DNA from: a virus
DNA: 64,000 nucleotides
Reading direction: 5' to 3' (one strand)
IMG/VR virus record: IMGVR_UViG_3300030117_004232
Location: 1 to 64,000 of that record
In this document: one piece after another, positions 1 through 64,000 of the stretch
Position numbering within the stretch: the first letter of the stretch is position 1
How the letters are laid out: each line of letters starts with the position of its first letter
Notes under the pieces: model-generated
The model's database searches: none
The model's input: the letters and a program-made list of their open reading frames with translations, nothing else
Told to the model about the DNA's origin: nothing
Made by a program: the position numbers and the translations under genes

Positions 1-1248
1 ATGGTTTTCAGTCACAGTCTTGAGCAGACGCTTGAGCACATGCGATTCATCCGAAACAATATCGAAAACACTGACATCCTCAAAGACTTGAAGCCGCAGG
101 GCAAGCCTTGGGCAAAGTCCTACTTTGAGTTCTCCAATGGCTCTCGTATCATGGCCAAGTCGGTCGGTGGTGCTACTCGTGGTTTCCACCCTGATGTCGT
201 AGTCTGTGACGACATTCTGTGGGGTACAACTGCGAGTGAACTCCAGCGTGCTGCCGACTGGTTCTATACCGTTCTTCTCCCTGTCCTTCACCACACTGGT
301 CGCCTCATGATGGTGGGGACACCTTTCTCTTACAATGACCTGTACGCCGAATTAGAGCAGAAGGCTGACGTGTTTACTGTGGAAACCTATCCAGCCATTC
401 TAGAAAATGGAGAGCCTCTTTGGCCCGGTCGATGGCCACTTGAAGCACTCAAAGTTCGTGAATCATCCATGCCTGCAATCAAGTTTGCGCGTGAGTATCT
501 TTGTGAGCCTATTCATGATACTGCGAGTATGTTTCCCAATTCTTTGCTTGAGCAAGCCAGAGATGAGAACTTGGTTATTCTTGACAAGGCAGAAATGGAA
601 TATGACGAAGAAGGTGAATCAGCCGGTGTGTTCGGTCAACATTTCATTGGTTGGGACCCTGCGATTGCGTCTGATTCTAACGCTGACTACACTGCTATGG
701 TTACCATTCGTACACCGCCCGGCTCTGAAGAGAAACAGATTGTCAATGTGCTGAACGAAAAGGGGCTGGGCAGCACTGCTCAGAAAAGACACATTATCCT
801 TCTAAACAGTCGATTCCAACCTGATTTGATTGAACTTGAAGGCAACAACTTCCAGCGAATGTTTGAAGCAGAACTCAAAGAGATGCGAGAGGACATTCCA
901 ATCAAGACCTTTATGACAACTCGTCAGCGCAAAGAGTCGATGTTCATGTCATTGCTCATGGCATTTGAGCAAGGTAAAATCAAAACCCCTTGGGGCGATG
1001 AGCGAAGCAGAGAATTCACACGAACATTAGAGACCCAATTAACCCGATTTGGTATGCAAAAGAATGGGCGCTTAGAGTCTGTTGGTGTACACGATGACTT
1101 GGCCATGGCACTTGCTTTGGCCAACTGGGCAACCAAGGAGTTCAGAGGCTCTTTGGTATCGCTAGACGACTATCTAGGCGGATTCGACGAATGGTTTGGA
1201 GATGTGCCACAGAACCATGTGGCAGGAGCGAATTGGTTCGTCGCTTGA
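1..1248 (+). CDS. terL: Terminase large subunit, 5' end cut by window edge
   Basis: ATP-driven DNA packaging motor with nuclease, acting at the portal vertex. The first visible residues (VFSHSLEQ, then an RFIRNN helix) match the strand and helix that follow the Walker A loop in terminases. The Walker A is not present, so the true start lies upstream of the window and the ATG at base 1 is probably an internal Met. Walker B is VVVCDD (residues 66-71) and the coupling motif is near VGTPFS (105-110). The RNase H-like nuclease shows GWDPA (218-221), the acidic IELEGNN (277-283) and the terminal HDDLAMALA (364-372). The neighbouring portal and protease genes agree with this call. Confidence 0.92.
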   Translation: MVFSHSLEQTLEHMRFIRNNIENTDILKDLKPQGKPWAKSYFEFSNGSRIMAKSVGGATRGFHPDVVVCDDILWGTTASELQRAADWFYTVLLPVLHHTGRLMMVGTPFSYNDLYAELEQKADVFTVETYPAILENGEPLWPGRWPLEALKVRESSMPAIKFAREYLCEPIHDTASMFPNSLLEQARDENLVILDKAEMEYDEEGESAGVFGQHFIGWDPAIASDSNADYTAMVTIRTPPGSEEKQIVNVLNEKGLGSTAQKRHIILLNSRFQPDLIELEGNNFQRMFEAELKEMREDIPIKTFMTTRQRKESMFMSLLMAFEQGKIKTPWGDERSREFTRTLETQLTRFGMQKNGRLESVGVHDDLAMALALANWATKEFRGSLVSLDDYLGGFDEWFGDVPQNHVAGANWFVA

Positions 1249-1297
1249 CGTAATGCTCATTAGGGAGTTTATGACACCAAAATGTGAGGGGAGATGT

Positions 1298-2608
1298 ATG
1301 TGGCCATCATTAGCAGTCGGTCAATCGGCACACACCCTCGACATGGGTGATGAAACCTTGACTCAAATCGCAAATGCATTATCAGCACACCCACTTCTTA
1401 AATCTCAACCTTTGCTTGCAAAAGGCATTGCTTCTCAGACAATTTTACCATCGGTCGATGCCATTGTTACACCGTCAGTAGATTTTGCACCGACAGGTGA
1501 CAGTTGGTTCGATACTCATGTTGGTAAGAGCGCAAAAGAAGTTGTCAAGGATTTGCGCAAAATTCGTCGTAAGATGAAGGATTCTAAAGAAGACATTGAC
1601 GCGGCCATCAAACAAGTTCGTATGCTGAAACGAATGGAAGTAGATGCGACATTGGCCAAGTTGTCTTGGGCGCAACCGCACCACGATACCATTCGTCAAC
1701 TTGGGCTGACTGACAAAACACTCAAGGCATTACGTCTTTTTGGCAATCGAAGGGAAACCAGTCTACTGCGAGCATGTAACCTATGGGAAAATGCAGAATC
1801 TACTCTCAAGCAACTGGATGAGTTCCAAGATGTGTGGGGAGATGAAGAGCGATTGTCTTGGGTCAATGCGATGGAAAACAAGTCTGACGCCCGAAAGATG
1901 TGGAAGGCCGCCTTGCACCAAATCGATTCTTTGACTGAAGAGCAACAGAAATGGCTTAAGATGGCAAAGCAAGAGATTGAAACTCATGGGTCTATGAAAG
2001 CCCGTGCGATTACTGAAAATATGATTTCCAAGGGTGTACCCAGAATCAATGCTACAAGAATGTCAAAGTTGCTAAAGATGTATGGTGAAGAGTTGAATAT
2101 CATCAAAGGTCATCGTAAAGGAGAATACATGTGCATTAGTTCAGAAGGTTTGGTTATGAAAGACCCTTGGGCTTATGCAGCGGGTTTCCTTGATGCTGAT
2201 GGTTACATTACCATCACTGAACGCGGTGAGCCTCGTGCGGGCTTCTTAGCAACTGGGGAGCGCGGGCGCATGCATTGCGAGGAGTTGCACAAAAACATTG
2301 GTGCGGGCGTCTTGCAACTAGACCAAAAAATCTACTCGGACAGTCAAAAAAGCCAACACCGAGTTACATTCTATTCCAAAGACGATTTGACAAAGTTGTT
2401 GGATAAAATTACGCCTCACTTGAGAATGAAAGACATGCAGGCAAAGGCTGTTGTTGCGTTTATCAGCGAACAAGACCCGCTGAGAAAAACTCAACTCAAA
2501 CGCTTTGTACAGTTCTCTAACCGCGACGGAACGACCAAAGGTGAGGAGTCACTCCGCGAATGGGGAGTAGACAAAGATACAGTGCTAAGTTGGGCGGAGG
2601 GATTGTGA
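1298..2608 (+). CDS. LAGLIDADG-domain protein with long helical N-terminus
   Basis: The 436-residue product is called from the ATG at 1298, just after GAGGGGAG; the frame is open further upstream but overlaps terL. Residues 1-230 are helical and unrecognised. Residues about 235-280 look like a winged-helix segment. Residues about 290-395 form a LAGLIDADG-like domain with the signature AAGFLDADGYI (294-304), an acidic residue at the usual metal-binding place, and the expected alternating strands after it. A single motif suggests a homodimeric endonuclease or a DNA-binding relic. The gene sits between terL and portal and its stop overlaps the portal ATG (TGATG). It is not inside another coding sequence, so it is neither an intein nor an obvious intron gene. 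A role in packaging is possible but unproven. Confidence 0.7.
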   Translation: MWPSLAVGQSAHTLDMGDETLTQIANALSAHPLLKSQPLLAKGIASQTILPSVDAIVTPSVDFAPTGDSWFDTHVGKSAKEVVKDLRKIRRKMKDSKEDIDAAIKQVRMLKRMEVDATLAKLSWAQPHHDTIRQLGLTDKTLKALRLFGNRRETSLLRACNLWENAESTLKQLDEFQDVWGDEERLSWVNAMENKSDARKMWKAALHQIDSLTEEQQKWLKMAKQEIETHGSMKARAITENMISKGVPRINATRMSKLLKMYGEELNIIKGHRKGEYMCISSEGLVMKDPWAYAAGFLDADGYITITERGEPRAGFLATGERGRMHCEELHKNIGAGVLQLDQKIYSDSQKSQHRVTFYSKDDLTKLLDKITPHLRMKDMQAKAVVAFISEQDPLRKTQLKRFVQFSNRDGTTKGEESLREWGVDKDTVLSWAEGL

Positions 2609-4383
2609 TGGCAGAGCAAAAAGGTAGAGTCAGAAGACTATTGGATTCAATCGGAAATCCATTTCGTAGAAGAAGCACACCAGAGCCCTCAATGCCTCTG
2701 TGGACTACAGGTATTCAAGAGCCGGTATTGGTTCAGGGTATTACAATTCCAGCACTGTATGCAGTGGCCAATGAAAATCTAATTCTAAGGACTGTGCTTA
2801 CCACTCTTCAACAAGAAATTTTCCGCCGTGGTTATTACTGGGAGAAGTCATTTCACAAGAAGTGTTTAGACTGTGATGAAGAGTATCAGCATGATACCGA
2901 AGAATGCAAACAGTGTAACAGTACAAACTTAGTTACCCCTGACGTAAATCAGTTGGTTTATCCAAAGTGGTTGATTGAACAGCGAAACAGCATGGAACAG
3001 ACGTTTATGGATGTGCTTCGTGAGATTGAGTATGACCTTAACGTCACTGATGATGCGTTTTTGGTTTTGGTTAAGGAGTATTATATCGACCCCGAAAGCA
3101 ATGAAGTTCAGTTTTATCGAATCAAAGAGATTCTCCGTGGTGACCCTATCTTTATGCGCATCATCGCTGACAAGCGTGGTGTTAGAGGTGGGCGTTTCAG
3201 AGTTTGTCCTGTGCACCGAAATGAAGTGCATGCCTACTCACAAGAAGAAAAGCATTGTCAAATCTGCGGCAACGAATTGCAAGATGTGCACCACGTCAAC
3301 ACGGCAGGTTCTGGTAAGACACAATACTACTTGGAAGGCGAAGTCATCCATGTAAGTAAGTACCAACCGAGCAAACTGTATGGTCGCTCTCCTGTTTCTA
3401 CACTGTGGCGCCAAGCCATGACATTGACTGCCATGGATAATTACATGTACACAGCATACTCAAAGCGACGTATTCCTCGTGGCATTCTATCTGTTACCAC
3501 TGACAACCTTGAGTCGATGAAGTCTTTCTTCAAGTCAACAGATGAGAAATTAGAACGTGACCCACACTACATCCCTAAGATTGGTATTGAATCAACTACT
3601 GGTCGTGGCGGAATCAATTGGATTAAACTGATGGATAGCCTTGAAGAGATGCAATACATTCCTGCGCGTGACGAAATGCGGCAGCGGATTGCTGCATTCT
3701 ACGGTGTATCGAATGTGTTTATGATGGACACAGGTAAGTCTGGTGGTCTGAACAACGAAGGTATGCAAATTCTTGTAACCAATCGTGCAGTTGAATTCGG
3801 GCACAAAGTGTACACAGAGCACCTGTTCCCTAGACTCATGGAAGAGATGGATGTGACTGATTGGAAACTTACCTTGTATCCGAATGAAGAGGAAGATGAA
3901 GTCACTCGCTTGCGACGTGATGAGATGGAAGTCAACATTGCACAGCGTATGATGATGCTCGGCTTTACCCCTCAGTTAGAAGAAGATGCGCAAAGAGACA
4001 TTCGATTCAGATATTCTCAGCCTGACCCTGCTGCGGGTCCACCGGGCGGAGGTATGCCACCCGGCGGAGGTATGCCAATGGGCGGAGTACCTATGCCCGG
4101 TATGCAAATGGGTGGCGGTATGGGCACACCCGGTGCTTTGCCCAGTCGTAACATCAGTCCACAAGGTGCAGCGCAAATGGCTAGACAAGCACAAGCAGGT
4201 ATGCCAAACCCCGGTGGAGAAGGCGCGGGTCTGAGAAATCGAGGCCCTGCCAGCCCACAAAATAGAACGTCTATGGGCGCAGGCTCACCCGTTTCTAGTG
4301 TCCAACAAAGAGGGCCACAACCAAGCCCTGCACAGCAGACATCTCAGGGTATATTGAACGCCCGTCAATTCAGGGGCGCTTGA
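2608..4383 (+). CDS. Portal protein with two zinc-binding inserts
   Basis: The 591-residue portal forms the ring through which DNA enters and leaves the head. The start at 2608 has GGAGG seven bases before and overlaps the previous stop. Family features include the N-terminal RTVLTTLQQEIFRRG helix, the long central region with VIHVSKY and LYGRSPVSTLWRQ, and the late YGVSNVFM and NNEGMQILV segments. Unusually, there are two cysteine clusters: C86/C89/C100/C103 and C200/H203/C217/C220, both likely zinc knuckles. The C-terminal 120 residues are a Gly/Met/Pro-rich low-complexity tail and probably disordered. Gene order after terL supports the call. Confidence 0.9.
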   Translation: MAEQKGRVRRLLDSIGNPFRRRSTPEPSMPLWTTGIQEPVLVQGITIPALYAVANENLILRTVLTTLQQEIFRRGYYWEKSFHKKCLDCDEEYQHDTEECKQCNSTNLVTPDVNQLVYPKWLIEQRNSMEQTFMDVLREIEYDLNVTDDAFLVLVKEYYIDPESNEVQFYRIKEILRGDPIFMRIIADKRGVRGGRFRVCPVHRNEVHAYSQEEKHCQICGNELQDVHHVNTAGSGKTQYYLEGEVIHVSKYQPSKLYGRSPVSTLWRQAMTLTAMDNYMYTAYSKRRIPRGILSVTTDNLESMKSFFKSTDEKLERDPHYIPKIGIESTTGRGGINWIKLMDSLEEMQYIPARDEMRQRIAAFYGVSNVFMMDTGKSGGLNNEGMQILVTNRAVEFGHKVYTEHLFPRLMEEMDVTDWKLTLYPNEEEDEVTRLRRDEMEVNIAQRMMMLGFTPQLEEDAQRDIRFRYSQPDPAAGPPGGGMPPGGGMPMGGVPMPGMQMGGGMGTPGALPSRNISPQGAAQMARQAQAGMPNPGGEGAGLRNRGPASPQNRTSMGAGSPVSSVQQRGPQPSPAQQTSQGILNARQFRGA

Positions 4384-4419
4384 GCAACATTAAAGGTGAG
4401 GCACGGAGTGGGGATTCGC

Positions 4420-4761
4420 ATGGACCTACGCAAGTTAGACCCTATGGCTAGAAAAATGCGCAGTCACGTTGATGCCTTTTACAAAGCGCTAGAACAAAAT
4501 GACTCCCTAAGTGCAAGTACACACATCAATGAAATTGCAAAGTATGCAGACTATCTTGCAACCGATGTTGAAAAGGCAATCATGAAGGCAGATAACGCTG
4601 CACCAAGAGGTGTGAATGATATGTATGCAGGCGGTGTGCCTGTACGCAAGTTCAACCAAACAGAACGAGTGCACGCATCGTCAAACCAAGTATTGCCGGG
4701 AACCATCCGAACCAATCGAATTGGCTCGATTATGCGACCGCAAAGCAACCGAACACTTTGA
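4420..4761 (+). CDS. Small head-region protein, function unknown
   Basis: The 113-residue product is called from the ATG at 4420, preceded by GGAGTGGGG; a GTG at 4396 in the same frame is an alternative. The N-terminal half is predicted helical (LDPMARKMRSHVDAFYKALEQ, then alternating charged helices), and the C-terminal half is extended and Asn/Arg-rich. No family is recognised. It lies between portal and the protease in a run of small genes with short gaps, so a minor head or assembly role is likely by position only. Confidence 0.7.
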   Translation: MDLRKLDPMARKMRSHVDAFYKALEQNDSLSASTHINEIAKYADYLATDVEKAIMKADNAAPRGVNDMYAGGVPVRKFNQTERVHASSNQVLPGTIRTNRIGSIMRPQSNRTL

Positions 4762-4770
4762 GGTGATTGA

Positions 4771-5142
4771 ATGAGTGAAGAAGAGAGTAATGTCGCAGAG
4801 CGACTAATGGGTGCACTTATTTCAAAAATGGAAAATATGGATAGTGAGTTGCAAATACTCAAGTCAGAGAATGCTCAGTTTAGGGCTGCATTCAATGACC
4901 CTGCTGTGATGTTAAGGAAGGCTGGCTTTGTTCAGGCTCAAACTCGCCGACCAGCAGATGTCCTTGCTGACCCATTCCGAGGAGAAGGGGATGAATTTAT
5001 TTTGAAGGGCTTCGATGGAGAAGTCATTACCGCGCCTGAAACAAATGCAGATTTCCACGCAATGGATTGGGCAGATATTCACCAACTTGCTGAACAAGCC
5101 AAGAGTGTAGGTGCGATAGGCAATAATGTTGGTATGGAGTGA
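4771..5142 (+). CDS. Coiled-coil head-region protein with MDWxxxHQLA C-terminus
   Basis: The 123-residue acidic protein has a short N-terminal coiled coil (about residues 5-38) and then an LRKAGF segment. It ends with MDWADIHQLAEQAKSVG. The MDW-x3-HQLA block also occurs at the very C-terminus of the protease-scaffold protein (12385-12439), where LRKA also precedes it. In HK97-like phages the scaffold C-terminus binds the capsid protein, so this protein may share a capsid-binding peptide. That is inference. The stop overlaps the region of the next gene's start. Confidence 0.75.
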   Translation: MSEEESNVAERLMGALISKMENMDSELQILKSENAQFRAAFNDPAVMLRKAGFVQAQTRRPADVLADPFRGEGDEFILKGFDGEVITAPETNADFHAMDWADIHQLAEQAKSVGAIGNNVGME

Positions 5143-5147
5143 TAGAT

Positions 5148-5579
5148 ATGAAACCACGATTTGAACCAAGAAGTGCAGACTTTGACGCATTGTTGAAAGA
5201 AGCGCTAGAGTTAGAAGAAAAATTAATTGAAAAGGCTCAGCCCGGATACAAGGAAAAGGAAGGCGCTACAGTAGGTCCTGAAGGATTTTACACTGTTGCT
5301 GGTGGAGGAAAGAAGAATGTACGAAACCAAGGCTATCAGACCAACAATACAACCATTGAGGTCGAGGATGTCAAGAACAAAGGGGCCATTTCAGAGAACA
5401 GTGATGTAGCAACACGCGAATCACCTTACTATCCTACTGCATTTAGCACCACTGGTGCACTAGAGAACTCAGCCGGTGGAGAAGGTCCAGTAATGAAATC
5501 TGTTGGCGGCTCAGTTGAGCGTATCCAAGTTCAAGACTTGAAGAAGTCTGTGGACCGCCTTGCCCGCCGTCTTGAGTGA
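5148..5579 (+). CDS. Small head-region protein, function unknown
   Basis: The 143-residue product is called from the ATG at 5148, with GGAG eight bases before; an in-frame GTG at 5139 is the alternative. The N-terminal helix (FDALLKEALELEEKLIEK) is followed by a Gly/Asn-rich, probably disordered middle. The C-terminal basic helix is VQDLKKSVDRLARRLE. No family is recognised. Its position suggests a minor head component made with the large protein that follows. Confidence 0.7.
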   Translation: MKPRFEPRSADFDALLKEALELEEKLIEKAQPGYKEKEGATVGPEGFYTVAGGGKKNVRNQGYQTNNTTIEVEDVKNKGAISENSDVATRESPYYPTAFSTTGALENSAGGEGPVMKSVGGSVERIQVQDLKKSVDRLARRLE

Positions 5580-5595
5580 ACGGCGGGTGGTGTGG

Positions 5596-8500
5596 ATGCG
5601 AGATGGTCCGTTAGACAGTCTGGATAGGGCTAGGGCAACCTTTCTCGCTTCGATTGGTGACAGCGTCGGTAAGGCTGATGCTGGGGCCGACTTCTACTTC
5701 GCTGCACTGAATGCAAAGCGGCATGGCTATGTGCTCAAAGGCTCTGATGAAGGGCTGCTGAACATGTTCAATTCGATTATCAAAGAAGAGATGTATGATG
5801 AAGTTGGGGGCACAGAAGCCCCCGGCTTTGCTGACCCTTTGGCACCTGCTGGTCAAGAGGCCCAATATGCGGCTGGACTTCAACACGGTGGGCAAAGGAT
5901 ACCGGATACTGTTTGGAATCCAGATAGAGTCGTTCGGCCAGTGGCAGGTCAATCTCTTTCTGGTCGTGACTTTGAAATGACGGCTGGCAAGGCTGGGCTT
6001 GCTTATGCTGATACAGATGCGCTTCGCCATGGCCCACTATATGCACAGGGCAAAGACGCAGACTCAACGGCTATGATTGATGCAGTATCAACTTTCTACC
6101 TTCCAGATGACCGTTATGGTGAAAGACAAAGTGAAATTGATGCTAAGAAAGAATTGGCTTGGGACAAACATCACGAGACAGGAGAGAGTGACTTTGTATT
6201 GGGTCCTCGATTTTATGGACGTTTGCCTGAAAATATGACAAATCATGCTCAGTACGAAAGGCATTTTGACGGGTGGAAAAGAAATAACCCAGATGCTGTA
6301 AGAGAACTGACAGAAATACATGGGCCAGAGGGCGATGATGCAGTAGACCATGCAATTAGAACAGCCCACATGGATGAAGCAAGAAGAGGTTGGTCGAATG
6401 AGAATAAACTTGGGCTGTTCGATTATCTGTTTGGTTTAGAGTGGCACACTCCTGAACAGCGCGATAAGATTTACCAGCACATGAGAGAACATGGCGTATC
6501 GAACAAAAGTCGTGCAGATATTGACAATGGCTTAAGTCACACTTCTCGACTTGTACGTAACTTCCAACAGAGATTTGCACCGATGTATAACCATTGGATT
6601 CGGCATGCACATGCTGGTGGAGAAGTATTTGAGCACACCGGCATTGGTTTGGGTGGAGACAGTCCTTCTCTCCAAACAAATTTTCAGGCTATAAATTCAA
6701 TTAGCGGTGGTTATGAAAAGGCTGTCGAAAATTGGGAAAATATGACTGGAGAGAAGTTGGGAAGGTATCCTAGACTTAATGCAAAGGGAAAACCACACAA
6801 ACAAGCAGGTGAATTCAATGAACAATTAGTAGTCAATGCTAATGGTCAACTTGAGAGAAAAGAAGGATTTTCTTCAAAAATAAATCAAGCCACGTTGTTG
6901 GCTTTATTGAATGTAGACCCAAGAACTAATGAAATACATACACCCGGAAATCATCCACAATACAAAAACTGGCACCCTTCTCAATCAGCATTCACTCAAG
7001 ATGAAGTAGACCACATTTTGAAGGAAACAGACAGGATTCAAAAACAAAAACGTGCAGGTCGAATTGGCAGAAACGCAGGCGGAATGCATTACTATGCACA
7101 TATAGACCCAGATATGTATTCGCATGATGTAACACAAGGGGACCACCGAGGGCTGGCTTACCATTGGAATCAGCCGTTTAGAGGTGTAGGTGGTATGATG
7201 GGGCATCCGAATACATTGTTTAATCTCCTGCATGAACATGGCTTGTTTTTGCATGACACTAAGGTTGATGAAAATGGTAACCCCCTCCCTTTCCAAAATG
7301 ACTTTGGTGAAAGCGAAAGTTTGTTGTTTAATCGTTCTTCAACTGAGGACCAAATCCGACTTAGGGTAAGAGAAAATACAATGGAAGGGGGTACTGCATT
7401 TGCTGGTGGCGCGTCTAGAATTGCTGACGGTATGATGATGGCTGCTTTGGCTCCGTTTGGCCAAACAAGTCCTGAACTTACATCGTTTAAGCAACAAAAG
7501 CGTGGCAAATTAACAGCAGAAACAAGAGTGGACCAAGGTGATATTACTGATTCTGAAGATGCCCTACATGGTCACATTGGTTCCCTTAGTGGTAAGAGTG
7601 ACCGAAGGGAGCCAAAATTTAGAACGGCATATCATCCGAGCCCAAAGTATGCAAACCAAGCGCGTAAGCAGCATAAAAGGTCATTTGAAGAGAATGATGC
7701 TGCTGGAATGAAGGAGGTCAAAGATGCGTTCAATGGCGTTACCGCTGGAAGCATTCCACTGATTCATTCAAAGTCCGGGTCAAAAGGTGGCTTTGCTCAT
7801 GGTATGGAACACGTTCGTCGAAAGATTGCGCATGCGTTTCATCGAATCGGCACTGCACTTGGCTTTGCCAATCCACGACTACGTCCTTCTGCTCGTGTTG
7901 CTGATATGAACTTACCTAGACCTGAAGTTATTCCTACAGCAGCAAGTCACGATGTCATTTCTGCCTTGGGACATCGCCAATTTATCGATGACCCCATATT
8001 GGCTGAAGGTGCACACTCTGATGCTTTGAGTGAAAAGTTAGAGCAACAGAATGAAGCCTTTGATAGAATGATGTTGATAAATGATAAAATCAAATCTACT
8101 GATAATGAAGTAGAAAGGAAGAATCTTGAATTAGAGCGCGACCATCTTCAGGAGGAAATAGAGAAATTAGGTGCAGATATAGATTCTGCTGGTCCTACCC
8201 ATAACATTCAGCAGACAAGAACAGAGCAAGATGTTCTGCGCTCGCACACAAACGCAATTGCTGAAAGGGCCAAACAATACCTACCGATGATGAACCCTGC
8301 TCTATTCCACCCTAGCCTTCCGCTTGAGGTGCTAGAGGGTAACGTCATGCAATATGCCGCGATGATAAACCAAATGCTTGCGCGTGAGCCGCATGAAAAT
8401 CATGGTTTACCCGTTTTGGGCAATGCTGAAGCGGCCATGCAAGAACAAGAAGTACGCCCGCGCCCTTCAGATGTCAAAGAGTTCATTCATGGCAACAGTA

Positions 8501-11028
8501 AGTTCAAGGCTAAGGCCAGTCATTCTGCTGAACAATTAGCACAAGGGCTTGGATTAAATTATGAAGATGCGCATGTACAGGCTTCGATGCAACATTTGTC
8601 CAATCAGATTCGTGATATGGCAAAGGCTCGTGGTGACATGGAATTGGAATTTCCCATAATGACTGTGGCAGAATTGATGAGTCGAGGCGGTCATTATGGA
8701 GAGCACGGGACACCTGAAGAAATGCGAGAGTTGGCATTACAGGCTGCGAATATGGGTTACAGCGGAGATGCCAAGGCCAATCTTGATTTTATGAATATGA
8801 GAATGAATGCTTTAGGTTTAGATGGTGAACTTGTTCCTTACAACAAAGAATTTGGTGGAATGGGTAGAACTGCAAAAGAGGGTGTAGAAGAAATTATGGC
8901 CGAGTTAGGTCTTAGATTTATCAACTCTCATTCAACTGACCCTAACTTCCCTCCTGAAAGAACATATTTACGAAATGTCAAAGGAAAGGAATACTACAAA
9001 AAGCGAAATCAGGCTGATGAAAACCGAAGACTTGGTTACAGAGAATTGCAAAGATTGAATTCTGTATTGATTAGTGACCCAACAAAAGAACCTAAGCGTG
9101 TTAAGGCTGTTGATGCCAAGATGCAAGGTGGACTTGTACCCACAAAATTAGGACCTATGGATTCTCGCTCAGAATCGGTTATTCACTCTCTATACAACTC
9201 AACTGGATTCAACCATCACTTGGGAGATAAAGTCAAAACAACTTTTGATTTTCACATTGACCACAACGGCAAGCCTACAATTCACCCAACTCCACCCCGC
9301 GATATTCGTTTAAACGGACCATTAGAGAGTTTCTGGAGTACAGTTTTCCCTGACCTTGCTCACATTTTGCATCCTGATTATGTTCATCATACAGGAGAAA
9401 CTGCGCAAGGTTTGAACACACTAGATAGAATGAATCATCAAAGTAAGCCACACCCCGTTGACGGTTCTCGGCATCTGGAAGACCCCCTGAAGAAAGGTAT
9501 GAATCTAGCAGCCTTGACCAACCCTGATATTATCCGCAAGGAGTTGGGAGACAAGGTTCCACTATTGCAACCCATGCATCGCATCTTTGAATTAGATGAC
9601 CTTGAGCACCTTCGTGGATTCACAGGCGACTGGGTGGTTTCTCACATGCCTGAAGGTGAGCGTGGGTTTGTCATTAAGAAAGATGACAAGGTCACATCAT
9701 CTAACTTCGACTTGTCTGAAGAAACCAAAGACAACTTCAAGAAAGTGGCTGATGAAGACTTTAGAGTCGACGTTATTGAATTAGAGGATGGATACTACAT
9801 CTTTGATGTACTAGAGTTTGATGATAAAGAAGTCCATGATATGACAACTGGAGACCGCATCAAGATTATTCGTGGGGGAATGGAAGGTACTGGTAATGTA
9901 CATGTTCCATCTGCAAGTGATACGCGTCTTACAGATGATGCTGGTTTGGAATTGACAGTGACTGATTTGCAGAAAGAGCATGATAGAATATTACTCAGAG
10001 ATGCTAAGTCTACTTACATGGCTGGAGAACTTCGACAACCCAAGTGGGTATTGCTCAGTCCCGGCAATGATGTTGTACTCATGGTTCTTGAACGCAGAGG
10101 CAACGGCCCCTACACATATCGATTGGGTACTGGACCAATTACACAAGATGAATCACTTGGTAAGCGTGGTGTTGAGATTGATGGCAATACCTACATGGAT
10201 ATGGGTGCCGCCTTTGATAGTTCTGAAAAGTTCAATGTTGGCGACCATGTACGTGTCAACGTAGCCAACGTAGGTGAAATGGAAACCAATGGTCAGAAAC
10301 TGTACAATGTATCCGCTTCAGAAATTGTCAGTGAAGCAGAAGGTGAAGGACTGGTAAGTCAGGAAACACTTGCTTTGCTGGCCAAGTCGGAATCTGAGCA
10401 ATGGTTGTGTGAAGTTCAGCGTACAGCCAGTGGAGTGCGAATTACAATGCCACAGGGTGATGTTGTGTACAAGACCACACAATCTGGAAGCCTATGGACT
10501 ATGCATAGCCCGTTGGCCCCCAACCACTATCTCATCCGTTTGGCTGAAAGTCAAAGACCCTATTGGGCACCTGTAGCGGGTGCAATGCTCAAGGCTGATG
10601 TTGATATTGCTGAGAAAGAAGAAGTGCACGACAATGGGTATGAAGCCGGTGAGGCCAAGCCGTTCATCAAGCCAAAGAAAATCAAAGACACGAATTGGTG
10701 GGCAAAAAACGAGAAGCAGAAGGTTTTGGTCAAAGGCTTGAAACTTGTTGAACAGATGCTCAAGAGTGGTGTTGGTTCTGTTGGTACAACGACTACAGGT
10801 ACAATGGGCTTGGGCATTGGGTATGCAACTCCTATAGAATCGCCTACTGGTCCTACAAACCTACATGATGCAAAAACCATGCCTGACTATGACAACAAAA
10901 AGCGACCCGGAGAAGACTACTCTATAGAACCGGGTACGGAGGAAGAAGAGGGGGCTAAACACATGACTGTGCCCCTAAAGGAAGGTACACTTGAGGTATC
11001 TGACTCCACGGCTCGCTTCCATAGTTGA
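5596..11028 (+). CDS. 1810-residue head-region protein with degenerate DNA-ligase-like domain
   Basis: The start is set at the ATG at 5596; the frame is open slightly upstream but overlaps the previous gene. Most of the protein is not recognised. It is rich in His, Asn and charged residues, with a coiled coil at about residues 815-865. Residues about 1320-1560 read like the adenylation and OB domains of an ATP-dependent DNA ligase. A motif I position holds GFTGDW (1341-1346) without the nucleotide-accepting Lys. A motif IIIa-like YYIFDVLEF lies at 1400-1408. RILLRDAKSTYMAGE followed by KWVLLSP (1464-1489) matches motifs IV-V but lacks their key Glu and Lys residues. It would therefore bind rather than seal DNA, if this reading is right. 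Position before the protease suggests a virion or assembly protein, perhaps packaged inside the head. Confidence 0.65.
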   Translation: MRDGPLDSLDRARATFLASIGDSVGKADAGADFYFAALNAKRHGYVLKGSDEGLLNMFNSIIKEEMYDEVGGTEAPGFADPLAPAGQEAQYAAGLQHGGQRIPDTVWNPDRVVRPVAGQSLSGRDFEMTAGKAGLAYADTDALRHGPLYAQGKDADSTAMIDAVSTFYLPDDRYGERQSEIDAKKELAWDKHHETGESDFVLGPRFYGRLPENMTNHAQYERHFDGWKRNNPDAVRELTEIHGPEGDDAVDHAIRTAHMDEARRGWSNENKLGLFDYLFGLEWHTPEQRDKIYQHMREHGVSNKSRADIDNGLSHTSRLVRNFQQRFAPMYNHWIRHAHAGGEVFEHTGIGLGGDSPSLQTNFQAINSISGGYEKAVENWENMTGEKLGRYPRLNAKGKPHKQAGEFNEQLVVNANGQLERKEGFSSKINQATLLALLNVDPRTNEIHTPGNHPQYKNWHPSQSAFTQDEVDHILKETDRIQKQKRAGRIGRNAGGMHYYAHIDPDMYSHDVTQGDHRGLAYHWNQPFRGVGGMMGHPNTLFNLLHEHGLFLHDTKVDENGNPLPFQNDFGESESLLFNRSSTEDQIRLRVRENTMEGGTAFAGGASRIADGMMMAALAPFGQTSPELTSFKQQKRGKLTAETRVDQGDITDSEDALHGHIGSLSGKSDRREPKFRTAYHPSPKYANQARKQHKRSFEENDAAGMKEVKDAFNGVTAGSIPLIHSKSGSKGGFAHGMEHVRRKIAHAFHRIGTALGFANPRLRPSARVADMNLPRPEVIPTAASHDVISALGHRQFIDDPILAEGAHSDALSEKLEQQNEAFDRMMLINDKIKSTDNEVERKNLELERDHLQEEIEKLGADIDSAGPTHNIQQTRTEQDVLRSHTNAIAERAKQYLPMMNPALFHPSLPLEVLEGNVMQYAAMINQMLAREPHENHGLPVLGNAEAAMQEQEVRPRPSDVKEFIHGNSKFKAKASHSAEQLAQGLGLNYEDAHVQASMQHLSNQIRDMAKARGDMELEFPIMTVAELMSRGGHYGEHGTPEEMRELALQAANMGYSGDAKANLDFMNMRMNALGLDGELVPYNKEFGGMGRTAKEGVEEIMAELGLRFINSHSTDPNFPPERTYLRNVKGKEYYKKRNQADENRRLGYRELQRLNSVLISDPTKEPKRVKAVDAKMQGGLVPTKLGPMDSRSESVIHSLYNSTGFNHHLGDKVKTTFDFHIDHNGKPTIHPTPPRDIRLNGPLESFWSTVFPDLAHILHPDYVHHTGETAQGLNTLDRMNHQSKPHPVDGSRHLEDPLKKGMNLAALTNPDIIRKELGDKVPLLQPMHRIFELDDLEHLRGFTGDWVVSHMPEGERGFVIKKDDKVTSSNFDLSEETKDNFKKVADEDFRVDVIELEDGYYIFDVLEFDDKEVHDMTTGDRIKIIRGGMEGTGNVHVPSASDTRLTDDAGLELTVTDLQKEHDRILLRDAKSTYMAGELRQPKWVLLSPGNDVVLMVLERRGNGPYTYRLGTGPITQDESLGKRGVEIDGNTYMDMGAAFDSSEKFNVGDHVRVNVANVGEMETNGQKLYNVSASEIVSEAEGEGLVSQETLALLAKSESEQWLCEVQRTASGVRITMPQGDVVYKTTQSGSLWTMHSPLAPNHYLIRLAESQRPYWAPVAGAMLKADVDIAEKEEVHDNGYEAGEAKPFIKPKKIKDTNWWAKNEKQKVLVKGLKLVEQMLKSGVGSVGTTTTGTMGLGIGYATPIESPTGPTNLHDAKTMPDYDNKKRPGEDYSIEPGTEEEEGAKHMTVPLKEGTLEVSDSTARFHS

Positions 11029-11035
11029 TTAAATA
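11029..11035 (+). promoter_or_regulatory. Candidate archaeal TATA box for head genes
   Basis: TTAAATA lies 24 bases before the protease ATG. An archaeal start site about 26 bases after the box centre would fall within a few bases of the ATG, giving a nearly leaderless mRNA. The protease gene lacks a clear Shine-Dalgarno sequence, which fits. The same heptamer precedes the RFC gene. Confidence 0.4.
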
Positions 11036-11045
11036 GTATGACTAG

Positions 11046-11055
11046 GTCTATAGAC
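11046..11055. promoter_or_regulatory. Perfect 10-base palindrome at predicted start site
   Basis: GTCTATAGAC is its own reverse complement and lies between the candidate TATA box and the protease ATG, overlapping the expected transcription start. A dimeric repressor could act here. A 10-base palindrome can also occur by chance in a window this size, so position is the main argument. Confidence 0.3.
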
Positions 11056-11059
11056 AGCA

Positions 11060-12439
11060 ATGGTCCTGACCACTCAGATGCGCACTTCCCCTGTTGAACA
11101 CAGCGGAAGCATCAGTATTGTCAAGGCAGATAATGACCTTGTCATCGCAGGTTACGCATCTGTAGAGATGGTTGACAAGCAAGGTGACCTTATCACACGC
11201 GGAGCCCTAAAGGATGCCTTTGATGGATTCATGAAGGCTGATGGATTCCGCAATGTACAACTCGCACACTCCAACATTCAGGTTGGTAGTGTTATTCCTT
11301 CGTACACTGACTCTGACGGTCGTGTATGGAAATCCGGTGTCGATGACGCCGGTATGTTCGTTGTTATCCAACTAAGGGATGACATCGAAAAGGCTCGTGA
11401 AGTAGCCAATGAAATTCGCAAAGGGGCCCTTCGTGGCTTCAGTATTGGAGGGCAAGCGTTCAAGCGCATGCGTAAGAGTGACCAACAACACGGTGACTAC
11501 ACTGAAATCTCCAAACTGGAATTGCACGAGGTAACCATTTGCGAAAAGGGTATCAATCCCGAAGCGACCTTCCGCATATTGAAGGAGGACACAACAATGA
11601 GTGATGAAATGAATGCATTGGAAGAACTAGGCAGCGTCTTGGACCGCTTGAGCAAGCGGATGGACAACATGGAAAAGGGCGAAATTCCCGAGGGCTTGAA
11701 AGAGCACATGAAAGACGAGAAAGACGAAAAAGGCGATTCCGACGAAAAAGACAATGGAGATGACAAAGACATGGACAAAGAAGAAAAAGGCATGTACAAA
11801 GGTGATGACCAATACGCCGATGTTATCAGCAGCGAGTACCTAAACTGGATGGAAAACACACTGAAGTCTCAGGGTGTTGACACTGGTGCAGCCCGTGCTC
11901 ACTTTGATGACATCAACAAGGCCAACCTTGGTAGCACACCTGAGCAAATCGGCGACGGCGCTAACTACTTTGGCGGACAAGTTAAGGGACGTGCACAAGA
12001 AGGTGGAAGTCCATCAACTAACGCTATCAGCCGCATGAACAGTGGCGGCGGCGGAGAAGTTGCAAAGGGTTACCTCGCACCTGATAACGTATCAGCAAGC
12101 GACCTAGAGGCAGCATACGAAGTCTACAAGGCCGCAGCACTAGAACAACAATTCAAGGGTAACTTGAACACAGTGTTCTCTGACCGACTACAGAAGGAAC
12201 TCAGCGCAGAAGCAGAGGCACGCGAAGCCTCTTCCTTTGACGCTCGTGGACCTCTCGCAAGCATTGAGAAGGCAATCGCTGACCTCGGTGCTCGCATCGA
12301 TGGACTTACTTCAGAAGAAGGTGGAGCAACTCTCCGCAAGGCAGTTGACCAATCCGCTGTCGAAATCCCTTCCACTGAAGAACTAGCAAACATGGACTGG
12401 AGCCAAGTACACCAGTTGGCTGGGAGTGTTTGGAACTGA
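11060..12439 (+). CDS. Prohead protease fused to scaffold
   Basis: This 459-residue protein has an HK97-type prohead protease (peptidase S78/U35 family) as residues 1-175. The probable catalytic His is H70 in QLAHSN and the Ser is S128 in LRGFSIGG, with LHEVTICEKGINPEA as the conserved end of the domain. Residues 180-459 are the scaffold: a coiled coil, an extremely Asp/Glu/Lys-rich linker (about 205-255), then helices and a C-terminal MDWSQVHQLAGSVWN. The protease would cut scaffold and capsid protein during head maturation. It lies directly before the major capsid gene, as is usual. A nested start inside the gene can make scaffold alone. Confidence 0.9.
   Translation: MVLTTQMRTSPVEHSGSISIVKADNDLVIAGYASVEMVDKQGDLITRGALKDAFDGFMKADGFRNVQLAHSNIQVGSVIPSYTDSDGRVWKSGVDDAGMFVVIQLRDDIEKAREVANEIRKGALRGFSIGGQAFKRMRKSDQQHGDYTEISKLELHEVTICEKGINPEATFRILKEDTTMSDEMNALEELGSVLDRLSKRMDNMEKGEIPEGLKEHMKDEKDEKGDSDEKDNGDDKDMDKEEKGMYKGDDQYADVISSEYLNWMENTLKSQGVDTGAARAHFDDINKANLGSTPEQIGDGANYFGGQVKGRAQEGGSPSTNAISRMNSGGGGEVAKGYLAPDNVSASDLEAAYEVYKAAALEQQFKGNLNTVFSDRLQKELSAEAEAREASSFDARGPLASIEKAIADLGARIDGLTSEEGGATLRKAVDQSAVEIPSTEELANMDWSQVHQLAGSVWN
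11597..12439 (+). CDS. Nested scaffold protein from internal in-frame start
   Basis: Codon 180 of the protease gene is an ATG preceded by AAGGAGG at 11582-11588 with eight bases of spacing, an ideal ribosome-binding site in the middle of a gene. The predicted 280-residue product starts exactly where the protease domain ends and contains the coiled coil, charged linker and capsid-proximal C-terminus. The arrangement matches lambda C/Nu3, in which scaffold is made from an internal start and outnumbers the protease fusion. Expression has not been shown here. Confidence 0.65.
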   Translation: MSDEMNALEELGSVLDRLSKRMDNMEKGEIPEGLKEHMKDEKDEKGDSDEKDNGDDKDMDKEEKGMYKGDDQYADVISSEYLNWMENTLKSQGVDTGAARAHFDDINKANLGSTPEQIGDGANYFGGQVKGRAQEGGSPSTNAISRMNSGGGGEVAKGYLAPDNVSASDLEAAYEVYKAAALEQQFKGNLNTVFSDRLQKELSAEAEAREASSFDARGPLASIEKAIADLGARIDGLTSEEGGATLRKAVDQSAVEIPSTEELANMDWSQVHQLAGSVWN

Positions 12440-12468
12440 GTTTCCACAAATAAAATGGAGGAATAAAA

Positions 12469-13632
12469 ATGGCACGAAATTATATGCGAACAGTAAATGA
12501 CATGGAGCGCTACTACTACGGCGCTGGCAGTTCAATGGGCTACTCCTACAGTGGCTCAGAGTTGCTCAAAGCGGATGCACCGCTCCTAAGCACAACTGCT
12601 GGTACCTACCAAGCAATCTACGGACGAAAGGTATGGTCACAGTTGAACCAAGAATTCAACGCTTTCAGCGTTCTACCCAAGAAGCCTTGGGACCGAAGCG
12701 GATGGCGCGTTGTCACCGCAAAGCCTTCCAAGACTGTCGGCGGCGGTATTGCTGAGAACGGTACACTACCAGAAACCACCAAGCCTACTTTCCAGCATGT
12801 GGCTGCAAAGCCCAAGACTGTGGCTCACTCATTCGATATGAGCGAAGTTGCAATCTTCCTTAACGACAAGGATGATGGTCTAGGTGACATCCGCTCAGTT
12901 CTCAAAGAAGAGATGGGCAAGCACCACGCAGAGCACATCAACGATATGCTACTTACTGATGTAGACACCCCAGCAGGCAACGACATCGAGTCGCTTGACC
13001 GTGTAACGGCAGCATTCAGTAACAACGCAACTACCACAACTGGTCTAGTCAATGGACACGACAACCTAAGCGCCGATGCAGACCTAGACATCTACAGCAT
13101 TGACCGAAGTGCAAACTCATGGTCAAACGCTGAGCACAGCAACAACGCTGTGTCCAACACATCAACCAACAGAACCCTCAGTCTTGACCTTCTTGACGAT
13201 ATGTTCCAGCGAATCTGGGTTCGTGGTGGTAACCCCAAGGTTATGTTGACTGGATATGATACACTAATGCGCATCCAGCAACTACTACAGAGCCAACAGC
13301 GATTCATGGAAGAAAAGCGTGTTGTCCCAACCTACAACGGCGTAAAGGGTGTTCCCGGCGTCGAGGCTGGTTTCATTGTGGCTACCTACAACGGTGTCCC
13401 AATCATTCCAACCAAGGAAATGACATCTGATGGCATCAGCCGTATCTACATGATGGACACAGATTACTTGTACTTCAGTACTGGTAAGCCCACACAATAC
13501 TTTGAGTCTGGCATTGAGACTGGTGACCCATTCGCCATCAACCGCCTTGGACAAGAGGGACTTTACCGAACAATGGGTGAAGTTTGGACTACTTTCTTTG
13601 GAGGTCAAGGTTCAATCCGCGACTTGCAGTGA
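12469..13632 (+). CDS. Major capsid protein, HK97-type
   Basis: The 387-residue shell protein has an excellent ribosome-binding site (GGAGG) and follows the protease-scaffold gene. The N-terminal region is Tyr/Gly-rich. AIYGRKVWSQLNQEFNAFSVLPKKPW marks the entry into the HK97 fold. VAHSFDMSEVAIFLNDKDDG is an E-loop/spine-like stretch. The C-terminal half has a clear A-domain pattern (VMLTGYDTLMRIQQLL, GVPIIPTKEM, IYMMDTDYLYF). Length and order are those of tailed-virus capsid proteins. The fold is inferred from pattern and position. Confidence 0.88.
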   Translation: MARNYMRTVNDMERYYYGAGSSMGYSYSGSELLKADAPLLSTTAGTYQAIYGRKVWSQLNQEFNAFSVLPKKPWDRSGWRVVTAKPSKTVGGGIAENGTLPETTKPTFQHVAAKPKTVAHSFDMSEVAIFLNDKDDGLGDIRSVLKEEMGKHHAEHINDMLLTDVDTPAGNDIESLDRVTAAFSNNATTTTGLVNGHDNLSADADLDIYSIDRSANSWSNAEHSNNAVSNTSTNRTLSLDLLDDMFQRIWVRGGNPKVMLTGYDTLMRIQQLLQSQQRFMEEKRVVPTYNGVKGVPGVEAGFIVATYNGVPIIPTKEMTSDGISRIYMMDTDYLYFSTGKPTQYFESGIETGDPFAINRLGQEGLYRTMGEVWTTFFGGQGSIRDLQ

Positions 13633-13666
13633 GGATTATGGAGAATAAAACAGGAGATGATTAATT

Positions 13667-14071
13667 ATGGCACAACAATTGACAGTAACCGCAGCAGGTG
13701 GAAGCATGGCAGCAGTATTGCATGGCGCATGGGAACTACGAGCAGGCTCTCAAGATACAGCCGAGTGGCAAGACGGAGCAGCCGATGTAACTTATCCCGG
13801 CGGAGGCCCCGGAACCTTCCAAGCATCTAATTCAGATGGAGCAACTGGATATGACCCAGCCCCAAAAATGGCACTCATTGGACTTGCAGATGTAGCAGAT
13901 AGTAACACAGTAACACTAAGTGGTGGCGCTACTGCAATCATTAGCGCACTCGTGTCTAATGGTGACGCAAATGTAGCACAAGGAGTTGGATGTAACCACT
14001 CTGGCCTTGTCGTCACAATGGAGACAGACGGAGCCGTAGGGACTGCACAACTATTGGTGTTCTACAACTGA
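13667..14071 (+). CDS. Small beta-rich head protein, possible decoration protein
   Basis: The 134-residue Ala/Gly/Thr-rich protein appears to be all beta, begins MAQQLTVTAAGGS and ends in AQLLVFYN. It has a good ribosome-binding site (CAGGAGATGAT). It lies immediately after the capsid gene, where decoration or head-stabilising proteins are common in tailed viruses. No family signature was recognised, so the role rests on position and composition. Confidence 0.6.
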   Translation: MAQQLTVTAAGGSMAAVLHGAWELRAGSQDTAEWQDGAADVTYPGGGPGTFQASNSDGATGYDPAPKMALIGLADVADSNTVTLSGGATAIISALVSNGDANVAQGVGCNHSGLVVTMETDGAVGTAQLLVFYN

Positions 14072-14082
14072 GTTGATTCAAC

Positions 14083-14502
14083 ATGCCTTTGGTAACCTAC
14101 CTTGGTCCTTTCTTTTTGCGTCGGCGTCCAGATAACGCTGGCCAATGGGAAAGGAACATTACTGAGGAGGTCAGTCAAGAGTGGCTCGATACATACCGTC
14201 GTGCTATCTGTGGCAACCCCACCGCTTTCCGAGTAGAAGGCGATGAGGGTGTCACGGTAGACGATGGTGACGGACTACCTGACAACGGATGGACCAAAAA
14301 GGACATCACAGCATGGTTAAAGGCACAGGGTGCTGAAGTGGGTGGATATGCAACGAAGAGCAAATTACTTGGACTTGTAGCACAAACACTAAACCCACCA
14401 GCCCCTGAGCCTGAACCAGTCGTTGAGGAAGTCCAAGAAGAAGTCCCGGCTGACGTTCCAGAGGAAGTTGAAGAACAACAAATTACAGGAGATGAAGAAT
14501 AA
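14083..14502 (+). CDS. HeH/SAP-like protein with acidic tail
   Basis: The 139-residue protein starts with a compact segment (LGPFFLRRRPDNAGQW). It has a helix-extension-helix motif at 69-103 (GWTKKDITAWLKAQG, then ATKSKLLGLV), similar to HeH/LEM/SAP modules that often bind nucleic acid. It ends in a Pro/Glu tail containing PEPVVEE and EEVPAD. The same pairing of motif and tail appears in the small gene at 19397, so these two structural-region proteins may be related. The stop overlaps the next ATG. Confidence 0.65.
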   Translation: MPLVTYLGPFFLRRRPDNAGQWERNITEEVSQEWLDTYRRAICGNPTAFRVEGDEGVTVDDGDGLPDNGWTKKDITAWLKAQGAEVGGYATKSKLLGLVAQTLNPPAPEPEPVVEEVQEEVPADVPEEVEEQQITGDEE

Positions 14503-14744
14503 TGGCAATAACAATAGACAGCAGAACTCATATTATAGGCGACTTGATGCTAATATCAGGAACTTGGGCTAATGGCGACACATCAATTGATGTATCTTCA
14601 CACTTAAGTTCTGTAGTTATGGCATTCGTATGTCCTTCAACAACCACTGAACAAGCCAACCCAGTCAGTATCGTAGGTACCACAATTCACTTCACTGAAA
14701 GTGGTAGCGATGACGGTGTTTGGTCTGCAATTGGTAAGCGCTGA
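14502..14744 (+). CDS. Small beta-rich structural protein
   Basis: The 80-residue protein begins MAITIDSRTHIIGDLM and looks entirely beta-stranded. GGAGATGA precedes the start, and the ATG overlaps the stop of the gene before it (TAATG). No family is recognised. It sits among small head genes and probably forms part of the virion surface or a connector. Its translation may control the next gene, because its stop lies two bases before the hairpin that pairs that gene's ribosome-binding site. Confidence 0.6.
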   Translation: MAITIDSRTHIIGDLMLISGTWANGDTSIDVSSHLSSVVMAFVCPSTTTEQANPVSIVGTTIHFTESGSDDGVWSAIGKR

Positions 14745-14745
14745 T

Positions 14746-14761
14746 TGGAGGTAAGCCTCCA
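14746..14761 (+). promoter_or_regulatory. Hairpin sequestering the ribosome-binding site of the next gene
   Basis: TGGAGG (14746-14751) and CCTCCA (14756-14761) form a perfect six-pair stem with a TAAG loop. The stem contains the whole GGAGG Shine-Dalgarno and the A of the ATG start. The previous gene stops at 14744, so ribosomes finishing there would melt the stem. This is a likely translational coupling switch. Confidence 0.6.
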
Positions 14762-14979
14762 TGGCAGTACTGAGTGGTTATGGCACTAGGGTCATTGGGC
14801 CCTATTCGCCCCAGCAAATAGCAGATGGTACCGCAAATGCGGCTATCCAAGCAGACATCAGAGCCACAGGTGGCACTGGTGCACTTGGAGTAGCGGCTGC
14901 GAGTACGACTGCTTTGGTTGACATTAACCCATTCATGTCCCTAGGAAACCAATACTTTCTCTTAACCTACACAGTGTGA
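14761..14979 (+). CDS. Small Ala/Gly-rich structural protein
   Basis: The 72-residue protein starts MAVLSGYGTRVIGPYSPQQ and ends FLLTYTV. It is Ala/Gly/Thr-rich and probably beta. Its ribosome-binding site is fully paired in a hairpin just upstream, so expression should depend on translation of the preceding gene. No family was recognised; it belongs to the head-gene run by position and strand. Confidence 0.6.
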   Translation: MAVLSGYGTRVIGPYSPQQIADGTANAAIQADIRATGGTGALGVAAASTTALVDINPFMSLGNQYFLLTYTV

Positions 14980-14988
14980 GGTTAATTC

Positions 14989-15270
14989 ATGGAAGCCTTT
15001 GGCAACCTCGGACTTGAGGACATTGAACGCTTACAGAAGCGCGGTATTCGACTTAACGAGTCATACGGCGCTTCTGTACGCACCAATGAAGATAACCCCC
15101 TTGAGGGCGTTACACTCAAGCAACGTAATCGCAATAAACATGCTGGGGATGTCCTCAACATCGGTGCAGGAACGCGCTGTAAGCACTGTGGCATGCTCCA
15201 CTTTTGCTGGGTTGACAAGTGCCGTACTTGCGGTATTCAGATGGATTACAATTTGAGCACAAGAGAATAG
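14989..15270 (+). CDS. Small zinc-ribbon protein in head cluster
   Basis: The 93-residue protein has an N-terminal helix (LGLEDIERLQKRGI) and a C-terminal cysteine cluster C64/C67, C73, C78/C81 typical of a zinc ribbon. GTGAGG lies before the ATG. It sits between capsid-associated genes and the head-tail adaptor. It may be a minor virion or assembly protein. Zinc clusters are frequent in this genome, including in the portal. Confidence 0.65.
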   Translation: MEAFGNLGLEDIERLQKRGIRLNESYGASVRTNEDNPLEGVTLKQRNRNKHAGDVLNIGAGTRCKHCGMLHFCWVDKCRTCGIQMDYNLSTRE

Positions 15271-15314
15271 GTTATTGGGAAGGTACACTGTGGCTCAGGT
15301 GAGGGGAATGAACC

Positions 15315-16928
15315 ATGCCAGTAGTATTCAGTCCCGGTGAGCCTGAAACGCGACCCTTAGAACCTGACGCAATCGTCTATACGACTGCTCAGAAGGTCGC
15401 TGACCTGCTTGGTGTAGGTCGAGGAGAGGCTGTTCTTGCTAGTGCTAATTCTGTATCTGATGGTGTGTATGTTACTGGTGGAGACTTTCGGGACCATGGC
15501 TTTGCTGTAAATGATACTGTACTCATCTATAGTGATTTAGACCCGCTAGGAACTGAGTTGAACATTACTTCCATGGCAAATGGTGGGGCGAGTGGTGTTA
15601 AATTAGTCACAGATACTTCCTTTACTCATAGTAACTTTACTACTGCTGCCAATACGTATGTTCAGAACACAGCATCATTCACCAACGGCAAGACCCGTGG
15701 TGTGACCAAGGCTATTGTAGAGACACGTATCAAAGAGATTCAGGACCGCATTGACAACATCACCCACAATGCTTGGAGGCCCTATCTAGTGGCTGCTGAG
15801 TACATCAATTTCGATACCTACAAGCCCTATCGGCGTCGATACTACACAGACTATGTGGGTACCACGCCTCTTTTGTTCCGCAATGTTCAACAAATTCTAC
15901 GCCTAGAAGTCTGGCAGGGTGAGCACTACAGAGAATTGGGTTCTGCTGAAGTTCGCGTTGAATTGAAAGATACTTTGACAACTGCTGAAACTATCCACAT
16001 AGGACTTGAAGGTGGATTTAAAGCAGATATTGGAGCGGCCACAAGCAACACTACGGGTTCATTTGACATTAGATTTGACAAGGTCAACGCTGCACAGAGT
16101 TTAGCAGACTTAGTCAATAATGAGGACCGAGTCGGTAAGACTGCAATTAACTTTGTAGACAAAGATGGAGGTAACTTTACAATGGCAGGTAGTACATCTA
16201 ATGTGTCTTTGCACAATGAAATTCTCGCAACGGCTAACGCCGATTACGGAAATGGTAAGGTAAAACTCACAAGTATGCGTCAAACAAAAGGTGGTGAATC
16301 AGTAAGCATTGCGTCTACTAATTTAGATGACATTGCCTTTTCTCAAATGACATCTGTAAGTACCACTTCTACCAGTGTTTCTAGCACCACTGTACATGTA
16401 GCCAGTACTACTGGATTTGCTGATGGAGGAGTATTGATGGTTGGTGATGGGACTGGAACTAACGTAGAAACTTTGACCTACCAAAGTAAAACTGCTACTA
16501 GTTTTGTAGGCTGCGCCAATCTAAATGGAACACCACTAAGCACATTAAATACTGGAGGCACTACTGTATTCCAGTATTTGTTCCAATCAGATATTGGTGC
16601 ATTTTCTGATGCTGGTGGTGACCAAGCGCGTCTGAAAGACTGGTGGTTGGATTCGGAAATGGGTATCATTTACTTCAACAACTCTTATCCATTCTTTGAG
16701 TGGAATGCTGTCAAAGTATCCTATATCTATGGAGAACGCTATTTGGAGAAGGCCATTGAAGAAGCCGCAACCAAATTGACGGCTTCAGAACTTCTCATGG
16801 CGGATGACCGCTCAGTGCTTATCCCTGAAGGGACACAGAATGTTGACCTTGGTTCCAAGATTCAACTGTATCGCCAAGAAGCGATGGAGATTCTGAATCG
16901 ATACAAGGAGATAGTTGTGTTCGCTTGA
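15315..16928 (+). CDS. Head-tail adaptor with large surface insertion
   Basis: The 537-residue protein has ends that fit a head-tail adaptor (HK97 gp6-like). The N-terminus has IVYTTAQKVADLLG followed by helix TKAIVETRIKEIQDRIDNI. The C-terminus has VKVSYIYGERYLEKAIEEAA, then helices ending MEILNRYKEIVVF. These ends normally make a protein of 100-200 residues. Between them are Thr/Ser-rich beta modules, including one of the type ASTTGFADGG...ETLTYQSKTATSFVGC seen in many tail proteins. The insertion probably decorates the neck. Position before the tail completion gene agrees. Confidence 0.65.
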   Translation: MPVVFSPGEPETRPLEPDAIVYTTAQKVADLLGVGRGEAVLASANSVSDGVYVTGGDFRDHGFAVNDTVLIYSDLDPLGTELNITSMANGGASGVKLVTDTSFTHSNFTTAANTYVQNTASFTNGKTRGVTKAIVETRIKEIQDRIDNITHNAWRPYLVAAEYINFDTYKPYRRRYYTDYVGTTPLLFRNVQQILRLEVWQGEHYRELGSAEVRVELKDTLTTAETIHIGLEGGFKADIGAATSNTTGSFDIRFDKVNAAQSLADLVNNEDRVGKTAINFVDKDGGNFTMAGSTSNVSLHNEILATANADYGNGKVKLTSMRQTKGGESVSIASTNLDDIAFSQMTSVSTTSTSVSSTTVHVASTTGFADGGVLMVGDGTGTNVETLTYQSKTATSFVGCANLNGTPLSTLNTGGTTVFQYLFQSDIGAFSDAGGDQARLKDWWLDSEMGIIYFNNSYPFFEWNAVKVSYIYGERYLEKAIEEAATKLTASELLMADDRSVLIPEGTQNVDLGSKIQLYRQEAMEILNRYKEIVVFA

Positions 16929-16937
16929 GGTGATGGT

Positions 16938-17387
16938 ATGGTAGCAACATGGAAAGAGCCACTCAATACCGTCATTGATATTCTCAAAGACAATTGGAAT
17001 CGGGCGAACAGTGACAACATCAAGCCTGTCATTTTGGACATTGCTTCAGAGGGGCCAGAGCGAGGCAAGCGCTTAGATTTGCAACGTAGTGACTTTATCC
17101 TATGCTACGAAACAGCACTGAATGAAGAAGTGCCTGATTTACTGTACAACTTTGTCACAACTCGCGTCAATATCACTGTGGACATGCGCACTACGCGTGG
17201 TCGTTCCCGATTGCGCAAATTAGAGAATGAGATGCGTAGGGTCATCCATACTCAGCGAAAGGGCGACGGTGTCAATTTTGACCGCATGATTCTCAAGACT
17301 CGCACTGATTTAAGCGACAGAAGCAAGAAGTTGTATCGACACACCTTCCAAGTAGAGGTCGTTATACTGGCGGAGGCGATTCCATGA
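16938..17387 (+). CDS. Tail completion / tail terminator-like protein
   Basis: The 149-residue protein begins with WKEPLNTVIDILKDNWN and has central strands ITVDMRTT and a basic helix RSRLRKLENEMRRVIH, ending in a strand FQVEVVIL. Size, composition and position between the adaptor and the tail tube gene match the tail completion or terminator family in siphoviruses. The family call is by pattern and order. Its stop overlaps the next ATG by four bases. Confidence 0.55.
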   Translation: MVATWKEPLNTVIDILKDNWNRANSDNIKPVILDIASEGPERGKRLDLQRSDFILCYETALNEEVPDLLYNFVTTRVNITVDMRTTRGRSRLRKLENEMRRVIHTQRKGDGVNFDRMILKTRTDLSDRSKKLYRHTFQVEVVILAEAIP

Positions 17388-19387
17388 CCTTTGGTGCGCA
17401 TTACAAGGGAGATGTCTCAGAGGTTACCATGGGTCACGAGACTGGATTGTATCTGGAATGCAATGAACCTCTGACATTTTCTGCAAGCACCACTGCTGGC
17501 AATGATTACACAGAGATTACCTTCGCGGGCACTGGGGCTGCCAATACAGATGTGGGCGCATCTGGAATACTATCTGTTCCTCTAGGGATGCTTATTGGCT
17601 GTAGGATGACCTTTCACGGCTCCGCTGGTAACTTTTCACCTTATTACTACGAGTCTCTTAGTGGGCGCACTTACACGATTGTAGACCACACATTGGACAC
17701 TGTAACGAAAATCAAGATTGTGCCTGCCCTTGCTACAGGGAGCATTAGTGGCACTAACAACAATGATGTTATTTGCATTCATTCTCTTGGCTTACCTACA
17801 CTTGCAGCCAGTAGTGAGTTCACGATGAATTCCAGTGCTGCAACATCCAAGGAGTTCAGCCTCATTGACCAGTTTATCGGATTGGCTTCTTTCATGACGC
17901 TACCTGATACAACTGTGGACTTACACAAGTATCACATCGTGGGTCTAGGTAGACAAGCCGCAGTACAACAGACAGGTAAGGTTCATCACAAAGGTGGTTC
18001 GCTTGAAATGCCATTGCATGATGCTCGTTGGCTTTACTACAGTCTAGGTAAAGAGGTCGTTGATTGGCAAAACTGTGGTGCTGCGCCATCCAGTTCGTCT
18101 GTAAGGAGTAGTGTAGCGACTGGTATTTCGGCAGGGCAGACTTACATTGACATGCCAACCAATGCGAACTTTGGTAGTACAACTGCTGGAGTTGGAGATT
18201 ATATTCTTATCAAAGACACAACTTTGACGCCAACGACTACTTACAAGGCCCCTGATTTGGCTACCAATACCTATTGGCCAGTGGCTTCTGGAGCAGGATT
18301 GGCCGCTGAGGATGAACATTTTGAGTGGGCTGAAACCAGTGAGATTCGCCGAATTACTGCATTTACTGCATTGTCTAGTGGTGTACGCCTGTTTGTCGAT
18401 GACCCTTGGGCATTCTCTCATGGAACTTGTGACGTGTACTTGCGTGAGGCAGATGACAATGCACCCACGATTGCGACAGACAAGAGCATCACCAATCCTG
18501 TCAAGCACCTTCTTTTCTCTAGTGACACTATACCTTCGTTTTGCATGGAACACAGTATTCGTAATCGTGATATGGGTTCTTACAGTCAAGAGGCTGGCTC
18601 TGCTGCACCGGGAGCCTCTACAGATGCAAAGCAGTTGACAAGAGTATTCAGAGGATGCAAAGTTGTTGAGTGGGAACTATCATCAACAGTAGATGCTGAA
18701 CTCAAGTACAGATGTATCTTTGATGCCCTTTCCTGTTATACCGATACAGGTCGTTTAGAATCAGCAAACAAAGGTGACCGATATACTGCTCATCGCATGT
18801 TCCAAAACACAGCCACAGATGCTGCCAGTCGAGTTGCGTCTGGCATCGCTAGTGGTAGTGAGAAGCCATTTATGTTTTACAATGGTACGGTCAAAGCCTT
18901 CGGTGGTAGTATCGGATTCATAACTTCATTTGAATTACGTGGTAAGACAGGCGTAGAATTGTTTCACACCATCCAAGGCACCACTGTAGCAGAAAGTGTA
19001 GATTCTGATAATCTGTCAACCAAACAGGTACCTTATGGGGGCACACGCAATGCATCAATTATCAGAGAAGGGCGCGAAGAGTTTGAAATGGATATGGTAA
19101 TTGCACTTACAGATGCCAACATGTGGCACCAATTGCGTAGCCATGTAGAGCAGAGCGCTACGGTGGGAACTACAGGAGATGCAGCAGGCTTTATTGAACT
19201 ACATTTCACCAAGCCCGTAACTGCAAATGCAGACCGAGCACCTTCTATTCGCGTCATTGTGGACGATTATGTTATCACTGAGGCCCCTATTCCAGTACCA
19301 GACGACAAGGGGCTTCTCTTCTCTAAGATTCGGATTGAGCCGCGAAATATCAAAGTCATGTCCACTGATACAACTTTCCATTACTGA
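17384..19387 (+). CDS. Major tail (tube) protein, enlarged
   Basis: The 667-residue, beta-rich protein follows the tail completion gene, where the tail tube protein is expected. The conserved-looking segments are FSLIDQFIGLASFM with the following strands, the HSIRNRDMG / FRGCKVVEWELSS region, and the C-terminal EEFEMDMVIALTDANMW and DYVITEAPIPVPDDKGLLFSKIRIEPRN. Typical tube proteins are 150-350 residues, so several loops appear expanded. The role is inferred from order and pattern. Confidence 0.6.
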   Translation: MTFGAHYKGDVSEVTMGHETGLYLECNEPLTFSASTTAGNDYTEITFAGTGAANTDVGASGILSVPLGMLIGCRMTFHGSAGNFSPYYYESLSGRTYTIVDHTLDTVTKIKIVPALATGSISGTNNNDVICIHSLGLPTLAASSEFTMNSSAATSKEFSLIDQFIGLASFMTLPDTTVDLHKYHIVGLGRQAAVQQTGKVHHKGGSLEMPLHDARWLYYSLGKEVVDWQNCGAAPSSSSVRSSVATGISAGQTYIDMPTNANFGSTTAGVGDYILIKDTTLTPTTTYKAPDLATNTYWPVASGAGLAAEDEHFEWAETSEIRRITAFTALSSGVRLFVDDPWAFSHGTCDVYLREADDNAPTIATDKSITNPVKHLLFSSDTIPSFCMEHSIRNRDMGSYSQEAGSAAPGASTDAKQLTRVFRGCKVVEWELSSTVDAELKYRCIFDALSCYTDTGRLESANKGDRYTAHRMFQNTATDAASRVASGIASGSEKPFMFYNGTVKAFGGSIGFITSFELRGKTGVELFHTIQGTTVAESVDSDNLSTKQVPYGGTRNASIIREGREEFEMDMVIALTDANMWHQLRSHVEQSATVGTTGDAAGFIELHFTKPVTANADRAPSIRVIVDDYVITEAPIPVPDDKGLLFSKIRIEPRNIKVMSTDTTFHY

Positions 19388-19396
19388 GGTGAAAAT

Positions 19397-19750
19397 ATGC
19401 GCTGGTCTTCTCTACATCCTCGCATTAAACCCGAACCTGTTGTAGAAGAGCCTGTAGAAGAACCTGTGGTCACATTTGACCCAGAGGCTGGTAAAGCCAG
19501 CGACAACCCATTCCATGAATCTTTGAAGTATGGAGAAGATAGTACTGTCAAAGAATTGAAAGAACTACTGAGAGCAAAGGAATTGCCCGTCAGTGGAACC
19601 AAGGCTGAGTTAATTGCTCGCCTTGAAGCATCTGAAACAGAGGCCACCGAAGAGGTCACCGCTGAAGAAGATGAGGAGGTCCCCGCAGATGCGGCTACCT
19701 CCGATGAGGAAGTGAGTAAGTATGTCACAGGAGAAGAAACTGAAAATTAA
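19397..19750 (+). CDS. SAP-domain protein with acidic tails
   Basis: The 117-residue protein has a SAP motif at about 48-80 (STVKELKELLRAKELPVSG then TKAELIARL), a helix-extension-helix fold that binds DNA in many proteins. It is flanked by Pro/Glu-rich acidic stretches (PEPVVEEPVEEP and EEDEEVPAD). The composition mirrors the product of the gene at 14083. It is placed between the tail tube and tail-chaperone-like genes and overlaps the next gene by 29 bases. Whether it binds DNA or only uses the fold as a structural tag is unknown. Confidence 0.65.
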   Translation: MRWSSLHPRIKPEPVVEEPVEEPVVTFDPEAGKASDNPFHESLKYGEDSTVKELKELLRAKELPVSGTKAELIARLEASETEATEEVTAEEDEEVPADAATSDEEVSKYVTGEETEN

Positions 19751-20033
19751 CGACACCCCCACGCAAGTTACAGCCAAACGCCTGACATTCTTTGATATTC
19801 AGGCAACTGCGCCCTTGCTTATGAATGGGAATCTAGACTTTAGCGACTATTGGAATCATGCGTTTAGCCAGTGGCTAACGTGTGACCCACCTGTTGATTA
19901 CAACTCATTAAGCCCTGAAGATGGGGCTGAACTCGCCAAACTACTTCCTGACCCCAGCGAAGTCATGGGGTGGCTAGTTTTTCGGGAAGCGAAGCCGGAC
20001 GAATCAGACACTTTGTCCATGGGAGACCAGTGA
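19722..20033 (+). CDS. Tail assembly chaperone candidate (gpG-like position)
   Basis: The 103-residue protein contains LTFFDIQATAPLLMNGN and a helical middle (EDGAELAKLLPDP). It lies between tail tube and tape-measure candidate, the normal place for gpG-type tail assembly chaperones, and overlaps genes on both sides. GGAAGTGAG-like sequence precedes the ATG. The function is inferred from position and size. Confidence 0.5.
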   Translation: MSQEKKLKINDTPTQVTAKRLTFFDIQATAPLLMNGNLDFSDYWNHAFSQWLTCDPPVDYNSLSPEDGAELAKLLPDPSEVMGWLVFREAKPDESDTLSMGDQ

Positions 20034-20245
20034 GTGACCGGCTTCGCCTACAACGAGAAGGAATGGAATATTTACTAATGACACACTACAAAATGGGGTT
20101 GGAAGAAGTGAGAAAATTAAGCGTCAAAGATGCCAAGCAATTGCTGCATTGGGCACAAGCAATGCAAGGTGAAGAAGAGGCTGCTCAAAACGCAGTGTAC
20201 TTGGGCTATGACTCTGTGCCACCACTGGAGGGGAGTTTGTGGTAG
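20030..20245 (+). CDS. Second small tail-chaperone candidate (gpT-like position)
   Basis: The 71-residue product is called from a GTG that overlaps the previous stop (GTGA) with GGGAG just before. It is helical (LQREGMEYLLMTHYKMGLEEVRKL, then VKDAKQLLHWAQAM). Its frame is -1 relative to the preceding gene and is open back to 19952, so a -1 frameshift fusion like lambda gpGT is possible. The only sticky stretch is AGTTTTTCG near 19976-19984, which is not a classical slippery heptamer. Simple translational coupling is the more economical reading. Confidence 0.5.
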   Translation: MSDRLRLQREGMEYLLMTHYKMGLEEVRKLSVKDAKQLLHWAQAMQGEEEAAQNAVYLGYDSVPPLEGSLW

Positions 20246-20664
20246 ATGGAGATATAGACCCGCGCACAGTAGAGGCGATGGACAAATTCAAGCAATACAG
20301 CCAAGAGGCCAGTCAAAATATGAGGACCTTGCAACAGCACATGGACAAGTTCACCAATTCCATGGCAATGACAAAATCACATACAACCGACTTGCGTGAA
20401 TCGTTGCGACAAATGGGAGCAACTCAGCCTTTCCAGCAGATTATGACACAGCAATCTGTAACTGAAAGGCGAGTTGCTGGTGGGGCGCAGTCACCCGAAG
20501 AGCAGGGTAATGTAACGGTCAATCTGCGAATTGATGTCAGCGGAGTTACTGATAAGACTGACAAGCGGCAACTGGCAAAGGAAATCAGCGCAATGGTCAT
20601 GAAAGAAGTACGGGCGAAAATGGGTGGCCCGCTCAATACAAGTGGGTTTAGTCGGAGTGGTTGA
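20239..20664 (+). CDS. Short helical tail protein, possible minimal tape measure
   Basis: The 141-residue product starts at a GTG with a strong GGAGGGGAG upstream. Residues 10-60 are a Gln/Met-rich coiled-coil-like helix. A strand (VTVNLRIDVSGV) and a helix (RQLAKEISAMVMKEVRAKMGG) follow, similar to the C-terminal end of many tape-measure proteins. It sits where a tape-measure gene of 600 or more codons is usual. Either the tail is very short or the ruler lies elsewhere. Confidence 0.45.
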   Translation: MVDGDIDPRTVEAMDKFKQYSQEASQNMRTLQQHMDKFTNSMAMTKSHTTDLRESLRQMGATQPFQQIMTQQSVTERRVAGGAQSPEEQGNVTVNLRIDVSGVTDKTDKRQLAKEISAMVMKEVRAKMGGPLNTSGFSRSG

Positions 20665-23180
20665 GTTTGGTCAAGAATTACGCTGATGGTGAGCGCGTTC
20701 CAATTCGCCTCGTTCAAGAGAACGGGGATGCTATTGAGTTGGATGCCACCAGCATCGACATGGTTGTCGAGCGCATTCAGAGTAATTTTGGCATTCCGTT
20801 TATGTCGGCCAAGAAGTTTGGTATCGATTTGAACCAAGCGGCTGTTATGTTTGAAGTACAGGGTGTGTTTACTGATGAGGCCGGGCAGGAGGCTACATCT
20901 GGTGCAGTAGCCCACATCGACTTTCACCAAACACAGTGGGCTAACCCTCCAAAGCCCGGAGGTAGACCAAGTGGTCAAAGTTCTAAAGGGGAGGAAAAGC
21001 AAGGGACCTATACTAGTTCTGAAGAGCAAGAGTATGAATCTGTAGGGGAAAGGAACTATGGCTTCATTATCAAAAGAGATACAACTACAAAGCAACTTTA
21101 CGACAACTGGCATAAGAAGAAACTCAAATTTCCTGTAGGATATTGGTTGGACCAAGCGACTGCCAATACACTCCCGTATACAACCAATCTACAGTTTTGG
21201 TTTGATGCAGGGCAGTCTGTAACAGGGGTTGCACACGGTGGCTCTATTTCTTCATTTACAGATAAGAGTTCCAATGCTTTCACTTTCACTGCTAGTAGCA
21301 ACCCAAAGTACAACAAGTATGGTGCAAATGGTCGACCTTATGTTTTCTTTGATGGAACAGATGATTATTTTAGCATCAGCAACAGTGACGCAATTGATAC
21401 TGCAATAAATGCTGCAACTGTAACAATTTTTACTGTTGCTCATACTGAAGTTGATAACGGTGATAAGCAGACTATTTTTTCAACCACTGATAATCCGAAC
21501 AAAGGTTACGAAGTTTACCATGATATGACAGGTTCTGAAAATCGAGCCGAAGCCACTGTATACAATAGTGGTGCAGACCAAACAATTACTGGTGATACGG
21601 ATTCAATTACAACAACTGACCCTGTAATAATCTGCGCACAAATGGCTGCCGGAACACTAGATATTTTCGTAAATGGTAAAAAGGCTACTCAGGTAACTGG
21701 CTCTAACATTTACGTGCCAGCCGATACCAATGATGTTTACCTTGGTGCGCTACATAATGGCTCAACAGAAGCCGATTTCTTTTCAGGTAGAATCTATGAA
21801 ACTATCATGTACAGTAGTGCGTTGAGCACAAATGACAGACAACTGATTGAAGGTTATCTAGCACATAAGTACAACATTGGGTTAGTAGGCGAAAGTGGAA
21901 GTGAAGAGACTCATCGGTACCATATCAACGGTCAACACACTTATCTTCCAGATGCTGGTTACGCCACGGTTATCTTTGATACTCAGCGAGCCCCATCTAA
22001 AAATGAGCCGTTTGGCTATCTTAATACTCACCGAAGCACGAGCCTAACCGTTGACGCTGGCGCTACTCCTACAACCACGAGTTGTAGATTATCTGGCAAC
22101 ATCAAAGAGTGGGTAGAAAGTGGTAACTCCAACAGACCATACAAAATTAGTTTCTTTAGAAGCGGTGCCCACATCCAAAATACAACCCTGCGTTCTGTAG
22201 ATTCGGGCGGGACTAATATCACATTTGACCCTATTACAGCCCCTCAAGTTGGTGATGTGCTTCATCTTGCTCCAGATAATGTCATACAATTTAGTGCTCA
22301 TTATGGTGAGCCAGCGCTTGTTTTACCACTGCTGAATGCAGGTGACGATTCAACTACAGGTGGCCCTACTTATCCAAACTATGCTGATGGAACCACTCGC
22401 TTTGCTGGGACTGCGCTTTCATCCCTTAGTACAACTATCACGCGCACGGATGAATACATTGCGCATACATTAGCACAACTACTAAGTCATTCTTCCATTA
22501 GTATCGGTGAAAGAGCCGTAAACGACAATGGTGATACTACTATGGACAAAGTATTCTCTACCAGTGTAAGCACGGCTGGTGATGGCTCTAAGACGCTACT
22601 GAAAATTACTCAGGTACACAAGTCAAATTTCGGTCGATTAGGACTAGGTGCGAACATCAGAAGCGGCTTACCATCAGACAAAACCCCTCTTATCAGAGGA
22701 TTCACAGGTGGTAAGAGTGGCAAGACTGTCAAGTCCGCAGGTGACAAGGTGCAAGACATTCTAGGTATCTTGGGCAACAGCCAGAACTTTGCGTCAAACC
22801 ATGGTGGGACCATTGGTGACTTTATTGAATCGTTTTCGGGTGCGTTGACCCAAGGTGTATACGATGAAGCACTTAGTGGAGATTATATCACCGCCATTCA
22901 AATTCCATACAATTCGTTAGTTACGTTAGGTCAAAGTTCACTTGACACAGAAGTAGCACAGCGTAACTTCTTCTTGACTGTAGGTAACGTCAATACTGCA
23001 CTCAAAACTTCAGTTTCTAATGTCACTCATGCATCCAAGCGATACGCGCCCTACGAAGGGCATACAAGCGCAAGAAATGGCATTCATGGCATTGTCACTG
23101 ACTTCAATGTCAAACGAGATGCTGCAATGAAAGCATACGAATTCAGCCTGCAATTTATCGCAGCAGACATCATCATCTGA
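20661..23180 (+). CDS. Tail-tip protein with LamG-like insertion (paralogue 1)
   Basis: The 839-residue product has no ATG near the start; TTG at 20661 (or TTG at 20667) with GGAG upstream is the likely start. Residues about 1-95 resemble the N-terminus of the next gene's product. Residues about 176-405 form a concanavalin/LamG-type jelly roll (NLQFWFDAGQS, YVFFDGTDDYFSI, VTIFTVAH, DIFVNGKKA, YETIMYSSAL), which typically binds sugars. The C-terminal block carries KSAGDKVQDILGI, IQIPYNSLVT, RNFFLTVG and YEFSLQFIAADIII, all shared with the next protein. It probably acts at the tail tip or baseplate. Confidence 0.6.
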   Translation: MSLVKNYADGERVPIRLVQENGDAIELDATSIDMVVERIQSNFGIPFMSAKKFGIDLNQAAVMFEVQGVFTDEAGQEATSGAVAHIDFHQTQWANPPKPGGRPSGQSSKGEEKQGTYTSSEEQEYESVGERNYGFIIKRDTTTKQLYDNWHKKKLKFPVGYWLDQATANTLPYTTNLQFWFDAGQSVTGVAHGGSISSFTDKSSNAFTFTASSNPKYNKYGANGRPYVFFDGTDDYFSISNSDAIDTAINAATVTIFTVAHTEVDNGDKQTIFSTTDNPNKGYEVYHDMTGSENRAEATVYNSGADQTITGDTDSITTTDPVIICAQMAAGTLDIFVNGKKATQVTGSNIYVPADTNDVYLGALHNGSTEADFFSGRIYETIMYSSALSTNDRQLIEGYLAHKYNIGLVGESGSEETHRYHINGQHTYLPDAGYATVIFDTQRAPSKNEPFGYLNTHRSTSLTVDAGATPTTTSCRLSGNIKEWVESGNSNRPYKISFFRSGAHIQNTTLRSVDSGGTNITFDPITAPQVGDVLHLAPDNVIQFSAHYGEPALVLPLLNAGDDSTTGGPTYPNYADGTTRFAGTALSSLSTTITRTDEYIAHTLAQLLSHSSISIGERAVNDNGDTTMDKVFSTSVSTAGDGSKTLLKITQVHKSNFGRLGLGANIRSGLPSDKTPLIRGFTGGKSGKTVKSAGDKVQDILGILGNSQNFASNHGGTIGDFIESFSGALTQGVYDEALSGDYITAIQIPYNSLVTLGQSSLDTEVAQRNFFLTVGNVNTALKTSVSNVTHASKRYAPYEGHTSARNGIHGIVTDFNVKRDAAMKAYEFSLQFIAADIII

Positions 23181-23189
23181 GGGAAAGTT

Positions 23190-24986
23190 ATGGGCATACC
23201 GATTCGACTCAACGTGGGGCCACGGGGGGATAGCACCATCAGCCTCGATGCAGTGAGCCTTGACGTTTCTGTTGACCGGAACGTGAGCGCTTTCCCTACC
23301 CCTAACAATATCCTCAACCGTATGGCGATTGACACAAACGTACCGTCTGTAGAGATTGAGATTGCTGGTATATTGCAAGACGATGAATATGCACCTGAAA
23401 CGACTGGCAGTTCCGCAGATTACGGTGACCAGATACTAATGAATTTTGCAGCCACAGCACCTACGACAAACAATCATTGGAATTACATGACGCATTTAGC
23501 ATCTGCAACTAGTCGTCATCACCAATTTTTAGAATTTCACATTAAATCAGGCGAAGGTTTTGGCATTAGTGCAAGTTCTAAAACAATTGATGTATTGGAT
23601 AGGTATGTAATAGGCGCTACTGAAGATGAGGCATTTGACAATATGGTAGGTAACAAGTTGTTTGACAAGTATGGTCGTACAATAGGCACGATTAGCGCAG
23701 TTACGTTTGCTGCCGACAATACCAGTGCTGTAACCAATCCAGATGGAACCGCTTTGACATTCCAAAATGGGCCGAATACCAATCGCGTAGATACCATTAC
23801 ACTCAGTAGTACTGCTATTGCACTTGATGAAGGGGAAATCATGTATTATGGTGTTGTAAGTGCGCTAGAGGACCAGTGGATTGACAGGTGCTTTGCACTG
23901 TATCCTAACTATTGGAAAGTACAAGGGCAAAACCCAGCATACACTCGGCCTGCTACGCCTACAGCAATTATCTTCAAATTTACAAGCACAGCCTCTCACT
24001 TATCCGGCGGCTCCGCCAGACCCACTATTGTCAACACTGCTAATTCGACACAGGTTCCGGGGACGCCAAGTAGTGGTCGACATGCTGTAATTGAAATACC
24101 AATCGGAGGGGTCATGTATGCTTCTACCAATAACAATCCTGCTAGTACACTGGCACTTTTGGTTAAGGAGGCCATTGACTTATCTTCAGGCACAAGATTG
24201 TCAGTAGAAAGTAAACCACTGATGCCCGGTTTAACCACATCTTATCCTGCCGACGCCTTTGATGCACAAGTATCGGGCGGAACTGTATTGATTACTCAAA
24301 AATATGATTTGGCCAGTAGTCAAAATGTGCAACTAAATGTGTCCCCTAGCATATATGATTCTCCTGCAAATACCTCCGAAATTTTACGAAATAGGCAATT
24401 TTTTGAGGCTCCAAACCAAGCGATTCAATGGGATGAGATAGCACTGTCCGCCTCGACTGTAAGTGCAGATGGGAAACAAAAATCTGCGGGTGACAAGGTG
24501 CAAGATTTACTTGGCATTATCTCAAACGCAACCAAGGGTCGAGATTTGATTCGGGGCATTCAAATTCCTTATGATAGTTTGATTACCAGTTCTGGTGTCA
24601 CTGGCACTGCCCGTAACTTCTTCCTAACCTTTGGCGAACAGAATCTAGATGATAAGGGGTCATTGAATAATAATCGAGAGGCATCGTTACCCTTTGTTCC
24701 CGGCATTGCGGCTAACGACATTGGTGGAGAGCCTAGTCCTGTTGGCGAATCAAACTGGCTTAGTCAATTCGGGTTGGGTGGGGTGGCCAATGCAACAGAG
24801 TCCTTACTGTCTTTTACAGGCAATCTCATCAAAGATAGTTTCGTTTCTTTGGCTACTGCACCACACGGTAACGATGGTGGAATACGAATCCTCCCAGAGA
24901 AACTTCATGTGCGATATGATGCTGGGCATAACTACTACGCCTTCAACCTCAAGTTGTTGGCCTCAGACTTTGTGATAGGTGTTTGA
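23190..24986 (+). CDS. Tail-tip protein (paralogue 2)
   Basis: The 598-residue paralogue of the preceding protein begins with IPIRLNVGPRGDSTISLDAVSLD, matching the preceding protein's early PIRL/IELDATSID segment. KSAGDKVQDLLGI, IQIPYDSLIT, RNFFLTFG and a final YYAFNLKLLASDFVIGV match the preceding C-terminal block. The LamG insertion is absent; the middle is a different beta-rich region. Tandem duplication followed by domain swapping is the simplest explanation. The distal tail role is inferred. Confidence 0.6.
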   Translation: MGIPIRLNVGPRGDSTISLDAVSLDVSVDRNVSAFPTPNNILNRMAIDTNVPSVEIEIAGILQDDEYAPETTGSSADYGDQILMNFAATAPTTNNHWNYMTHLASATSRHHQFLEFHIKSGEGFGISASSKTIDVLDRYVIGATEDEAFDNMVGNKLFDKYGRTIGTISAVTFAADNTSAVTNPDGTALTFQNGPNTNRVDTITLSSTAIALDEGEIMYYGVVSALEDQWIDRCFALYPNYWKVQGQNPAYTRPATPTAIIFKFTSTASHLSGGSARPTIVNTANSTQVPGTPSSGRHAVIEIPIGGVMYASTNNNPASTLALLVKEAIDLSSGTRLSVESKPLMPGLTTSYPADAFDAQVSGGTVLITQKYDLASSQNVQLNVSPSIYDSPANTSEILRNRQFFEAPNQAIQWDEIALSASTVSADGKQKSAGDKVQDLLGIISNATKGRDLIRGIQIPYDSLITSSGVTGTARNFFLTFGEQNLDDKGSLNNNREASLPFVPGIAANDIGGEPSPVGESNWLSQFGLGGVANATESLLSFTGNLIKDSFVSLATAPHGNDGGIRILPEKLHVRYDAGHNYYAFNLKLLASDFVIGV

Positions 24987-24987
24987 T

Positions 24988-27900
24988 ATGACGATAATGA
25001 TTGACCCCGGATACGCGTTGAAATTCAACGGTATCACAGATGGTGTCTTGATTCCAGCGTCGCAGCACACATTGCATGGAACTGATACCCAAGATGATAA
25101 GCAGTTGCCCAGTGCATTGAGTTCATTTACGCTAGAAACATGGTTTATCCCTGACTCTGGTGGCTCAGTGTTTGAGTATGAAAATATCATGCGCTTGACT
25201 GTCGGTACACCTTCAAGTCCAGCGCCAGCGCAGTTTGAAATCAATCTGAAGAATATAGCAGCGGGGACTATTGAAAGTCACGTTTTGACTAGTGCAAAGC
25301 CCGTGTACGGCATTGATGGGTCATTTACACACTGGGATGGAACATTGTTTCCACATCCTGCTCTTGAAGAGCATAATTCATTCTTGGCCACAGATGCAGG
25401 GTCTAATGACCTTACAGCCTTGAATGAAGGTCATAGAGAACTACTGAATGTCACTGTAGTGTTCAATCGAAAATACATCGTAATGTATGTCAATGGGGAC
25501 ATCGTGGCTGCCAAAGAGTTTGATGAGGACCATGAGGTTGTATTGACGCCTTCTCGGATGTTCCTTGGCGGGCGTGGTGGCGAGTTCCGAGGAACCATCG
25601 AAGCCGTTCATTTGTCTCGTGGAAGTAAGGATTCAGGAAAGGCTGACTTCGCCCCAATTAAAAGTGATGATACGATTGGATTGTGGCGATTTGAAGAGCC
25701 TATTGAGCCTATTTCTCTGATTACGACTACACCTTCTATCTCTGCATCAACAGGTGCTTCATCATCAATTAACATTGGTGCAACCGCAGCACAAGCATTG
25801 ATTGATGAACTTAGTGGGCAAAGTGGACTCACAGCCATCAATTTCACTACGACCAGCCCTTGGACGGATATGGGGCAGTATAGCGTTAAGGTTCATACCG
25901 CGACCAGTTTTGCTACACGCACCATACCCAAAGTGCCGTATAACATTCTTGTCAATCCCTTGGGCTATACTTCAACCACTGGAAAAGCAACCAACAAGGC
26001 TCCTGAAAGATTGCGACTCATGGCCATCGATGCTTCTGCTGGTACGATTACAGTCGAGTCTATTCACCTAGACTTTGCATCTAACTCTACAGATGGTCGA
26101 CGTGGAGCCTTACAAGCGCACGATGCAGGTAGATTTGTGGTGATTACGGGCGATTGCATTGTAGATGGTGGGAATGGTAACGAGTATCAGCCACAGGGTA
26201 GTGGGACGCAGTTTTCACACCGTCAAGGGCAAGTCGTGATTGATGAGAGTCGTTTTGAGAATCACGGTCTAATGTTCTCTATGACAATGGCCAACCGAGA
26301 TGTTCCCGAAAACAAATTTTCAGCATACACCACAAACCCCGGCAGCGGATTCCTGATGGGCCACTCTGGTCGACATACCCTCAATCATGTCAAGAGTCAC
26401 CCGTTCATGGGTATATTGCCGGTCCCTAGTGATTACATTGTTGACAAGAAAATCGATGCGACTGCTGATGTCATTTCTGCAACCTTTGAATCGCAGTACT
26501 CAGACATCAAAGACACCGTCCCACCAAACTCAATTGTATCTGCGTTTAGTACTCATGGGCCTGTAAACATCAAACCAACTATACACACGTCATTTGTTAC
26601 CAGAGTATGTGAAAATGGTATGTCTGATATTAGTGATTCCAGTCGTGGATTGTTGGCTGTTGGCGGACCGGGGTTCAATCCTATTCCTTTTGCACTAAAG
26701 GCTCTGAACAGCCCAGATGCATTAAATCCAACTGGTAGTGTAGCAGAGCATTTGATTCCTTCTTCTGAAAGTCGTATTGCTATTCTTAATGTTCCGAGTT
26801 TATCAACATACAACTACGCACCGTTTGTTCAAATTCATTACAATGCCATTGACCACACAGGTGCAGCGTTTACAACTTGCGCAGCATCAAGGATTACTGG
26901 AACTTCAAATGCAACAACTGTGACCGTACAGAGCATCAAGTCATTTGGTAAAGATGGAGAAACATTCCCTGCAAATGAATTGTACATTGGTACTACTCCA
27001 GCAAGCACGGCGCAAAAGGCGACGAACACAGTAACACTACATCATGGAACCAAGCAACTTCGGTTTAGTGCATCAACTGATAGTGCATTCCAATCTGCTG
27101 ACGTGGCCGATGCAGTTGTAAGAAGATTGATTGGCGGCCCTTCACTCATGGTGACAAAAACTGTCCCTGATGTAAGTACAATTGTAACAGGTTCAACCAG
27201 CATTTTGGATTTAATTCATACTGACTTAGGAACAAATCCACTGGCCGTTTACGCTCCGGGCGGCATAATTGAATTTGACATTCCAGATAACTTTCCATTC
27301 AATGACGGAGATTTAGAAGGAGATAGTTCTGAAGGAGTAGTAGCAGAAGAGGTGTTGGATTTCTCTTTGACTCCCGCTGCCTACTTACCATTGCATTCTT
27401 CAGATTCCCCGCAGACTACACCTCGATTGATTTCAACAGCGAAGACTGAACTTACGGGTCAAAATTCTGTATTCAATCGAATAATAGTCAAACAAAATTT
27501 CAACCCACTTGGTTTGTCTGAAAATGGAGATTTACTAACTGCAAATACAAGTACAGGGCGGAGTCGCTCAACTGGTGTATTCATCAATAATGGCGGTGGC
27601 TATTCTTCCAGCACCACTGGGGCCATGACTGTCGATGGAAATAATGCCACACATCACATCAAAACAGGTGACATATTGTACAAATTGGATGGTACTGTTG
27701 TTGGTACGGTCACAGGAGTTACATCCACTAGTGTCACTGCAAGTGCTGGGACTTCTTCTGCCGTAGTGGATAATGAAGAGTTGTTTACTTCACCCCCCTC
27801 TCCGACAAGAGGCAATACCAACCAATCAACTGCGGTACACGAAATCTTTGACATTATTGAGCACACCTCTCACAACGGTAAGGCTCGTCTTATTGTTCAG

Positions 27901-30900
27901 CCAAGTGACAGAACTCGTTTTAGTCAAGGGTCTAGGTTAGAAGACGTGGCATTTGGTGGTAACTCAGCAACTATCGAACATTTACTCAGTCGAGGGCGAG
28001 TGTTATCATTTGGCGAAGACAACTATGGGAACTCTACACTGAGGGCGCACGGTTTGATTTCTGACATCTCCGCAGCCAGTGTAAACGTCAAGGGTGATGC
28101 AGCCCCTGATTCTCACATTGTCAAGGAAATTATGCCGGGTGCGCCGGTTGTTGCAGTGACATTGGGTGGCCCCGGACAAGGTGCCATCAACACCAAAGAA
28201 ACGTGGCAACCAAGCCCTACTGCAAGATTGGCATGGAATACGCGTCGAGACTGCACGACCCTCATTACTGCCTACAATACCAGTACGATTACAGTCAAGG
28301 CTCTCAATAACAGAGCAGACGATTTGGCTTCTTGGGGAACCTATTGCTTCCCAAAGATTGGTAGAGTGTACATCGGATTGAAAGATGATGTTACGGGTAG
28401 GATGCGTTACGCTTCGGCGGAATATGCAAGCAAGAATGCAACTACATTCACATTCGATACAGGGGCTGCCGCTGGAAGAGGAACGGGCCTGTTCCTCGAT
28501 TTTGACGGAAATGAAGAAGCGCGATTTACAGATTGGTACGCCACAATCATTGCTGAAGCGGATACTTCTAGCACTGGTTTGGTCGGACTAATGTTATCGA
28601 TTGACGATAAATTCTCAGAGGAATCAATGTGCAGCGATGGTACCACCATCAATGACCGTTTGTTCCAGACACTAGACACTGTCAGTCACGATTACCAATT
28701 GGGTAGTCAATATGCGAGTACACGCGCATTGGTCGAAATCCCACTGTTTGAAGAATTTTTCTTTGAGAATCACGACAAGGGTGTTTTCCCCGGACCTGAC
28801 AACAGTATGAAAATTCACATTGATTGTACACATACTGCACACACTTGGGCACCAAACCCAGTTGGGCGTAGATTTGAAGCCGTATCGCCCAAAGACCCAG
28901 AGGTATTTGCTGCGTTTTCATATACGATTGGCAACCAAACGCATCAGCCGGGAACAAAGGTTTCTCAGCCCTATGATGTGAGTAATCATAGAGTTCACGT
29001 AGAAGATTCAGATATATTTCCAATTGCTTCTGCTGCGCCTATTGCAGTGGCTGGAATCAACGGTAGCGCTCGTTATCGACGTGCCTTCTTGAGTTCAGGA
29101 GAGTGGTGCATTTATGTTGCAAAAGACCAGTCTTCTACTGTTTCTTTGGAATTAGCGGGCTCAGCAGGTGATACTTGGTCAATGTCCAAGAATTTCCTTA
29201 GAGACTTGACTGTAGGCGCATTGCTTACTCCTGCACCCGGCTACCAAGACATGAATTATCGGTCGATTGCGGACAACCCTGAGTTAATTAGTGCGGGTTA
29301 CGAAGGGCGGCGGTCTTTCTACTATGACCGCTCAAACGCAATGACTCAAGGTGGAAATGTTGACTATGGACTTCGTCAGTACGTATCGGCTGTAGAATTT
29401 AGAGCAGGACCTAAGACAAATCCACATTTAGATAGAATACAAAACAAGCGAGCCCGTTCTAAGGTAGTCGCCACTACGTCTGGTGGAGGTGGTGTCGTTG
29501 CAACCATTACTGTGGAAGATGCGTCACTGTTCCCTACAGATACTCCAAATGCGTTGTATGGTTATCGATTGGCTTGGAGAGATACAGGTGGTACGATTCG
29601 ATATGGTACCTACACTACTCGTAAGCCAAATGCCAACCTCATGACAGTAACTTCTACAGAGACAACTCACCCTGCTGTCGGGGATGAAGTATACATTGAG
29701 AGCCTATACGCACTGTCTGCATCGACTTGGCCCCGCACAATTGATGGTTTCCTCAGCCGAGCATGGGCATATCCCTACGCACCCGGTGGACTACGTGATG
29801 GAGATACTGTATGGATGAATATGCACTACACCAATCCACACGCCATGGAAGGCTTGTTCTGTAAAAGTAGAGGTACTCTGGACGAAGGTAAGGTGTGGAC
29901 AGGATTTAATGGGGGCATGGGTGCGTTACATGCAACCAATCCGAGAGATAGTATCCCACTGGAAAATTTCTTGATTGGCAATACTTGTGTCGAAACGGCT
30001 CAGAACTTTGTTCAACACGTCAACAAATCAGTTGAACTTCATCATACTGCAATGGGCGTCGCTTCACCAGCGGATAAAAGCCCGATGGTTGCATATATCG
30101 ACCCATACCAAAGTACAGACGAATTTACCCGAGTTTTACTGTATGATGTGGCCCACGACCGGGAGTTCATCGCCTTCCAAGACCTTTGGATGCAAGTACA
30201 ATCGAGTGCAGATGCAACCAAGATTGGGGCAGCACCAAGTCACACTGGTGGTGTAATTCTCAACACCGATGCTAATTCTGGCTCGTGGTTGGATGTTCCT
30301 GCTGGGTTTGCCAGCCAAAGTCCATATCTGAACAGTACAACCCAATCCGATTTCATCGAAACGGCTTACTGCCACGCTAGTACTTGGAACGCTTCTAACA
30401 CAAGCGCTGGAGGTGTCAAAGGTCTGGGTATACATCGACCACAAATCCAAACTTCTTCCTTTGGTGTCTATGCTCCTAGAACAAATCCAGCAGTAGTTGA
30501 TTCAGCATCTGCTGCGACTAAACACGATGAGGTTGTCAAGGACCAACGAGAGCAATCTACATTCTTTGATACGCCTGATGGTACTCGTTGCATACCTGCT
30601 TTCCTTGCACTAAAAGGTATTCGGGCTACTACGTTGGATTTAACCAACCACAAAGAAAATCATTCTTCACACGGGCGAGGACTCAATAGTCACCCACACT
30701 GGACACAAATGGATTTCACTCGTAGACTGACGATTGATTTTGGTGAAGTTTCACTTAGAGATGGAGTAACGGATATTGAGTCTGCTGCTAGAGAAGTTGT
30801 ACGCATGATTAACCAAGCGGGTGCGAAGAATGGGCGGACGCACGCTCGCCTTCATTCCGACTTTTCGGCTACTGCATCGACACATGACCCTGCTCCTTTT

Positions 30901-33900
30901 TGGGCCCCTGAACAAGCGTTTGCTAGTCTTGATAGAGGAACACACATGGGGTATGTTCGTGCGCATCTCGGTCGTGTATCTATCGATTCATCAGACCCAG
31001 AAAACAAAGGGTTCAGTATTGTTATTCACAGTACTGTCCCCGGTGCATCCGGTCGAAACTTCTGTACTTGGCTTGATAACTCCAAGGCTCAGAGCCCATA
31101 TCGTCCAGAATACATGATTGGGCACGGCGGGCGCTTCCGTAATTACTGGTGCCAACCAGATGAGGTAACTGGGGAAAACATGCACCCAGCACCCATGCCA
31201 ATCAACAGGCATGGTCGCCCATTTGCTCCAATTACAACTCTCAAGGAGTTCTTGCCACCTGAAGAGTTGAATGACCAAATGATGAACAATTTAGACCTCG
31301 GGCCAGAAACACAGGCAACTGCATTGTTTGCATCTACCAACGAAGAGTCCAGCACAGGGCGTAATTACAATTCTGTTGCAAACGAATCCTTTGAGACAAA
31401 GAGTCCGGCTGGTACTCTGATTGACGGACTACGCGTTGGTACGAAGGCCAAGGCTCGCATCAACTTTGGCGGCATGACCATGGCCGGTATTCCCGGCTGG
31501 GCACCAGATGCTGGTAAGTGGGGCTTTGGTAGAGATGGAGAGAATCCAAGATTCGATGCAATTTATGGTGTAGGTGTCAATAATGCTACAATCAAGGCTA
31601 CTTCTTTGAATTTAGACAATAGTGCTGACAGATATATTCCATTAGATGATATGCAGAGTCAAAACATTGGGGATGGAAATTTATACGGTATTCGCTTTGT
31701 TGACCATCGTGGTGATTCCCACACCATCCGTATGGTGTATCGTCAGTATGGAGAAAGATTCGCTAATGATTTAACTACTCTACCGCCATCAATCGATGAT
31801 GAACTTATCATTCATTTCGATGACAGAGATGTAGCACAAGGTGGGTTCACCATTGGGCAACACATGGCTGGAACAGGTGAGGTTACGGGCAACATGACCA
31901 ATGGTACGGCCTCTTCTTGGAAAGGTAACTTGTGGAACAATTACCCAGCGCGTAATGTCGGGATTAGAGTTTCAACATCGATAACTGGAAGCGGTAGTGC
32001 AAGACAACTCACTCTAACACTGCAAGACCCGTATCAGAGTGGCGGAAATTTCAGCCATCCAGATGTGCTTGGTTATTTGGGCTTCCCAAAGAAAGACGGC
32101 ATGATTCAACTGTCAGATGATGGCGGGCATCTTGGTCTGACTTTCTCCTATAGTAGTCGGACAACTGGGGGTGTCGGTAGCACTGTTCGATTCTATGGCG
32201 TTGTAGGTGGGTTTGCTGGATATGACGAAACTGATGCTAACGAAGATTGGATTCTCAGTCCACGCATCAATTTCACAAGTGTACTGACCGATGAAGTGAT
32301 TGCTGCTGCTGTAGAGTATGCGATGAAGTTAGACAACGTCAACAGTGATGACTTGAATGTTACTAGTTTCGATTGCACCTCTATGTTTGCACCTGATGGT
32401 CGCACATTGAAAGAGTGGGGTGTAAGCCCAACTGCTATTCGTATCAGAACCAAGTCAGATGCATCTATTCCCCTTAACAAATTGTTTGAGGTTAGCAGAG
32501 AGAAAGACTGGGGCTTGGTTGAAGGTGCCAGTAGCGACACTGCTGTTGGTAGTCATCACACAGGCGGTCTGTCAAACTCTGAGCGCGATGCCGGAACTCG
32601 ACTGGATGTAGGTTACATCCCTGAAACTGTATTGCACATTACAACGAAGTATAGAGGGTCCAATGCTAATACTGCAACTCCTGTACTTGTAGACAATCAG
32701 AACAATGTGGTCGATACAGGACTTTGGCGAAGAAATCTTCGTGGTGAAAATTACACAGATGTCGCTGGGGACCACATTATTCCGCGAGTAGACAGCCCGA
32801 TGGTTAAGATTGACTCTGATACATCGACTACTCTCGTATTGGCAAGCAATGAGTATGTATTCTTAGCAGGTGCACCTTCGACGACGGCTGGTACAGGTCG
32901 ATGGGGTGAGCGATTTACACTTTGGTTCGGGTCTGAGGAGTATGGTACTGTCGCAGGTACAGATGAGGATACGCTCACCTTTGCAGCAAATGATGGTACT
33001 TCATCGGGCTTTACCAATGGAAACATTGACCAAAATGACATCTTGATTAAGAATGGCGGCCCTGTTCACAAAGCCAAGCAAATAGATGGTATTCGTAGAG
33101 CCGGTAGTAAACTGTCAAGTCCATTTCTTTACTTCCGTGGTGGAAGAGATAGTGCTGACCACTGGGTTCCATTGTTCTTCGGAGGTGGTTTCTCTGGTGT
33201 TGTTATGGACATCAATGATGGCACGGAAAATGATTACTCGGACTTCTATACCCATCCTTACGCTGCTGGACCCACTGGTGCATGTGGATTGCAAAATGCA
33301 GGCGAAATGTCAACCGCGTTTTCTCTACTAGACACGAATGCAATGCTGGCCATGTTCCCCGGAACACCATACCTTGACCAGCACAAAGGTCAGAATAATC
33401 CACCTTTCTTCAACCAAGATGCCATCTTACCGTTTGATATGACCAAGGGTGGTAATGCTAAGGTAACTGGGGTAGATTATACAGATGGGACCAACACTGT
33501 AACTGTAACTGTACCCAGCCCAATTGTCATCAAATTTGCTAGTGCAAATGCTAGATACTCCGCAGCACCAAGCGCAGAACATACAACTTACATGATTTTC
33601 GGCCCCGGCCAATCATTCCCTCACAACTACATGTCTCAAGAGCCACAAGGTTCTGCGATGGTGACCGCAGGCAACGGGTATAGTGCTGTACCTATTGCTC
33701 GCACAGCAGGTGGACTTGCGTTTTTACCAAATGAGTTGGCTAATGGTTCACCAACTCATGCAGGTTTCAATACAGGTGGTGCAGAAGCGCACCTACCTAT
33801 GAGTACTTTCTATCAGAAAAATAACGTGAGTGGCTTCAATTATGTCATGAATTGGGAACCAGCGAAAGGCTTTCCAAATCATCGTTCTTTGAGTGGTGCT

Positions 33901-36900
33901 AGTTCCGTAGGATATTCCAATGTGTTTAGTGACTCTCGATTCTTTACAGGCAAGGCGCCCGGTACGTCTAACTTACCAGTTCATGCACATCCGATGAATC
34001 AACCAATCAGTCTTTACAATTCAGGTACACCAAGAGAAGTCGGGACATCAAATTGGTCGACTACACGGTTTTCTTCAGTGATTTGGCACATGGATGGAGG
34101 CTATCACCCCGGTGGACATTTCTTTGATAATGCGGTGCGCAAAAATCCAATGAATGTTGTGGCAAACGCTGTTTTGTCTGGAAATACAACTAACCAGCAT
34201 AACCCTGCCGCATTTAGGGTAGCAGGACTGTTGGCAACGGCTTACAACGCGGCATTCACCTCACCTCACGAAGAACAACTGTGTGATGATAACATTGTTT
34301 TGGTCGATGCCACTAGAGTGCAGAATGCAGAAGAACTAGGTACAATCCTATCAGCAGCAATCAATACATTCCCCGGTTCTTATGGACTCAAAGCGATTGG
34401 TGGTACATTTATGCCATCGTTCCAAACCGGCACAAATCAAGACCGATATGGTTGGCACAAACTGATTATCGACCACAGTAGTGGATATGTTCCTCACAAC
34501 TCTACCACACCTGCATCTATTACAGTGAAAACTACGATTCCTTCGACTTTACCACAGTATGGTTGGATTCGGATGTCAAGTGGAACTAAGGCTGCCGTGG
34601 CTGCCTATTCGTCATATACGGGTAAGACATTCACTCTGGCTGTAAATTCAGTTATGTCTTCTTCTTCAGGTAATGAGACAAATGCCTACGAGCCAAATAC
34701 TGCCGCAGCAATTACAGATACTGATTTCAATGTGGAAGATGGAGAAGTGTATGTATGGACAAAGGCAGGTACACGAAGACACAACAACGTGTCTGGTACT
34801 ACTTCGCGCGACCACTTATGTCAAGTTCACTTCAATGGACTGATTGATGCTGTAGATAGAACAAAGCCCATAGGCGCAGTTGGTTGGCACGGCGAAGCAT
34901 ATTCTTACTTCAATTCTTACCTAGTTGATTCAGCCTATCCTGCCGGACTTGGTGCTTGGCATCCCTTCCTCGGATTCAGTCCTTATGGTGCTGCTGAAAC
35001 ATGCTTGGGTAGTTCAACACCAGTAGGGGTTGCAGACACTCCAACAGCACTTGCCTCAGAGTTTTGTGTAAATGGCCTATCTTCTCGACACTTGGTAGCG
35101 GTTAGTCGAGAATGTGCTTTGTCCTTGGTAGCATTTTCTGACAGAGATGGTATATTTATGCGAGGAGACAGATTATCAGCAAAATTGGGGTCTGACATTT
35201 CCTACGCCGGTACGGTAATGAATTTGAGTGGGTTTAGCAATTCAAGATTTGAAGCGCCCGCGACAGGTGGACCTCATATTGAAGCACATTTCCACACTGG
35301 ATTTGCTCGACCTACACTAGCAGCAGATTATCCTGCTACTAGTGCTGTTCCAACTGACGCACAACTTCACCGCGCCATGCAATCAGGTGATATGGTACAC
35401 GGAACCACTTGCCAATATCCAACAGGAGACTTGTTTTGGGATGAAAGCGTCGTCAAGTCAAACAACTTCCATGAAGATTTTTCAGATTACGGCGTCGAGT
35501 GTATGGGGGCCACAGCCCACACAGATTACTTGAATACCGCAGTGACTGCTGCTCAGCCTCACCCCGGTTTATACGGTTACTACTCAAAGCGCTCTGCTGC
35601 ACGTAATTTCCTACCAGAACATATTGTATGGAAGCGTATGGATGGTGGAAATCTAACGATGCCTGCTCTTAATGCTCGTGGTTTAGGACAAATGCCACTT
35701 TTCTACGCAAAGGATAGTGGGGCATGGAAGTTAAATGGAGAAAAAATTCTTGGCAACGTAAGGTTTTCATTTGAGACAACAAATGCTTCTATGTTCCCGA
35801 TTATACAAGCACAAGAACTAGCACATCCGCAGTTAGCAGAGCAGTACCCAAGAGAAATTCAACAGGCTTTACTAATTCCAAATGAACAAGAGCAATTCAA
35901 GAGTGTACAAGTCATTGATGATACAGGTCAAGAACATCGCCTTGAAGGTGGTTCTCCACTCGGTACAGTCATACTTGATTTCCGCCATGTTAGTGATAGA
36001 GAAATAGAAGGATTGGCGCCTGCTTTGGCTGGAAGCGGCGTATCTCCCAATATGAAGATTGGATTACCAAACCCAGATGAAATACCGGGCAATGTCATTG
36101 TCCGTTCTGGGTTTGACCGAATCCAAGGCTATCAGAATGAAACAATGGGGTCTGGTGGGCTTCAGCATCCTTCACAGCCAAACCAACAAATTATTGATTT
36201 GTTCAAAAACACGAATGCAGGCCCCCGGTTGTGGCCTTTTTGGGAAAATAACGGATGGGAACACATTAGTCAAGATAGTGTAGATGTTTCCCAACTCAAG
36301 AATATACACCGATTGGATTATCCAGCATCTACAAGTAACGGGTGGGAGGATTCCACTGGAAATGCACCTTTGCAAACTGCCTATGAGCCCCATGACCGAA
36401 GTTTGTATTTCCATGTAACAAGAATGGGCATATCCTCTACCCATCGATATTCTAATGACGAGTTGACTTTCAGTAGTTACAGTGGTACAACAATTACGGT
36501 GGGTTCAGCCCCGGAAGCCACGACTTGGAAAATCGAAAGTGAAAAAAGTGGTGGGCGATGGTTCCTACGAGTCTATGACCCTACGACCAACAAAGGTGTA
36601 ATTGCCAGTTACACAAATACGTCTAGTAGTACCTTTACTGGTGTGGTTTATTCTCCTGATTTTGCTGAGTTTGTCGAAGGTAAGACTGGTTTGAAAGTCG
36701 TGCCTTCTTATTACATGCCTGCTGGTACTACTCGATTCTTTGCATCTCGTCGTTTGCGAGACCACTGCGAGGTTAGCGGCGCCAGTCCAGATGCAGCGCA
36801 AATTGATTGGTTTGCTTTCCATAGTACTTTGCCTGCGGACACAGCCGCTACAGAAAATGTCAGTGACAATCCGTGGTATACTCACTTTACAGAGAGGGGA

Positions 36901-39900
36901 TTAACTCCTATGCCTATCCCGCGTATGGGCCATCATTACGTAACGCCTACAATGGCTATTTTGCCCGGTCACTACGCGCATCCTGCATACCAACGAGTGT
37001 ACGATTTGCACCATGCATGTAGAAGTTCCAATCACAAGCCTATGGTTGATGAATTATTGGGCCTAAAGGCTGCAACAAGGGCTGCCAATGAAACAAGCGG
37101 CGTGCTGGTCAATCATCCTAGTGCTGGGACTTACGCTGTGGGAACAACTGCTATTGCAGTGGATACAGTAGATGCTACGACTAAATTCTCAATTGGTGAC
37201 CGAGTCTATGACAGTGTAGGGACTGAACTAGGATTTGTAGAAGCAGTCGGGGCTAACCTCGTTACCTTGGCCTCTCCGGGTATACCTGTCACCATTGCCA
37301 ACAACGCTGCTCTGTTTATGAGTACGGCGACAACACTTACCCGAGGTATTGGATGGAATCCAGCAGCGTGGTTCTCAACACCTACAGCCACCTATGGTCC
37401 GTCAGATATTCATGGCGGTGCGTTTACTCTGATGACTGAAACCAAGGTCAAGTATGATGGATATGGAATCGCAGCGTCTGCGGGAACTCCCGGTAATACA
37501 AATGCAGCCGGTGGGCACAGTCTTGTTTTGGAAGCAGGCTCGACATATACCCTCAATCATCATTTCCCTGACCCATTGGAAGTGGGCGCGTATCAAATTA
37601 TCATTCAGCCCAATGTATTCGCACAGCAATTTAGTGGATTTCATGTAAATCATGCAACCGAAAATAAAGCCCCGTCTGAAAGTGGAACTAAAGTTACAGA
37701 ATTGACTGGTCAGCAAGTAAACACGGTGATTGCAGTTGAGCAAGATACAGCCACAAATGGTGCTTACACGCTGATTTTAGCAGAAGCGATGATGGCAGAT
37801 GTGCGTGGCTGTGAGGTCATTGTAAACGAAGTAATGTTGGATATTGACCCTGATGTCGGTAGTCAGTTTACGTGCTTACCGCCCATGGCTCTGTATAATC
37901 CTCTAGGTGTTCAAGAAACAGCATCTGCACCATTTACACGACGGAGTTTACCTTACCGACCGGGTATGTTCATTAGTTCTACGCCGGGTAGAACTTTGAC
38001 GATTCCTTGGTGGGGTATGCTGCACAAAGACGGATTGACAGAGGGGCTTATCCAAGGGGATGGACTGAGTGTGACCGCAGGTGGTAGTGGTTACACAGGT
38101 GCCACCAACGTAGCAGTGGGCGGAGGAAGTGGCACTGGTCTTACAGTCAATACCACTGTGAGCACAGGTGCAGTTACCGCAGTTGCTATCCATACGGCTG
38201 GAACAGGCTATCGACTTGGAGATACACTTACCATTAGCGGAGGTGGGAGTGATGCTACACTTAGTGTAGATAGAATCAGTTCAACGGGGTGGAGGCACCT
38301 AGAATGGCACAAGCCAGACAATTACTACGAATTCTGTCGAGCATCTTATGGGTGCGTCGGTGCACAATTGACCTTGGCTGGCTACCCCACCTCTTACATG
38401 GACATCTATGCCAAGTATCGGAACAACCGCTCAGCCAACCCAACTTGTGTTGTACTTTCATTGAGTTCTGGCGGCAAGACGATTACGGTGGACAACAATG
38501 ACTTATTCCCTTCCAGACCACACTATGGAGAGCAGTTAGAATACACCAAGAATGGTATTCGCTTTACTGCAACTTACAACAATCGCACAGGTACGCTTGA
38601 TTATGCTACACTGGGTGTATCGACTATTTTCCAAGGGGTTGAAGGAAGTGCTGATTTCTGGGCAAACTTGGCCGCTAATCAGGTACTCAAACTTACGCGC
38701 CCATACGATACACACCCCTCTGACAGTATCTATCTGGAATCCGATAGTAGCATTGTTACCAGACTTATGGAGAAGCCTTTAGAGATACACAAAGGGAGTC
38801 GTGATACGAACAGTTTGCATCTACCTGATGCATATTTGTGTATGTGGCATCCCAACCTTGGTCGCCCATTCACATGGTATAGTGATACTGCTACTGGTGG
38901 TAGTCGCAACTTCTACACAGCGGCTGGTGCAGCAGACACTCCGGTTGACCAAAAGCCATACAATCACATTCCTGAGCACTTTGAAACCATCCACTATCAC
39001 GATTTCAATTATGCAGCGTCGAAGGGGCCATTTGGATTGGCTATGCGATGGATTGTACCACCTGCTGCTGGCACAGCGCCAACCAACTCAAATGATGGCA
39101 TGACATATACTGCGGCTTTGATTGATGCGGATGCAAACCTTGAGCATCAAGGTGGCACGTCTGGTTCGGACAAGTACAACTTTGCTGGCTTTTGGCCTAG
39201 TGGTAGTCGTGGTGGGCCCGGTGTCAGTCGGCTGGAAATGTACGCAGAAGCCTTGGCAGGCTGGGGTGGCGAAAGTTATGGCATGACTGTTACGACTTAC
39301 ACAGATAGCACAGGCATTGCATCTGCATCAAAGCCAAACAACTTGAACGATGGATTCGGCTATCGGTTTGGTGTAGGCCAAGCCCGAAACCGACCGCGTT
39401 GGGCACCTTATATTCGCGGTTGGTTGGAAGTTGCAAATAGCAATGCTCTACTGGGTTACTATCACGGTCCACTTATCCAACAAGATAACAAGACAAACGG
39501 ATGGGATTATGTTGGTGCAGACGGATTGGCTGATGTGAGCCTAACCGCACTCTACGTGGGTATTTTGGAAAGAATCACACAAGTAAGTTCACTGATGAAT
39601 CAAGACCAGTATGGTCGAAAGGTGCGCTATAGTGATGGTAGGCGGCATACTGCCCCATTCGGCTGTCCTGTCCGCACATTGCGCAATGCCTCAACTGTAC
39701 GTCGGTTGTATCCGGGCGATGATACAGGAAAGGGTGTGACAGAACTCGCCAATGCACATCGTTACTACATTGTTGACTGGTGGGGCAATACCCGTGGTGA
39801 AGATGTCAGACGTTTCCCTGTACGTGGATTCGGTATTCGGCCATCTTGGGACCCCGAAGATGCTTATGCAGACACCAACGTCACTCATCGACCCAAGGAT

Positions 39901-41238
39901 GGTAGTGCGGCGGGCTCAGGGCTTCTGTTCAATGGTGATTATTCAGACAAGTATAGCGGTAACAACAATTACGTCAGTAACACCGCATCTGGTAATATCA
40001 ATGGTGGTGTTGATTGGTTTAACCCAGCCAGTTCACTGCGTGTGGGTGACCGTGGTGATGGACGTGGTTGCCGATGGCCGACTGTGTTTAACGAAAGTCT
40101 ACTTATGGCCGTCAGTGAAACCCACGATGCCTCTGGACTTGTGTTGTCTCACAGCACAGCAGAGCCTGCCTTTGGACAAGGACTCATCCGACCCAGTAAC
40201 TTGGTTTTGCAAGATGGAGAAGTTGAAAGAGGTATCAGTGACCGAGTCGATTTGAATTCCGATGATGGATTGCTGCGACCAAGTGCATCCGTAGGCGAAG
40301 GCTTTGAGACAGTGACTGCGGATACTCGTGGTGCTGAGCCGGTTTCCAGAGATGACTTCAGATTAGGATTAGATGTAGATACGTTGGCTGAACTGAATGA
40401 TGGGACTTCAAGAGAGTACGTGGTTATGTCCACAGAGGCTGCGAGTTTACACACAGACCGTGAAGTCGGTCAACGGACCAATATCAGAGGAGCATACAAT
40501 GTCGCATCTCGCACTCTTACCGATTTGGATATGACTGCGCTTACCTTTGCAGCACAGCCTGTGGCTGGAATCATAAAGCACTCTAATGCACACGCTATGT
40601 GGTCATTGGGCGGAACATACGTCATAGATTGGAGCGTATATTCTGGCGTACTCAACGACAAGGGTTGGGGTAAGGCCGGTGCTTCTTCGTCATCCAATCC
40701 ATATCAGGATTCAAACCACGACCCTACTGTTCAGGCTACGAACACAACTGATTCGACAATACAATTCTTGTATCGCCCACAACAAGTGTTAGATTACAAG
40801 CATTCGCAGATGTTTAGACCCTACATCACACTCAACGGTCCACAGGCTGGGGCCAATTTTTACAAGGCGACAGCAGGAGGGAAATACGGCTTGTTTACCA
40901 GTGATGTACCCAGTGCTCGTACAGGGACGCCCAGTTCGCCTCCATACGCGCCCGTGTACACCATGGTGCCAACCTCTAGTACCACCGTGCCCGATAGCAT
41001 GGGACCAAAGATTCAGGGTGTGGATGTTACGGGATACAACAAGGCCGACATCCGCAGCCCTGTAGCACGCATGCTAATGAGTGAGAACACACTAGAACAT
41101 TTCAGGTCTGACGCGAGCAGAACAGATGGTACTGGTGAAGGTGATTACACTGTTCAGCCAAGGCACAGTCAAACTTTGCACCCGAAGGGTAGCGATGGCG
41201 ATGCATCTTATAACACAGGAGACCATAGCGGGGAGTGA
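24988..41238 (+). CDS. Giant 5416-residue tail/adhesin protein
   Basis: One uninterrupted frame of 16.25 kb fills a quarter of the window. The ATG at 24988 is chosen; it follows GATAGGTG and the previous stop. Residues about 8-225 form a LamG/concanavalin-like domain (YALKFNG, FTLETWFIPD, VTVVFNRKYIVMYVNG, MFLGGRGGEFRG). Recurrent beta modules follow. Residues 862-937 and 4038-4112 are copies of a module also found in the hub gene, and residues about 4355-4430 are a GSGYTG...VGDTLTISGGG type repeat common in phage fibres. The protein is rich in Gly, Ser, Thr, His and Asn, with no signal peptide or membrane segment seen. It is probably a very long tail fibre or baseplate adhesin that meets the host surface. 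The function is inferred from order and composition. Confidence 0.8.
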   Translation: MTIMIDPGYALKFNGITDGVLIPASQHTLHGTDTQDDKQLPSALSSFTLETWFIPDSGGSVFEYENIMRLTVGTPSSPAPAQFEINLKNIAAGTIESHVLTSAKPVYGIDGSFTHWDGTLFPHPALEEHNSFLATDAGSNDLTALNEGHRELLNVTVVFNRKYIVMYVNGDIVAAKEFDEDHEVVLTPSRMFLGGRGGEFRGTIEAVHLSRGSKDSGKADFAPIKSDDTIGLWRFEEPIEPISLITTTPSISASTGASSSINIGATAAQALIDELSGQSGLTAINFTTTSPWTDMGQYSVKVHTATSFATRTIPKVPYNILVNPLGYTSTTGKATNKAPERLRLMAIDASAGTITVESIHLDFASNSTDGRRGALQAHDAGRFVVITGDCIVDGGNGNEYQPQGSGTQFSHRQGQVVIDESRFENHGLMFSMTMANRDVPENKFSAYTTNPGSGFLMGHSGRHTLNHVKSHPFMGILPVPSDYIVDKKIDATADVISATFESQYSDIKDTVPPNSIVSAFSTHGPVNIKPTIHTSFVTRVCENGMSDISDSSRGLLAVGGPGFNPIPFALKALNSPDALNPTGSVAEHLIPSSESRIAILNVPSLSTYNYAPFVQIHYNAIDHTGAAFTTCAASRITGTSNATTVTVQSIKSFGKDGETFPANELYIGTTPASTAQKATNTVTLHHGTKQLRFSASTDSAFQSADVADAVVRRLIGGPSLMVTKTVPDVSTIVTGSTSILDLIHTDLGTNPLAVYAPGGIIEFDIPDNFPFNDGDLEGDSSEGVVAEEVLDFSLTPAAYLPLHSSDSPQTTPRLISTAKTELTGQNSVFNRIIVKQNFNPLGLSENGDLLTANTSTGRSRSTGVFINNGGGYSSSTTGAMTVDGNNATHHIKTGDILYKLDGTVVGTVTGVTSTSVTASAGTSSAVVDNEELFTSPPSPTRGNTNQSTAVHEIFDIIEHTSHNGKARLIVQPSDRTRFSQGSRLEDVAFGGNSATIEHLLSRGRVLSFGEDNYGNSTLRAHGLISDISAASVNVKGDAAPDSHIVKEIMPGAPVVAVTLGGPGQGAINTKETWQPSPTARLAWNTRRDCTTLITAYNTSTITVKALNNRADDLASWGTYCFPKIGRVYIGLKDDVTGRMRYASAEYASKNATTFTFDTGAAAGRGTGLFLDFDGNEEARFTDWYATIIAEADTSSTGLVGLMLSIDDKFSEESMCSDGTTINDRLFQTLDTVSHDYQLGSQYASTRALVEIPLFEEFFFENHDKGVFPGPDNSMKIHIDCTHTAHTWAPNPVGRRFEAVSPKDPEVFAAFSYTIGNQTHQPGTKVSQPYDVSNHRVHVEDSDIFPIASAAPIAVAGINGSARYRRAFLSSGEWCIYVAKDQSSTVSLELAGSAGDTWSMSKNFLRDLTVGALLTPAPGYQDMNYRSIADNPELISAGYEGRRSFYYDRSNAMTQGGNVDYGLRQYVSAVEFRAGPKTNPHLDRIQNKRARSKVVATTSGGGGVVATITVEDASLFPTDTPNALYGYRLAWRDTGGTIRYGTYTTRKPNANLMTVTSTETTHPAVGDEVYIESLYALSASTWPRTIDGFLSRAWAYPYAPGGLRDGDTVWMNMHYTNPHAMEGLFCKSRGTLDEGKVWTGFNGGMGALHATNPRDSIPLENFLIGNTCVETAQNFVQHVNKSVELHHTAMGVASPADKSPMVAYIDPYQSTDEFTRVLLYDVAHDREFIAFQDLWMQVQSSADATKIGAAPSHTGGVILNTDANSGSWLDVPAGFASQSPYLNSTTQSDFIETAYCHASTWNASNTSAGGVKGLGIHRPQIQTSSFGVYAPRTNPAVVDSASAATKHDEVVKDQREQSTFFDTPDGTRCIPAFLALKGIRATTLDLTNHKENHSSHGRGLNSHPHWTQMDFTRRLTIDFGEVSLRDGVTDIESAAREVVRMINQAGAKNGRTHARLHSDFSATASTHDPAPFWAPEQAFASLDRGTHMGYVRAHLGRVSIDSSDPENKGFSIVIHSTVPGASGRNFCTWLDNSKAQSPYRPEYMIGHGGRFRNYWCQPDEVTGENMHPAPMPINRHGRPFAPITTLKEFLPPEELNDQMMNNLDLGPETQATALFASTNEESSTGRNYNSVANESFETKSPAGTLIDGLRVGTKAKARINFGGMTMAGIPGWAPDAGKWGFGRDGENPRFDAIYGVGVNNATIKATSLNLDNSADRYIPLDDMQSQNIGDGNLYGIRFVDHRGDSHTIRMVYRQYGERFANDLTTLPPSIDDELIIHFDDRDVAQGGFTIGQHMAGTGEVTGNMTNGTASSWKGNLWNNYPARNVGIRVSTSITGSGSARQLTLTLQDPYQSGGNFSHPDVLGYLGFPKKDGMIQLSDDGGHLGLTFSYSSRTTGGVGSTVRFYGVVGGFAGYDETDANEDWILSPRINFTSVLTDEVIAAAVEYAMKLDNVNSDDLNVTSFDCTSMFAPDGRTLKEWGVSPTAIRIRTKSDASIPLNKLFEVSREKDWGLVEGASSDTAVGSHHTGGLSNSERDAGTRLDVGYIPETVLHITTKYRGSNANTATPVLVDNQNNVVDTGLWRRNLRGENYTDVAGDHIIPRVDSPMVKIDSDTSTTLVLASNEYVFLAGAPSTTAGTGRWGERFTLWFGSEEYGTVAGTDEDTLTFAANDGTSSGFTNGNIDQNDILIKNGGPVHKAKQIDGIRRAGSKLSSPFLYFRGGRDSADHWVPLFFGGGFSGVVMDINDGTENDYSDFYTHPYAAGPTGACGLQNAGEMSTAFSLLDTNAMLAMFPGTPYLDQHKGQNNPPFFNQDAILPFDMTKGGNAKVTGVDYTDGTNTVTVTVPSPIVIKFASANARYSAAPSAEHTTYMIFGPGQSFPHNYMSQEPQGSAMVTAGNGYSAVPIARTAGGLAFLPNELANGSPTHAGFNTGGAEAHLPMSTFYQKNNVSGFNYVMNWEPAKGFPNHRSLSGASSVGYSNVFSDSRFFTGKAPGTSNLPVHAHPMNQPISLYNSGTPREVGTSNWSTTRFSSVIWHMDGGYHPGGHFFDNAVRKNPMNVVANAVLSGNTTNQHNPAAFRVAGLLATAYNAAFTSPHEEQLCDDNIVLVDATRVQNAEELGTILSAAINTFPGSYGLKAIGGTFMPSFQTGTNQDRYGWHKLIIDHSSGYVPHNSTTPASITVKTTIPSTLPQYGWIRMSSGTKAAVAAYSSYTGKTFTLAVNSVMSSSSGNETNAYEPNTAAAITDTDFNVEDGEVYVWTKAGTRRHNNVSGTTSRDHLCQVHFNGLIDAVDRTKPIGAVGWHGEAYSYFNSYLVDSAYPAGLGAWHPFLGFSPYGAAETCLGSSTPVGVADTPTALASEFCVNGLSSRHLVAVSRECALSLVAFSDRDGIFMRGDRLSAKLGSDISYAGTVMNLSGFSNSRFEAPATGGPHIEAHFHTGFARPTLAADYPATSAVPTDAQLHRAMQSGDMVHGTTCQYPTGDLFWDESVVKSNNFHEDFSDYGVECMGATAHTDYLNTAVTAAQPHPGLYGYYSKRSAARNFLPEHIVWKRMDGGNLTMPALNARGLGQMPLFYAKDSGAWKLNGEKILGNVRFSFETTNASMFPIIQAQELAHPQLAEQYPREIQQALLIPNEQEQFKSVQVIDDTGQEHRLEGGSPLGTVILDFRHVSDREIEGLAPALAGSGVSPNMKIGLPNPDEIPGNVIVRSGFDRIQGYQNETMGSGGLQHPSQPNQQIIDLFKNTNAGPRLWPFWENNGWEHISQDSVDVSQLKNIHRLDYPASTSNGWEDSTGNAPLQTAYEPHDRSLYFHVTRMGISSTHRYSNDELTFSSYSGTTITVGSAPEATTWKIESEKSGGRWFLRVYDPTTNKGVIASYTNTSSSTFTGVVYSPDFAEFVEGKTGLKVVPSYYMPAGTTRFFASRRLRDHCEVSGASPDAAQIDWFAFHSTLPADTAATENVSDNPWYTHFTERGLTPMPIPRMGHHYVTPTMAILPGHYAHPAYQRVYDLHHACRSSNHKPMVDELLGLKAATRAANETSGVLVNHPSAGTYAVGTTAIAVDTVDATTKFSIGDRVYDSVGTELGFVEAVGANLVTLASPGIPVTIANNAALFMSTATTLTRGIGWNPAAWFSTPTATYGPSDIHGGAFTLMTETKVKYDGYGIAASAGTPGNTNAAGGHSLVLEAGSTYTLNHHFPDPLEVGAYQIIIQPNVFAQQFSGFHVNHATENKAPSESGTKVTELTGQQVNTVIAVEQDTATNGAYTLILAEAMMADVRGCEVIVNEVMLDIDPDVGSQFTCLPPMALYNPLGVQETASAPFTRRSLPYRPGMFISSTPGRTLTIPWWGMLHKDGLTEGLIQGDGLSVTAGGSGYTGATNVAVGGGSGTGLTVNTTVSTGAVTAVAIHTAGTGYRLGDTLTISGGGSDATLSVDRISSTGWRHLEWHKPDNYYEFCRASYGCVGAQLTLAGYPTSYMDIYAKYRNNRSANPTCVVLSLSSGGKTITVDNNDLFPSRPHYGEQLEYTKNGIRFTATYNNRTGTLDYATLGVSTIFQGVEGSADFWANLAANQVLKLTRPYDTHPSDSIYLESDSSIVTRLMEKPLEIHKGSRDTNSLHLPDAYLCMWHPNLGRPFTWYSDTATGGSRNFYTAAGAADTPVDQKPYNHIPEHFETIHYHDFNYAASKGPFGLAMRWIVPPAAGTAPTNSNDGMTYTAALIDADANLEHQGGTSGSDKYNFAGFWPSGSRGGPGVSRLEMYAEALAGWGGESYGMTVTTYTDSTGIASASKPNNLNDGFGYRFGVGQARNRPRWAPYIRGWLEVANSNALLGYYHGPLIQQDNKTNGWDYVGADGLADVSLTALYVGILERITQVSSLMNQDQYGRKVRYSDGRRHTAPFGCPVRTLRNASTVRRLYPGDDTGKGVTELANAHRYYIVDWWGNTRGEDVRRFPVRGFGIRPSWDPEDAYADTNVTHRPKDGSAAGSGLLFNGDYSDKYSGNNNYVSNTASGNINGGVDWFNPASSLRVGDRGDGRGCRWPTVFNESLLMAVSETHDASGLVLSHSTAEPAFGQGLIRPSNLVLQDGEVERGISDRVDLNSDDGLLRPSASVGEGFETVTADTRGAEPVSRDDFRLGLDVDTLAELNDGTSREYVVMSTEAASLHTDREVGQRTNIRGAYNVASRTLTDLDMTALTFAAQPVAGIIKHSNAHAMWSLGGTYVIDWSVYSGVLNDKGWGKAGASSSSNPYQDSNHDPTVQATNTTDSTIQFLYRPQQVLDYKHSQMFRPYITLNGPQAGANFYKATAGGKYGLFTSDVPSARTGTPSSPPYAPVYTMVPTSSTTVPDSMGPKIQGVDVTGYNKADIRSPVARMLMSENTLEHFRSDASRTDGTGEGDYTVQPRHSQTLHPKGSDGDASYNTGDHSGE
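27571..27798 (+). repeat. Fibre module copy A (in giant gene)
   Basis: This module of about 76 residues runs from TGVFINNGGGY to DNEELFTSPP, with the core pattern (T/A)xxVDG...xGDxxYxxxGxxxGxV...T. It matches copies in the same gene at 37099 and in the hub gene at 43041. The similarity is at protein level. Confidence 0.6.
37099..37323 (+). repeat. Fibre module copy B (in giant gene)
   Basis: This more diverged copy runs from SGVLVNHPSAGTYAVGTT through FSIGDRVYDSVGTELGFV to NNAALFMS. The spacing and the GD-x-VY and GTELG positions align with copies A and C. Confidence 0.5.
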
Positions 41239-41243
41239 GTAGT

Positions 41244-41693
41244 ATGACACCGATGGATAAGGCTTGGTTGATTTTAAAGCGCCAGACTACACTTGGCGAG
41301 TTTCATCCTGACTTTCCTAGTCCTTATGGTGACCATATTATGTATTATCACGGTACCACTGCGCCTCGTGCTCAACAAATGCTTTCCGATAAACTCCATG
41401 CTAATCGTGGAGTTCACGGCACTGGTGCGTATGTAACCAGTGACTACGATAAAGCGAAGAAATATGCTGATAGGCGTGCATACTCGGACAAAAAACCTCA
41501 TCTGTGGAATGAGGGAATGCAAGAGTTAGATGAGTCGGCACCAATGGTATTAGGAATACGAGAAAGGGCGTTCGATGATTTAGGCAAGCCGACCACTGTT
41601 ATGGGAACAGATGATTGGATGGAGGAGGGTTATTTTCCACAGGGGATTCCTCCTCAGTATTTAACACGCCTCCCTGAAAATTACAATTGGTGA
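41244..41693 (+). CDS. Putative ADP-ribosyltransferase-fold protein
   Basis: The 149-residue product is called from the ATG at 41244 with GGGGAG eight bases before; a GTG at 41235 is also possible. The core reads YYHGTTAPRAQQML, then GVHGTGAYVTSDYDKAKKYA, then FPQGIPPQYLTRL. This is the layout of PARP/diphtheria-toxin-type ADP-ribosyltransferases: His in a Y-H-G-T strand, Tyr in G-x-G-x-Y-x-T followed by a helix, and a late acidic or polar third residue (here Gln). Such enzymes move ADP-ribose from NAD to proteins or nucleic acids; T4 Alt and ModA are phage examples. Placement between giant fibre and hub genes suggests it may be packaged and delivered. Activity is unproven. Confidence 0.5.
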   Translation: MTPMDKAWLILKRQTTLGEFHPDFPSPYGDHIMYYHGTTAPRAQQMLSDKLHANRGVHGTGAYVTSDYDKAKKYADRRAYSDKKPHLWNEGMQELDESAPMVLGIRERAFDDLGKPTTVMGTDDWMEEGYFPQGIPPQYLTRLPENYNW

Positions 41694-41702
41694 GGTTTTG
41701 AA

Positions 41703-43346
41703 ATGGCACTAGGTAAGAACCTCTCAACTGGTCGCTTCAATGCGGCTCAAACTCCAGTTATGAAGCGCGTGCGCAAGCCTCGATTCGTGGATAATGCTGT
41801 GCGGCATGGAGAGTATACCAAAGTGCAGGCTGGGTTCAATGTGGCTGCCCCTACATCAAGTGACTTCCTTCCTACACATGACCGCAAGTATCTTTTGGCA
41901 GAAGAAGACGATACCATCCGTATCCTTCACAATCCTTCTGACGGGCATCAATACACAGGTGCAGTTTACACGGACTCGGATAAAGTGACGACATCCAGTA
42001 CATTGCCGCCTCTATTCGTGGGCGGTGAAGATTCCAAACAATCATTGGTTCCTTCCTCTATTGAAACGAGTACTAAAGGGACTCGTTACAGAATTGAAAA
42101 CCTCAAAGGAAGGGACTTGTCTCAAATTGGATTTACTGACAAAACAGTTCACATTGCACAGAAAGTGGGTGTTGGCCTCCGTACATCAGACCTTGCAATT
42201 CGGGTTGCCAAAGGAACAAACAGCGGACTCAATGGGGTGATTGTACCGAATCCTAGCGCTACCTTTGTCGCCCAAGATTTCTATGGAACTGATGCCGTTA
42301 CTGCACTACGATACTTGACTCGGCATGACAACTACAATGTGCGAGCAGATTCTTTCGGGAACATCTACTATGTCCATCAGAAAAAGCACGGTCGAGAGCA
42401 CATCATATCGCAAAATATGGTGTCCGATGGTTCTGTCAAAGAAGATAGTGAAAGCGTACCAAATCGAGTTATCGTGCACGGCAGGTCAAGGGCAAATAAC
42501 GATGAAAATTCTATCCAAATAGATGACAGAGGAGCGCAAGCCAGTGGTATCAATGAGATACCGGGTGGCATTCATGCGCCTACCGCAATCACAAAGTCAA
42601 GTGCAAGGGCAATAGGGAGGAAATTCCTCTCCATGGCCAAGCAAGCAACTGGGGGAGAAACTCTCCGTGGTGTCTTTCATGCCTCTACGATTCAACCGGG
42701 AGATGTATTGTCTTACAAGGAAATTACAGGTAGCCAAAGGAAAATTGTGTTGTCAACCACACACAATATCACAGAGCGAAAATCTGATGTAAGAATCAAC
42801 AGCGTAGAATCTTCCTTAGAGGACATTATCCAGCGGTTTCAAGAGGGAGATATTGCATCCACGCTCAATCAAAATTCAGAGCGAAATAGACAGTTTTCCA
42901 CGGAGGAGTTTTCGACTGGATTTGGGTTTGATGTCAGAGTCACTTGGCAACTTGATGTAAGAGAAGTCAAGAATCGACAACAAGGTATGGTCGTTGGTAA
43001 AGAGAGGGCCGTAATTCACGGTCGGAAGGAATTGAAATCTACAGGTACACTCATCAACAATGGTAGTGGTTATGCGATAGGTACAACTTCATACACAGTT
43101 GATGGGACAGCAGCCACCAGTTCTTTTGCTGTTGGTGATTGGGTATACAGAGGTAACGGTAACAAACTGGGGAAGGTCGCTAGTCGGACCACAACCAACG
43201 TCACTATCGCTATCGGTGCGCCAGATTTAGTCGGTGACAATGAGGAGTTGTTCCTGTTCCCGAATAACAGTATGAAAGAATCCTTAAACAGCCATTTGAA
43301 GATTGGAATGAGCAAGGGTAATTACGACAGTAGGAGGCGAGGATGA
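41703..43346 (+). CDS. Baseplate hub-like protein (gpD/gp44-type)
   Basis: The 547-residue protein has a middle that matches late-control/gpD-type hub proteins: a helix-strand ALRYLTRHDNYNVRADSFGNIYYV, then VPNRVIVHGRSR, the helical SARAIGRKFLSMAKQ, and a beta section FHASTIQPGDVLSYKE. Residues about 447-520 are copy C of the module found twice in the giant protein (NNGSGYAIGTTSYTVDG...DNEELFLFP). The hub forms the central tip through which DNA passes. The family call is by pattern. The stop overlaps the next start. Confidence 0.6.
   Translation: MALGKNLSTGRFNAAQTPVMKRVRKPRFVDNAVRHGEYTKVQAGFNVAAPTSSDFLPTHDRKYLLAEEDDTIRILHNPSDGHQYTGAVYTDSDKVTTSSTLPPLFVGGEDSKQSLVPSSIETSTKGTRYRIENLKGRDLSQIGFTDKTVHIAQKVGVGLRTSDLAIRVAKGTNSGLNGVIVPNPSATFVAQDFYGTDAVTALRYLTRHDNYNVRADSFGNIYYVHQKKHGREHIISQNMVSDGSVKEDSESVPNRVIVHGRSRANNDENSIQIDDRGAQASGINEIPGGIHAPTAITKSSARAIGRKFLSMAKQATGGETLRGVFHASTIQPGDVLSYKEITGSQRKIVLSTTHNITERKSDVRINSVESSLEDIIQRFQEGDIASTLNQNSERNRQFSTEEFSTGFGFDVRVTWQLDVREVKNRQQGMVVGKERAVIHGRKELKSTGTLINNGSGYAIGTTSYTVDGTAATSSFAVGDWVYRGNGNKLGKVASRTTTNVTIAIGAPDLVGDNEELFLFPNNSMKESLNSHLKIGMSKGNYDSRRRG
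43041..43262 (+). repeat. Fibre module copy C (in hub gene)
   Basis: This module of about 74 residues, TGTLINNGSGYAIGTT to NEELFLFP, is closest to copy A of the giant gene: both contain INNG-x-GY, TVDG and DNEELF. It links the hub and giant proteins. Confidence 0.6.
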
Positions 43347-43702
43347 TGCCATTATTGAATGAAGCAAGTAGATACATGATTGACACACTAAAGGGGCGAA
43401 TCAACCAAGTTGTATTCGGATTCGGGGGCAACCTCGCCAGCCAAGATGATGTAGGGGCATCTCAGCCAGCGGTTACCGTAACTCCAACCGTGCGTGTGAT
43501 TGACGACCACACACTTTCGGTCGAGGCGAAACTAGCATTGGATTCCTCATTTACACGCCCACTCCGAGAGGTGGTGGTGCAGTACAAGAATCCCGATAAT
43601 GCTTCAGATACCACTGCTTTACTCCGCTACACTTATGACGCTGTGACCAAGACGAATGACAACGAGATTCGATTCTCCGCCATCATTGAGGTGAACCCAT
43701 GA
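43343..43702 (+). CDS. Small tail/baseplate protein
   Basis: The 119-residue protein has an N-terminal helix (LNEASRYMIDTLKGRINQVVFGFGG) and then beta strands (TVTPTVRVIDDHTLSVEAKL, REVVVQYKN). GGAGG precedes two adjacent ATGs (43343 and 43346), and either could be used. It overlaps the hub gene's stop and the next gene's start. A baseplate or tail-tip connector role is likely by position, but no family was recognised. Confidence 0.6.
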   Translation: MMPLLNEASRYMIDTLKGRINQVVFGFGGNLASQDDVGASQPAVTVTPTVRVIDDHTLSVEAKLALDSSFTRPLREVVVQYKNPDNASDTTALLRYTYDAVTKTNDNEIRFSAIIEVNP

Positions 43703-44880
43703 GCAATCCAAAGGCCGGTCACACAAGTGCGACGGGTATGGGTACGAGTTCAGAAGGGCTGCGTGATGGGGATGGATTGTCTTCACCTAGTTTGACTGGT
43801 CCGATTGAGGCTGCACATGGTAATGGTATTCTCAGATTGGAGGATACGGCAGTTGGCGCGTCTGCTCGCAACAGTATTGCTACGTCTACGCCGGGGTACA
43901 TCGTTACGGCTGCCAGTGGTGTCGTAACCATACACGGTGGTTGGTGTGTCATTGATGGCGTACTCTACAAGTTCGCAGGTGGCCCCGGCTCAACTCAACA
44001 AATCACTATCGGTGCTACTGGGACTGCGAATTTCAATGGTGAATTGCCCGCAGTTCCTTCGGCTAACAGTGAAGTTTACGTCGTAGTGTATATTTCGTCG
44101 GATTCGACCACTACGGCCCGTATTCGTTACGAAATGGGCTCACCTGCGGCTCCCAGCACAGGAACGCCTCTGATTCCATCCACTTTCCTTTCTGACCCAT
44201 TGCTGGGACTTACCCGCAAGAATCACCAACATATCGTACTAGGTGTACTCAAATACACCATGTCAGCAGGAGCAGGAAGCGTTACTGCATCGCTTGGTGC
44301 TACACCTGTATTGCACGACAGGCGAGTTTACGTGAGAACCAGCCCGATGTACTTACAGCACATGTCCAAGGGTGGTACAACAGTTGGCACGAATCTGGTC
44401 ACTGTTGCGAACGCAGTCGATTCACACACGGATTTGGCTGCACTGTATGCTTCTCCTGAGAGTGGTGATTTCACCAACAGTTTCTTCGGTGCGCTATGGC
44501 AGAGTCATACGCCTGACGCTCACGGCATGCTGTACTATGCAGCCCCTCACACCATGGGTGGCTCAATCGCAACCTACACTCATCGATTGGGACCAAGTGA
44601 AGTCAAGGTAGCGACCATCTCAACTACCCAGACTTGCACCTTTGATGGACCCAATATGTGGATTGCAACGACTAGCGGTACAACCACATTTACTCCAAGT
44701 GGTACATTCCCACCGGGTCATGTCATTGAGATATACCATACGGCAGGTGCTCACGCACTGAACTTCATTAACGCCCCTGCTGGGTCAAGTACACTGCTAA
44801 ATGTAGCAGCAGACCAATATGCCAAGTTTGTATTCGATGGCACCAATTGGCATGTACTGGACCATCACGCGGTGATTTGA
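43699..44880 (+). CDS. Fibre-like tail protein
   Basis: The 393-residue Gly/Ser/Thr/Ala-rich protein is predicted to be nearly all beta. A middle segment (VIDGVLYKFAGG, SEVYVVVYIS, HQHIVLGVLKYTM) resembles the N-terminal virion-binding part of tail fibres. The C-terminus (VIEIYHTAGAHALNFI, YAKFVFDGTNWHVL) resembles the end of many phage fibres, where NW-x-V marks the last strand. It is probably a receptor-binding or accessory fibre. The stop overlaps the next ATG. Confidence 0.6.
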   Translation: MSNPKAGHTSATGMGTSSEGLRDGDGLSSPSLTGPIEAAHGNGILRLEDTAVGASARNSIATSTPGYIVTAASGVVTIHGGWCVIDGVLYKFAGGPGSTQQITIGATGTANFNGELPAVPSANSEVYVVVYISSDSTTTARIRYEMGSPAAPSTGTPLIPSTFLSDPLLGLTRKNHQHIVLGVLKYTMSAGAGSVTASLGATPVLHDRRVYVRTSPMYLQHMSKGGTTVGTNLVTVANAVDSHTDLAALYASPESGDFTNSFFGALWQSHTPDAHGMLYYAAPHTMGGSIATYTHRLGPSEVKVATISTTQTCTFDGPNMWIATTSGTTTFTPSGTFPPGHVIEIYHTAGAHALNFINAPAGSSTLLNVAADQYAKFVFDGTNWHVLDHHAVI

Positions 44881-45128
44881 TGGGACGACTCGTCAAGCAG
44901 TTCAAGTGTACTTGCGAGAACTGTCAGAAGGCATCTATTCCCCTGTCAATTTCGGGGCGGTATGTATCTGGCGAGCCAGTGGTTTTGCACCAATGCCCTC
45001 ATTGTAGTTACGTGAGGCCGCATGGGGGACTGGGCCCTGTCGGCCTACGCAAGCGTAAGAAATCGCCTGTCAGTAGGCGGGCAAATGGTCGACTTTCCTT
45101 GTTTCTCAGGGAAATGGCTAAGAAATGA
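44880..45128 (+). CDS. Small zinc-ribbon protein, last + strand gene
   Basis: The 82-residue product starts at an ATG overlapping the fibre gene's stop (TGATG). Cysteines C10/C12/C15 and C39/C42 form a probable zinc ribbon, followed by a basic tail (VGLRKRKKSPVSRRANGR) that could bind nucleic acid. It ends on the base next to the thermosome stop on the other strand, so no spacer is left for a terminator. Confidence 0.65.
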   Translation: MGRLVKQFKCTCENCQKASIPLSISGRYVSGEPVVLHQCPHCSYVRPHGGLGPVGLRKRKKSPVSRRANGRLSLFLREMAKK

Positions 45129-46619
45129 TTACTCTGCTCTCATACCGATGATGTCATCGATGCGCAGAATGCTCATGGTGACCTCGCTCGCTGATTGAAC
45201 TGCTTGGCGTACAAGTGCCAGTGGTTCCCAGACATTCGCCTCTGCCATATCGCAGGTTCCACCGTTCTCAATATCAGGACCAGTGAGTTTACCCGCAGAG
45301 TGGTCGTTACGTAGTGAAAGGACAGTGTCTAGTGGGTCATGCCCTGCGTTCTCTGCAATGGCCGCAGGAATGGACTCTAGGGCGTCTGCGAAGGCGTCAA
45401 TGGCCATCTGCTCACGACCACCTGCCTCTGCTGCTCTAGCGCGTAGGTGTAGGGCTGCATTGAGGTATGCTGCGCCCCCGCCGGGCACGACATTGCCACT
45501 GTTGTAAGCAAGGCAAACGACACCAAGCGCATCTTCAAACCCACGCTCAGTTTCATCAAGCGTCTGCTTGGTTGCGCCTCGTAGGATGAGTGTAGTAACT
45601 TCACCTTCGCCCTTGACGACAACGTACTTCATGTCACCAATGGTCTTGCACTCTGCATCACAAGGGACAGCCTCATGCAAATCTTCAGGCGTGTGCGCAC
45701 TAGTGGTGTTCAGGAGTTTACCTAGTGCAATCATATCACTTTCTGGAATCCGGTGAACGACGCTGATATTCTTCCGGGCTAGTGCAGCAGACATGACTTC
45801 ATTTGCTGAATCTCGGACAAATACAACACCGCCATCTGGCAACTTAGAGGCAATTAGTTCTGCTTTTTCCAGCCAGTTGTCTCTGTTTGTCTGCCGCTTG
45901 TACTGCTGCATTTCACTCGCTGAACCAAGTTGAAGTTGGATATTATCATCGCCCTTGTCCGCAGACATTCCAGTATTGATGAGTAGGGCTTGACCGTGCG
46001 GGTTGGTTGGCATTGCAGGGAGGATGAACTCCTTGTGCAATACGACACCCGAGAAGCACGTTGAGTCATCAAGTGCCCCTCCGGGCTGACAAAGCACACG
46101 GATGCGCTCAAACTCACCATCTGCGTTCTCTACTGCATCCACACATAACTGACTCACATGGTCCATGGAGGATTCTAGCGATTTGCCTGTAATTGAAGTC
46201 TGAGCGACATGCTTCAGGTGCTTCTTTGCTGATACTTTCATACTGTCAATATGTTCTGTAGCCCACCGAGATGCTCGGCGGTACCCACGACATACGACGT
46301 TCGCATGCAGACCTTTGTTGAACAGAAGTTCGCTATTTCCTAGCAATTCCCCTGCCAATACGACGGTGCTGGTCGTGCCATCGTAGCACATGTTTTCTTG
46401 CGTGTTCGCTGCCTCTACTACCATCTTGGCAGCAGGGTGCGCGACATCGATTTCCTGCATGATGGTGGCACCATCGTTGGTGACAATCACATTGCCTCCG
46501 GCGTCTACCATCATCTTGTCCATGCCCATCGGACCTAATGTGGTCTTGACGGTATTGACAATTTTCTTTGCTGCTCTAATGTTGTGCACTTGTGCACTAA
46601 TTGCTTCATTATCTGACAT
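45129..46619 (-). CDS. Group II chaperonin (thermosome) subunit
   Basis: The 496-residue ATP-driven folding ring subunit is clear from the family motifs: [13 protein letters not shown] (27-39), [11 protein letters not shown] (48-58), [14 protein letters not shown] with D80, [10 protein letters not shown] near 378-387, the [20 protein letters not shown] helix, and [18 protein letters not shown] before ILRIDDII. The usual GDGTT is YDGTT here. It is somewhat shorter than cellular thermosomes (about 540-550 residues), partly from a short N-terminus. As the last gene of the - strand block it may help fold the large virion proteins. Cellular origin by transfer from an archaeal host is likely. GGGAG precedes the ATG. 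Confidence 0.95.
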
Positions 46620-46633
46620 TTAACTCCCTCTCT

Positions 46634-46650
46634 GTTGGCCGTAGGCCAGC
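46634..46650. other. Small inverted repeat before thermosome gene
   Basis: TGGCC-GTA-GGCCA (46636-46648), extendable by one G:C and one wobble pair, forms a tight hairpin between the exonuclease stop and the thermosome ribosome-binding site. It could be an mRNA processing or attenuation element; no U-tract follows it on the - strand. Confidence 0.35.
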
Positions 46651-46655
46651 CGACA

Positions 46656-47264
46656 TTACCAATCGACTTCGTACTCTTTTATGACACCATCGGTCCTCGA
46701 CCGCGCCCTGACGAATCCTTCTTCCACACCATGTTTCCACAGTTCGTACACCAATTCAGCATCTTTGAGACAATACTCAGCCACTTTGCTGTAGTTGCCC
46801 TTTCGCCATTCGACTGGTGCATCGTGGCTATTCATCAGTTTACCTTTGCTGAGTGTGTGGTAGCATGCGTCTGACAAGGGTACTGCGTGACCGACAATGG
46901 ACTTGAGTAGGAATGAAGTATCGAATATCTGTTCCTCTGATTTGGATAGCACATCACTGGCTGTCCAGCAATCTAGTCCATCACGAAGCACAGGTAAATC
47001 GAATCCCTTGAGATTGTGACCAAGTATCATCCCACCTTTGGCCACATGCTTGGCCATGTCCTCACCCAATGCTCTAGGGTGCAAAGGCTTGATGATAGTT
47101 CCCTCGGGCAAGAACTTCTCTACATTTTCATTGGAGTAAACTGTCCCTTGGTTGCCATCCCATGTGGCGACCACTGATGGCTCAAACAGATGGGTGTTAC
47201 CCCACCCCCCAATCTCGTGGGAGAAGTTGGTGGTCTCAATATCAAGTGCGAGCATATCAGTCAT
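46656..47264 (-). CDS. DEDDy-type 3'-5' exonuclease
   Basis: The 202-residue protein has an RNase H-like exonuclease fold. Exo I is ALDIET (D8, E10), Exo II is ILGHNLKGFDLPVL (D89), and Exo III is YCLKD (Y164, D168), the Y-x3-D form. It trims DNA 3' ends and could proofread, recycle host DNA or act in recombination. AGGAGG lies ten bases before the ATG, which overlaps the upstream stop by four bases. It resembles a stand-alone proofreading domain, although the PolB gene here also has an N-terminal exonuclease region. Confidence 0.8.
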   Translation of the reverse strand: MTDMLALDIETTNFSHEIGGWGNTHLFEPSVVATWDGNQGTVYSNENVEKFLPEGTIIKPLHPRALGEDMAKHVAKGGMILGHNLKGFDLPVLRDGLDCWTASDVLSKSEEQIFDTSFLLKSIVGHAVPLSDACYHTLSKGKLMNSHDAPVEWRKGNYSKVAEYCLKDAELVYELWKHGVEEGFVRARSRTDGVIKEYEVDW

Positions 47265-47392
47265 TTTTTCTTGGCCTCCTTAAGTTCCTTTACAAGTAGT
47301 GGTCTGTAGCAACTGATGCATCGCATGTAGTGGCTCGACGCCGTCTTCTGCTTACAGCCGGGGCATGTGTAGTATCTGTTACTTGCCATCAT
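47261..47392 (-). CDS. 43-residue zinc-ribbon protein
   Basis: The start is the ATG at 47392 (or the adjacent 47389), just after the helicase-like gene's stop. C10/C13 and C25/C28 form a compact zinc ribbon, followed by a Lys-rich helix (LLVKELKEAKKK). The longer open frame would overlap the upstream gene and is not needed. It is probably a nucleic-acid- or protein-binding accessory. Confidence 0.6.
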   Translation of the reverse strand: MMASNRYYTCPGCKQKTASSHYMRCISCYRPLLVKELKEAKKK

Positions 47393-47393
47393 A

Positions 47394-48818
47394 TCACTTC
47401 TTTTGGTGTTCCTTTCTGAGTCTGAGGTACACACGGATACCTTCTCTTGTGTCTTTGAACATCTTAGCACCATACTCATTGAATTTGTTGTTGATTGTAC
47501 TTGGACTACTGAAATTAGAGATTTGAGAGAAAGCCTTCAGTAACTCTGACTTCTTTACCCACCCTTGTCCTCTTCTATCATCAAAGTCGAACCGTTCACA
47601 GCGATTAAAGGCATCCTTCCAGAACGCTTCCATCTGACCTTTCTCCTTGTTACCTGCACCCACCTTGACTTCCGATTCAAGCCAGTGGATAAGATTCTGA
47701 TACAGGTCGTAGAGAATCTCCTTGGCCATATCAATGTGGTCGCCTCTGAGTTCCCACGTACCCTCAATCATCGCCATGTGGTGGGCAAGTACAGCCGTAT
47801 AGTTCTGAAGACCCATGATGAACGATGCACAGACACCCTGCTTATCGGCTGACATGTTCTCGACCAGTGTGTAGTATTCGTCGATGGCCTGAATCAATGC
47901 AGGTACATAACCGGAATCGGGTCTGAACAGACGCTTCTCTTCACAGCAGATGCGCATGACTACCGCTTCTTGGTCATCTTCTGACATCTCATTCCACTCT
48001 AAGTCTGAGAGTCCGCTCAATTCGATGATGCGTGCTTCAAGTCGCTGTTGCAAGTTCGTGAAGTAAGTGGTGACTTCATCGAATGAGATTTCAAAGTCAG
48101 GCTGATTGTATTGTGCCTCAGCCAACTCGTGGTTGATTGCACGTCGCATCTCCAATGTCCAGTCACGCCAGTATGTCAGTACGCGCTGGAAGATACCTTT
48201 CTCCAAAACGTGTTCCTTCACACCCTTGGGTGGATAGGTCGTAATCCAAAGGGAGACCTCTGACTTGATGGTGAACGTATCTCTGGCCATGTGCTTGGTC
48301 AGATAGTTTCTACCTGTACCAGCAGAGTTTAGTGCAGATTGGAGGAATAGAGTTGTATTCTCATTGTGCTGTCCACCCTTGAGTAATACTGACCCTTCGT
48401 CGAAGTTCAGTCCCTTCCGCCCTGCGAGTAGACCGGGGCGTGTTATCATCTGTGGGTTCTGCCTGTCCTCATCGTCAGGGTCAGGTACGAGGGTGCCCAC
48501 TAGAGCAGCATCGTTACCGGAGTTGTAATCGACACTCTCTAAGTTTGCACCGTCGCATACTTTCTCAATCACTTGGAAGGCGGCTGACTTGCCTGTTCGT
48601 GTAGGCTGAATCCAGAACGTACTCACACGCGGGTCAAGGTTACTCCCACCCACTGGAATACGAACAAAAGGAATGGCCGCTTGTCCTTGAATGAAGAAGA
48701 ATGACAGCAGGCCCGGAATTTCGTTGTTCCGACTGACCTCATTGAAGTGGTCTAGATACCCTTTCAGGATGGGGTATTTCTGCACGCATTCGTACTTATC
48801 TGCGCGGTGCTCCATCAT
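47394..48818 (-). CDS. P-loop ATPase, probable replicative helicase
   Basis: The 474-residue protein has Walker A as PTRTGKSAA (72-80), Walker B as GLNFDEG (136-142, D140/E141), and a later GIFQRVLTYWRDW that could hold an arginine finger. The C-terminal 60 residues look like a winged helix (WVKKSELLKAF, then STINNKFNEYG). The layout resembles DUF3987/DnaB- or MCM-related viral helicases; the exact family cannot be fixed by eye. The operon also has primase, polymerase, clamp and loader, but no other clear helicase, which supports the role. GGAGG precedes the ATG. Confidence 0.55.
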   Translation of the reverse strand: MMEHRADKYECVQKYPILKGYLDHFNEVSRNNEIPGLLSFFFIQGQAAIPFVRIPVGGSNLDPRVSTFWIQPTRTGKSAAFQVIEKVCDGANLESVDYNSGNDAALVGTLVPDPDDEDRQNPQMITRPGLLAGRKGLNFDEGSVLLKGGQHNENTTLFLQSALNSAGTGRNYLTKHMARDTFTIKSEVSLWITTYPPKGVKEHVLEKGIFQRVLTYWRDWTLEMRRAINHELAEAQYNQPDFEISFDEVTTYFTNLQQRLEARIIELSGLSDLEWNEMSEDDQEAVVMRICCEEKRLFRPDSGYVPALIQAIDEYYTLVENMSADKQGVCASFIMGLQNYTAVLAHHMAMIEGTWELRGDHIDMAKEILYDLYQNLIHWLESEVKVGAGNKEKGQMEAFWKDAFNRCERFDFDDRRGQGWVKKSELLKAFSQISNFSSPSTINNKFNEYGAKMFKDTREGIRVYLRLRKEHQKK

Positions 48819-48973
48819 GCCGATTCCTCCTCCTCTTCTAGTCGCTTGAGTAGTGCGAAGATTCCATTCATGGCTTCTACGTATTCCTTATCGTTTTGTT
48901 GCATGGCATACAGTAGATACTGCTGGTGAATACCCTCTAGTGCCTTTCTTGCTTTCTTAATTTCTGATTTCAT
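48815..48973 (-). CDS. 52-residue helical protein
   Basis: This short gene runs from ATG at 48973 (with GAGAGGG upstream) to a stop that overlaps the helicase-like ATG by four bases. It fills the only gap between the nuclease and helicase-like genes. The product is two charged helices (KSEIKKARKALEGIHQQYLL and YVEAMNGIFALLKRLEEEEE). No family is recognised. Tight coupling on both sides argues that it is real. Confidence 0.6.
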   Translation of the reverse strand: MKSEIKKARKALEGIHQQYLLYAMQQNDKEYVEAMNGIFALLKRLEEEEESA

Positions 48974-49684
48974 CTAATTCCCTCTCTTGTACTTCTTTTC
49001 CATTCGCACTGGTTCTTCCGAAGTCAGCACGTCAAGTAGGCGTTTACGTAGGGTTGGCCCCATGCCTTTGACTTGCTTCAGTGATTCTTGGAATAGCATC
49101 TCTTCGATAGAGCCGCACTTCTCTAGGGTACGGTCTACGAGGTCGGGACCAAATCCCGGTATAGCGAGTAGCATATCTGCTCTCACATCATTTGTACTTA
49201 CACGCGTAACGGCCTTGGCCCCATGACGGGATGCAGGCTTGTGCATTTTACTGTGTAATTTGGTGATGAACATGGCCGCTTCTGAGTGGTCCTTGGCTCT
49301 GTAAATGTGGCAGTCAAAGTCTGCCGTGATGCGTGCAAACGTACCGATGAGTTCGTTCATTACGCGTGAATAGGATAGGTTGCGACCCTGCTTCTTGTGG
49401 ATGGCGACGTGCTTGGCAATGTCACCGTGTACGACAAGGAACACCCTGTCGCAGTTGGCATCTAGGTTGTCTAGTTGGCGCATGAGGTGGCCACTATGAC
49501 TGGATTGGAACAAATCGGATAGGCTCTTGCACTCAACGTGTCCATAGCCACCGACCTTGTAATCGCCCATACCCTGCATGTGTACACGCTTGGTAGGGAA
49601 TCCTTGTTTCTCAGCCAAACGGATGACAGAATCGCAAAGGGGGCCGCGTTCATTTGTGTCGATAATGAGTGGTGGTGTCGGCAT
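48974..49684 (-). CDS. XPF/ERCC4-type structure-specific nuclease
   Basis: The 236-residue protein has an N-terminal ERCC4 domain with IIDTNERGP (7-15), GDYKVGGYGHVECKSLSDL (40-58), then VFLVVHGD. A C-terminal double helix-hairpin-helix follows (MLLAIPGFGPDLVDRTLEKC and LKQVKGMGPTLRKRLLDVL). This is the layout of archaeal Hef/XPF and Mus81-type nucleases, which cut forks, flaps and branches. The catalytic ERK-x3-D appears as ECK-x3-D (E51, K53, D57), so Arg is replaced by Cys. It probably processes replication or recombination intermediates before packaging. Confidence 0.85.
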   Translation of the reverse strand: MPTPPLIIDTNERGPLCDSVIRLAEKQGFPTKRVHMQGMGDYKVGGYGHVECKSLSDLFQSSHSGHLMRQLDNLDANCDRVFLVVHGDIAKHVAIHKKQGRNLSYSRVMNELIGTFARITADFDCHIYRAKDHSEAAMFITKLHSKMHKPASRHGAKAVTRVSTNDVRADMLLAIPGFGPDLVDRTLEKCGSIEEMLFQESLKQVKGMGPTLRKRLLDVLTSEEPVRMEKKYKRGN

Positions 49685-49824
49685 TATTCATCCCCCTGTT
49701 TCTTGTGATGGCGGCAGTATTGTGACCCTTCTGCCTTCCATTGTTGACATGGTTTTCCCTCTGCGGTAGTTCCTTTACACAGCCCTCTGCTACTGGGCCT
49801 TGGTTTGGATATAGTGTGCTTCAC
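49684..49824 (-). CDS. 46-residue zinc-finger protein
   Basis: The GTG at 49824 overlaps the primase stop (GTGA) and has GGGGGAA upstream. The motif GLCKGTTAEGKPC-x10-CRHH (C16, C26, C37, H40) is a small zinc finger found in many phage and bacterial proteins. The stop overlaps the nuclease ATG. It is probably a nucleic-acid-binding accessory. Confidence 0.55.
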   Translation of the reverse strand: MKHTISKPRPSSRGLCKGTTAEGKPCQQWKAEGSQYCRHHKKQGDE

Positions 49825-50930
49825 TGTGGTTCCCCCTTGAGTGCGCCCGTCTTGTCCCAGTACCGACATTTGCCCAAGCACATTCCTTTCTTCCATAGCA
49901 TGGAACAGGTCTGTGGGTAATCTGTGTTCATGAGTGTGGATACTTGGTAGCGCGTGATGCCCTCGTCAAAGTCCGCCCACTCAAGCCCTCTGATAAAGTT
50001 TACAATGGTCTCAGTGTGCTTGTCGATGTCCTCTTGCTTGGCTCGTTCTAACGGTACGAAATTACGCATCCGCTTGGCCAAATACTTGACCAATTGAACC
50101 CGCGCATCGTGGCTGGGATTGCCACCCTTTTGGCAAGCCGCAGCATTCAGGCAGGGTAGGATAATGACGCCTTCCATGGACACGGTAGGCAAATCGATAG
50201 GAGTAGAATTAGGATTGAAAATTTGTGCCCGCTCTTCGGGCTTTTTGACAGGTAATGTGATGCCTGTCGAACCATAGGAAACCATGCCACTGCGAGGCTG
50301 CGCTGCCTTGTTCCAAATATGCTCAAGACCACGTTCAAGGTCGGTAGATGTCAGGGGAATAGACCAGAACCCACGCTTGGCATTATACGAGTTTGGAATG
50401 CGAATCATCCCACTGGTATCAAATGGTACTGCGGGGTCTGAGCAAAACAAATCTAAGTCACGGACCCAGTCGTTCACTATCTGCATACCTGCTTCCTTGA
50501 TAGCGGATAGGTGGGCACCACTTCCGGGGATGTATGCCTTGTCTAGTTCCACCCATACGTGAAAGCCACCGCCACTGTACCAGATGGCATGTGATGTATC
50601 GTTTGACAGTAGGAACTGGTGGAGTTTACGCGCTTGCTCTAGTGCGACCTCCACCTCTACATCCGGCCTGTTCTGAGCGCGGAAGTTCTTCGGGTCAAAG
50701 TCCAATACGAAATGGCGCACGATAGGAGTCATCAAATCGACTCTACGATTGTGTGGTTGCTGAGTAGCACGGTATCCATACACGGTTGTGAATGCATTGG
50801 ATACTCCATTCTTACCTTGCCAGTATCGCTCAAAGTCCTCAGTGTCTGCCACCAACTTACGGAACCCCTTACCCTTCTCAGTAGAGAGTTCCATAACTTC
50901 GCGTGGGAAATCAAACACCATCTTCATCAT
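49821..50930 (-). CDS. Archaeo-eukaryotic primase, PriS-PriL fusion
   Basis: This 369-residue primase carries both catalytic and iron-sulfur parts in one chain. The PriS-like half has LDFDP with the metal-binding D77/D79, SGGGFH (119-124) and RIPNSYNAKRG (177-187). The PriL-CTD-like half has LPCLNAAA (C260), NPSHDARVQLVKYL, FDEGITRYQV and three more cysteines (C342, C351, C355), the four-cysteine pattern of the [4Fe-4S] primase domain. Cellular archaea normally encode two genes; Nanoarchaeum is a known exception. It makes RNA or DNA primers for PolB. Two adjacent ATGs (50930, 50927) follow GAGGTGA; the second has the better spacing. Confidence 0.82.
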   Translation of the reverse strand: MMKMVFDFPREVMELSTEKGKGFRKLVADTEDFERYWQGKNGVSNAFTTVYGYRATQQPHNRRVDLMTPIVRHFVLDFDPKNFRAQNRPDVEVEVALEQARKLHQFLLSNDTSHAIWYSGGGFHVWVELDKAYIPGSGAHLSAIKEAGMQIVNDWVRDLDLFCSDPAVPFDTSGMIRIPNSYNAKRGFWSIPLTSTDLERGLEHIWNKAAQPRSGMVSYGSTGITLPVKKPEERAQIFNPNSTPIDLPTVSMEGVIILPCLNAAACQKGGNPSHDARVQLVKYLAKRMRNFVPLERAKQEDIDKHTETIVNFIRGLEWADFDEGITRYQVSTLMNTDYPQTCSMLWKKGMCLGKCRYWDKTGALKGEPQ

Positions 50931-50937
50931 AATCACC

Positions 50938-51216
50938 TCAATTTCGGTATTTCTCGACAATTTCGTTCAGAACTCTCAGCAATTCCTCTGTGTCTTGGAA
51001 AAGGCGGCGGTTCAGTGTGATGTACATGGGGCCTTCTTCGCCTGATTCCATGTCAGGGGCATATTCGTACAGGCTCTTCTGTATGGCTACTGAGTAGTCC
51101 TTGCTCTGCCCAAGGTGGTCAAAGGATACGATAGTAGGACGACCAACGATGTGCTTTAGCAGTGTGTCACATATCATCGACACCGTGCGCGTTGTCAGTT
51201 CTTTTCTCGGCGTCAT
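50938..51216 (-). CDS. Small protein of unknown function
   Basis: The 92-residue product is called from an ATG overlapping the nuclease stop (ATGA) with GGAGG eight bases before. It contains RTVSMICDTLLKHIVGRPTI, an acidic middle (DMESGEEG) and a C-terminal helix (DTEELLRVLNEIVEKY). No family is recognised. It sits between the Cas4-like nuclease and the primase with coupled starts, so it probably belongs to the replication set. Confidence 0.6.
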   Translation of the reverse strand: MTPRKELTTRTVSMICDTLLKHIVGRPTIVSFDHLGQSKDYSVAIQKSLYEYAPDMESGEEGPMYITLNRRLFQDTEELLRVLNEIVEKYRN

Positions 51217-52211
51217 GCTTCGGCCTCCCATGCTTTGCGATATTCTTCGGGGTCATCGCTTCCATCCCATGCAGGGCAGATACCCTTGAATGAACAGTAT
51301 GAACATCTACCTTGACTTGGGTTAGTCTCAAAGTTGTTTGTCAAGTAAGCCATGAGCAGAGCATCGACCATGCGTCGAACTTTCTTGGCATAGTCGTTAT
51401 GGCGACGACCTGTGCATGGTTCGTACCAAATACGATTGGTGGACTTCTGCTCATATCCCCACTTGTTCATTGAAGGGACTTCGACATGGTCACCTGACGG
51501 ATAGACCCAGCCCCAGTGCGTCACATCTTGGTATTCGTGGTCGCACAGTTCAAGCAGTTTCTTGTAGAACATCATCTCAGTGCGCATCGACTTGACCTTG
51601 AAGTCTGAATCAATCCAGTTGCCATCCTTCAGAGTTTTTATCCATTTACCTGTCTTCAATTCCATGAGGGCTACTGAACCTTCAGGTGTGCGGAATCCTC
51701 GGTCAATCATACCCGCATAGTGTACAGGAATGGTGATGGTTTCACCATTGAACTCAATGGTTTCATCAGTGAATCCGTGTAGTTCCAATTCGTTGATGAT
51801 GGGTAGGAATCGTGTGACTCCATCCCCAAGTAATCGGTCGAGGTCTATCTCTAATCGTGAATCAATCGCTGCCTGCTCGCCCAACACATAGGACTCTTCA
51901 GGTACAGGGAGGGCCTTCTGAAAGAGTTCCATGGCCTCATCCCTTTTGTTGGCTTGCAGCAAGTCATACGCCTTTTGGACATACGGAACGACGTTGACAT
52001 AGAAGCCTTCGATTGCATCGTGGACATTCGTACCCTTTGTCATCGCATCAGAGCCGGGTTCCGGTAACTTGTGTATGCGCTTGTATTCATACTGCTTAGG
52101 GCAGTAATCGAAATCACTCGTCAGGCTCGACTTGGTGATGCGTAGGTACTTCTCGTGCCCCGGCTTCCATTGGTATGTGGATTTGGCGTATTGCTTGAAG
52201 TCCCTAGCCAT
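51213..52211 (-). CDS. Cas4/RecB-like PD-(D/E)XK nuclease with iron-sulfur cysteines
   Basis: The 332-residue protein has ITKSSLTSDFDYCPKQYEYK (C37), GTNVHDAIE (H64), YAGMIDRGF (D170) and ALMELKTGKW (E184, K186), the RecB/Cas4 nuclease core. C303/C306/C312 near the end together with C37 give the four-cysteine cluster of the AddB/Cas4 group. It likely resects DNA ends in recombination-dependent replication or degrades host DNA. No Cas1, Cas2 or CRISPR repeats are nearby, so a CRISPR role is unlikely. It starts in overlap with the PIP-box gene (TGATG). Confidence 0.8.
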   Translation of the reverse strand: MARDFKQYAKSTYQWKPGHEKYLRITKSSLTSDFDYCPKQYEYKRIHKLPEPGSDAMTKGTNVHDAIEGFYVNVVPYVQKAYDLLQANKRDEAMELFQKALPVPEESYVLGEQAAIDSRLEIDLDRLLGDGVTRFLPIINELELHGFTDETIEFNGETITIPVHYAGMIDRGFRTPEGSVALMELKTGKWIKTLKDGNWIDSDFKVKSMRTEMMFYKKLLELCDHEYQDVTHWGWVYPSGDHVEVPSMNKWGYEQKSTNRIWYEPCTGRRHNDYAKKVRRMVDALLMAYLTNNFETNPSQGRCSYCSFKGICPAWDGSDDPEEYRKAWEAEA

Positions 52212-52444
52212 CAGATGTTCCCCCTGTATTTTCGCTTCTCACTCTTCATGCCCACACGCTCAGTCGTGTTGACTGGTATCATGTCTGGGTCGAAGTCGGT
52301 GAGTTTGCTCTGAGTCTCCGGTACAAAGATGTTCGGGTCGAATTCATCCAGTGTGGTCTGCCTTGTTGTAATGCCACCGCATTGGCAGTATTGCTTACGC
52401 TCAGATATTTCTGGCTTCTTTCTGAATCTGTCAAACCACTTCAT
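52211..52444 (-). CDS. Small protein with two tandem PIP-box-like repeats
   Basis: The 77-residue protein is basic at both ends and has C20/C22. Residues 29-44 (QTTLDEFDPNIFVPET) and 45-60 (QSKLTDFDPDMIPVNT) are two directly adjacent 16-residue repeats. Each begins with Q-x2-L-x2-F, the core of the PCNA-interacting peptide (PIP box), followed by DP. The usual second aromatic is Asp here. The same operon encodes a PCNA-like clamp and PolB. It is therefore a candidate clamp-binding regulator or tether that could bridge two PCNA subunits. Binding is inference. GGAGGGG precedes the ATG. Confidence 0.65.
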   Translation of the reverse strand: MKWFDRFRKKPEISERKQYCQCGGITTRQTTLDEFDPNIFVPETQSKLTDFDPDMIPVNTTERVGMKSEKRKYRGNI

Positions 52445-52629
52445 TCATTCCCCTCCATCTCAATCAGTTTCTGTAGATAGACTGCTAGGTCCATCGCTTC
52501 CTCTTGCGCGTGGATAAGCCACTCTAATCGTGTGAGTGGGGCTGTCTCCATTGTGACGCCATACTTCTGTTTACCAACGTCTGAGCGTTGTTGTATCTTC
52601 TTGCATACTTCATCTTCTACTCTACTCAT
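52441..52629 (-). CDS. MazG-like NTP pyrophosphohydrolase domain (small)
   Basis: The 62-residue product from ATG 52629 contains KIQQRSDVGKQKYGV, then LTRLEWLIHAQEEAMDLAVYLQKLI. This matches the short phage MazG/DUF550-type helical domain, with the EExxD-like metal site in QEEAMDLAVYL. Such proteins clear dNTP or alarmone nucleotides. It overlaps the next gene and follows PolB directly. It is shorter than most catalytic MazG proteins, so activity is uncertain. Confidence 0.5.
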   Translation of the reverse strand: MSRVEDEVCKKIQQRSDVGKQKYGVTMETAPLTRLEWLIHAQEEAMDLAVYLQKLIEMEGNE

Positions 52630-52633
52630 ATTA

Positions 52634-55021
52634 TCACCCATACCTCTTCGGTCGTGCTGCACCTGCTGCGAAATCTAGATTCCAATTCAGTGCGTTGAAT
52701 ATACTCTTAACCTTGGACTTGACCAACTTGTCCACCATCGTGTCATAGTCAAGTGTGTAACCCGCCAAGTCTGCCTCCTCACGATATGCGACGATGTCTG
52801 TCTTTGGCAAGCCATCCGGTACGCCACTGACATACACCCAGTTTACGCTATTTCCCTCACCCATGCGCTCGGACTTACCTTTCGCAATGTGTTCGTTGTA
52901 GTAACGTGCGCCCTTAACGCCCGGTACGCCCGCACTAGGGGCATACTGATTGAGTTTCTTTTGGATGCGGGTGGTGCCTGTGATTTCTGATATATCGACA
53001 TCGCCTCTAGCAATTCGCTTGGATAGTGGGCGCACCATATCAATGACCTCATCCTCATCTGCACCTGTGCAAACGGCTGTCAGTACATCGTTCTCCAAAT
53101 TCTTGGAGATGGGAGCGAGCGTGCTGATTTTACCAAACCGAGCAGACTTGACTTTGCCCTCATCTTCGGGTGGCCAAGAGCAGATGCCATAGTACAGGTT
53201 CTTCCCTGCAACCAACCAGTAGGGCATGTATGCCTCAAACTCTACGATGAGTGCGTGCTCTTGGTAGCGTCGTTGAATCTCTTCAGTCAGATGCTTAGCG
53301 AGTGCAGGTGCCTCGTCGAATGGCACTTTGACAAAGGCAGAGTCCGTGTGCCCGTATAGGGCCTCGTAGCCCTGTGCCTGCGACTCTTCCATGAGGAACT
53401 TGATAGCGCGACGACCGCAGGCTGTGATTGCACTGGCGATGTCAAAGTCTGACCAACCCCAGTGTGCAGATGCAGTCATCCCGTAGAAAGAGGCCATGAC
53501 ACGCTTCACTGCAAGTTGCATGGTGTTCCATCCCTTTCTCTCAGTTTCTGTCGCAGACTCTTTCATTTTCTTCTTGTACATATCACGGAGGTCAAACATC
53601 TCAGTCACAATACGTGGAAGCAGGCCCGGTTCACCCTGTTGCCAACAAGTACCATCAGGTAACTCATGTACATCATCGTCGTTGGCTCTACCTTTGGGCA
53701 CGCGTGTCTCCCATGAGAAGTTGTGACTAAGGATAAGGCTCGGGTACAGACCCTTGTAATCTAAACACGCTACGCCTTCATAGCGCCCCGGTGTGGGTGG
53801 TGGAATGTATGCACCTTCGTACTCTTGCTTCTCTTGTTGAGAGCGAGTCGGTGCTTTCCAATGTGTGCGCCTCGACAGGAGGCCCCGCGCAAACCGAGTC
53901 ACGTTGTGACAAGATGTGAACGAAACGCCTGTGATTCGTTGGAGTGATAAGTAAAAGTTCAGAACGTGATTTTCCTCATCTATTTTTTTGAGGAGGAGGA
54001 CATCCTGCATACAGTATGCGACGTAATCATCGAAGCGGTCATACCATCCCGTATGTACGTCCATCTCAAACTTTCCACCATAGCCAAGAGTCTCAGCAAT
54101 GGTGTTCAATTTGAGGTTCTTGAGTTGGGGTTGGCCACTGTCTTTCCATACCCGCTCAAAGCCAGTCCCACTTCTCAGCGGGGCCGCTGTGTCGAAGCAA
54201 AGTCGACCGCAAATCGGCTGTGCTGTGTAGTCATATCCTCGGTTCCCTTGAGGTGGTCTGAGCACTCTTCCGAGTGGACTTAGTCTCCTAAACTCAGGGA
54301 AACGCCTGACAATGTGGGGAAGGTCGGCCCACATTATCGCATGTGCAACGAAGATGTCAGGGTTGCATTCTTCCAGATATTCAAAGAATGCTTGGTACAT
54401 AGATTCCTCATCCATGTACAGATGTTGTTCGTATGTGAAGTGGTGGCGAATCCCATCTTCGTCAGTGTTATCGACTTCGACATTTTCTATAGAAACCAAA
54501 CCATTCTCATCTACTTCTCCCAAATCTTTGGCTCGATAATTGGATGATTCTGACCAACAGAAAACTACATTCCTTTCGTTGTAACTATCTGTGACGGCCA
54601 TGACGGTCGTGAAATCCTTCTTTGGGTCCCACTCAAGGTCAAAGTGCCAAACGCGGGGCTTCCACTCAGGCATTTCATCTATAGAATCAATGAGGTATCT
54701 GTCTGTCAAACTGAGGTCACCCTCCCACGTTTGGCCGAATTCCTTGGTCATCTCCCTGATGTCCGTCGTTCTATAGGCGTAGACCTTGACCAACTCTTCA
54801 TTTGTCCGCAACGCCTGAGCACGGTCATACCAGTCGATAGACGAGCCCGGATACCGAGCAAGCGCACGGTCTATAATTCTCTGAGGGGTGCTGGCCTTAA
54901 TCCAGAAGTAAGGTTGGAAGTCTTCGACCACCTCTTCGATGAGGTTTCCATCAGCGTCACGCCACCGTTTGTAGATGTGGTCGGGACCTTCTGGGTCTGG
55001 TCTGAAGACATCGATAATCAT
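52634..55021 (-). CDS. polB: Family B DNA polymerase
   Basis: This 795-residue replicative polymerase has an N-terminal domain, then the exonuclease Exo I HFDLEWDP (D128, E130). Polymerase motif A is DYKGLYPSLI (D421), motif B is KRVMASFYGMTAS near 503-515, and motif C is YGHTDS (556-561) instead of YGDTDS. The first Asp of motif C is His; the second, essential Asp (D560) remains. A thumb-like C-terminus follows. GGAGG lies seven bases before the ATG at 55021; a TTG two codons upstream is less likely. The gene follows PCNA directly, so clamp and polymerase are probably co-expressed. No intein is seen. Confidence 0.95.
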   Translation of the reverse strand: MIIDVFRPDPEGPDHIYKRWRDADGNLIEEVVEDFQPYFWIKASTPQRIIDRALARYPGSSIDWYDRAQALRTNEELVKVYAYRTTDIREMTKEFGQTWEGDLSLTDRYLIDSIDEMPEWKPRVWHFDLEWDPKKDFTTVMAVTDSYNERNVVFCWSESSNYRAKDLGEVDENGLVSIENVEVDNTDEDGIRHHFTYEQHLYMDEESMYQAFFEYLEECNPDIFVAHAIMWADLPHIVRRFPEFRRLSPLGRVLRPPQGNRGYDYTAQPICGRLCFDTAAPLRSGTGFERVWKDSGQPQLKNLKLNTIAETLGYGGKFEMDVHTGWYDRFDDYVAYCMQDVLLLKKIDEENHVLNFYLSLQRITGVSFTSCHNVTRFARGLLSRRTHWKAPTRSQQEKQEYEGAYIPPPTPGRYEGVACLDYKGLYPSLILSHNFSWETRVPKGRANDDDVHELPDGTCWQQGEPGLLPRIVTEMFDLRDMYKKKMKESATETERKGWNTMQLAVKRVMASFYGMTASAHWGWSDFDIASAITACGRRAIKFLMEESQAQGYEALYGHTDSAFVKVPFDEAPALAKHLTEEIQRRYQEHALIVEFEAYMPYWLVAGKNLYYGICSWPPEDEGKVKSARFGKISTLAPISKNLENDVLTAVCTGADEDEVIDMVRPLSKRIARGDVDISEITGTTRIQKKLNQYAPSAGVPGVKGARYYNEHIAKGKSERMGEGNSVNWVYVSGVPDGLPKTDIVAYREEADLAGYTLDYDTMVDKLVKSKVKSIFNALNWNLDFAAGAARPKRYG

Positions 55022-55023
55022 GT

Positions 55024-55785
55024 TCAATCCTCCTCATACTCTTGGTCGATGACCACCATTAGGAAGTCAGTACTTACTTGCTTGAGCACTATCACGCACT
55101 CGTCACTTGTGTGAATGTCGAGTTCCCCACTGGGGAGATTCTCCAATAGTTCAGGCAACCAATAGTCGAATGCTGAGCGTGCAGAAATGTCAGGCGATTC
55201 GATGTCAATGAGCGGGGCTCGTACAAACATCTTGCCCTTGTTGGATGAGCCACCACGAATCACCAACTCTGCACCTTGGGGGTCGAACTCAGTCTTGCAT
55301 GAGAACTTACTACCCACGACCTTGCTAAACTTACTTGCAGGTTTCAGCGATTCGGCTGTAACTTTCGCATGGTATTTGAGTGGGAATCCTGCCCACTTCT
55401 GCCACATGCTTTCCTCAGCCTCACGGATTAGGCGACTCATCAATCCAACCTTGTCCTGTGATTGAATGTAGGATGATGTCGGTAACTGTAGGCTTGACGA
55501 TGGACCTACGATATGCAGGGTGCTCGCCTTGCCTGATTGAGTAATCTTGAGGTCGCCACTCTTCATGGTGCCCATGAACGCTTTGACCTTGGCCAAGTCA
55601 CTGATGTTCACCTTGCCCGGTTGGCTGACATCACACTCCACCTTTCTGCGGATGAAGTGTGTGTCCTTACCAACTGAGGCGTGGATGCCATCGCTCTTGG
55701 CTTCGATGACCAAGTCTGCTAGGTCCTTACCGAAACTGCTCAAGAAGTCCTTGAGGCCACTGTGTGAGATTGTAAATTCTGTCAT
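55024..55785 (-). CDS. PCNA-like sliding clamp
   Basis: The 253-residue protein has the length of PCNA (about 245-260). The pattern fits two repeated clamp domains: FTISHSGLKDFLSSFGKDLADLVIEAKSDGI at the start, VNISDLAKVKAFM, an acidic interdomain region, then KVTAESLKPASKFSKVV and a final STDFLMVVIDQEYEED. The sequence is diverged, but the position between RecA-like and PolB genes and the presence of an RFC gene support it. It would tether PolB and nucleases to DNA. AGGAT lies nine bases before the ATG. Confidence 0.7.
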   Translation of the reverse strand: MTEFTISHSGLKDFLSSFGKDLADLVIEAKSDGIHASVGKDTHFIRRKVECDVSQPGKVNISDLAKVKAFMGTMKSGDLKITQSGKASTLHIVGPSSSLQLPTSSYIQSQDKVGLMSRLIREAEESMWQKWAGFPLKYHAKVTAESLKPASKFSKVVGSKFSCKTEFDPQGAELVIRGGSSNKGKMFVRAPLIDIESPDISARSAFDYWLPELLENLPSGELDIHTSDECVIVLKQVSTDFLMVVIDQEYEED

Positions 55786-55951
55786 AGTATCATATCCTGT
55801 AAAGGGTTGGGGGGAAGAGGTGGGCGGAGTTGAAGCGCCCAGTGCCGTTGCACTCCTGCTGGTATCCTCTTATTACTGCACAAACCCCCAAGCGTCGGCT
55901 AACTGTGGATATATTGCGATGGTCCACCCTGCCGTGCCGACGCAGATGTAA
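55786..55951. promoter_or_regulatory. Structured 166-base gene-free region; candidate origin or control site
   Basis: This is the longest gene-free stretch in the window. It holds three inverted repeats: TGGGCG/CGCCCA (55821-55826 with 55836-55841), AGTGC/GCACT with a CGTT loop (55841-55854), and GCGTCGGC/GCCGACGC (55892-55899 with 55936-55943). Nested inside the last is GTGGA/TCCAC (55905-55909 with 55923-55927), closing an AT-rich 13-base loop. Runs of G and C flank the repeats. The region separates the RecA-like gene from the clamp-polymerase genes. A replication origin, a promoter-operator region or an mRNA structure are all possible. Confidence 0.5.
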
Positions 55952-56938
55952 TCATAGCATGTTGTCCCTCATCTCAGCGAGTCCGTACCATGTGGCCTCC
56001 TCGCCCTTCTTCGTCACGAAGTACACTCGCTCCTGACCCTTGAGGTTGGAGTTGGTCTTCTGCTTGAAGAAATCAACATAGTGTCGCACTTCCCCTGTGG
56101 TTGAACCATCAGAGTTGCGCATCACCTGTGTCTTACACCATAGGATTTGGAACAGGTCGTTGGTCGCACTCTTCTCCCATGCGAACTTCCAACCATCGAA
56201 TCCAATCTTGCCCTCTCGGTCCTCTTTGAGATGTGTCTCCCAAAAGACATCGACTCCAAGGCTGTTGAGTTGACGGCAGATTGCAGTCAGTTGTCGGAAT
56301 CGTGTGGAACGAATGCCCCAGTTCCAACCAATCTCTTGATTGAGTTTGGATTGAGATGCTTCGATAGCATCCTTCGCATTCATATCCAAGTCGTAGATTT
56401 TCATGATGTCCATGCACATGCCGTCGAACTGGTCAACCGCCGTGACAAGGAATGTCTTGAGCAGAGGGCCTTCAAAGCCTTCTTCGTACTGCTTACTCGC
56501 ATACTCTACGGCTGCCTTACCGATGTCCATGACACGCTGATAGGTTGCGATGTAATCGTAGGCCGTGCGGTCCTCCATCTGCATTACCCATGGTGAGAAG
56601 GTACGGAAGCGTGCATCGTCCCGATAGTGCGCCTGCTTGCAAGCCATTGCACCATTGTCGAAATCGAGTGCCCAGAGCATCTCTCCCTCCTTGAATCGGT
56701 GGGCGTGGGCATCCAGTACTAGACCGGACTTACCCACACCCTCATGCCCTACCATACCACAGAAGACGTGTGATACCTTGGATGGTTCACCGAGTCCTTC
56801 CATCTCTTTGATGATGTCAGGAAAACTGCTGACAAATGCCTCTGAGGTTACAGGTGCCTGTGCTGCGATGGGTGCGTCTTCAGGGACTACTTCCTTCTCC
56901 GCTTCGCTGGTCTGCGCTAGTGCTCCCCATCCACTCAT
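55952..56938 (-). CDS. RecA/RadA-like P-loop ATPase (Sak4-type)
   Basis: The 328-residue protein has a variable Ala/Glu-rich N-terminus, Walker A GHEGVGKS (64-71), a Walker B-like FLVTAVDQFDG (D169), and a C-terminal half containing FRQLTAICRQLNSLGVDVFWETH, typical of RecA-fold cores. It lacks the extra domains of full-length RadA, which fits the phage Sak4/RadB group of recombinases that promote strand annealing. With the Cas4-like and ERCC4 nucleases it could support recombination-dependent replication. The start overlaps the preceding gene's stop region. Confidence 0.75.
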   Translation of the reverse strand: MSGWGALAQTSEAEKEVVPEDAPIAAQAPVTSEAFVSSFPDIIKEMEGLGEPSKVSHVFCGMVGHEGVGKSGLVLDAHAHRFKEGEMLWALDFDNGAMACKQAHYRDDARFRTFSPWVMQMEDRTAYDYIATYQRVMDIGKAAVEYASKQYEEGFEGPLLKTFLVTAVDQFDGMCMDIMKIYDLDMNAKDAIEASQSKLNQEIGWNWGIRSTRFRQLTAICRQLNSLGVDVFWETHLKEDREGKIGFDGWKFAWEKSATNDLFQILWCKTQVMRNSDGSTTGEVRHYVDFFKQKTNSNLKGQERVYFVTKKGEEATWYGLAEMRDNML

Positions 56939-57282
56939 TCTTTCAACTCCTCATCTGTTTCTGGTCTGTAAATTTCAACCATTAAATCAATCCCTTCCTC
57001 ATCAATTTCCCAACCAAACTCCGCAGGGTCGTAGTTCACTTCTTCGACCTCTTCGTTGATAGCCAGCATCAGGTGATGAGGCCAATCCTCGTTCTTGGGT
57101 GTGTCTGAAAAGGCGATGGCTTGTGTCATAGTTCCGACACCCCACTCAACGGATTGGATATTCTCTCCGTCGTCATCCAAGTGTGCTTCAATGTGAATCA
57201 CCTTGTCTGTCCCACGGACATCAAATGTCCACGGCTCACCTGTCATGAGTCTGTCAAAGATTCCCTGTTCAAACGGATGCAT
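56935..57282 (-). CDS. Acidic protein of unknown function
   Basis: The 115-residue product is called from ATG 57282, after GGAGGTGA, overlapping the RPA-like stop. It is strongly acidic (INEEVEEVNYDPAEFGWEIDEEGID) with several predicted strands (TFDVRGTDKVIHIEAHLDDDG). No family is recognised. It lies between RPA-like and RecA-like genes, so it may be a DNA-mimic or an accessory of the recombination set, but that is only a guess from charge and place. Confidence 0.65.
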   Translation of the reverse strand: MHPFEQGIFDRLMTGEPWTFDVRGTDKVIHIEAHLDDDGENIQSVEWGVGTMTQAIAFSDTPKNEDWPHHLMLAINEEVEEVNYDPAEFGWEIDEEGIDLMVEIYRPETDEELKE

Positions 57283-58580
57283 CACTGGTCACCTCCGAAT
57301 TGATTGAGGGATGTGTTGCCACCAGTGGCCGCAGGGCGAGCCGTGCGTGGTGGTACAAACACACCCAGTGCAGTAACACTTGGTAGGGTGTCGTTGTTGT
57401 AAGGGCGCAACTTAAGGCGACCGATGACGATAACCTGTGTGCGCTCTGCGTATGGTACCCATTCACCCGGACTCTTCTCGTAGTCGAATGGATGTTGGTC
57501 GTCGTACAATGCGCCCGGAATCCAGACAGTGACCTCTGAGTGAGGACTGTCACGACCGTTGCGTGATTGCAATGCTAGACTGGTGACGCTCATACGGAAT
57601 GAGCGGCCTGTCGAATCGTACTCAGAGTCCATTGGCTCTTTGTTCAATCGACTCACGTATCCCTTGGTGATGACAATTGGATTCATTGTGTTACCATTGG
57701 GCAACTGAATCTTGCGGTCACCGTGTGCTTCGACAAGTTCGCTGAGGTCCACGTATTCCTTGTGCATCTGGTCGTTGGACAAGAGGCGCTCGGGTCGTAG
57801 TTCAGCACGTAGTTCATCAGGCACAAACGAATCTGTGTACTCCACGGTCTCGTGGAAGTTGCGGTTCGTGTACAGTGTGTCTCTACCCTCTTGGGTAGGT
57901 GGAACCACCTGAATCTTACACGGTGTGTAGTACTGGTAGTCCGCGTTCATTGCGTTGTTGGTCAAAGCCACGCGCCACATTTTGATGTCGCTTGAGCGCT
58001 CATCAGAGCCAAGGAAATACATGTTGCGCACCATGCTGGTCGGTGCCATTGGTTTTCCTACGTTTGCGCTGCCTTGGTTGGTGTTCAGCAAGCACAGGAT
58101 GAGGTCATCGTGCTCAAATGCGAACCAAGGTAGTTCACTGCCGTCTACGCGCTCACCTGTTGGCTCACCGTTGATACACCAGTTCCCTTCTCTTGCTGTC
58201 ACAATGCCGATAACTCGGTCACTGATTGCTCGGTCTTGGTTACTCTTGAACAGATTGAGAGCGGATTGTCTCGCATTCTCTCTCTGGTCTCTTGCACTCG
58301 ATTCGATGGCTACCATCATACCGACGTATGTGCTTGTCTCTCGCTGACTTCCACCAGATGCTCCGAGGTTGCGTGTTTCGATAACGAACATCTCTGTCCA
58401 TTCCGTCACGAGGAAAGAGTCTTCTGAGTGGATGTCATCCACCTCAAACTCAGCCTTCAGCCAGTCTTTCAACTGAGTGAGGGCTTCCCCTGTGCTGATA
58501 CCCAGCCTCTCGGCATAGGCACCTAGCCTCTCCTGTACACCTGTGGGAAGCGTGTCCCATTCATTTCCTTCATTTTCCAT
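57282..58580 (-). CDS. Possible RPA-like ssDNA-binding protein
   Basis: The 432-residue protein has a helical N-terminus (residues 1-50). At least two beta-rich segments look like OB folds: NPIVITKGYVSRLNKEP...RSFRMSVTSLAL...EVTVWIPG and RTQVIVIGRLKLRPYN...PSVTALGVFV. A C-terminal Gly/Asn tail follows, and tails of this kind occur on single-strand binding proteins. No other ssDNA-binding protein is evident in an otherwise full replication set. The family identity is not certain. Two copies of an AAAAGGAGA repeat precede the ATG. Confidence 0.45.
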   Translation of the reverse strand: MENEGNEWDTLPTGVQERLGAYAERLGISTGEALTQLKDWLKAEFEVDDIHSEDSFLVTEWTEMFVIETRNLGASGGSQRETSTYVGMMVAIESSARDQRENARQSALNLFKSNQDRAISDRVIGIVTAREGNWCINGEPTGERVDGSELPWFAFEHDDLILCLLNTNQGSANVGKPMAPTSMVRNMYFLGSDERSSDIKMWRVALTNNAMNADYQYYTPCKIQVVPPTQEGRDTLYTNRNFHETVEYTDSFVPDELRAELRPERLLSNDQMHKEYVDLSELVEAHGDRKIQLPNGNTMNPIVITKGYVSRLNKEPMDSEYDSTGRSFRMSVTSLALQSRNGRDSPHSEVTVWIPGALYDDQHPFDYEKSPGEWVPYAERTQVIVIGRLKLRPYNNDTLPSVTALGVFVPPRTARPAATGGNTSLNQFGGDQ

Positions 58581-58587
58581 ACTTATC

Positions 58588-58611
58588 TCTCCTTTTGTTT
58601 CTCCTTTTGTT
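58588..58611 (-). repeat. Tandem 12-base repeat carrying two ribosome-binding sites
   Basis: On the - strand, AACAAAAGGAGA occurs twice with no gap, so two GGAG sites precede the RPA-like ATG at spacings of about 8 and 20 bases. It begins at the stop of the preceding gene. It is probably a recent slip duplication that may raise translation. Confidence 0.6.
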
Positions 58612-58871
58612 TACCACCTTACTACTTCGTGGAATCTCTCCATTTGCTTTCGTGTGACTTTGATAAATGACTCAAGGTCTTCTAGGTCTGCTGTGATGTC
58701 ATAATGTGTCCCTAGAACTTTGTGCCTTTCGTGATGGTACGCCTTGCATTCTTCTACGCTTCCTAACCAATCATAGAGATTGTTACGTAAGATGTTAAGG
58801 CAGTCCCACAGGCTTTGCTGTTCGGGTGTCATATCATTGACGTTCGTTCCTTTCGGTATTGTCGTTTCCAT
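58611..58871 (-). CDS. Small helical protein of unknown function
   Basis: The 86-residue protein starts METTIPKGTNVNDMTPEQQ with GGAGG upstream. The rest is helical (SLWDCLNILRNNLYDWLGS, then TADLEDLESFIKVTRKQMERFHEVVRW). It sits three bases after RFC and before the RPA-like gene. No family is recognised. Confidence 0.65.
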   Translation of the reverse strand: METTIPKGTNVNDMTPEQQSLWDCLNILRNNLYDWLGSVEECKAYHHERHKVLGTHYDITADLEDLESFIKVTRKQMERFHEVVRW

Positions 58872-58874
58872 TTT

Positions 58875-59813
58875 TCATTCCTCCTTCATATTTTTCTTCA
58901 GTTTTGCTACAAAGTACTCAACAAATGCCAAGTCGTCGTCGGGCCACTGTGTGGCCAACATGACGAACTCGCCATAAGTGAGCATGAACTTGTGCCAATC
59001 ATCTTCACTCTCCATGAGAGGTTTGGCTCGGAAGCGGAGTCCTTTAAGCACTCCGATTCTGCTGTTGCCTGACTCCAACGCTTGGGTCAGCAAGGCAGTG
59101 ACCTGTGGGAAAGCACTACCCATCAAGTTGATGGCGGCTTTGTTGAGGGCGTTTGTATCTCGCTTGAGATATTCTAGTAGTGCACCATCTTCTTTGGGCA
59201 ATGCCTGAAGGGTGTCTATGCTTCTTCGTAGGCTACCACCATGTAATCGATTGAGGGAACCGAAATGGTCTGCCCAAGTAGTAGGTATTGTTGTCTTTTC
59301 GTGGAATTGGATATGATGGAGGCGTTCACAAGCCTCATCGTCGGAGAGCGGCTTGAACACGTATGTCATGCATCTGTCTCGGATGGCACTGTTTATCCGC
59401 CCAATATCATTGGCTGCCAAGATGAAGATGGTAGTCTTGTGACTGTCCTCCATAATTTGCTTGAGGGCTTTCTCTCCTTGAGGGGTGAACTCATCCGCCT
59501 CGTCTAAGAAGATGATGCGGCGACTGACACCAAGTCCCTTCTGCTTACTGATGCTCTTGAGTTCTCTCACAGCATCAATGCCTCTGTCATCACTGGCGTT
59601 GGTAACAATGAAATTCATCGGGTCAAAGTATTCACCAAGCAAGTCTCTTGCCAATGCCTTAGCAGCACTACTCTTTCCTGTCCCCGATGGACCAACGAAC
59701 AACAGGTTAGGTGGGCACGAGTCAAGGTCCCACTGCATCGCAGCGTTCTTGTACTCTTGGCAACCTACGAGTTCACTCGTGGTAGTGGGTCTGTATTTCT
59801 CTCTCCAATCCAT
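58875..59813 (-). CDS. Clamp loader small subunit (RFC-S-like)
   Basis: This 312-residue AAA+ ATPase loads PCNA. Walker A is GPSGTGKSS (41-49), Walker B is IIFLDEAD (100-107), sensor 1 is ILAAND, and SAIRDRC (142-148) holds the arginine-finger SRC-type motif. The start MDWREKYRPTTTSELVG is the RFC box II type (W-x-E-KYRP). No large subunit is visible in the window. The ATG has no Shine-Dalgarno, but a TATA-like box lies about 31 bases upstream, suggesting a near-leaderless message of its own. Confidence 0.93.
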   Translation of the reverse strand: MDWREKYRPTTTSELVGCQEYKNAAMQWDLDSCPPNLLFVGPSGTGKSSAAKALARDLLGEYFDPMNFIVTNASDDRGIDAVRELKSISKQKGLGVSRRIIFLDEADEFTPQGEKALKQIMEDSHKTTIFILAANDIGRINSAIRDRCMTYVFKPLSDDEACERLHHIQFHEKTTIPTTWADHFGSLNRLHGGSLRRSIDTLQALPKEDGALLEYLKRDTNALNKAAINLMGSAFPQVTALLTQALESGNSRIGVLKGLRFRAKPLMESEDDWHKFMLTYGEFVMLATQWPDDDLAFVEYFVAKLKKNMKEE

Positions 59814-59843
59814 TTTGGCTCACAACCATATCTTTCTTGTTTC

Positions 59844-59851
59844 TATTTAAA
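59844..59851 (-). promoter_or_regulatory. Candidate archaeal TATA box for the RFC gene
   Basis: TTTAAATA on the - strand lies in the 46-base gap between the ligase-like gene and RFC, about 31 bases before the RFC ATG. It shares TTAAATA with the box before the prohead protease gene. An expected start about 26 bases downstream leaves a leader of about eight bases, matching the lack of a ribosome-binding site. Confidence 0.5.
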
Positions 59852-59859
59852 GGACCAGT

Positions 59860-61314
59860 CTAATTTGCCATTTCTATGAGGTCTGTCAATTGTGCTACGT
59901 CACTGTATCCTAAGTTGTCATCTACATAGTCTAAGTTCGCACCTGCGAGTGACAACGTATCGAGTTTGAAATCAGTTACCTCCACGGTCACGACGACCGC
60001 GTATTCATCTACAGGCAACCAGTTGAGACCTGCGAGCATACCTTGCTGTGCAAGGCGCTGACGCATGTGCTGCGCGGGGCCTACAGGTACCTCCAGTTCG
60101 CCCACCTCGTACATCTCGTAGCCGTCCATCGCAGCCACGCGCACGAATGTATTGAACTCCTCATCCTTACGGATGGAAGCAATGAGGAGATTGATGTGGA
60201 ACGCGTCCTTGAGAATCATCCACCCACCTTCGCCGCCTACCTGAAATGGTCCCGGTAGTGTCAGGCGAATGCGTTCCTTGTCAGACGATTCGATGAGGTG
60301 GCCCAGTTCAGAATCTGCCTCCATGAGCCTTCCCTCTTTAATTGGTAATTTGCTATCTGTTTTGTTGAGAAACGAAAGCCGGTCGGCGTAAGGCAACTTG
60401 TGAATATCCCAGTCATCACCCAGTGCGAATACATCTGTCAGGCATTTGACGTTACAGCCGTCTGCCTCTACTTCAAACACACCTTCCTTATCGATGGGAA
60501 CCTGTGTGACCTTGCCGATGACCTGCCGGTCCCGCCCGTAGAGTACACCCTTGAATGTCCCCTGTGGGAACTCAGTGATGTGGAGGTATCTACGTGGGTG
60601 CTCAATGGTTTCGACGTACACTTTCGTAGGCGTACTCATCTTCGCCCACGCTCTATAGACCGGGCCCCTGAACGCCTGACCGGGTTGCATTGTTCGCACA
60701 TCCATGTCAATGATTTCCTCCTTGAGCAAGCGATTGATTATCTCTGTAGGTGACATCGTATCGAGCATCTGACGAATGGCCATCATGCTCTGCGCACCTG
60801 CGTCTGTGATGTAGGATACCATCTGTAGGAAGCGGTCGATGGGCATGATAGGTGGCTCATCTGTGGCTCGTGACCAGAAGAGCATTGCTTCTTTCTCATT
60901 CATTTTGCTGGCAATGTGGAGAAAGCCGAGGTCTTGAATCCGACCCATGAGCATGAGTGCTTGCTTGACTGTCATGCCCTCGCCTCCATACTCAGGTGAT
61001 TCAACTGCAAGAAGTGGTACCATCGGTTTGCCTGCAAGTGACTCATCCCATATCAGAGGGGAGATGGATAACTTGCTGCACACATCATCACGTATCCAAC
61101 GAATCGAAATGAACTGTCGTTCAAATCGTGAGTGCGCAGGATAGAAGATGTCAATGAGTTCCTCCAGTTCAGCACCCGTATCACGTATCGATTGCTCAAT
61201 CAGATTGAGGCACTGTTGGAAATACTTCCAACGGTTCTCTTTGTCCGTTAGGATTTTCCTATTTAGTCGCCTGAGATTTTCAGCGATGTCTGCCGCCTCT
61301 GCTAACAACATCAT
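59860..61314 (-). CDS. Possible inactive ATP-dependent DNA ligase-like protein
   Basis: The 484-residue protein has a helical N-terminal half (to about residue 205), like the DNA-binding domain of archaeal ligases. PGQAFRGPVYRAWAKM (211-226) sits where ligases have the PG-x-P-x-x-MLA lead-in. VETIEHPRRYLHI then replaces the E-x-K-x-DG-x-R motif I. LTDVFALGDDWDIHKLPYADRLSFL (292-316) resembles motif IIIa, GGEGGWMILKD (360-370) motif IV, and VVVTVEVTDF near the end an OB strand. The catalytic Lys is not seen. The likeness is moderate and by eye; it may be a nick-binding relic or another fold. AGGAGAGG precedes the ATG, which overlaps the previous stop. Confidence 0.4.
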   Translation of the reverse strand: MMLLAEAADIAENLRRLNRKILTDKENRWKYFQQCLNLIEQSIRDTGAELEELIDIFYPAHSRFERQFISIRWIRDDVCSKLSISPLIWDESLAGKPMVPLLAVESPEYGGEGMTVKQALMLMGRIQDLGFLHIASKMNEKEAMLFWSRATDEPPIMPIDRFLQMVSYITDAGAQSMMAIRQMLDTMSPTEIINRLLKEEIIDMDVRTMQPGQAFRGPVYRAWAKMSTPTKVYVETIEHPRRYLHITEFPQGTFKGVLYGRDRQVIGKVTQVPIDKEGVFEVEADGCNVKCLTDVFALGDDWDIHKLPYADRLSFLNKTDSKLPIKEGRLMEADSELGHLIESSDKERIRLTLPGPFQVGGEGGWMILKDAFHINLLIASIRKDEEFNTFVRVAAMDGYEMYEVGELEVPVGPAQHMRQRLAQQGMLAGLNWLPVDEYAVVVTVEVTDFKLDTLSLAGANLDYVDDNLGYSDVAQLTDLIEMAN

Positions 61315-61760
61315 TCTTCCTCTCCTTTCTTCCGACGGCGGTAATTTCTGTGGTATTCAATCATCTTCTCTCGATTCTTCTTGTAGTATTCACGATGGTA
61401 TTTACGAACCTTCTCTGGATTCTCCTTGTAGCGTTCCCTTGCTCGTTTACGCCGACGTTCCTTCACTTCAGGTCGCTTTTCATATTCACGCTTACGTTCC
61501 TTCACTTCAGGGCGTTGGTAGTATTCACGATTGCGTACAAGTATATTTTCTCGATTCTTCTTGTTGTATTTACGCTGGCTGATTTTATTACGTTCCTTCA
61601 CTTCAGGGCGTTGGTTATACTCCTTTAGTCGCTTAGCCTTACAAGTGTCGCAGAATCTTTTCTGCGGGATGTATTTGAAAAAGGTATCACAGGTTTCGCA
61701 TAGAGTTATTTGTTTTCTGAAAATCAAATCCATGAGGTCATCATCATCATAAGTTGTCAT
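61311..61760 (-). CDS. Zinc-ribbon protein with RPEVKER repeats
   Basis: The 149-residue, very basic protein has a zinc ribbon C21/C24/C37/C40, then a long helical repeat region (48-145). RPEVKER occurs three times, alternating with NREN, NPEKV and NREKM blocks spaced by Tyr/Arg segments. The DNA shows matching repeats (TTCCTTCACTTCAGG on the + strand). Similar RPEVK-type repeats are common in viral and bacterial endonuclease-associated proteins. It probably coats or bends DNA or RNA. Confidence 0.65.
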   Translation of the reverse strand: MTTYDDDDLMDLIFRKQITLCETCDTFFKYIPQKRFCDTCKAKRLKEYNQRPEVKERNKISQRKYNKKNRENILVRNREYYQRPEVKERKREYEKRPEVKERRRKRARERYKENPEKVRKYHREYYKKNREKMIEYHRNYRRRKKGEEE

Positions 61761-62019
61761 CTAATTCCCTCAGTTCTTGGAGGGCGTGTTCGATTGCTTT
61801 CACTAAAGATGCCGCTTCCTCTTGGCTCAGCCTCACGCCCTCTCTCGTGAAGCCCTTACCACTAGGATGCTCTTCTGTTCGTCTGACTCGGATGTCTATG
61901 GATGCAGGTGCATCACCTATGGGGTCGGCTACGCTCATGACAGTCTCGGCCTTGCCTTTCCACTTCTTGGAAGTGTTGGGCACACGCCACTTGATTGTCT
62001 GAACGAAGCCTCTGCTCAT
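61747..62019 (-). CDS. Possible PC4-like ssDNA-binding protein
   Basis: The 90-residue product is called from ATG 62019 (ATGA overlap, AAGGAG upstream). The strand-rich part (FVQTIKWRVP, ASIDIRVRRTEEHPSGKGFTREGVRL) followed by a helix (SQEEAASLVKAIEHALQEL) resembles the PC4/YdbC fold, which binds single-stranded DNA and aids transcription. The match is a pattern only. It overlaps the repeat protein gene that follows. Confidence 0.4.
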   Translation of the reverse strand: MSRGFVQTIKWRVPNTSKKWKGKAETVMSVADPIGDAPASIDIRVRRTEEHPSGKGFTREGVRLSQEEAASLVKAIEHALQELRELDDNL

Positions 62020-62372
62020 GCTTTCAACTCCTTGTATGCCGCTATCCATTCACGTTTGTGTCTTCGCATCTGACTCAACTTGTCACGACGACTTTCTGCT
62101 TGTCGTGAAGCCCAACCTTTGTCCCAATGTGGTCCTGCTCTTGGAGTGATGGCAGCAAGTTCTTCAATCATCTTTTCTAGATGTCCCATCGTCTTGTATT
62201 TCTCCAAGAATCTATCGTGTTGGAGTCTACCGGCTGGCGCACACTGTAGACAATGAGTTACACCACATTTGTGTTGTAAATTAGCATCGAGTATGGATGC
62301 CCACTTACCTTCTTCTACACCACGTTGTCTGTCGTCTAGGCACTTTTCTGTTGCTTCCCAATCAACTGTCAT
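62016..62372 (-). CDS. Cysteine-containing protein of unknown function
   Basis: The 118-residue protein has CGVTHCLQC (C36, C41, C44) near the middle, possibly a zinc or iron site, and a long basic helix at the end (RQAESRRDKLSQMRRHKREWIAAYKELK). It overlaps both neighbours by four bases. No family is recognised; it is a likely early regulatory or DNA-binding protein by composition. Confidence 0.6.
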   Translation of the reverse strand: MTVDWEATEKCLDDRQRGVEEGKWASILDANLQHKCGVTHCLQCAPAGRLQHDRFLEKYKTMGHLEKMIEELAAITPRAGPHWDKGWASRQAESRRDKLSQMRRHKREWIAAYKELKA

Positions 62373-62614
62373 AGTGCTTTCACCTTTCTGAATATCTTAC
62401 GTCGATTGTTTGGACAAGTATTATCCGTTTCCATGACATATCTACCATAGCCTGACTTTCGCTTGAGCCAGTATGCAATGGATGATGCTGTGAACTTGTT
62501 GTCGTAACCCATGTACTTTGCAATTTCACGGCAGTTGCGCCATGCACCGTCGTCCATGAGTTCTTCAATAACGGCTTTCTGCTGCATTGAAATCTTATAC
62601 TTCCCCTTACTCAT
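62369..62614 (-). CDS. Winged-helix DNA-binding protein
   Basis: The 81-residue product is called from ATG 62614, with GGAGG upstream and overlapping the previous stop. It reads as a winged helix-turn-helix: SMQQKAVIEELMDDGAW, CREIAKYMGYDNKFTASSIAYWLKRK and a basic wing (GYGRYVMETD...RRKIFRKVKAL). It is a good candidate for an early transcription regulator of the virus. Confidence 0.6.
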   Translation of the reverse strand: MSKGKYKISMQQKAVIEELMDDGAWRNCREIAKYMGYDNKFTASSIAYWLKRKSGYGRYVMETDNTCPNNRRKIFRKVKAL

Positions 62615-63342
62615 CACTCTTCCTCCTCTGAACGTGGGTAGTAGATGACCACTGAGCCACGTACATGGGGTGGTAATAGTTCACCGCTGAATGGACAGAA
62701 TGTACCGAGTACCTTGATACTCTCAGCCAGTTTGTTGTCGACCATGTTGATAATCTCAGGGCGGGACAACGCGACATAGGTGGCAGCCTTCGCATCAAAC
62801 TTGAGCATCAGGTCATCACCAGCCAACAGGCCATAGTCGTATGGTTCCATGGGAACAGATGTGTCACACACAGGGCAGGTAATCACGACTGACCACTGTT
62901 CGACCAACTCTGTGGTCTGGCCATCTTCACCCTCTACTCCTTCCGGCAAAGCCATCTCGGCCTGACCGTCAAATGTCCATACTCCTTCCTCCAAGGGGAA
63001 AGACGACAAAGGCACTGAACAATCAGGGCAAGGCCACTGTTGTGCAATCTCTTGTCGCTTCATCATCTCTTGCATGTGTCGCTCTTGTGGCGTGAGATGT
63101 TGTACATCAATCAGTTGAACCTCAGATTCATCTACAGTCCAACCAATCCCTTCTACGAGAATCTTCATACGAATTCTCGCTTGGGCGGCACTAGGATGAT
63201 TCTCCTGCTGCACCAATTTGATGCTGCGGTCACCATCTCTCAGGTAAGATAGGCCCAAGCCTGCGGGTTCCCACAAGCCATTCAGGCGCAACCTACTCAA
63301 TATCTCTTTCACATTATCTTCAGGCGTCGTTTCTTCCATCAT
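62614..63342 (-). CDS. Protein with paired CxxC motifs, function unknown
   Basis: The 242-residue protein has an N-terminal helical part (VKEILSRLRLNGLW). QQWPCPDCSVPL and ITCPVCDTSVPM contribute two CxxC pairs of a zinc ribbon split by about 55 residues. The C-terminal half is mixed. Two ATGs (63342, 63339) follow GGAGAGGAAT. It overlaps the previous gene by 23 bases. No family is recognised. Confidence 0.6.
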   Translation of the reverse strand: MMEETTPEDNVKEILSRLRLNGLWEPAGLGLSYLRDGDRSIKLVQQENHPSAAQARIRMKILVEGIGWTVDESEVQLIDVQHLTPQERHMQEMMKRQEIAQQWPCPDCSVPLSSFPLEEGVWTFDGQAEMALPEGVEGEDGQTTELVEQWSVVITCPVCDTSVPMEPYDYGLLAGDDLMLKFDAKAATYVALSRPEIINMVDNKLAESIKVLGTFCPFSGELLPPHVRGSVVIYYPRSEEEE

Positions 63343-63637
63343 ATTCCTCTCCTATTTTTTCTGTTATCCAAAGGAAGGTGTCACAGCATCTTGCTGGTAT
63401 CATTCTTGCGCCATACTCCGTAACAAAGCACGGGTATGTCTCATCAAAGTGCTCATTACAAGACAAGCAGTTGTCATATTTCACCAACGCAGTTGTCATG
63501 TATAGCACCTCTTGTTGTTCAGGCTCACCTCTCAGCCTCGCAGTGTCGGGGACTGGGATGGTTGAACCCACGAGGGGGATTTTCTCCCCCTCATGAATCC
63601 AGTTCCCATCTTCGTCAATCTCTGCGGCTTTCATCAT
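63320..63637 (-). CDS. Small cysteine-rich protein of unknown function
   Basis: The 105-residue product is called from ATG 63637 or the adjacent 63634, just after GAAGGA; a TTG at 63661 overlapping the previous stop is the alternative. It contains CLSC, a single Cys and then a CC pair in the second half, probably a zinc site. There is no recognised family. Confidence 0.55.
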   Translation of the reverse strand: MMKAAEIDEDGNWIHEGEKIPLVGSTIPVPDTARLRGEPEQQEVLYMTTALVKYDNCLSCNEHFDETYPCFVTEYGARMIPARCCDTFLWITEKIGEEYDGRNDA

Positions 63638-63657
63638 CGTTCCTTCATAACTCTCCT

Positions 63658-64000
63658 TCAATGCAGCACCTCTGAAAACATCGGGACACTCTTGAGTTGG
63701 TCCTCAATGTCCTGACCGGATACTACGCGAGTCGTGATGTCCCCAAGAACCTTGTGGACCTTCTGTAGTCGGTCGTGGAAGGTGTTGAAGTTCAGCGTAC
63801 TACCCTTGAGCACCTTGCCATCCTCGTCTTGCCACTCTGGCTTGTGCGTGATTGCACCTGTCAGAATGTTGTAGACGTGGTACAGTGTCCCTTGGTCTTC
63901 GTTACTGACTGCAACCCACGGCTCAGAAGGCTTTGTCCACCCTTGGCCCATGAGTCTCCACATGTGTCCACGACTGATGCTTTCCACCTTGCCGTGGTCA
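63658..64000 (-). CDS. Early protein of unknown function, 5' end cut by window edge
   Basis: The frame is open from its stop at 63658 to the last base of the window, so the true start is probably outside; a GTG at 63987 and an ATG at 63963 are internal alternatives. The visible part (about 114 residues) has EPWVAVSNEDQGTLYHVYN and LNFNTFHDRLQKVHKVLGDITTRVV. The mixed strand-helix pattern gives no family. It leads the - strand block in this window. Confidence 0.5.
   Translation of the reverse strand, partial: DHGKVESISRGHMWRLMGQGWTKPSEPWVAVSNEDQGTLYHVYNILTGAITHKPEWQDEDGKVLKGSTLNFNTFHDRLQKVHKVLGDITTRVVSGQDIEDQLKSVPMFSEVLH

What the first reader, a model, noticed from the sequence alone, without database searches (positions are those of the whole stretch)
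9560..10330. A catalytically dead DNA-ligase-like domain inside a large head-region protein
Residues about 1320-1560 of the 1810-residue protein follow the order of ATP-dependent ligase motifs. GFTGDW sits at the motif I position without Lys. YYIFDVLEF resembles IIIa. RILLRDAKSTYMAGE plus KWVLLSP resembles IV-V without the key Glu/Lys. A Gly-rich OB-like segment ending GDHVRVNV follows. A ligase fold placed among portal and protease genes would be a DNA-end- or nick-binding virion component, which I do not know from other tailed viruses.
Basis: partly seen in the sequence, partly recalled or inferred. Interest (0 to 1): 0.82.

Follow-up and report, generated by a model that had tools for sequence, protein, structure and literature searches.

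The report
Dead DNA-ligase domain in virus head protein
Viruses of abundant ocean archaea carry, among the genes that build the virus head, a giant protein that contains a DNA-joining-enzyme fold with its key catalytic residues lost but otherwise strictly preserved; it looks like an enzyme turned into a head component, and it may be why these viruses are listed as encoding their own DNA ligase.

Summary
ORF 5560-11028 (1822 codons; likely ATG start 5596, 1810 aa) lies between portal and S78 prohead protease in a magrovirus-like tailed virus of marine archaea. Residues ~1333-1608 form an ATP-dependent DNA ligase nucleotidyltransferase plus OB fold: PF01068 matches all 47 representatives, and the AlphaFold model hits archaeal and human ligases (Foldseek E 1e-10). 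Across 124 unique relatives the catalytic Lys, motif III Glu and first motif V Lys never occur. Yet the domain is the most constrained part of the protein (dN/dS ~0.01-0.07 against mostly 0.15-0.33 for N-termini): a pseudoenzyme, not decay. Hydrophobic-hydrophobic-K|[AS] motifs, enriched 3-5-fold in head but not tail proteins, cluster at its N-terminus and around the module, suggesting prohead-protease processing inside the head. DNA-end binding is not supported: module pI is ~4.7, against 9.6 for a genuine ligase in a sister genome. Of 35 contigs searched, only one has a separate canonical ATP ligase, so published "ATP-dependent DNA ligase" annotations in magroviruses may often refer to this dead domain.

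The parts
5560..11028 (+). Large head-region protein; ORF opens at TTG 5560 (1822 aa), likely start ATG 5596 (1810 aa)
   Evidence: family alignment A2 begins at this Met, nearly invariant
5596..9555 (+). N-terminal region, fast-evolving, mostly helical, no Pfam/PHROG family and no PDB fold match (the part modelled ends at 9159)
   Evidence: pLDDT 77.5, pTM 0.72; best E 2.4
9556..10059 (+). ATP-dependent DNA ligase nucleotidyltransferase-like domain (residues 1333-1500), catalytically dead
   Evidence: PF01068; PDB profile; Foldseek; residue tallies (57, 81)
9616..9633 (+).
9646..9663 (+). Degenerate motif I MPEGER (KxDGxR in ligases); catalytic Lys replaced by Met1363
9769..9777 (+). Degenerate motif III (DGE -> DVI, residues 1404-1406); Glu never present in family
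9793..9819 (+). Motif IIIa-like YYIFDVLEF
9982..10059 (+). Motif IV-V region DRILLRDAKSTYMAGELRQPKWVLLS; catalytic E/K/K absent, S-x-Y-x-x-G and W framework kept
10060..10383 (+). OB-fold-like domain (residues 1501-1608); absent in one divergent clade
10384..10386 (+). Candidate prohead-protease site ALLAK|SESE after the OB domain (K1609)
   Evidence: Lys invariant in A1
10591..10593 (+). Candidate prohead-protease site GAMLK|ADVD (K1678)
10762..10764 (+). Candidate prohead-protease site EQMLK|SGVG (K1735)
5671..5673 (+). Candidate N-terminal prohead-protease site DSVGK|ADAG (K38); relaxed motif (G allowed at P2); most relatives have a site at 30-38
10387..11025 (+). C-terminal region with small conserved domain and tail (conserved S-P-x-G-P-T and PDxD motifs)
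2560..4383 (+). Portal protein (context)
   Evidence: PF04860, phrog_18178
11060..12439 (+). S78 prohead protease (context; presumed processing enzyme)
   Evidence: PF04586 E 2e-10
12469..13632 (+). Major capsid protein; ELLK|AD at residue 34 conserved in all relatives checked

Best explanation
An ATP-dependent DNA ligase core (nucleotidyltransferase plus OB) was captured by the head-gene module of the ancestor of these marine archaeal tailed viruses, lost the nucleotidyl-transfer residues, and was kept as a non-catalytic binding module near the C-terminus of a giant head protein. The precursor is probably drawn into the procapsid, cut by the neighbouring S78 prohead protease after Lys in hydrophobic-hydrophobic-K|[AS] sites (short N-terminal piece removed; the ligase/OB module and C-terminal pieces separated or trimmed), and stays in the head as an internal protein, perhaps ejected with the genome. 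The module most likely binds a protein partner or other ligand of the head rather than nicked DNA. Shown here: fold, loss of the catalytic residues, family-wide conservation, gene position, motif enrichment. Inferred: processing, packaging, ejection and the binding partner.
For: Fold. Dead: 0 of 124 unique domains has Lys at motif I, 0 has Glu at motif III, 0 has the first motif V Lys (47 representatives). Selected, not decaying: the domain is the most conserved part of the protein, dN/dS ~0.01-0.07 in usable pairs v mostly 0.15-0.33 for the N-terminal region. Fixed association: found across the loci fetched by capsid and portal searches and in 63 of 66 testable loci from a distant MCP search; gene order portal - small ORFs - this - protease - MCP in the five loci listed. 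Processing: [LIVMF][LIVMFA]K[AS] at 3.3x (this protein), 4.0x (other upstream head ORFs) and 4.7x (MCP) expectation v 0.77x in tail proteins; control motifs not comparably enriched; sites cluster at ~30-38, ~1311, ~1609, ~1678, ~1735; MCP ELLK|AD at residue 34 in all 19 checked and KAD kept in HVTV-1. Precedents: P1 DarB, a 251-kDa head protein encoded beside portal and protease, with a short N-terminal capsid-targeting sequence (PMC9024508); SPN3US prohead protease trimming head proteins (PMC10052503). Non-DNA partner: acidic module.
Against: No proteomics, so neither packaging nor cleavage is demonstrated. The K|[AS] motif was noticed in this window before it was tested on relatives, and those relatives are not independent of one another; the window itself lacks a clear site just before the domain (near 1311), and one relative (L157) has none. 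Whole-domain acidity does not exclude a local basic DNA-binding patch; several invariant residues are basic. Global TM-scores to ligases are low (0.3-0.4), as expected for a multi-domain query with a disordered tail, and hhalign against a single phage-type ligase gave nothing.
Confidence: 0.55

Rival explanations
1. DNA-end or nick-binding virion component: the dead ligase clamps the packaged genome's ends or nicks, in the head or just after ejection, protecting them or handing them to host ligase.
For: Ligase NTase+OB surrounds nicked DNA in genuine ligases (family knowledge); both domains are present here; several invariant basic residues (R17, R44, R109, R114, K171 of A1). Catalytically inactive Lig4 keeps a structural repair role (titles and abstracts).
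Against: Module pI ~4.66 and net charge -23 v pI 9.6, +11 for a genuine ligase NTase; no PF04675 DNA-binding domain; OB lost in one clade.
Confidence: 0.2
2. Still an enzyme with migrated catalytic residues, for example a nucleotidyltransferase using another nucleophile.
For: Strong conservation of a pocket-like set (GFTG[DE]W, [DE]GxR, DAKSxYMxGE); conservation typical of active sites.
Against: No Lys conserved at motif I; Glu of III and first Lys of V gone in every relative; nucleotide-binding framework largely lost.
Confidence: 0.08
3. Purely structural portal-proximal or scaffold protein acting in assembly only; the ligase fold is an inert spacer and the protein is degraded or expelled during maturation.
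For: Position beside portal and protease; K|[AS] sites; fast-evolving helical N-terminus.
Against: The ligase domain is the most constrained part, which is odd for a spacer; few candidate sites fall in the middle ~1250 residues, unlike a scaffold that is digested to peptides.
Confidence: 0.16
4. Recently decayed ligase or chance resemblance.
For: Single-sequence Pfam score is below the curated cut-off.
Against: Hundreds of relatives, all sampled ones with the same losses, under strong purifying selection; Foldseek E 1e-10.
Confidence: 0.01

Closest known systems
ATP-dependent DNA ligases (archaeal Thermococcus/Pyrococcus/Sulfolobus, human Lig1/3/4; Pfam PF01068)
   Same: NTase and OB fold; motif order I, III, IIIa, IV, V; [DE]GxR of motif I, Asp of III, IIIa, and the S-x-Y-x-x-G...W framework of IV-V kept
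   Different: Catalytic Lys, motif III Glu, conserved motif IV Glu and motif V Lys lost family-wide; no N-terminal DNA-binding domain; embedded in a ~1800-aa head-module protein; strongly acidic
Snurportin-1 m3G-cap-binding domain (PF21974)
   Same: By family knowledge, an NTase-like fold used for binding, not catalysis; weak sequence matches to 6 of 14 divergent members, best E 0.0037
   Different: Eukaryotic import adaptor; no cap ligand is known in archaea; sequence similarity is marginal
Phage P1 DarB
   Same: Giant head protein encoded beside portal and prohead protease; packaged through a short N-terminal targeting sequence (PMC9024508)
   Different: No homology claimed or tested; DarB is an anti-restriction protein, not a pseudo-ligase
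HVTV-1 gp115 (Druskaviridae, same slot)
   Same: Large protein between portal and prohead protease in the closest isolated relatives; annotated zeta toxin
   Different: No detectable homology to the window protein
Catalytically inactive DNA ligase IV
   Same: Precedent for a non-catalytic, structural role of a ligase (titles/abstracts PMC9638927, PMC10858965, PMC11754673)
   Different: A laboratory mutant of an active enzyme, not a natural pseudoenzyme

Membership tests
ATP-dependent DNA ligase (active enzyme) | Nucleotidyltransferase fold / PF01068 similarity | tested here: met
ATP-dependent DNA ligase (active enzyme) | Motif I Lys (KxDGxR) that carries AMP | tested here: not met
   0 of 124 unique domains
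ATP-dependent DNA ligase (active enzyme) | Motif III Glu | tested here: not met
   0 of 124
ATP-dependent DNA ligase (active enzyme) | Motif IV EGxxxK with conserved Glu | tested here: not met
   Glu position variable (D47, K26, E24 of 124), Gly position K/R/other, Lys mostly Arg
ATP-dependent DNA ligase (active enzyme) | Motif V Lys pair (KxK) | tested here: not met
   First Lys always L/M/I/V; second variable
ATP-dependent DNA ligase (active enzyme) | C-terminal OB domain | tested here: met
   Model and Foldseek coverage for the window protein; missing in one clade
ATP-dependent DNA ligase (active enzyme) | N-terminal DNA-binding domain (large ligases) | tested here: not met
   No PF04675 match in 19 contigs
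ATP-dependent DNA ligase (active enzyme) | Ligase activity | not testable with these tools
   needs protein
Head-internal protein matured by prohead protease | Gene in head module next to protease | tested here: met
Head-internal protein matured by prohead protease | Shares a cleavage motif with the MCP | tested here: inconclusive
   K|[AS] motif enriched and positioned, cleavage not shown
Head-internal protein matured by prohead protease | Present in virions | not testable with these tools
   no proteomics
Magrovirus-like archaeal tailed virus (Magrovirales) | HK97-fold MCP and portal closest to Druskaviridae/magroviruses; PolB and chaperonin genes on the opposite strand | tested here: met
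   against descriptions in PMC10768690 and PMC8651126; no named magrovirus record was available to compare directly

The most novel reading that the evidence does not exclude
A pseudo-ligase cut out of a giant head precursor by the prohead protease is packaged and ejected with the genome, where it holds or masks genome ends, or titrates a host ligase or clamp partner, at the start of infection: a virion-delivered, non-catalytic DNA-repair mimic found throughout an abundant group of marine archaeal viruses.
Probability: 0.2. Interest if true: 0.85.

Novelty: new variant of a known kind. Interest (0 to 1): 0.62.

Why it matters
[quoted passage not shown] A family-wide, strictly conserved dead ligase in the head module points to a head function not described in the papers held. 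It also suggests a correction: papers credit magroviruses with an ATP-dependent DNA ligase as part of a near-complete replisome (PMC10160649, PMC10768690, PMC12999244), and one records the ligase gene together with the prohead protease gene on a single read (PMC7318539), which is the position of this dead protein. Only one of 35 contigs searched here (58-116 kb) has a separate canonical ATP ligase, so most of these viruses may depend on the host ligase.

Tried and rejected
A single-sequence search of PDB sequences with the domain gave only a sortase at E 1.5; a profile was needed. Single-protein search for close relatives of the domain found none; relatives came through MCP and portal. tblastn in annotated phages: no match for this protein or for a divergent member; no relatives in genome contigs. 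HVTV-1 gp112-gp119 and a vir519 protein tested for homology with the full family profile: none at a useful score. hhalign of the domain against the sister genome's phage-type ligase: nothing. N-terminal 1188 residues: no Pfam/PHROG family and no PDB fold match. NAD-dependent ligase (PF01653): none in 19 contigs. The K[AS][DE] version of the cleavage motif was too weak per protein; the hydrophobic version was tested on relatives instead. An SPxGPT match between this protein's tail and the HVTV-1 protease tail was seen but is only six residues and was not pursued. Magrovirus records ON649702 and OR863078, and the Philosof 2017 and Zhou 2023 papers, were not held, so the suspected misannotation could not be checked at source.

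Full report
What is there. The window is part of a 73,968-base virus record. Its terminase, portal, S78 protease and HK97-type capsid protein are closest, among annotated phages, to Druskaviridae of haloarchaea (MCP 33% identity to HVTV-1), and PolB and chaperonin genes lie on the opposite strand. This agrees with published descriptions of magroviruses, tailed viruses of Poseidoniales (PMC10768690, PMC8651126). Between portal and protease lies one ORF of 1822 codons (5560-11028).

Is the ligase resemblance real? Yes. PF01068 matches residues 1402-1496 of the window protein (E 8.7e-5 on the sub-region) and all 47 representatives (best E 4.1e-8). A profile of the nucleotidyltransferase part alone finds Thermococcus ligase at E 2e-4 and human Lig3 at 9e-4. 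AlphaFold2 models the nucleotidyltransferase at pLDDT ~90 and the OB part at ~70-87; the best Foldseek hits in the PDB are archaeal and human DNA ligases (E 1.2e-10), and the named viral hits are mostly DNA ligases and capping enzymes.

Where the motifs are. HMMER aligns ligase KYDGER to MPEGER (1363-1368), not to GFTGDW, which is the strand before it. The catalytic Lys is Met here. Over 124 unique domain sequences the position is M55, W18, Y16, H13, F11, Q6, L5, never K; motif III Glu is never E; the first motif V Lys is always L, M, I or V. What remains is the framework: Gly of motif I (124 of 124), its Arg (121 of 124), Asp of motif III (124 of 124), IIIa, and S-x-Y-x-x-G with Trp in IV-V (47 of 47). 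By sequence the enzyme is dead in the whole family.

Dead but not decaying. The domain is the best-conserved stretch of the protein. In close pairs where dS is not saturated, dN/dS is 0.01-0.07 for the nucleotidyltransferase against mostly 0.15-0.33 (range 0.06-0.33) for the N-terminal 1300 residues. Relatives from 34 to 84% identity keep it. It occurs in 63 of 66 testable loci from a distant capsid-protein search. The three without it (L338, L359, L362) look like another lineage and fill the same gene slot with other ORFs. No relative was found in cellular genome contigs.

Only ligase-like gene in most contigs. In 35 contigs of 58-116 kb (window included) PF01068 finds this protein every time and a separate canonical ligase only once (G001, 379 aa, 72 bits, with KFDGVR and FDGEL motifs). 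PF04675 and PF01653 find nothing in 19 of them. Contigs may be incomplete. Published accounts nevertheless state that nearly all magroviruses encode a DNA ligase (PMC10160649; [quoted passage not shown] That is this gene's position. I infer, without having seen the source annotations, that many of these calls refer to the dead domain.

How it may work. Motif [LIVMF][LIVMFA]K[AS] occurs 67 times v 20.3 expected in this protein, 83 v 20.9 in other upstream head ORFs, 19 v 4.1 in the MCP set and 27 v 35.3 in tail proteins of 19 relatives; control motifs show no comparable pattern. In the MCP it is ELLK|AD at residue 34 in all 19, and KAD is kept in HVTV-1. In the large protein the sites gather near residues 30-38, 1311, 1609, 1678 and 1735: a short N-terminal piece, the edges of the ligase/OB module, and the tail. 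HK97's S78 protease also cuts after a Lys (own knowledge). I read this as processing by the neighbouring protease inside the procapsid; it is a statistical inference, and the motif was first noticed in the window. P1 DarB (251 kDa, encoded beside portal and protease, packaged through an N-terminal signal; PMC9024508) and SPN3US head proteins (PMC10052503) are precedents for such a life cycle.

What it binds. The module is acidic (median pI 4.66, net -23) where a genuine ligase nucleotidyltransferase from a sister genome has pI 9.6, net +11; the ligase DNA-binding domain is absent; one clade has dropped OB. This argues against DNA-end binding as the default and for a protein or other ligand partner. 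Snurportin's cap-binding domain, which weakly matches some members, shows that a nucleotidyltransferase-like fold can become a binding module (own knowledge).

Verdict. A real, previously mislabelled or unlabelled pseudo-ligase in the head module of a large virus group; mechanism inferred; function testable.

Noticed in passing
window 4771-5142 and 11060-12439: The C-termini of the 123-aa ORF and of the prohead protease end in the same motif M[DSEN]W[ADSE][DEQ][IV]Hx[LM]A, also in relatives (L013, L048, L054, L010, L055): probably a shared capsid- or scaffold-binding peptide.
   Followed up: partly
L359, L362; L162 (HVTV-1 gp115): Sister viruses fill the portal-protease slot with several ORFs bearing K[AT][KR]VYVKNPxxAPxGxxxxxGxxGGxYY, resembling a motif at the start of HVTV-1 gp115 (annotated zeta toxin): possibly a cargo or packaging module.
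   Followed up: no
L233 (G001:11420-15022): A genuine phage-type ATP-dependent DNA ligase (379 aa) coexists with the dead one in one contig.
   Followed up: partly
window 24979-41238: A single 5419-aa ORF in the tail region; not analysed.
   Followed up: no
window 1196-2608: 470-aa ORF overlapping the end of terminase, with an HNH endonuclease domain (phrog_5046) at residues 322-432.
   Followed up: no
window 45129-46619: Virus-encoded Cpn60/TCP-1 family chaperonin (PF00118, E 4e-128).
   Followed up: no
window 5596-9159: The 1188-residue N-terminal part folds with fair confidence (pLDDT 77.5, pTM 0.72) but has no PDB match (best E 2.4): possibly a new fold.
   Followed up: partly
window 20661-23180: Laminin_G_3 (concanavalin A-like lectin) domain in a tail-region protein.
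   Followed up: no
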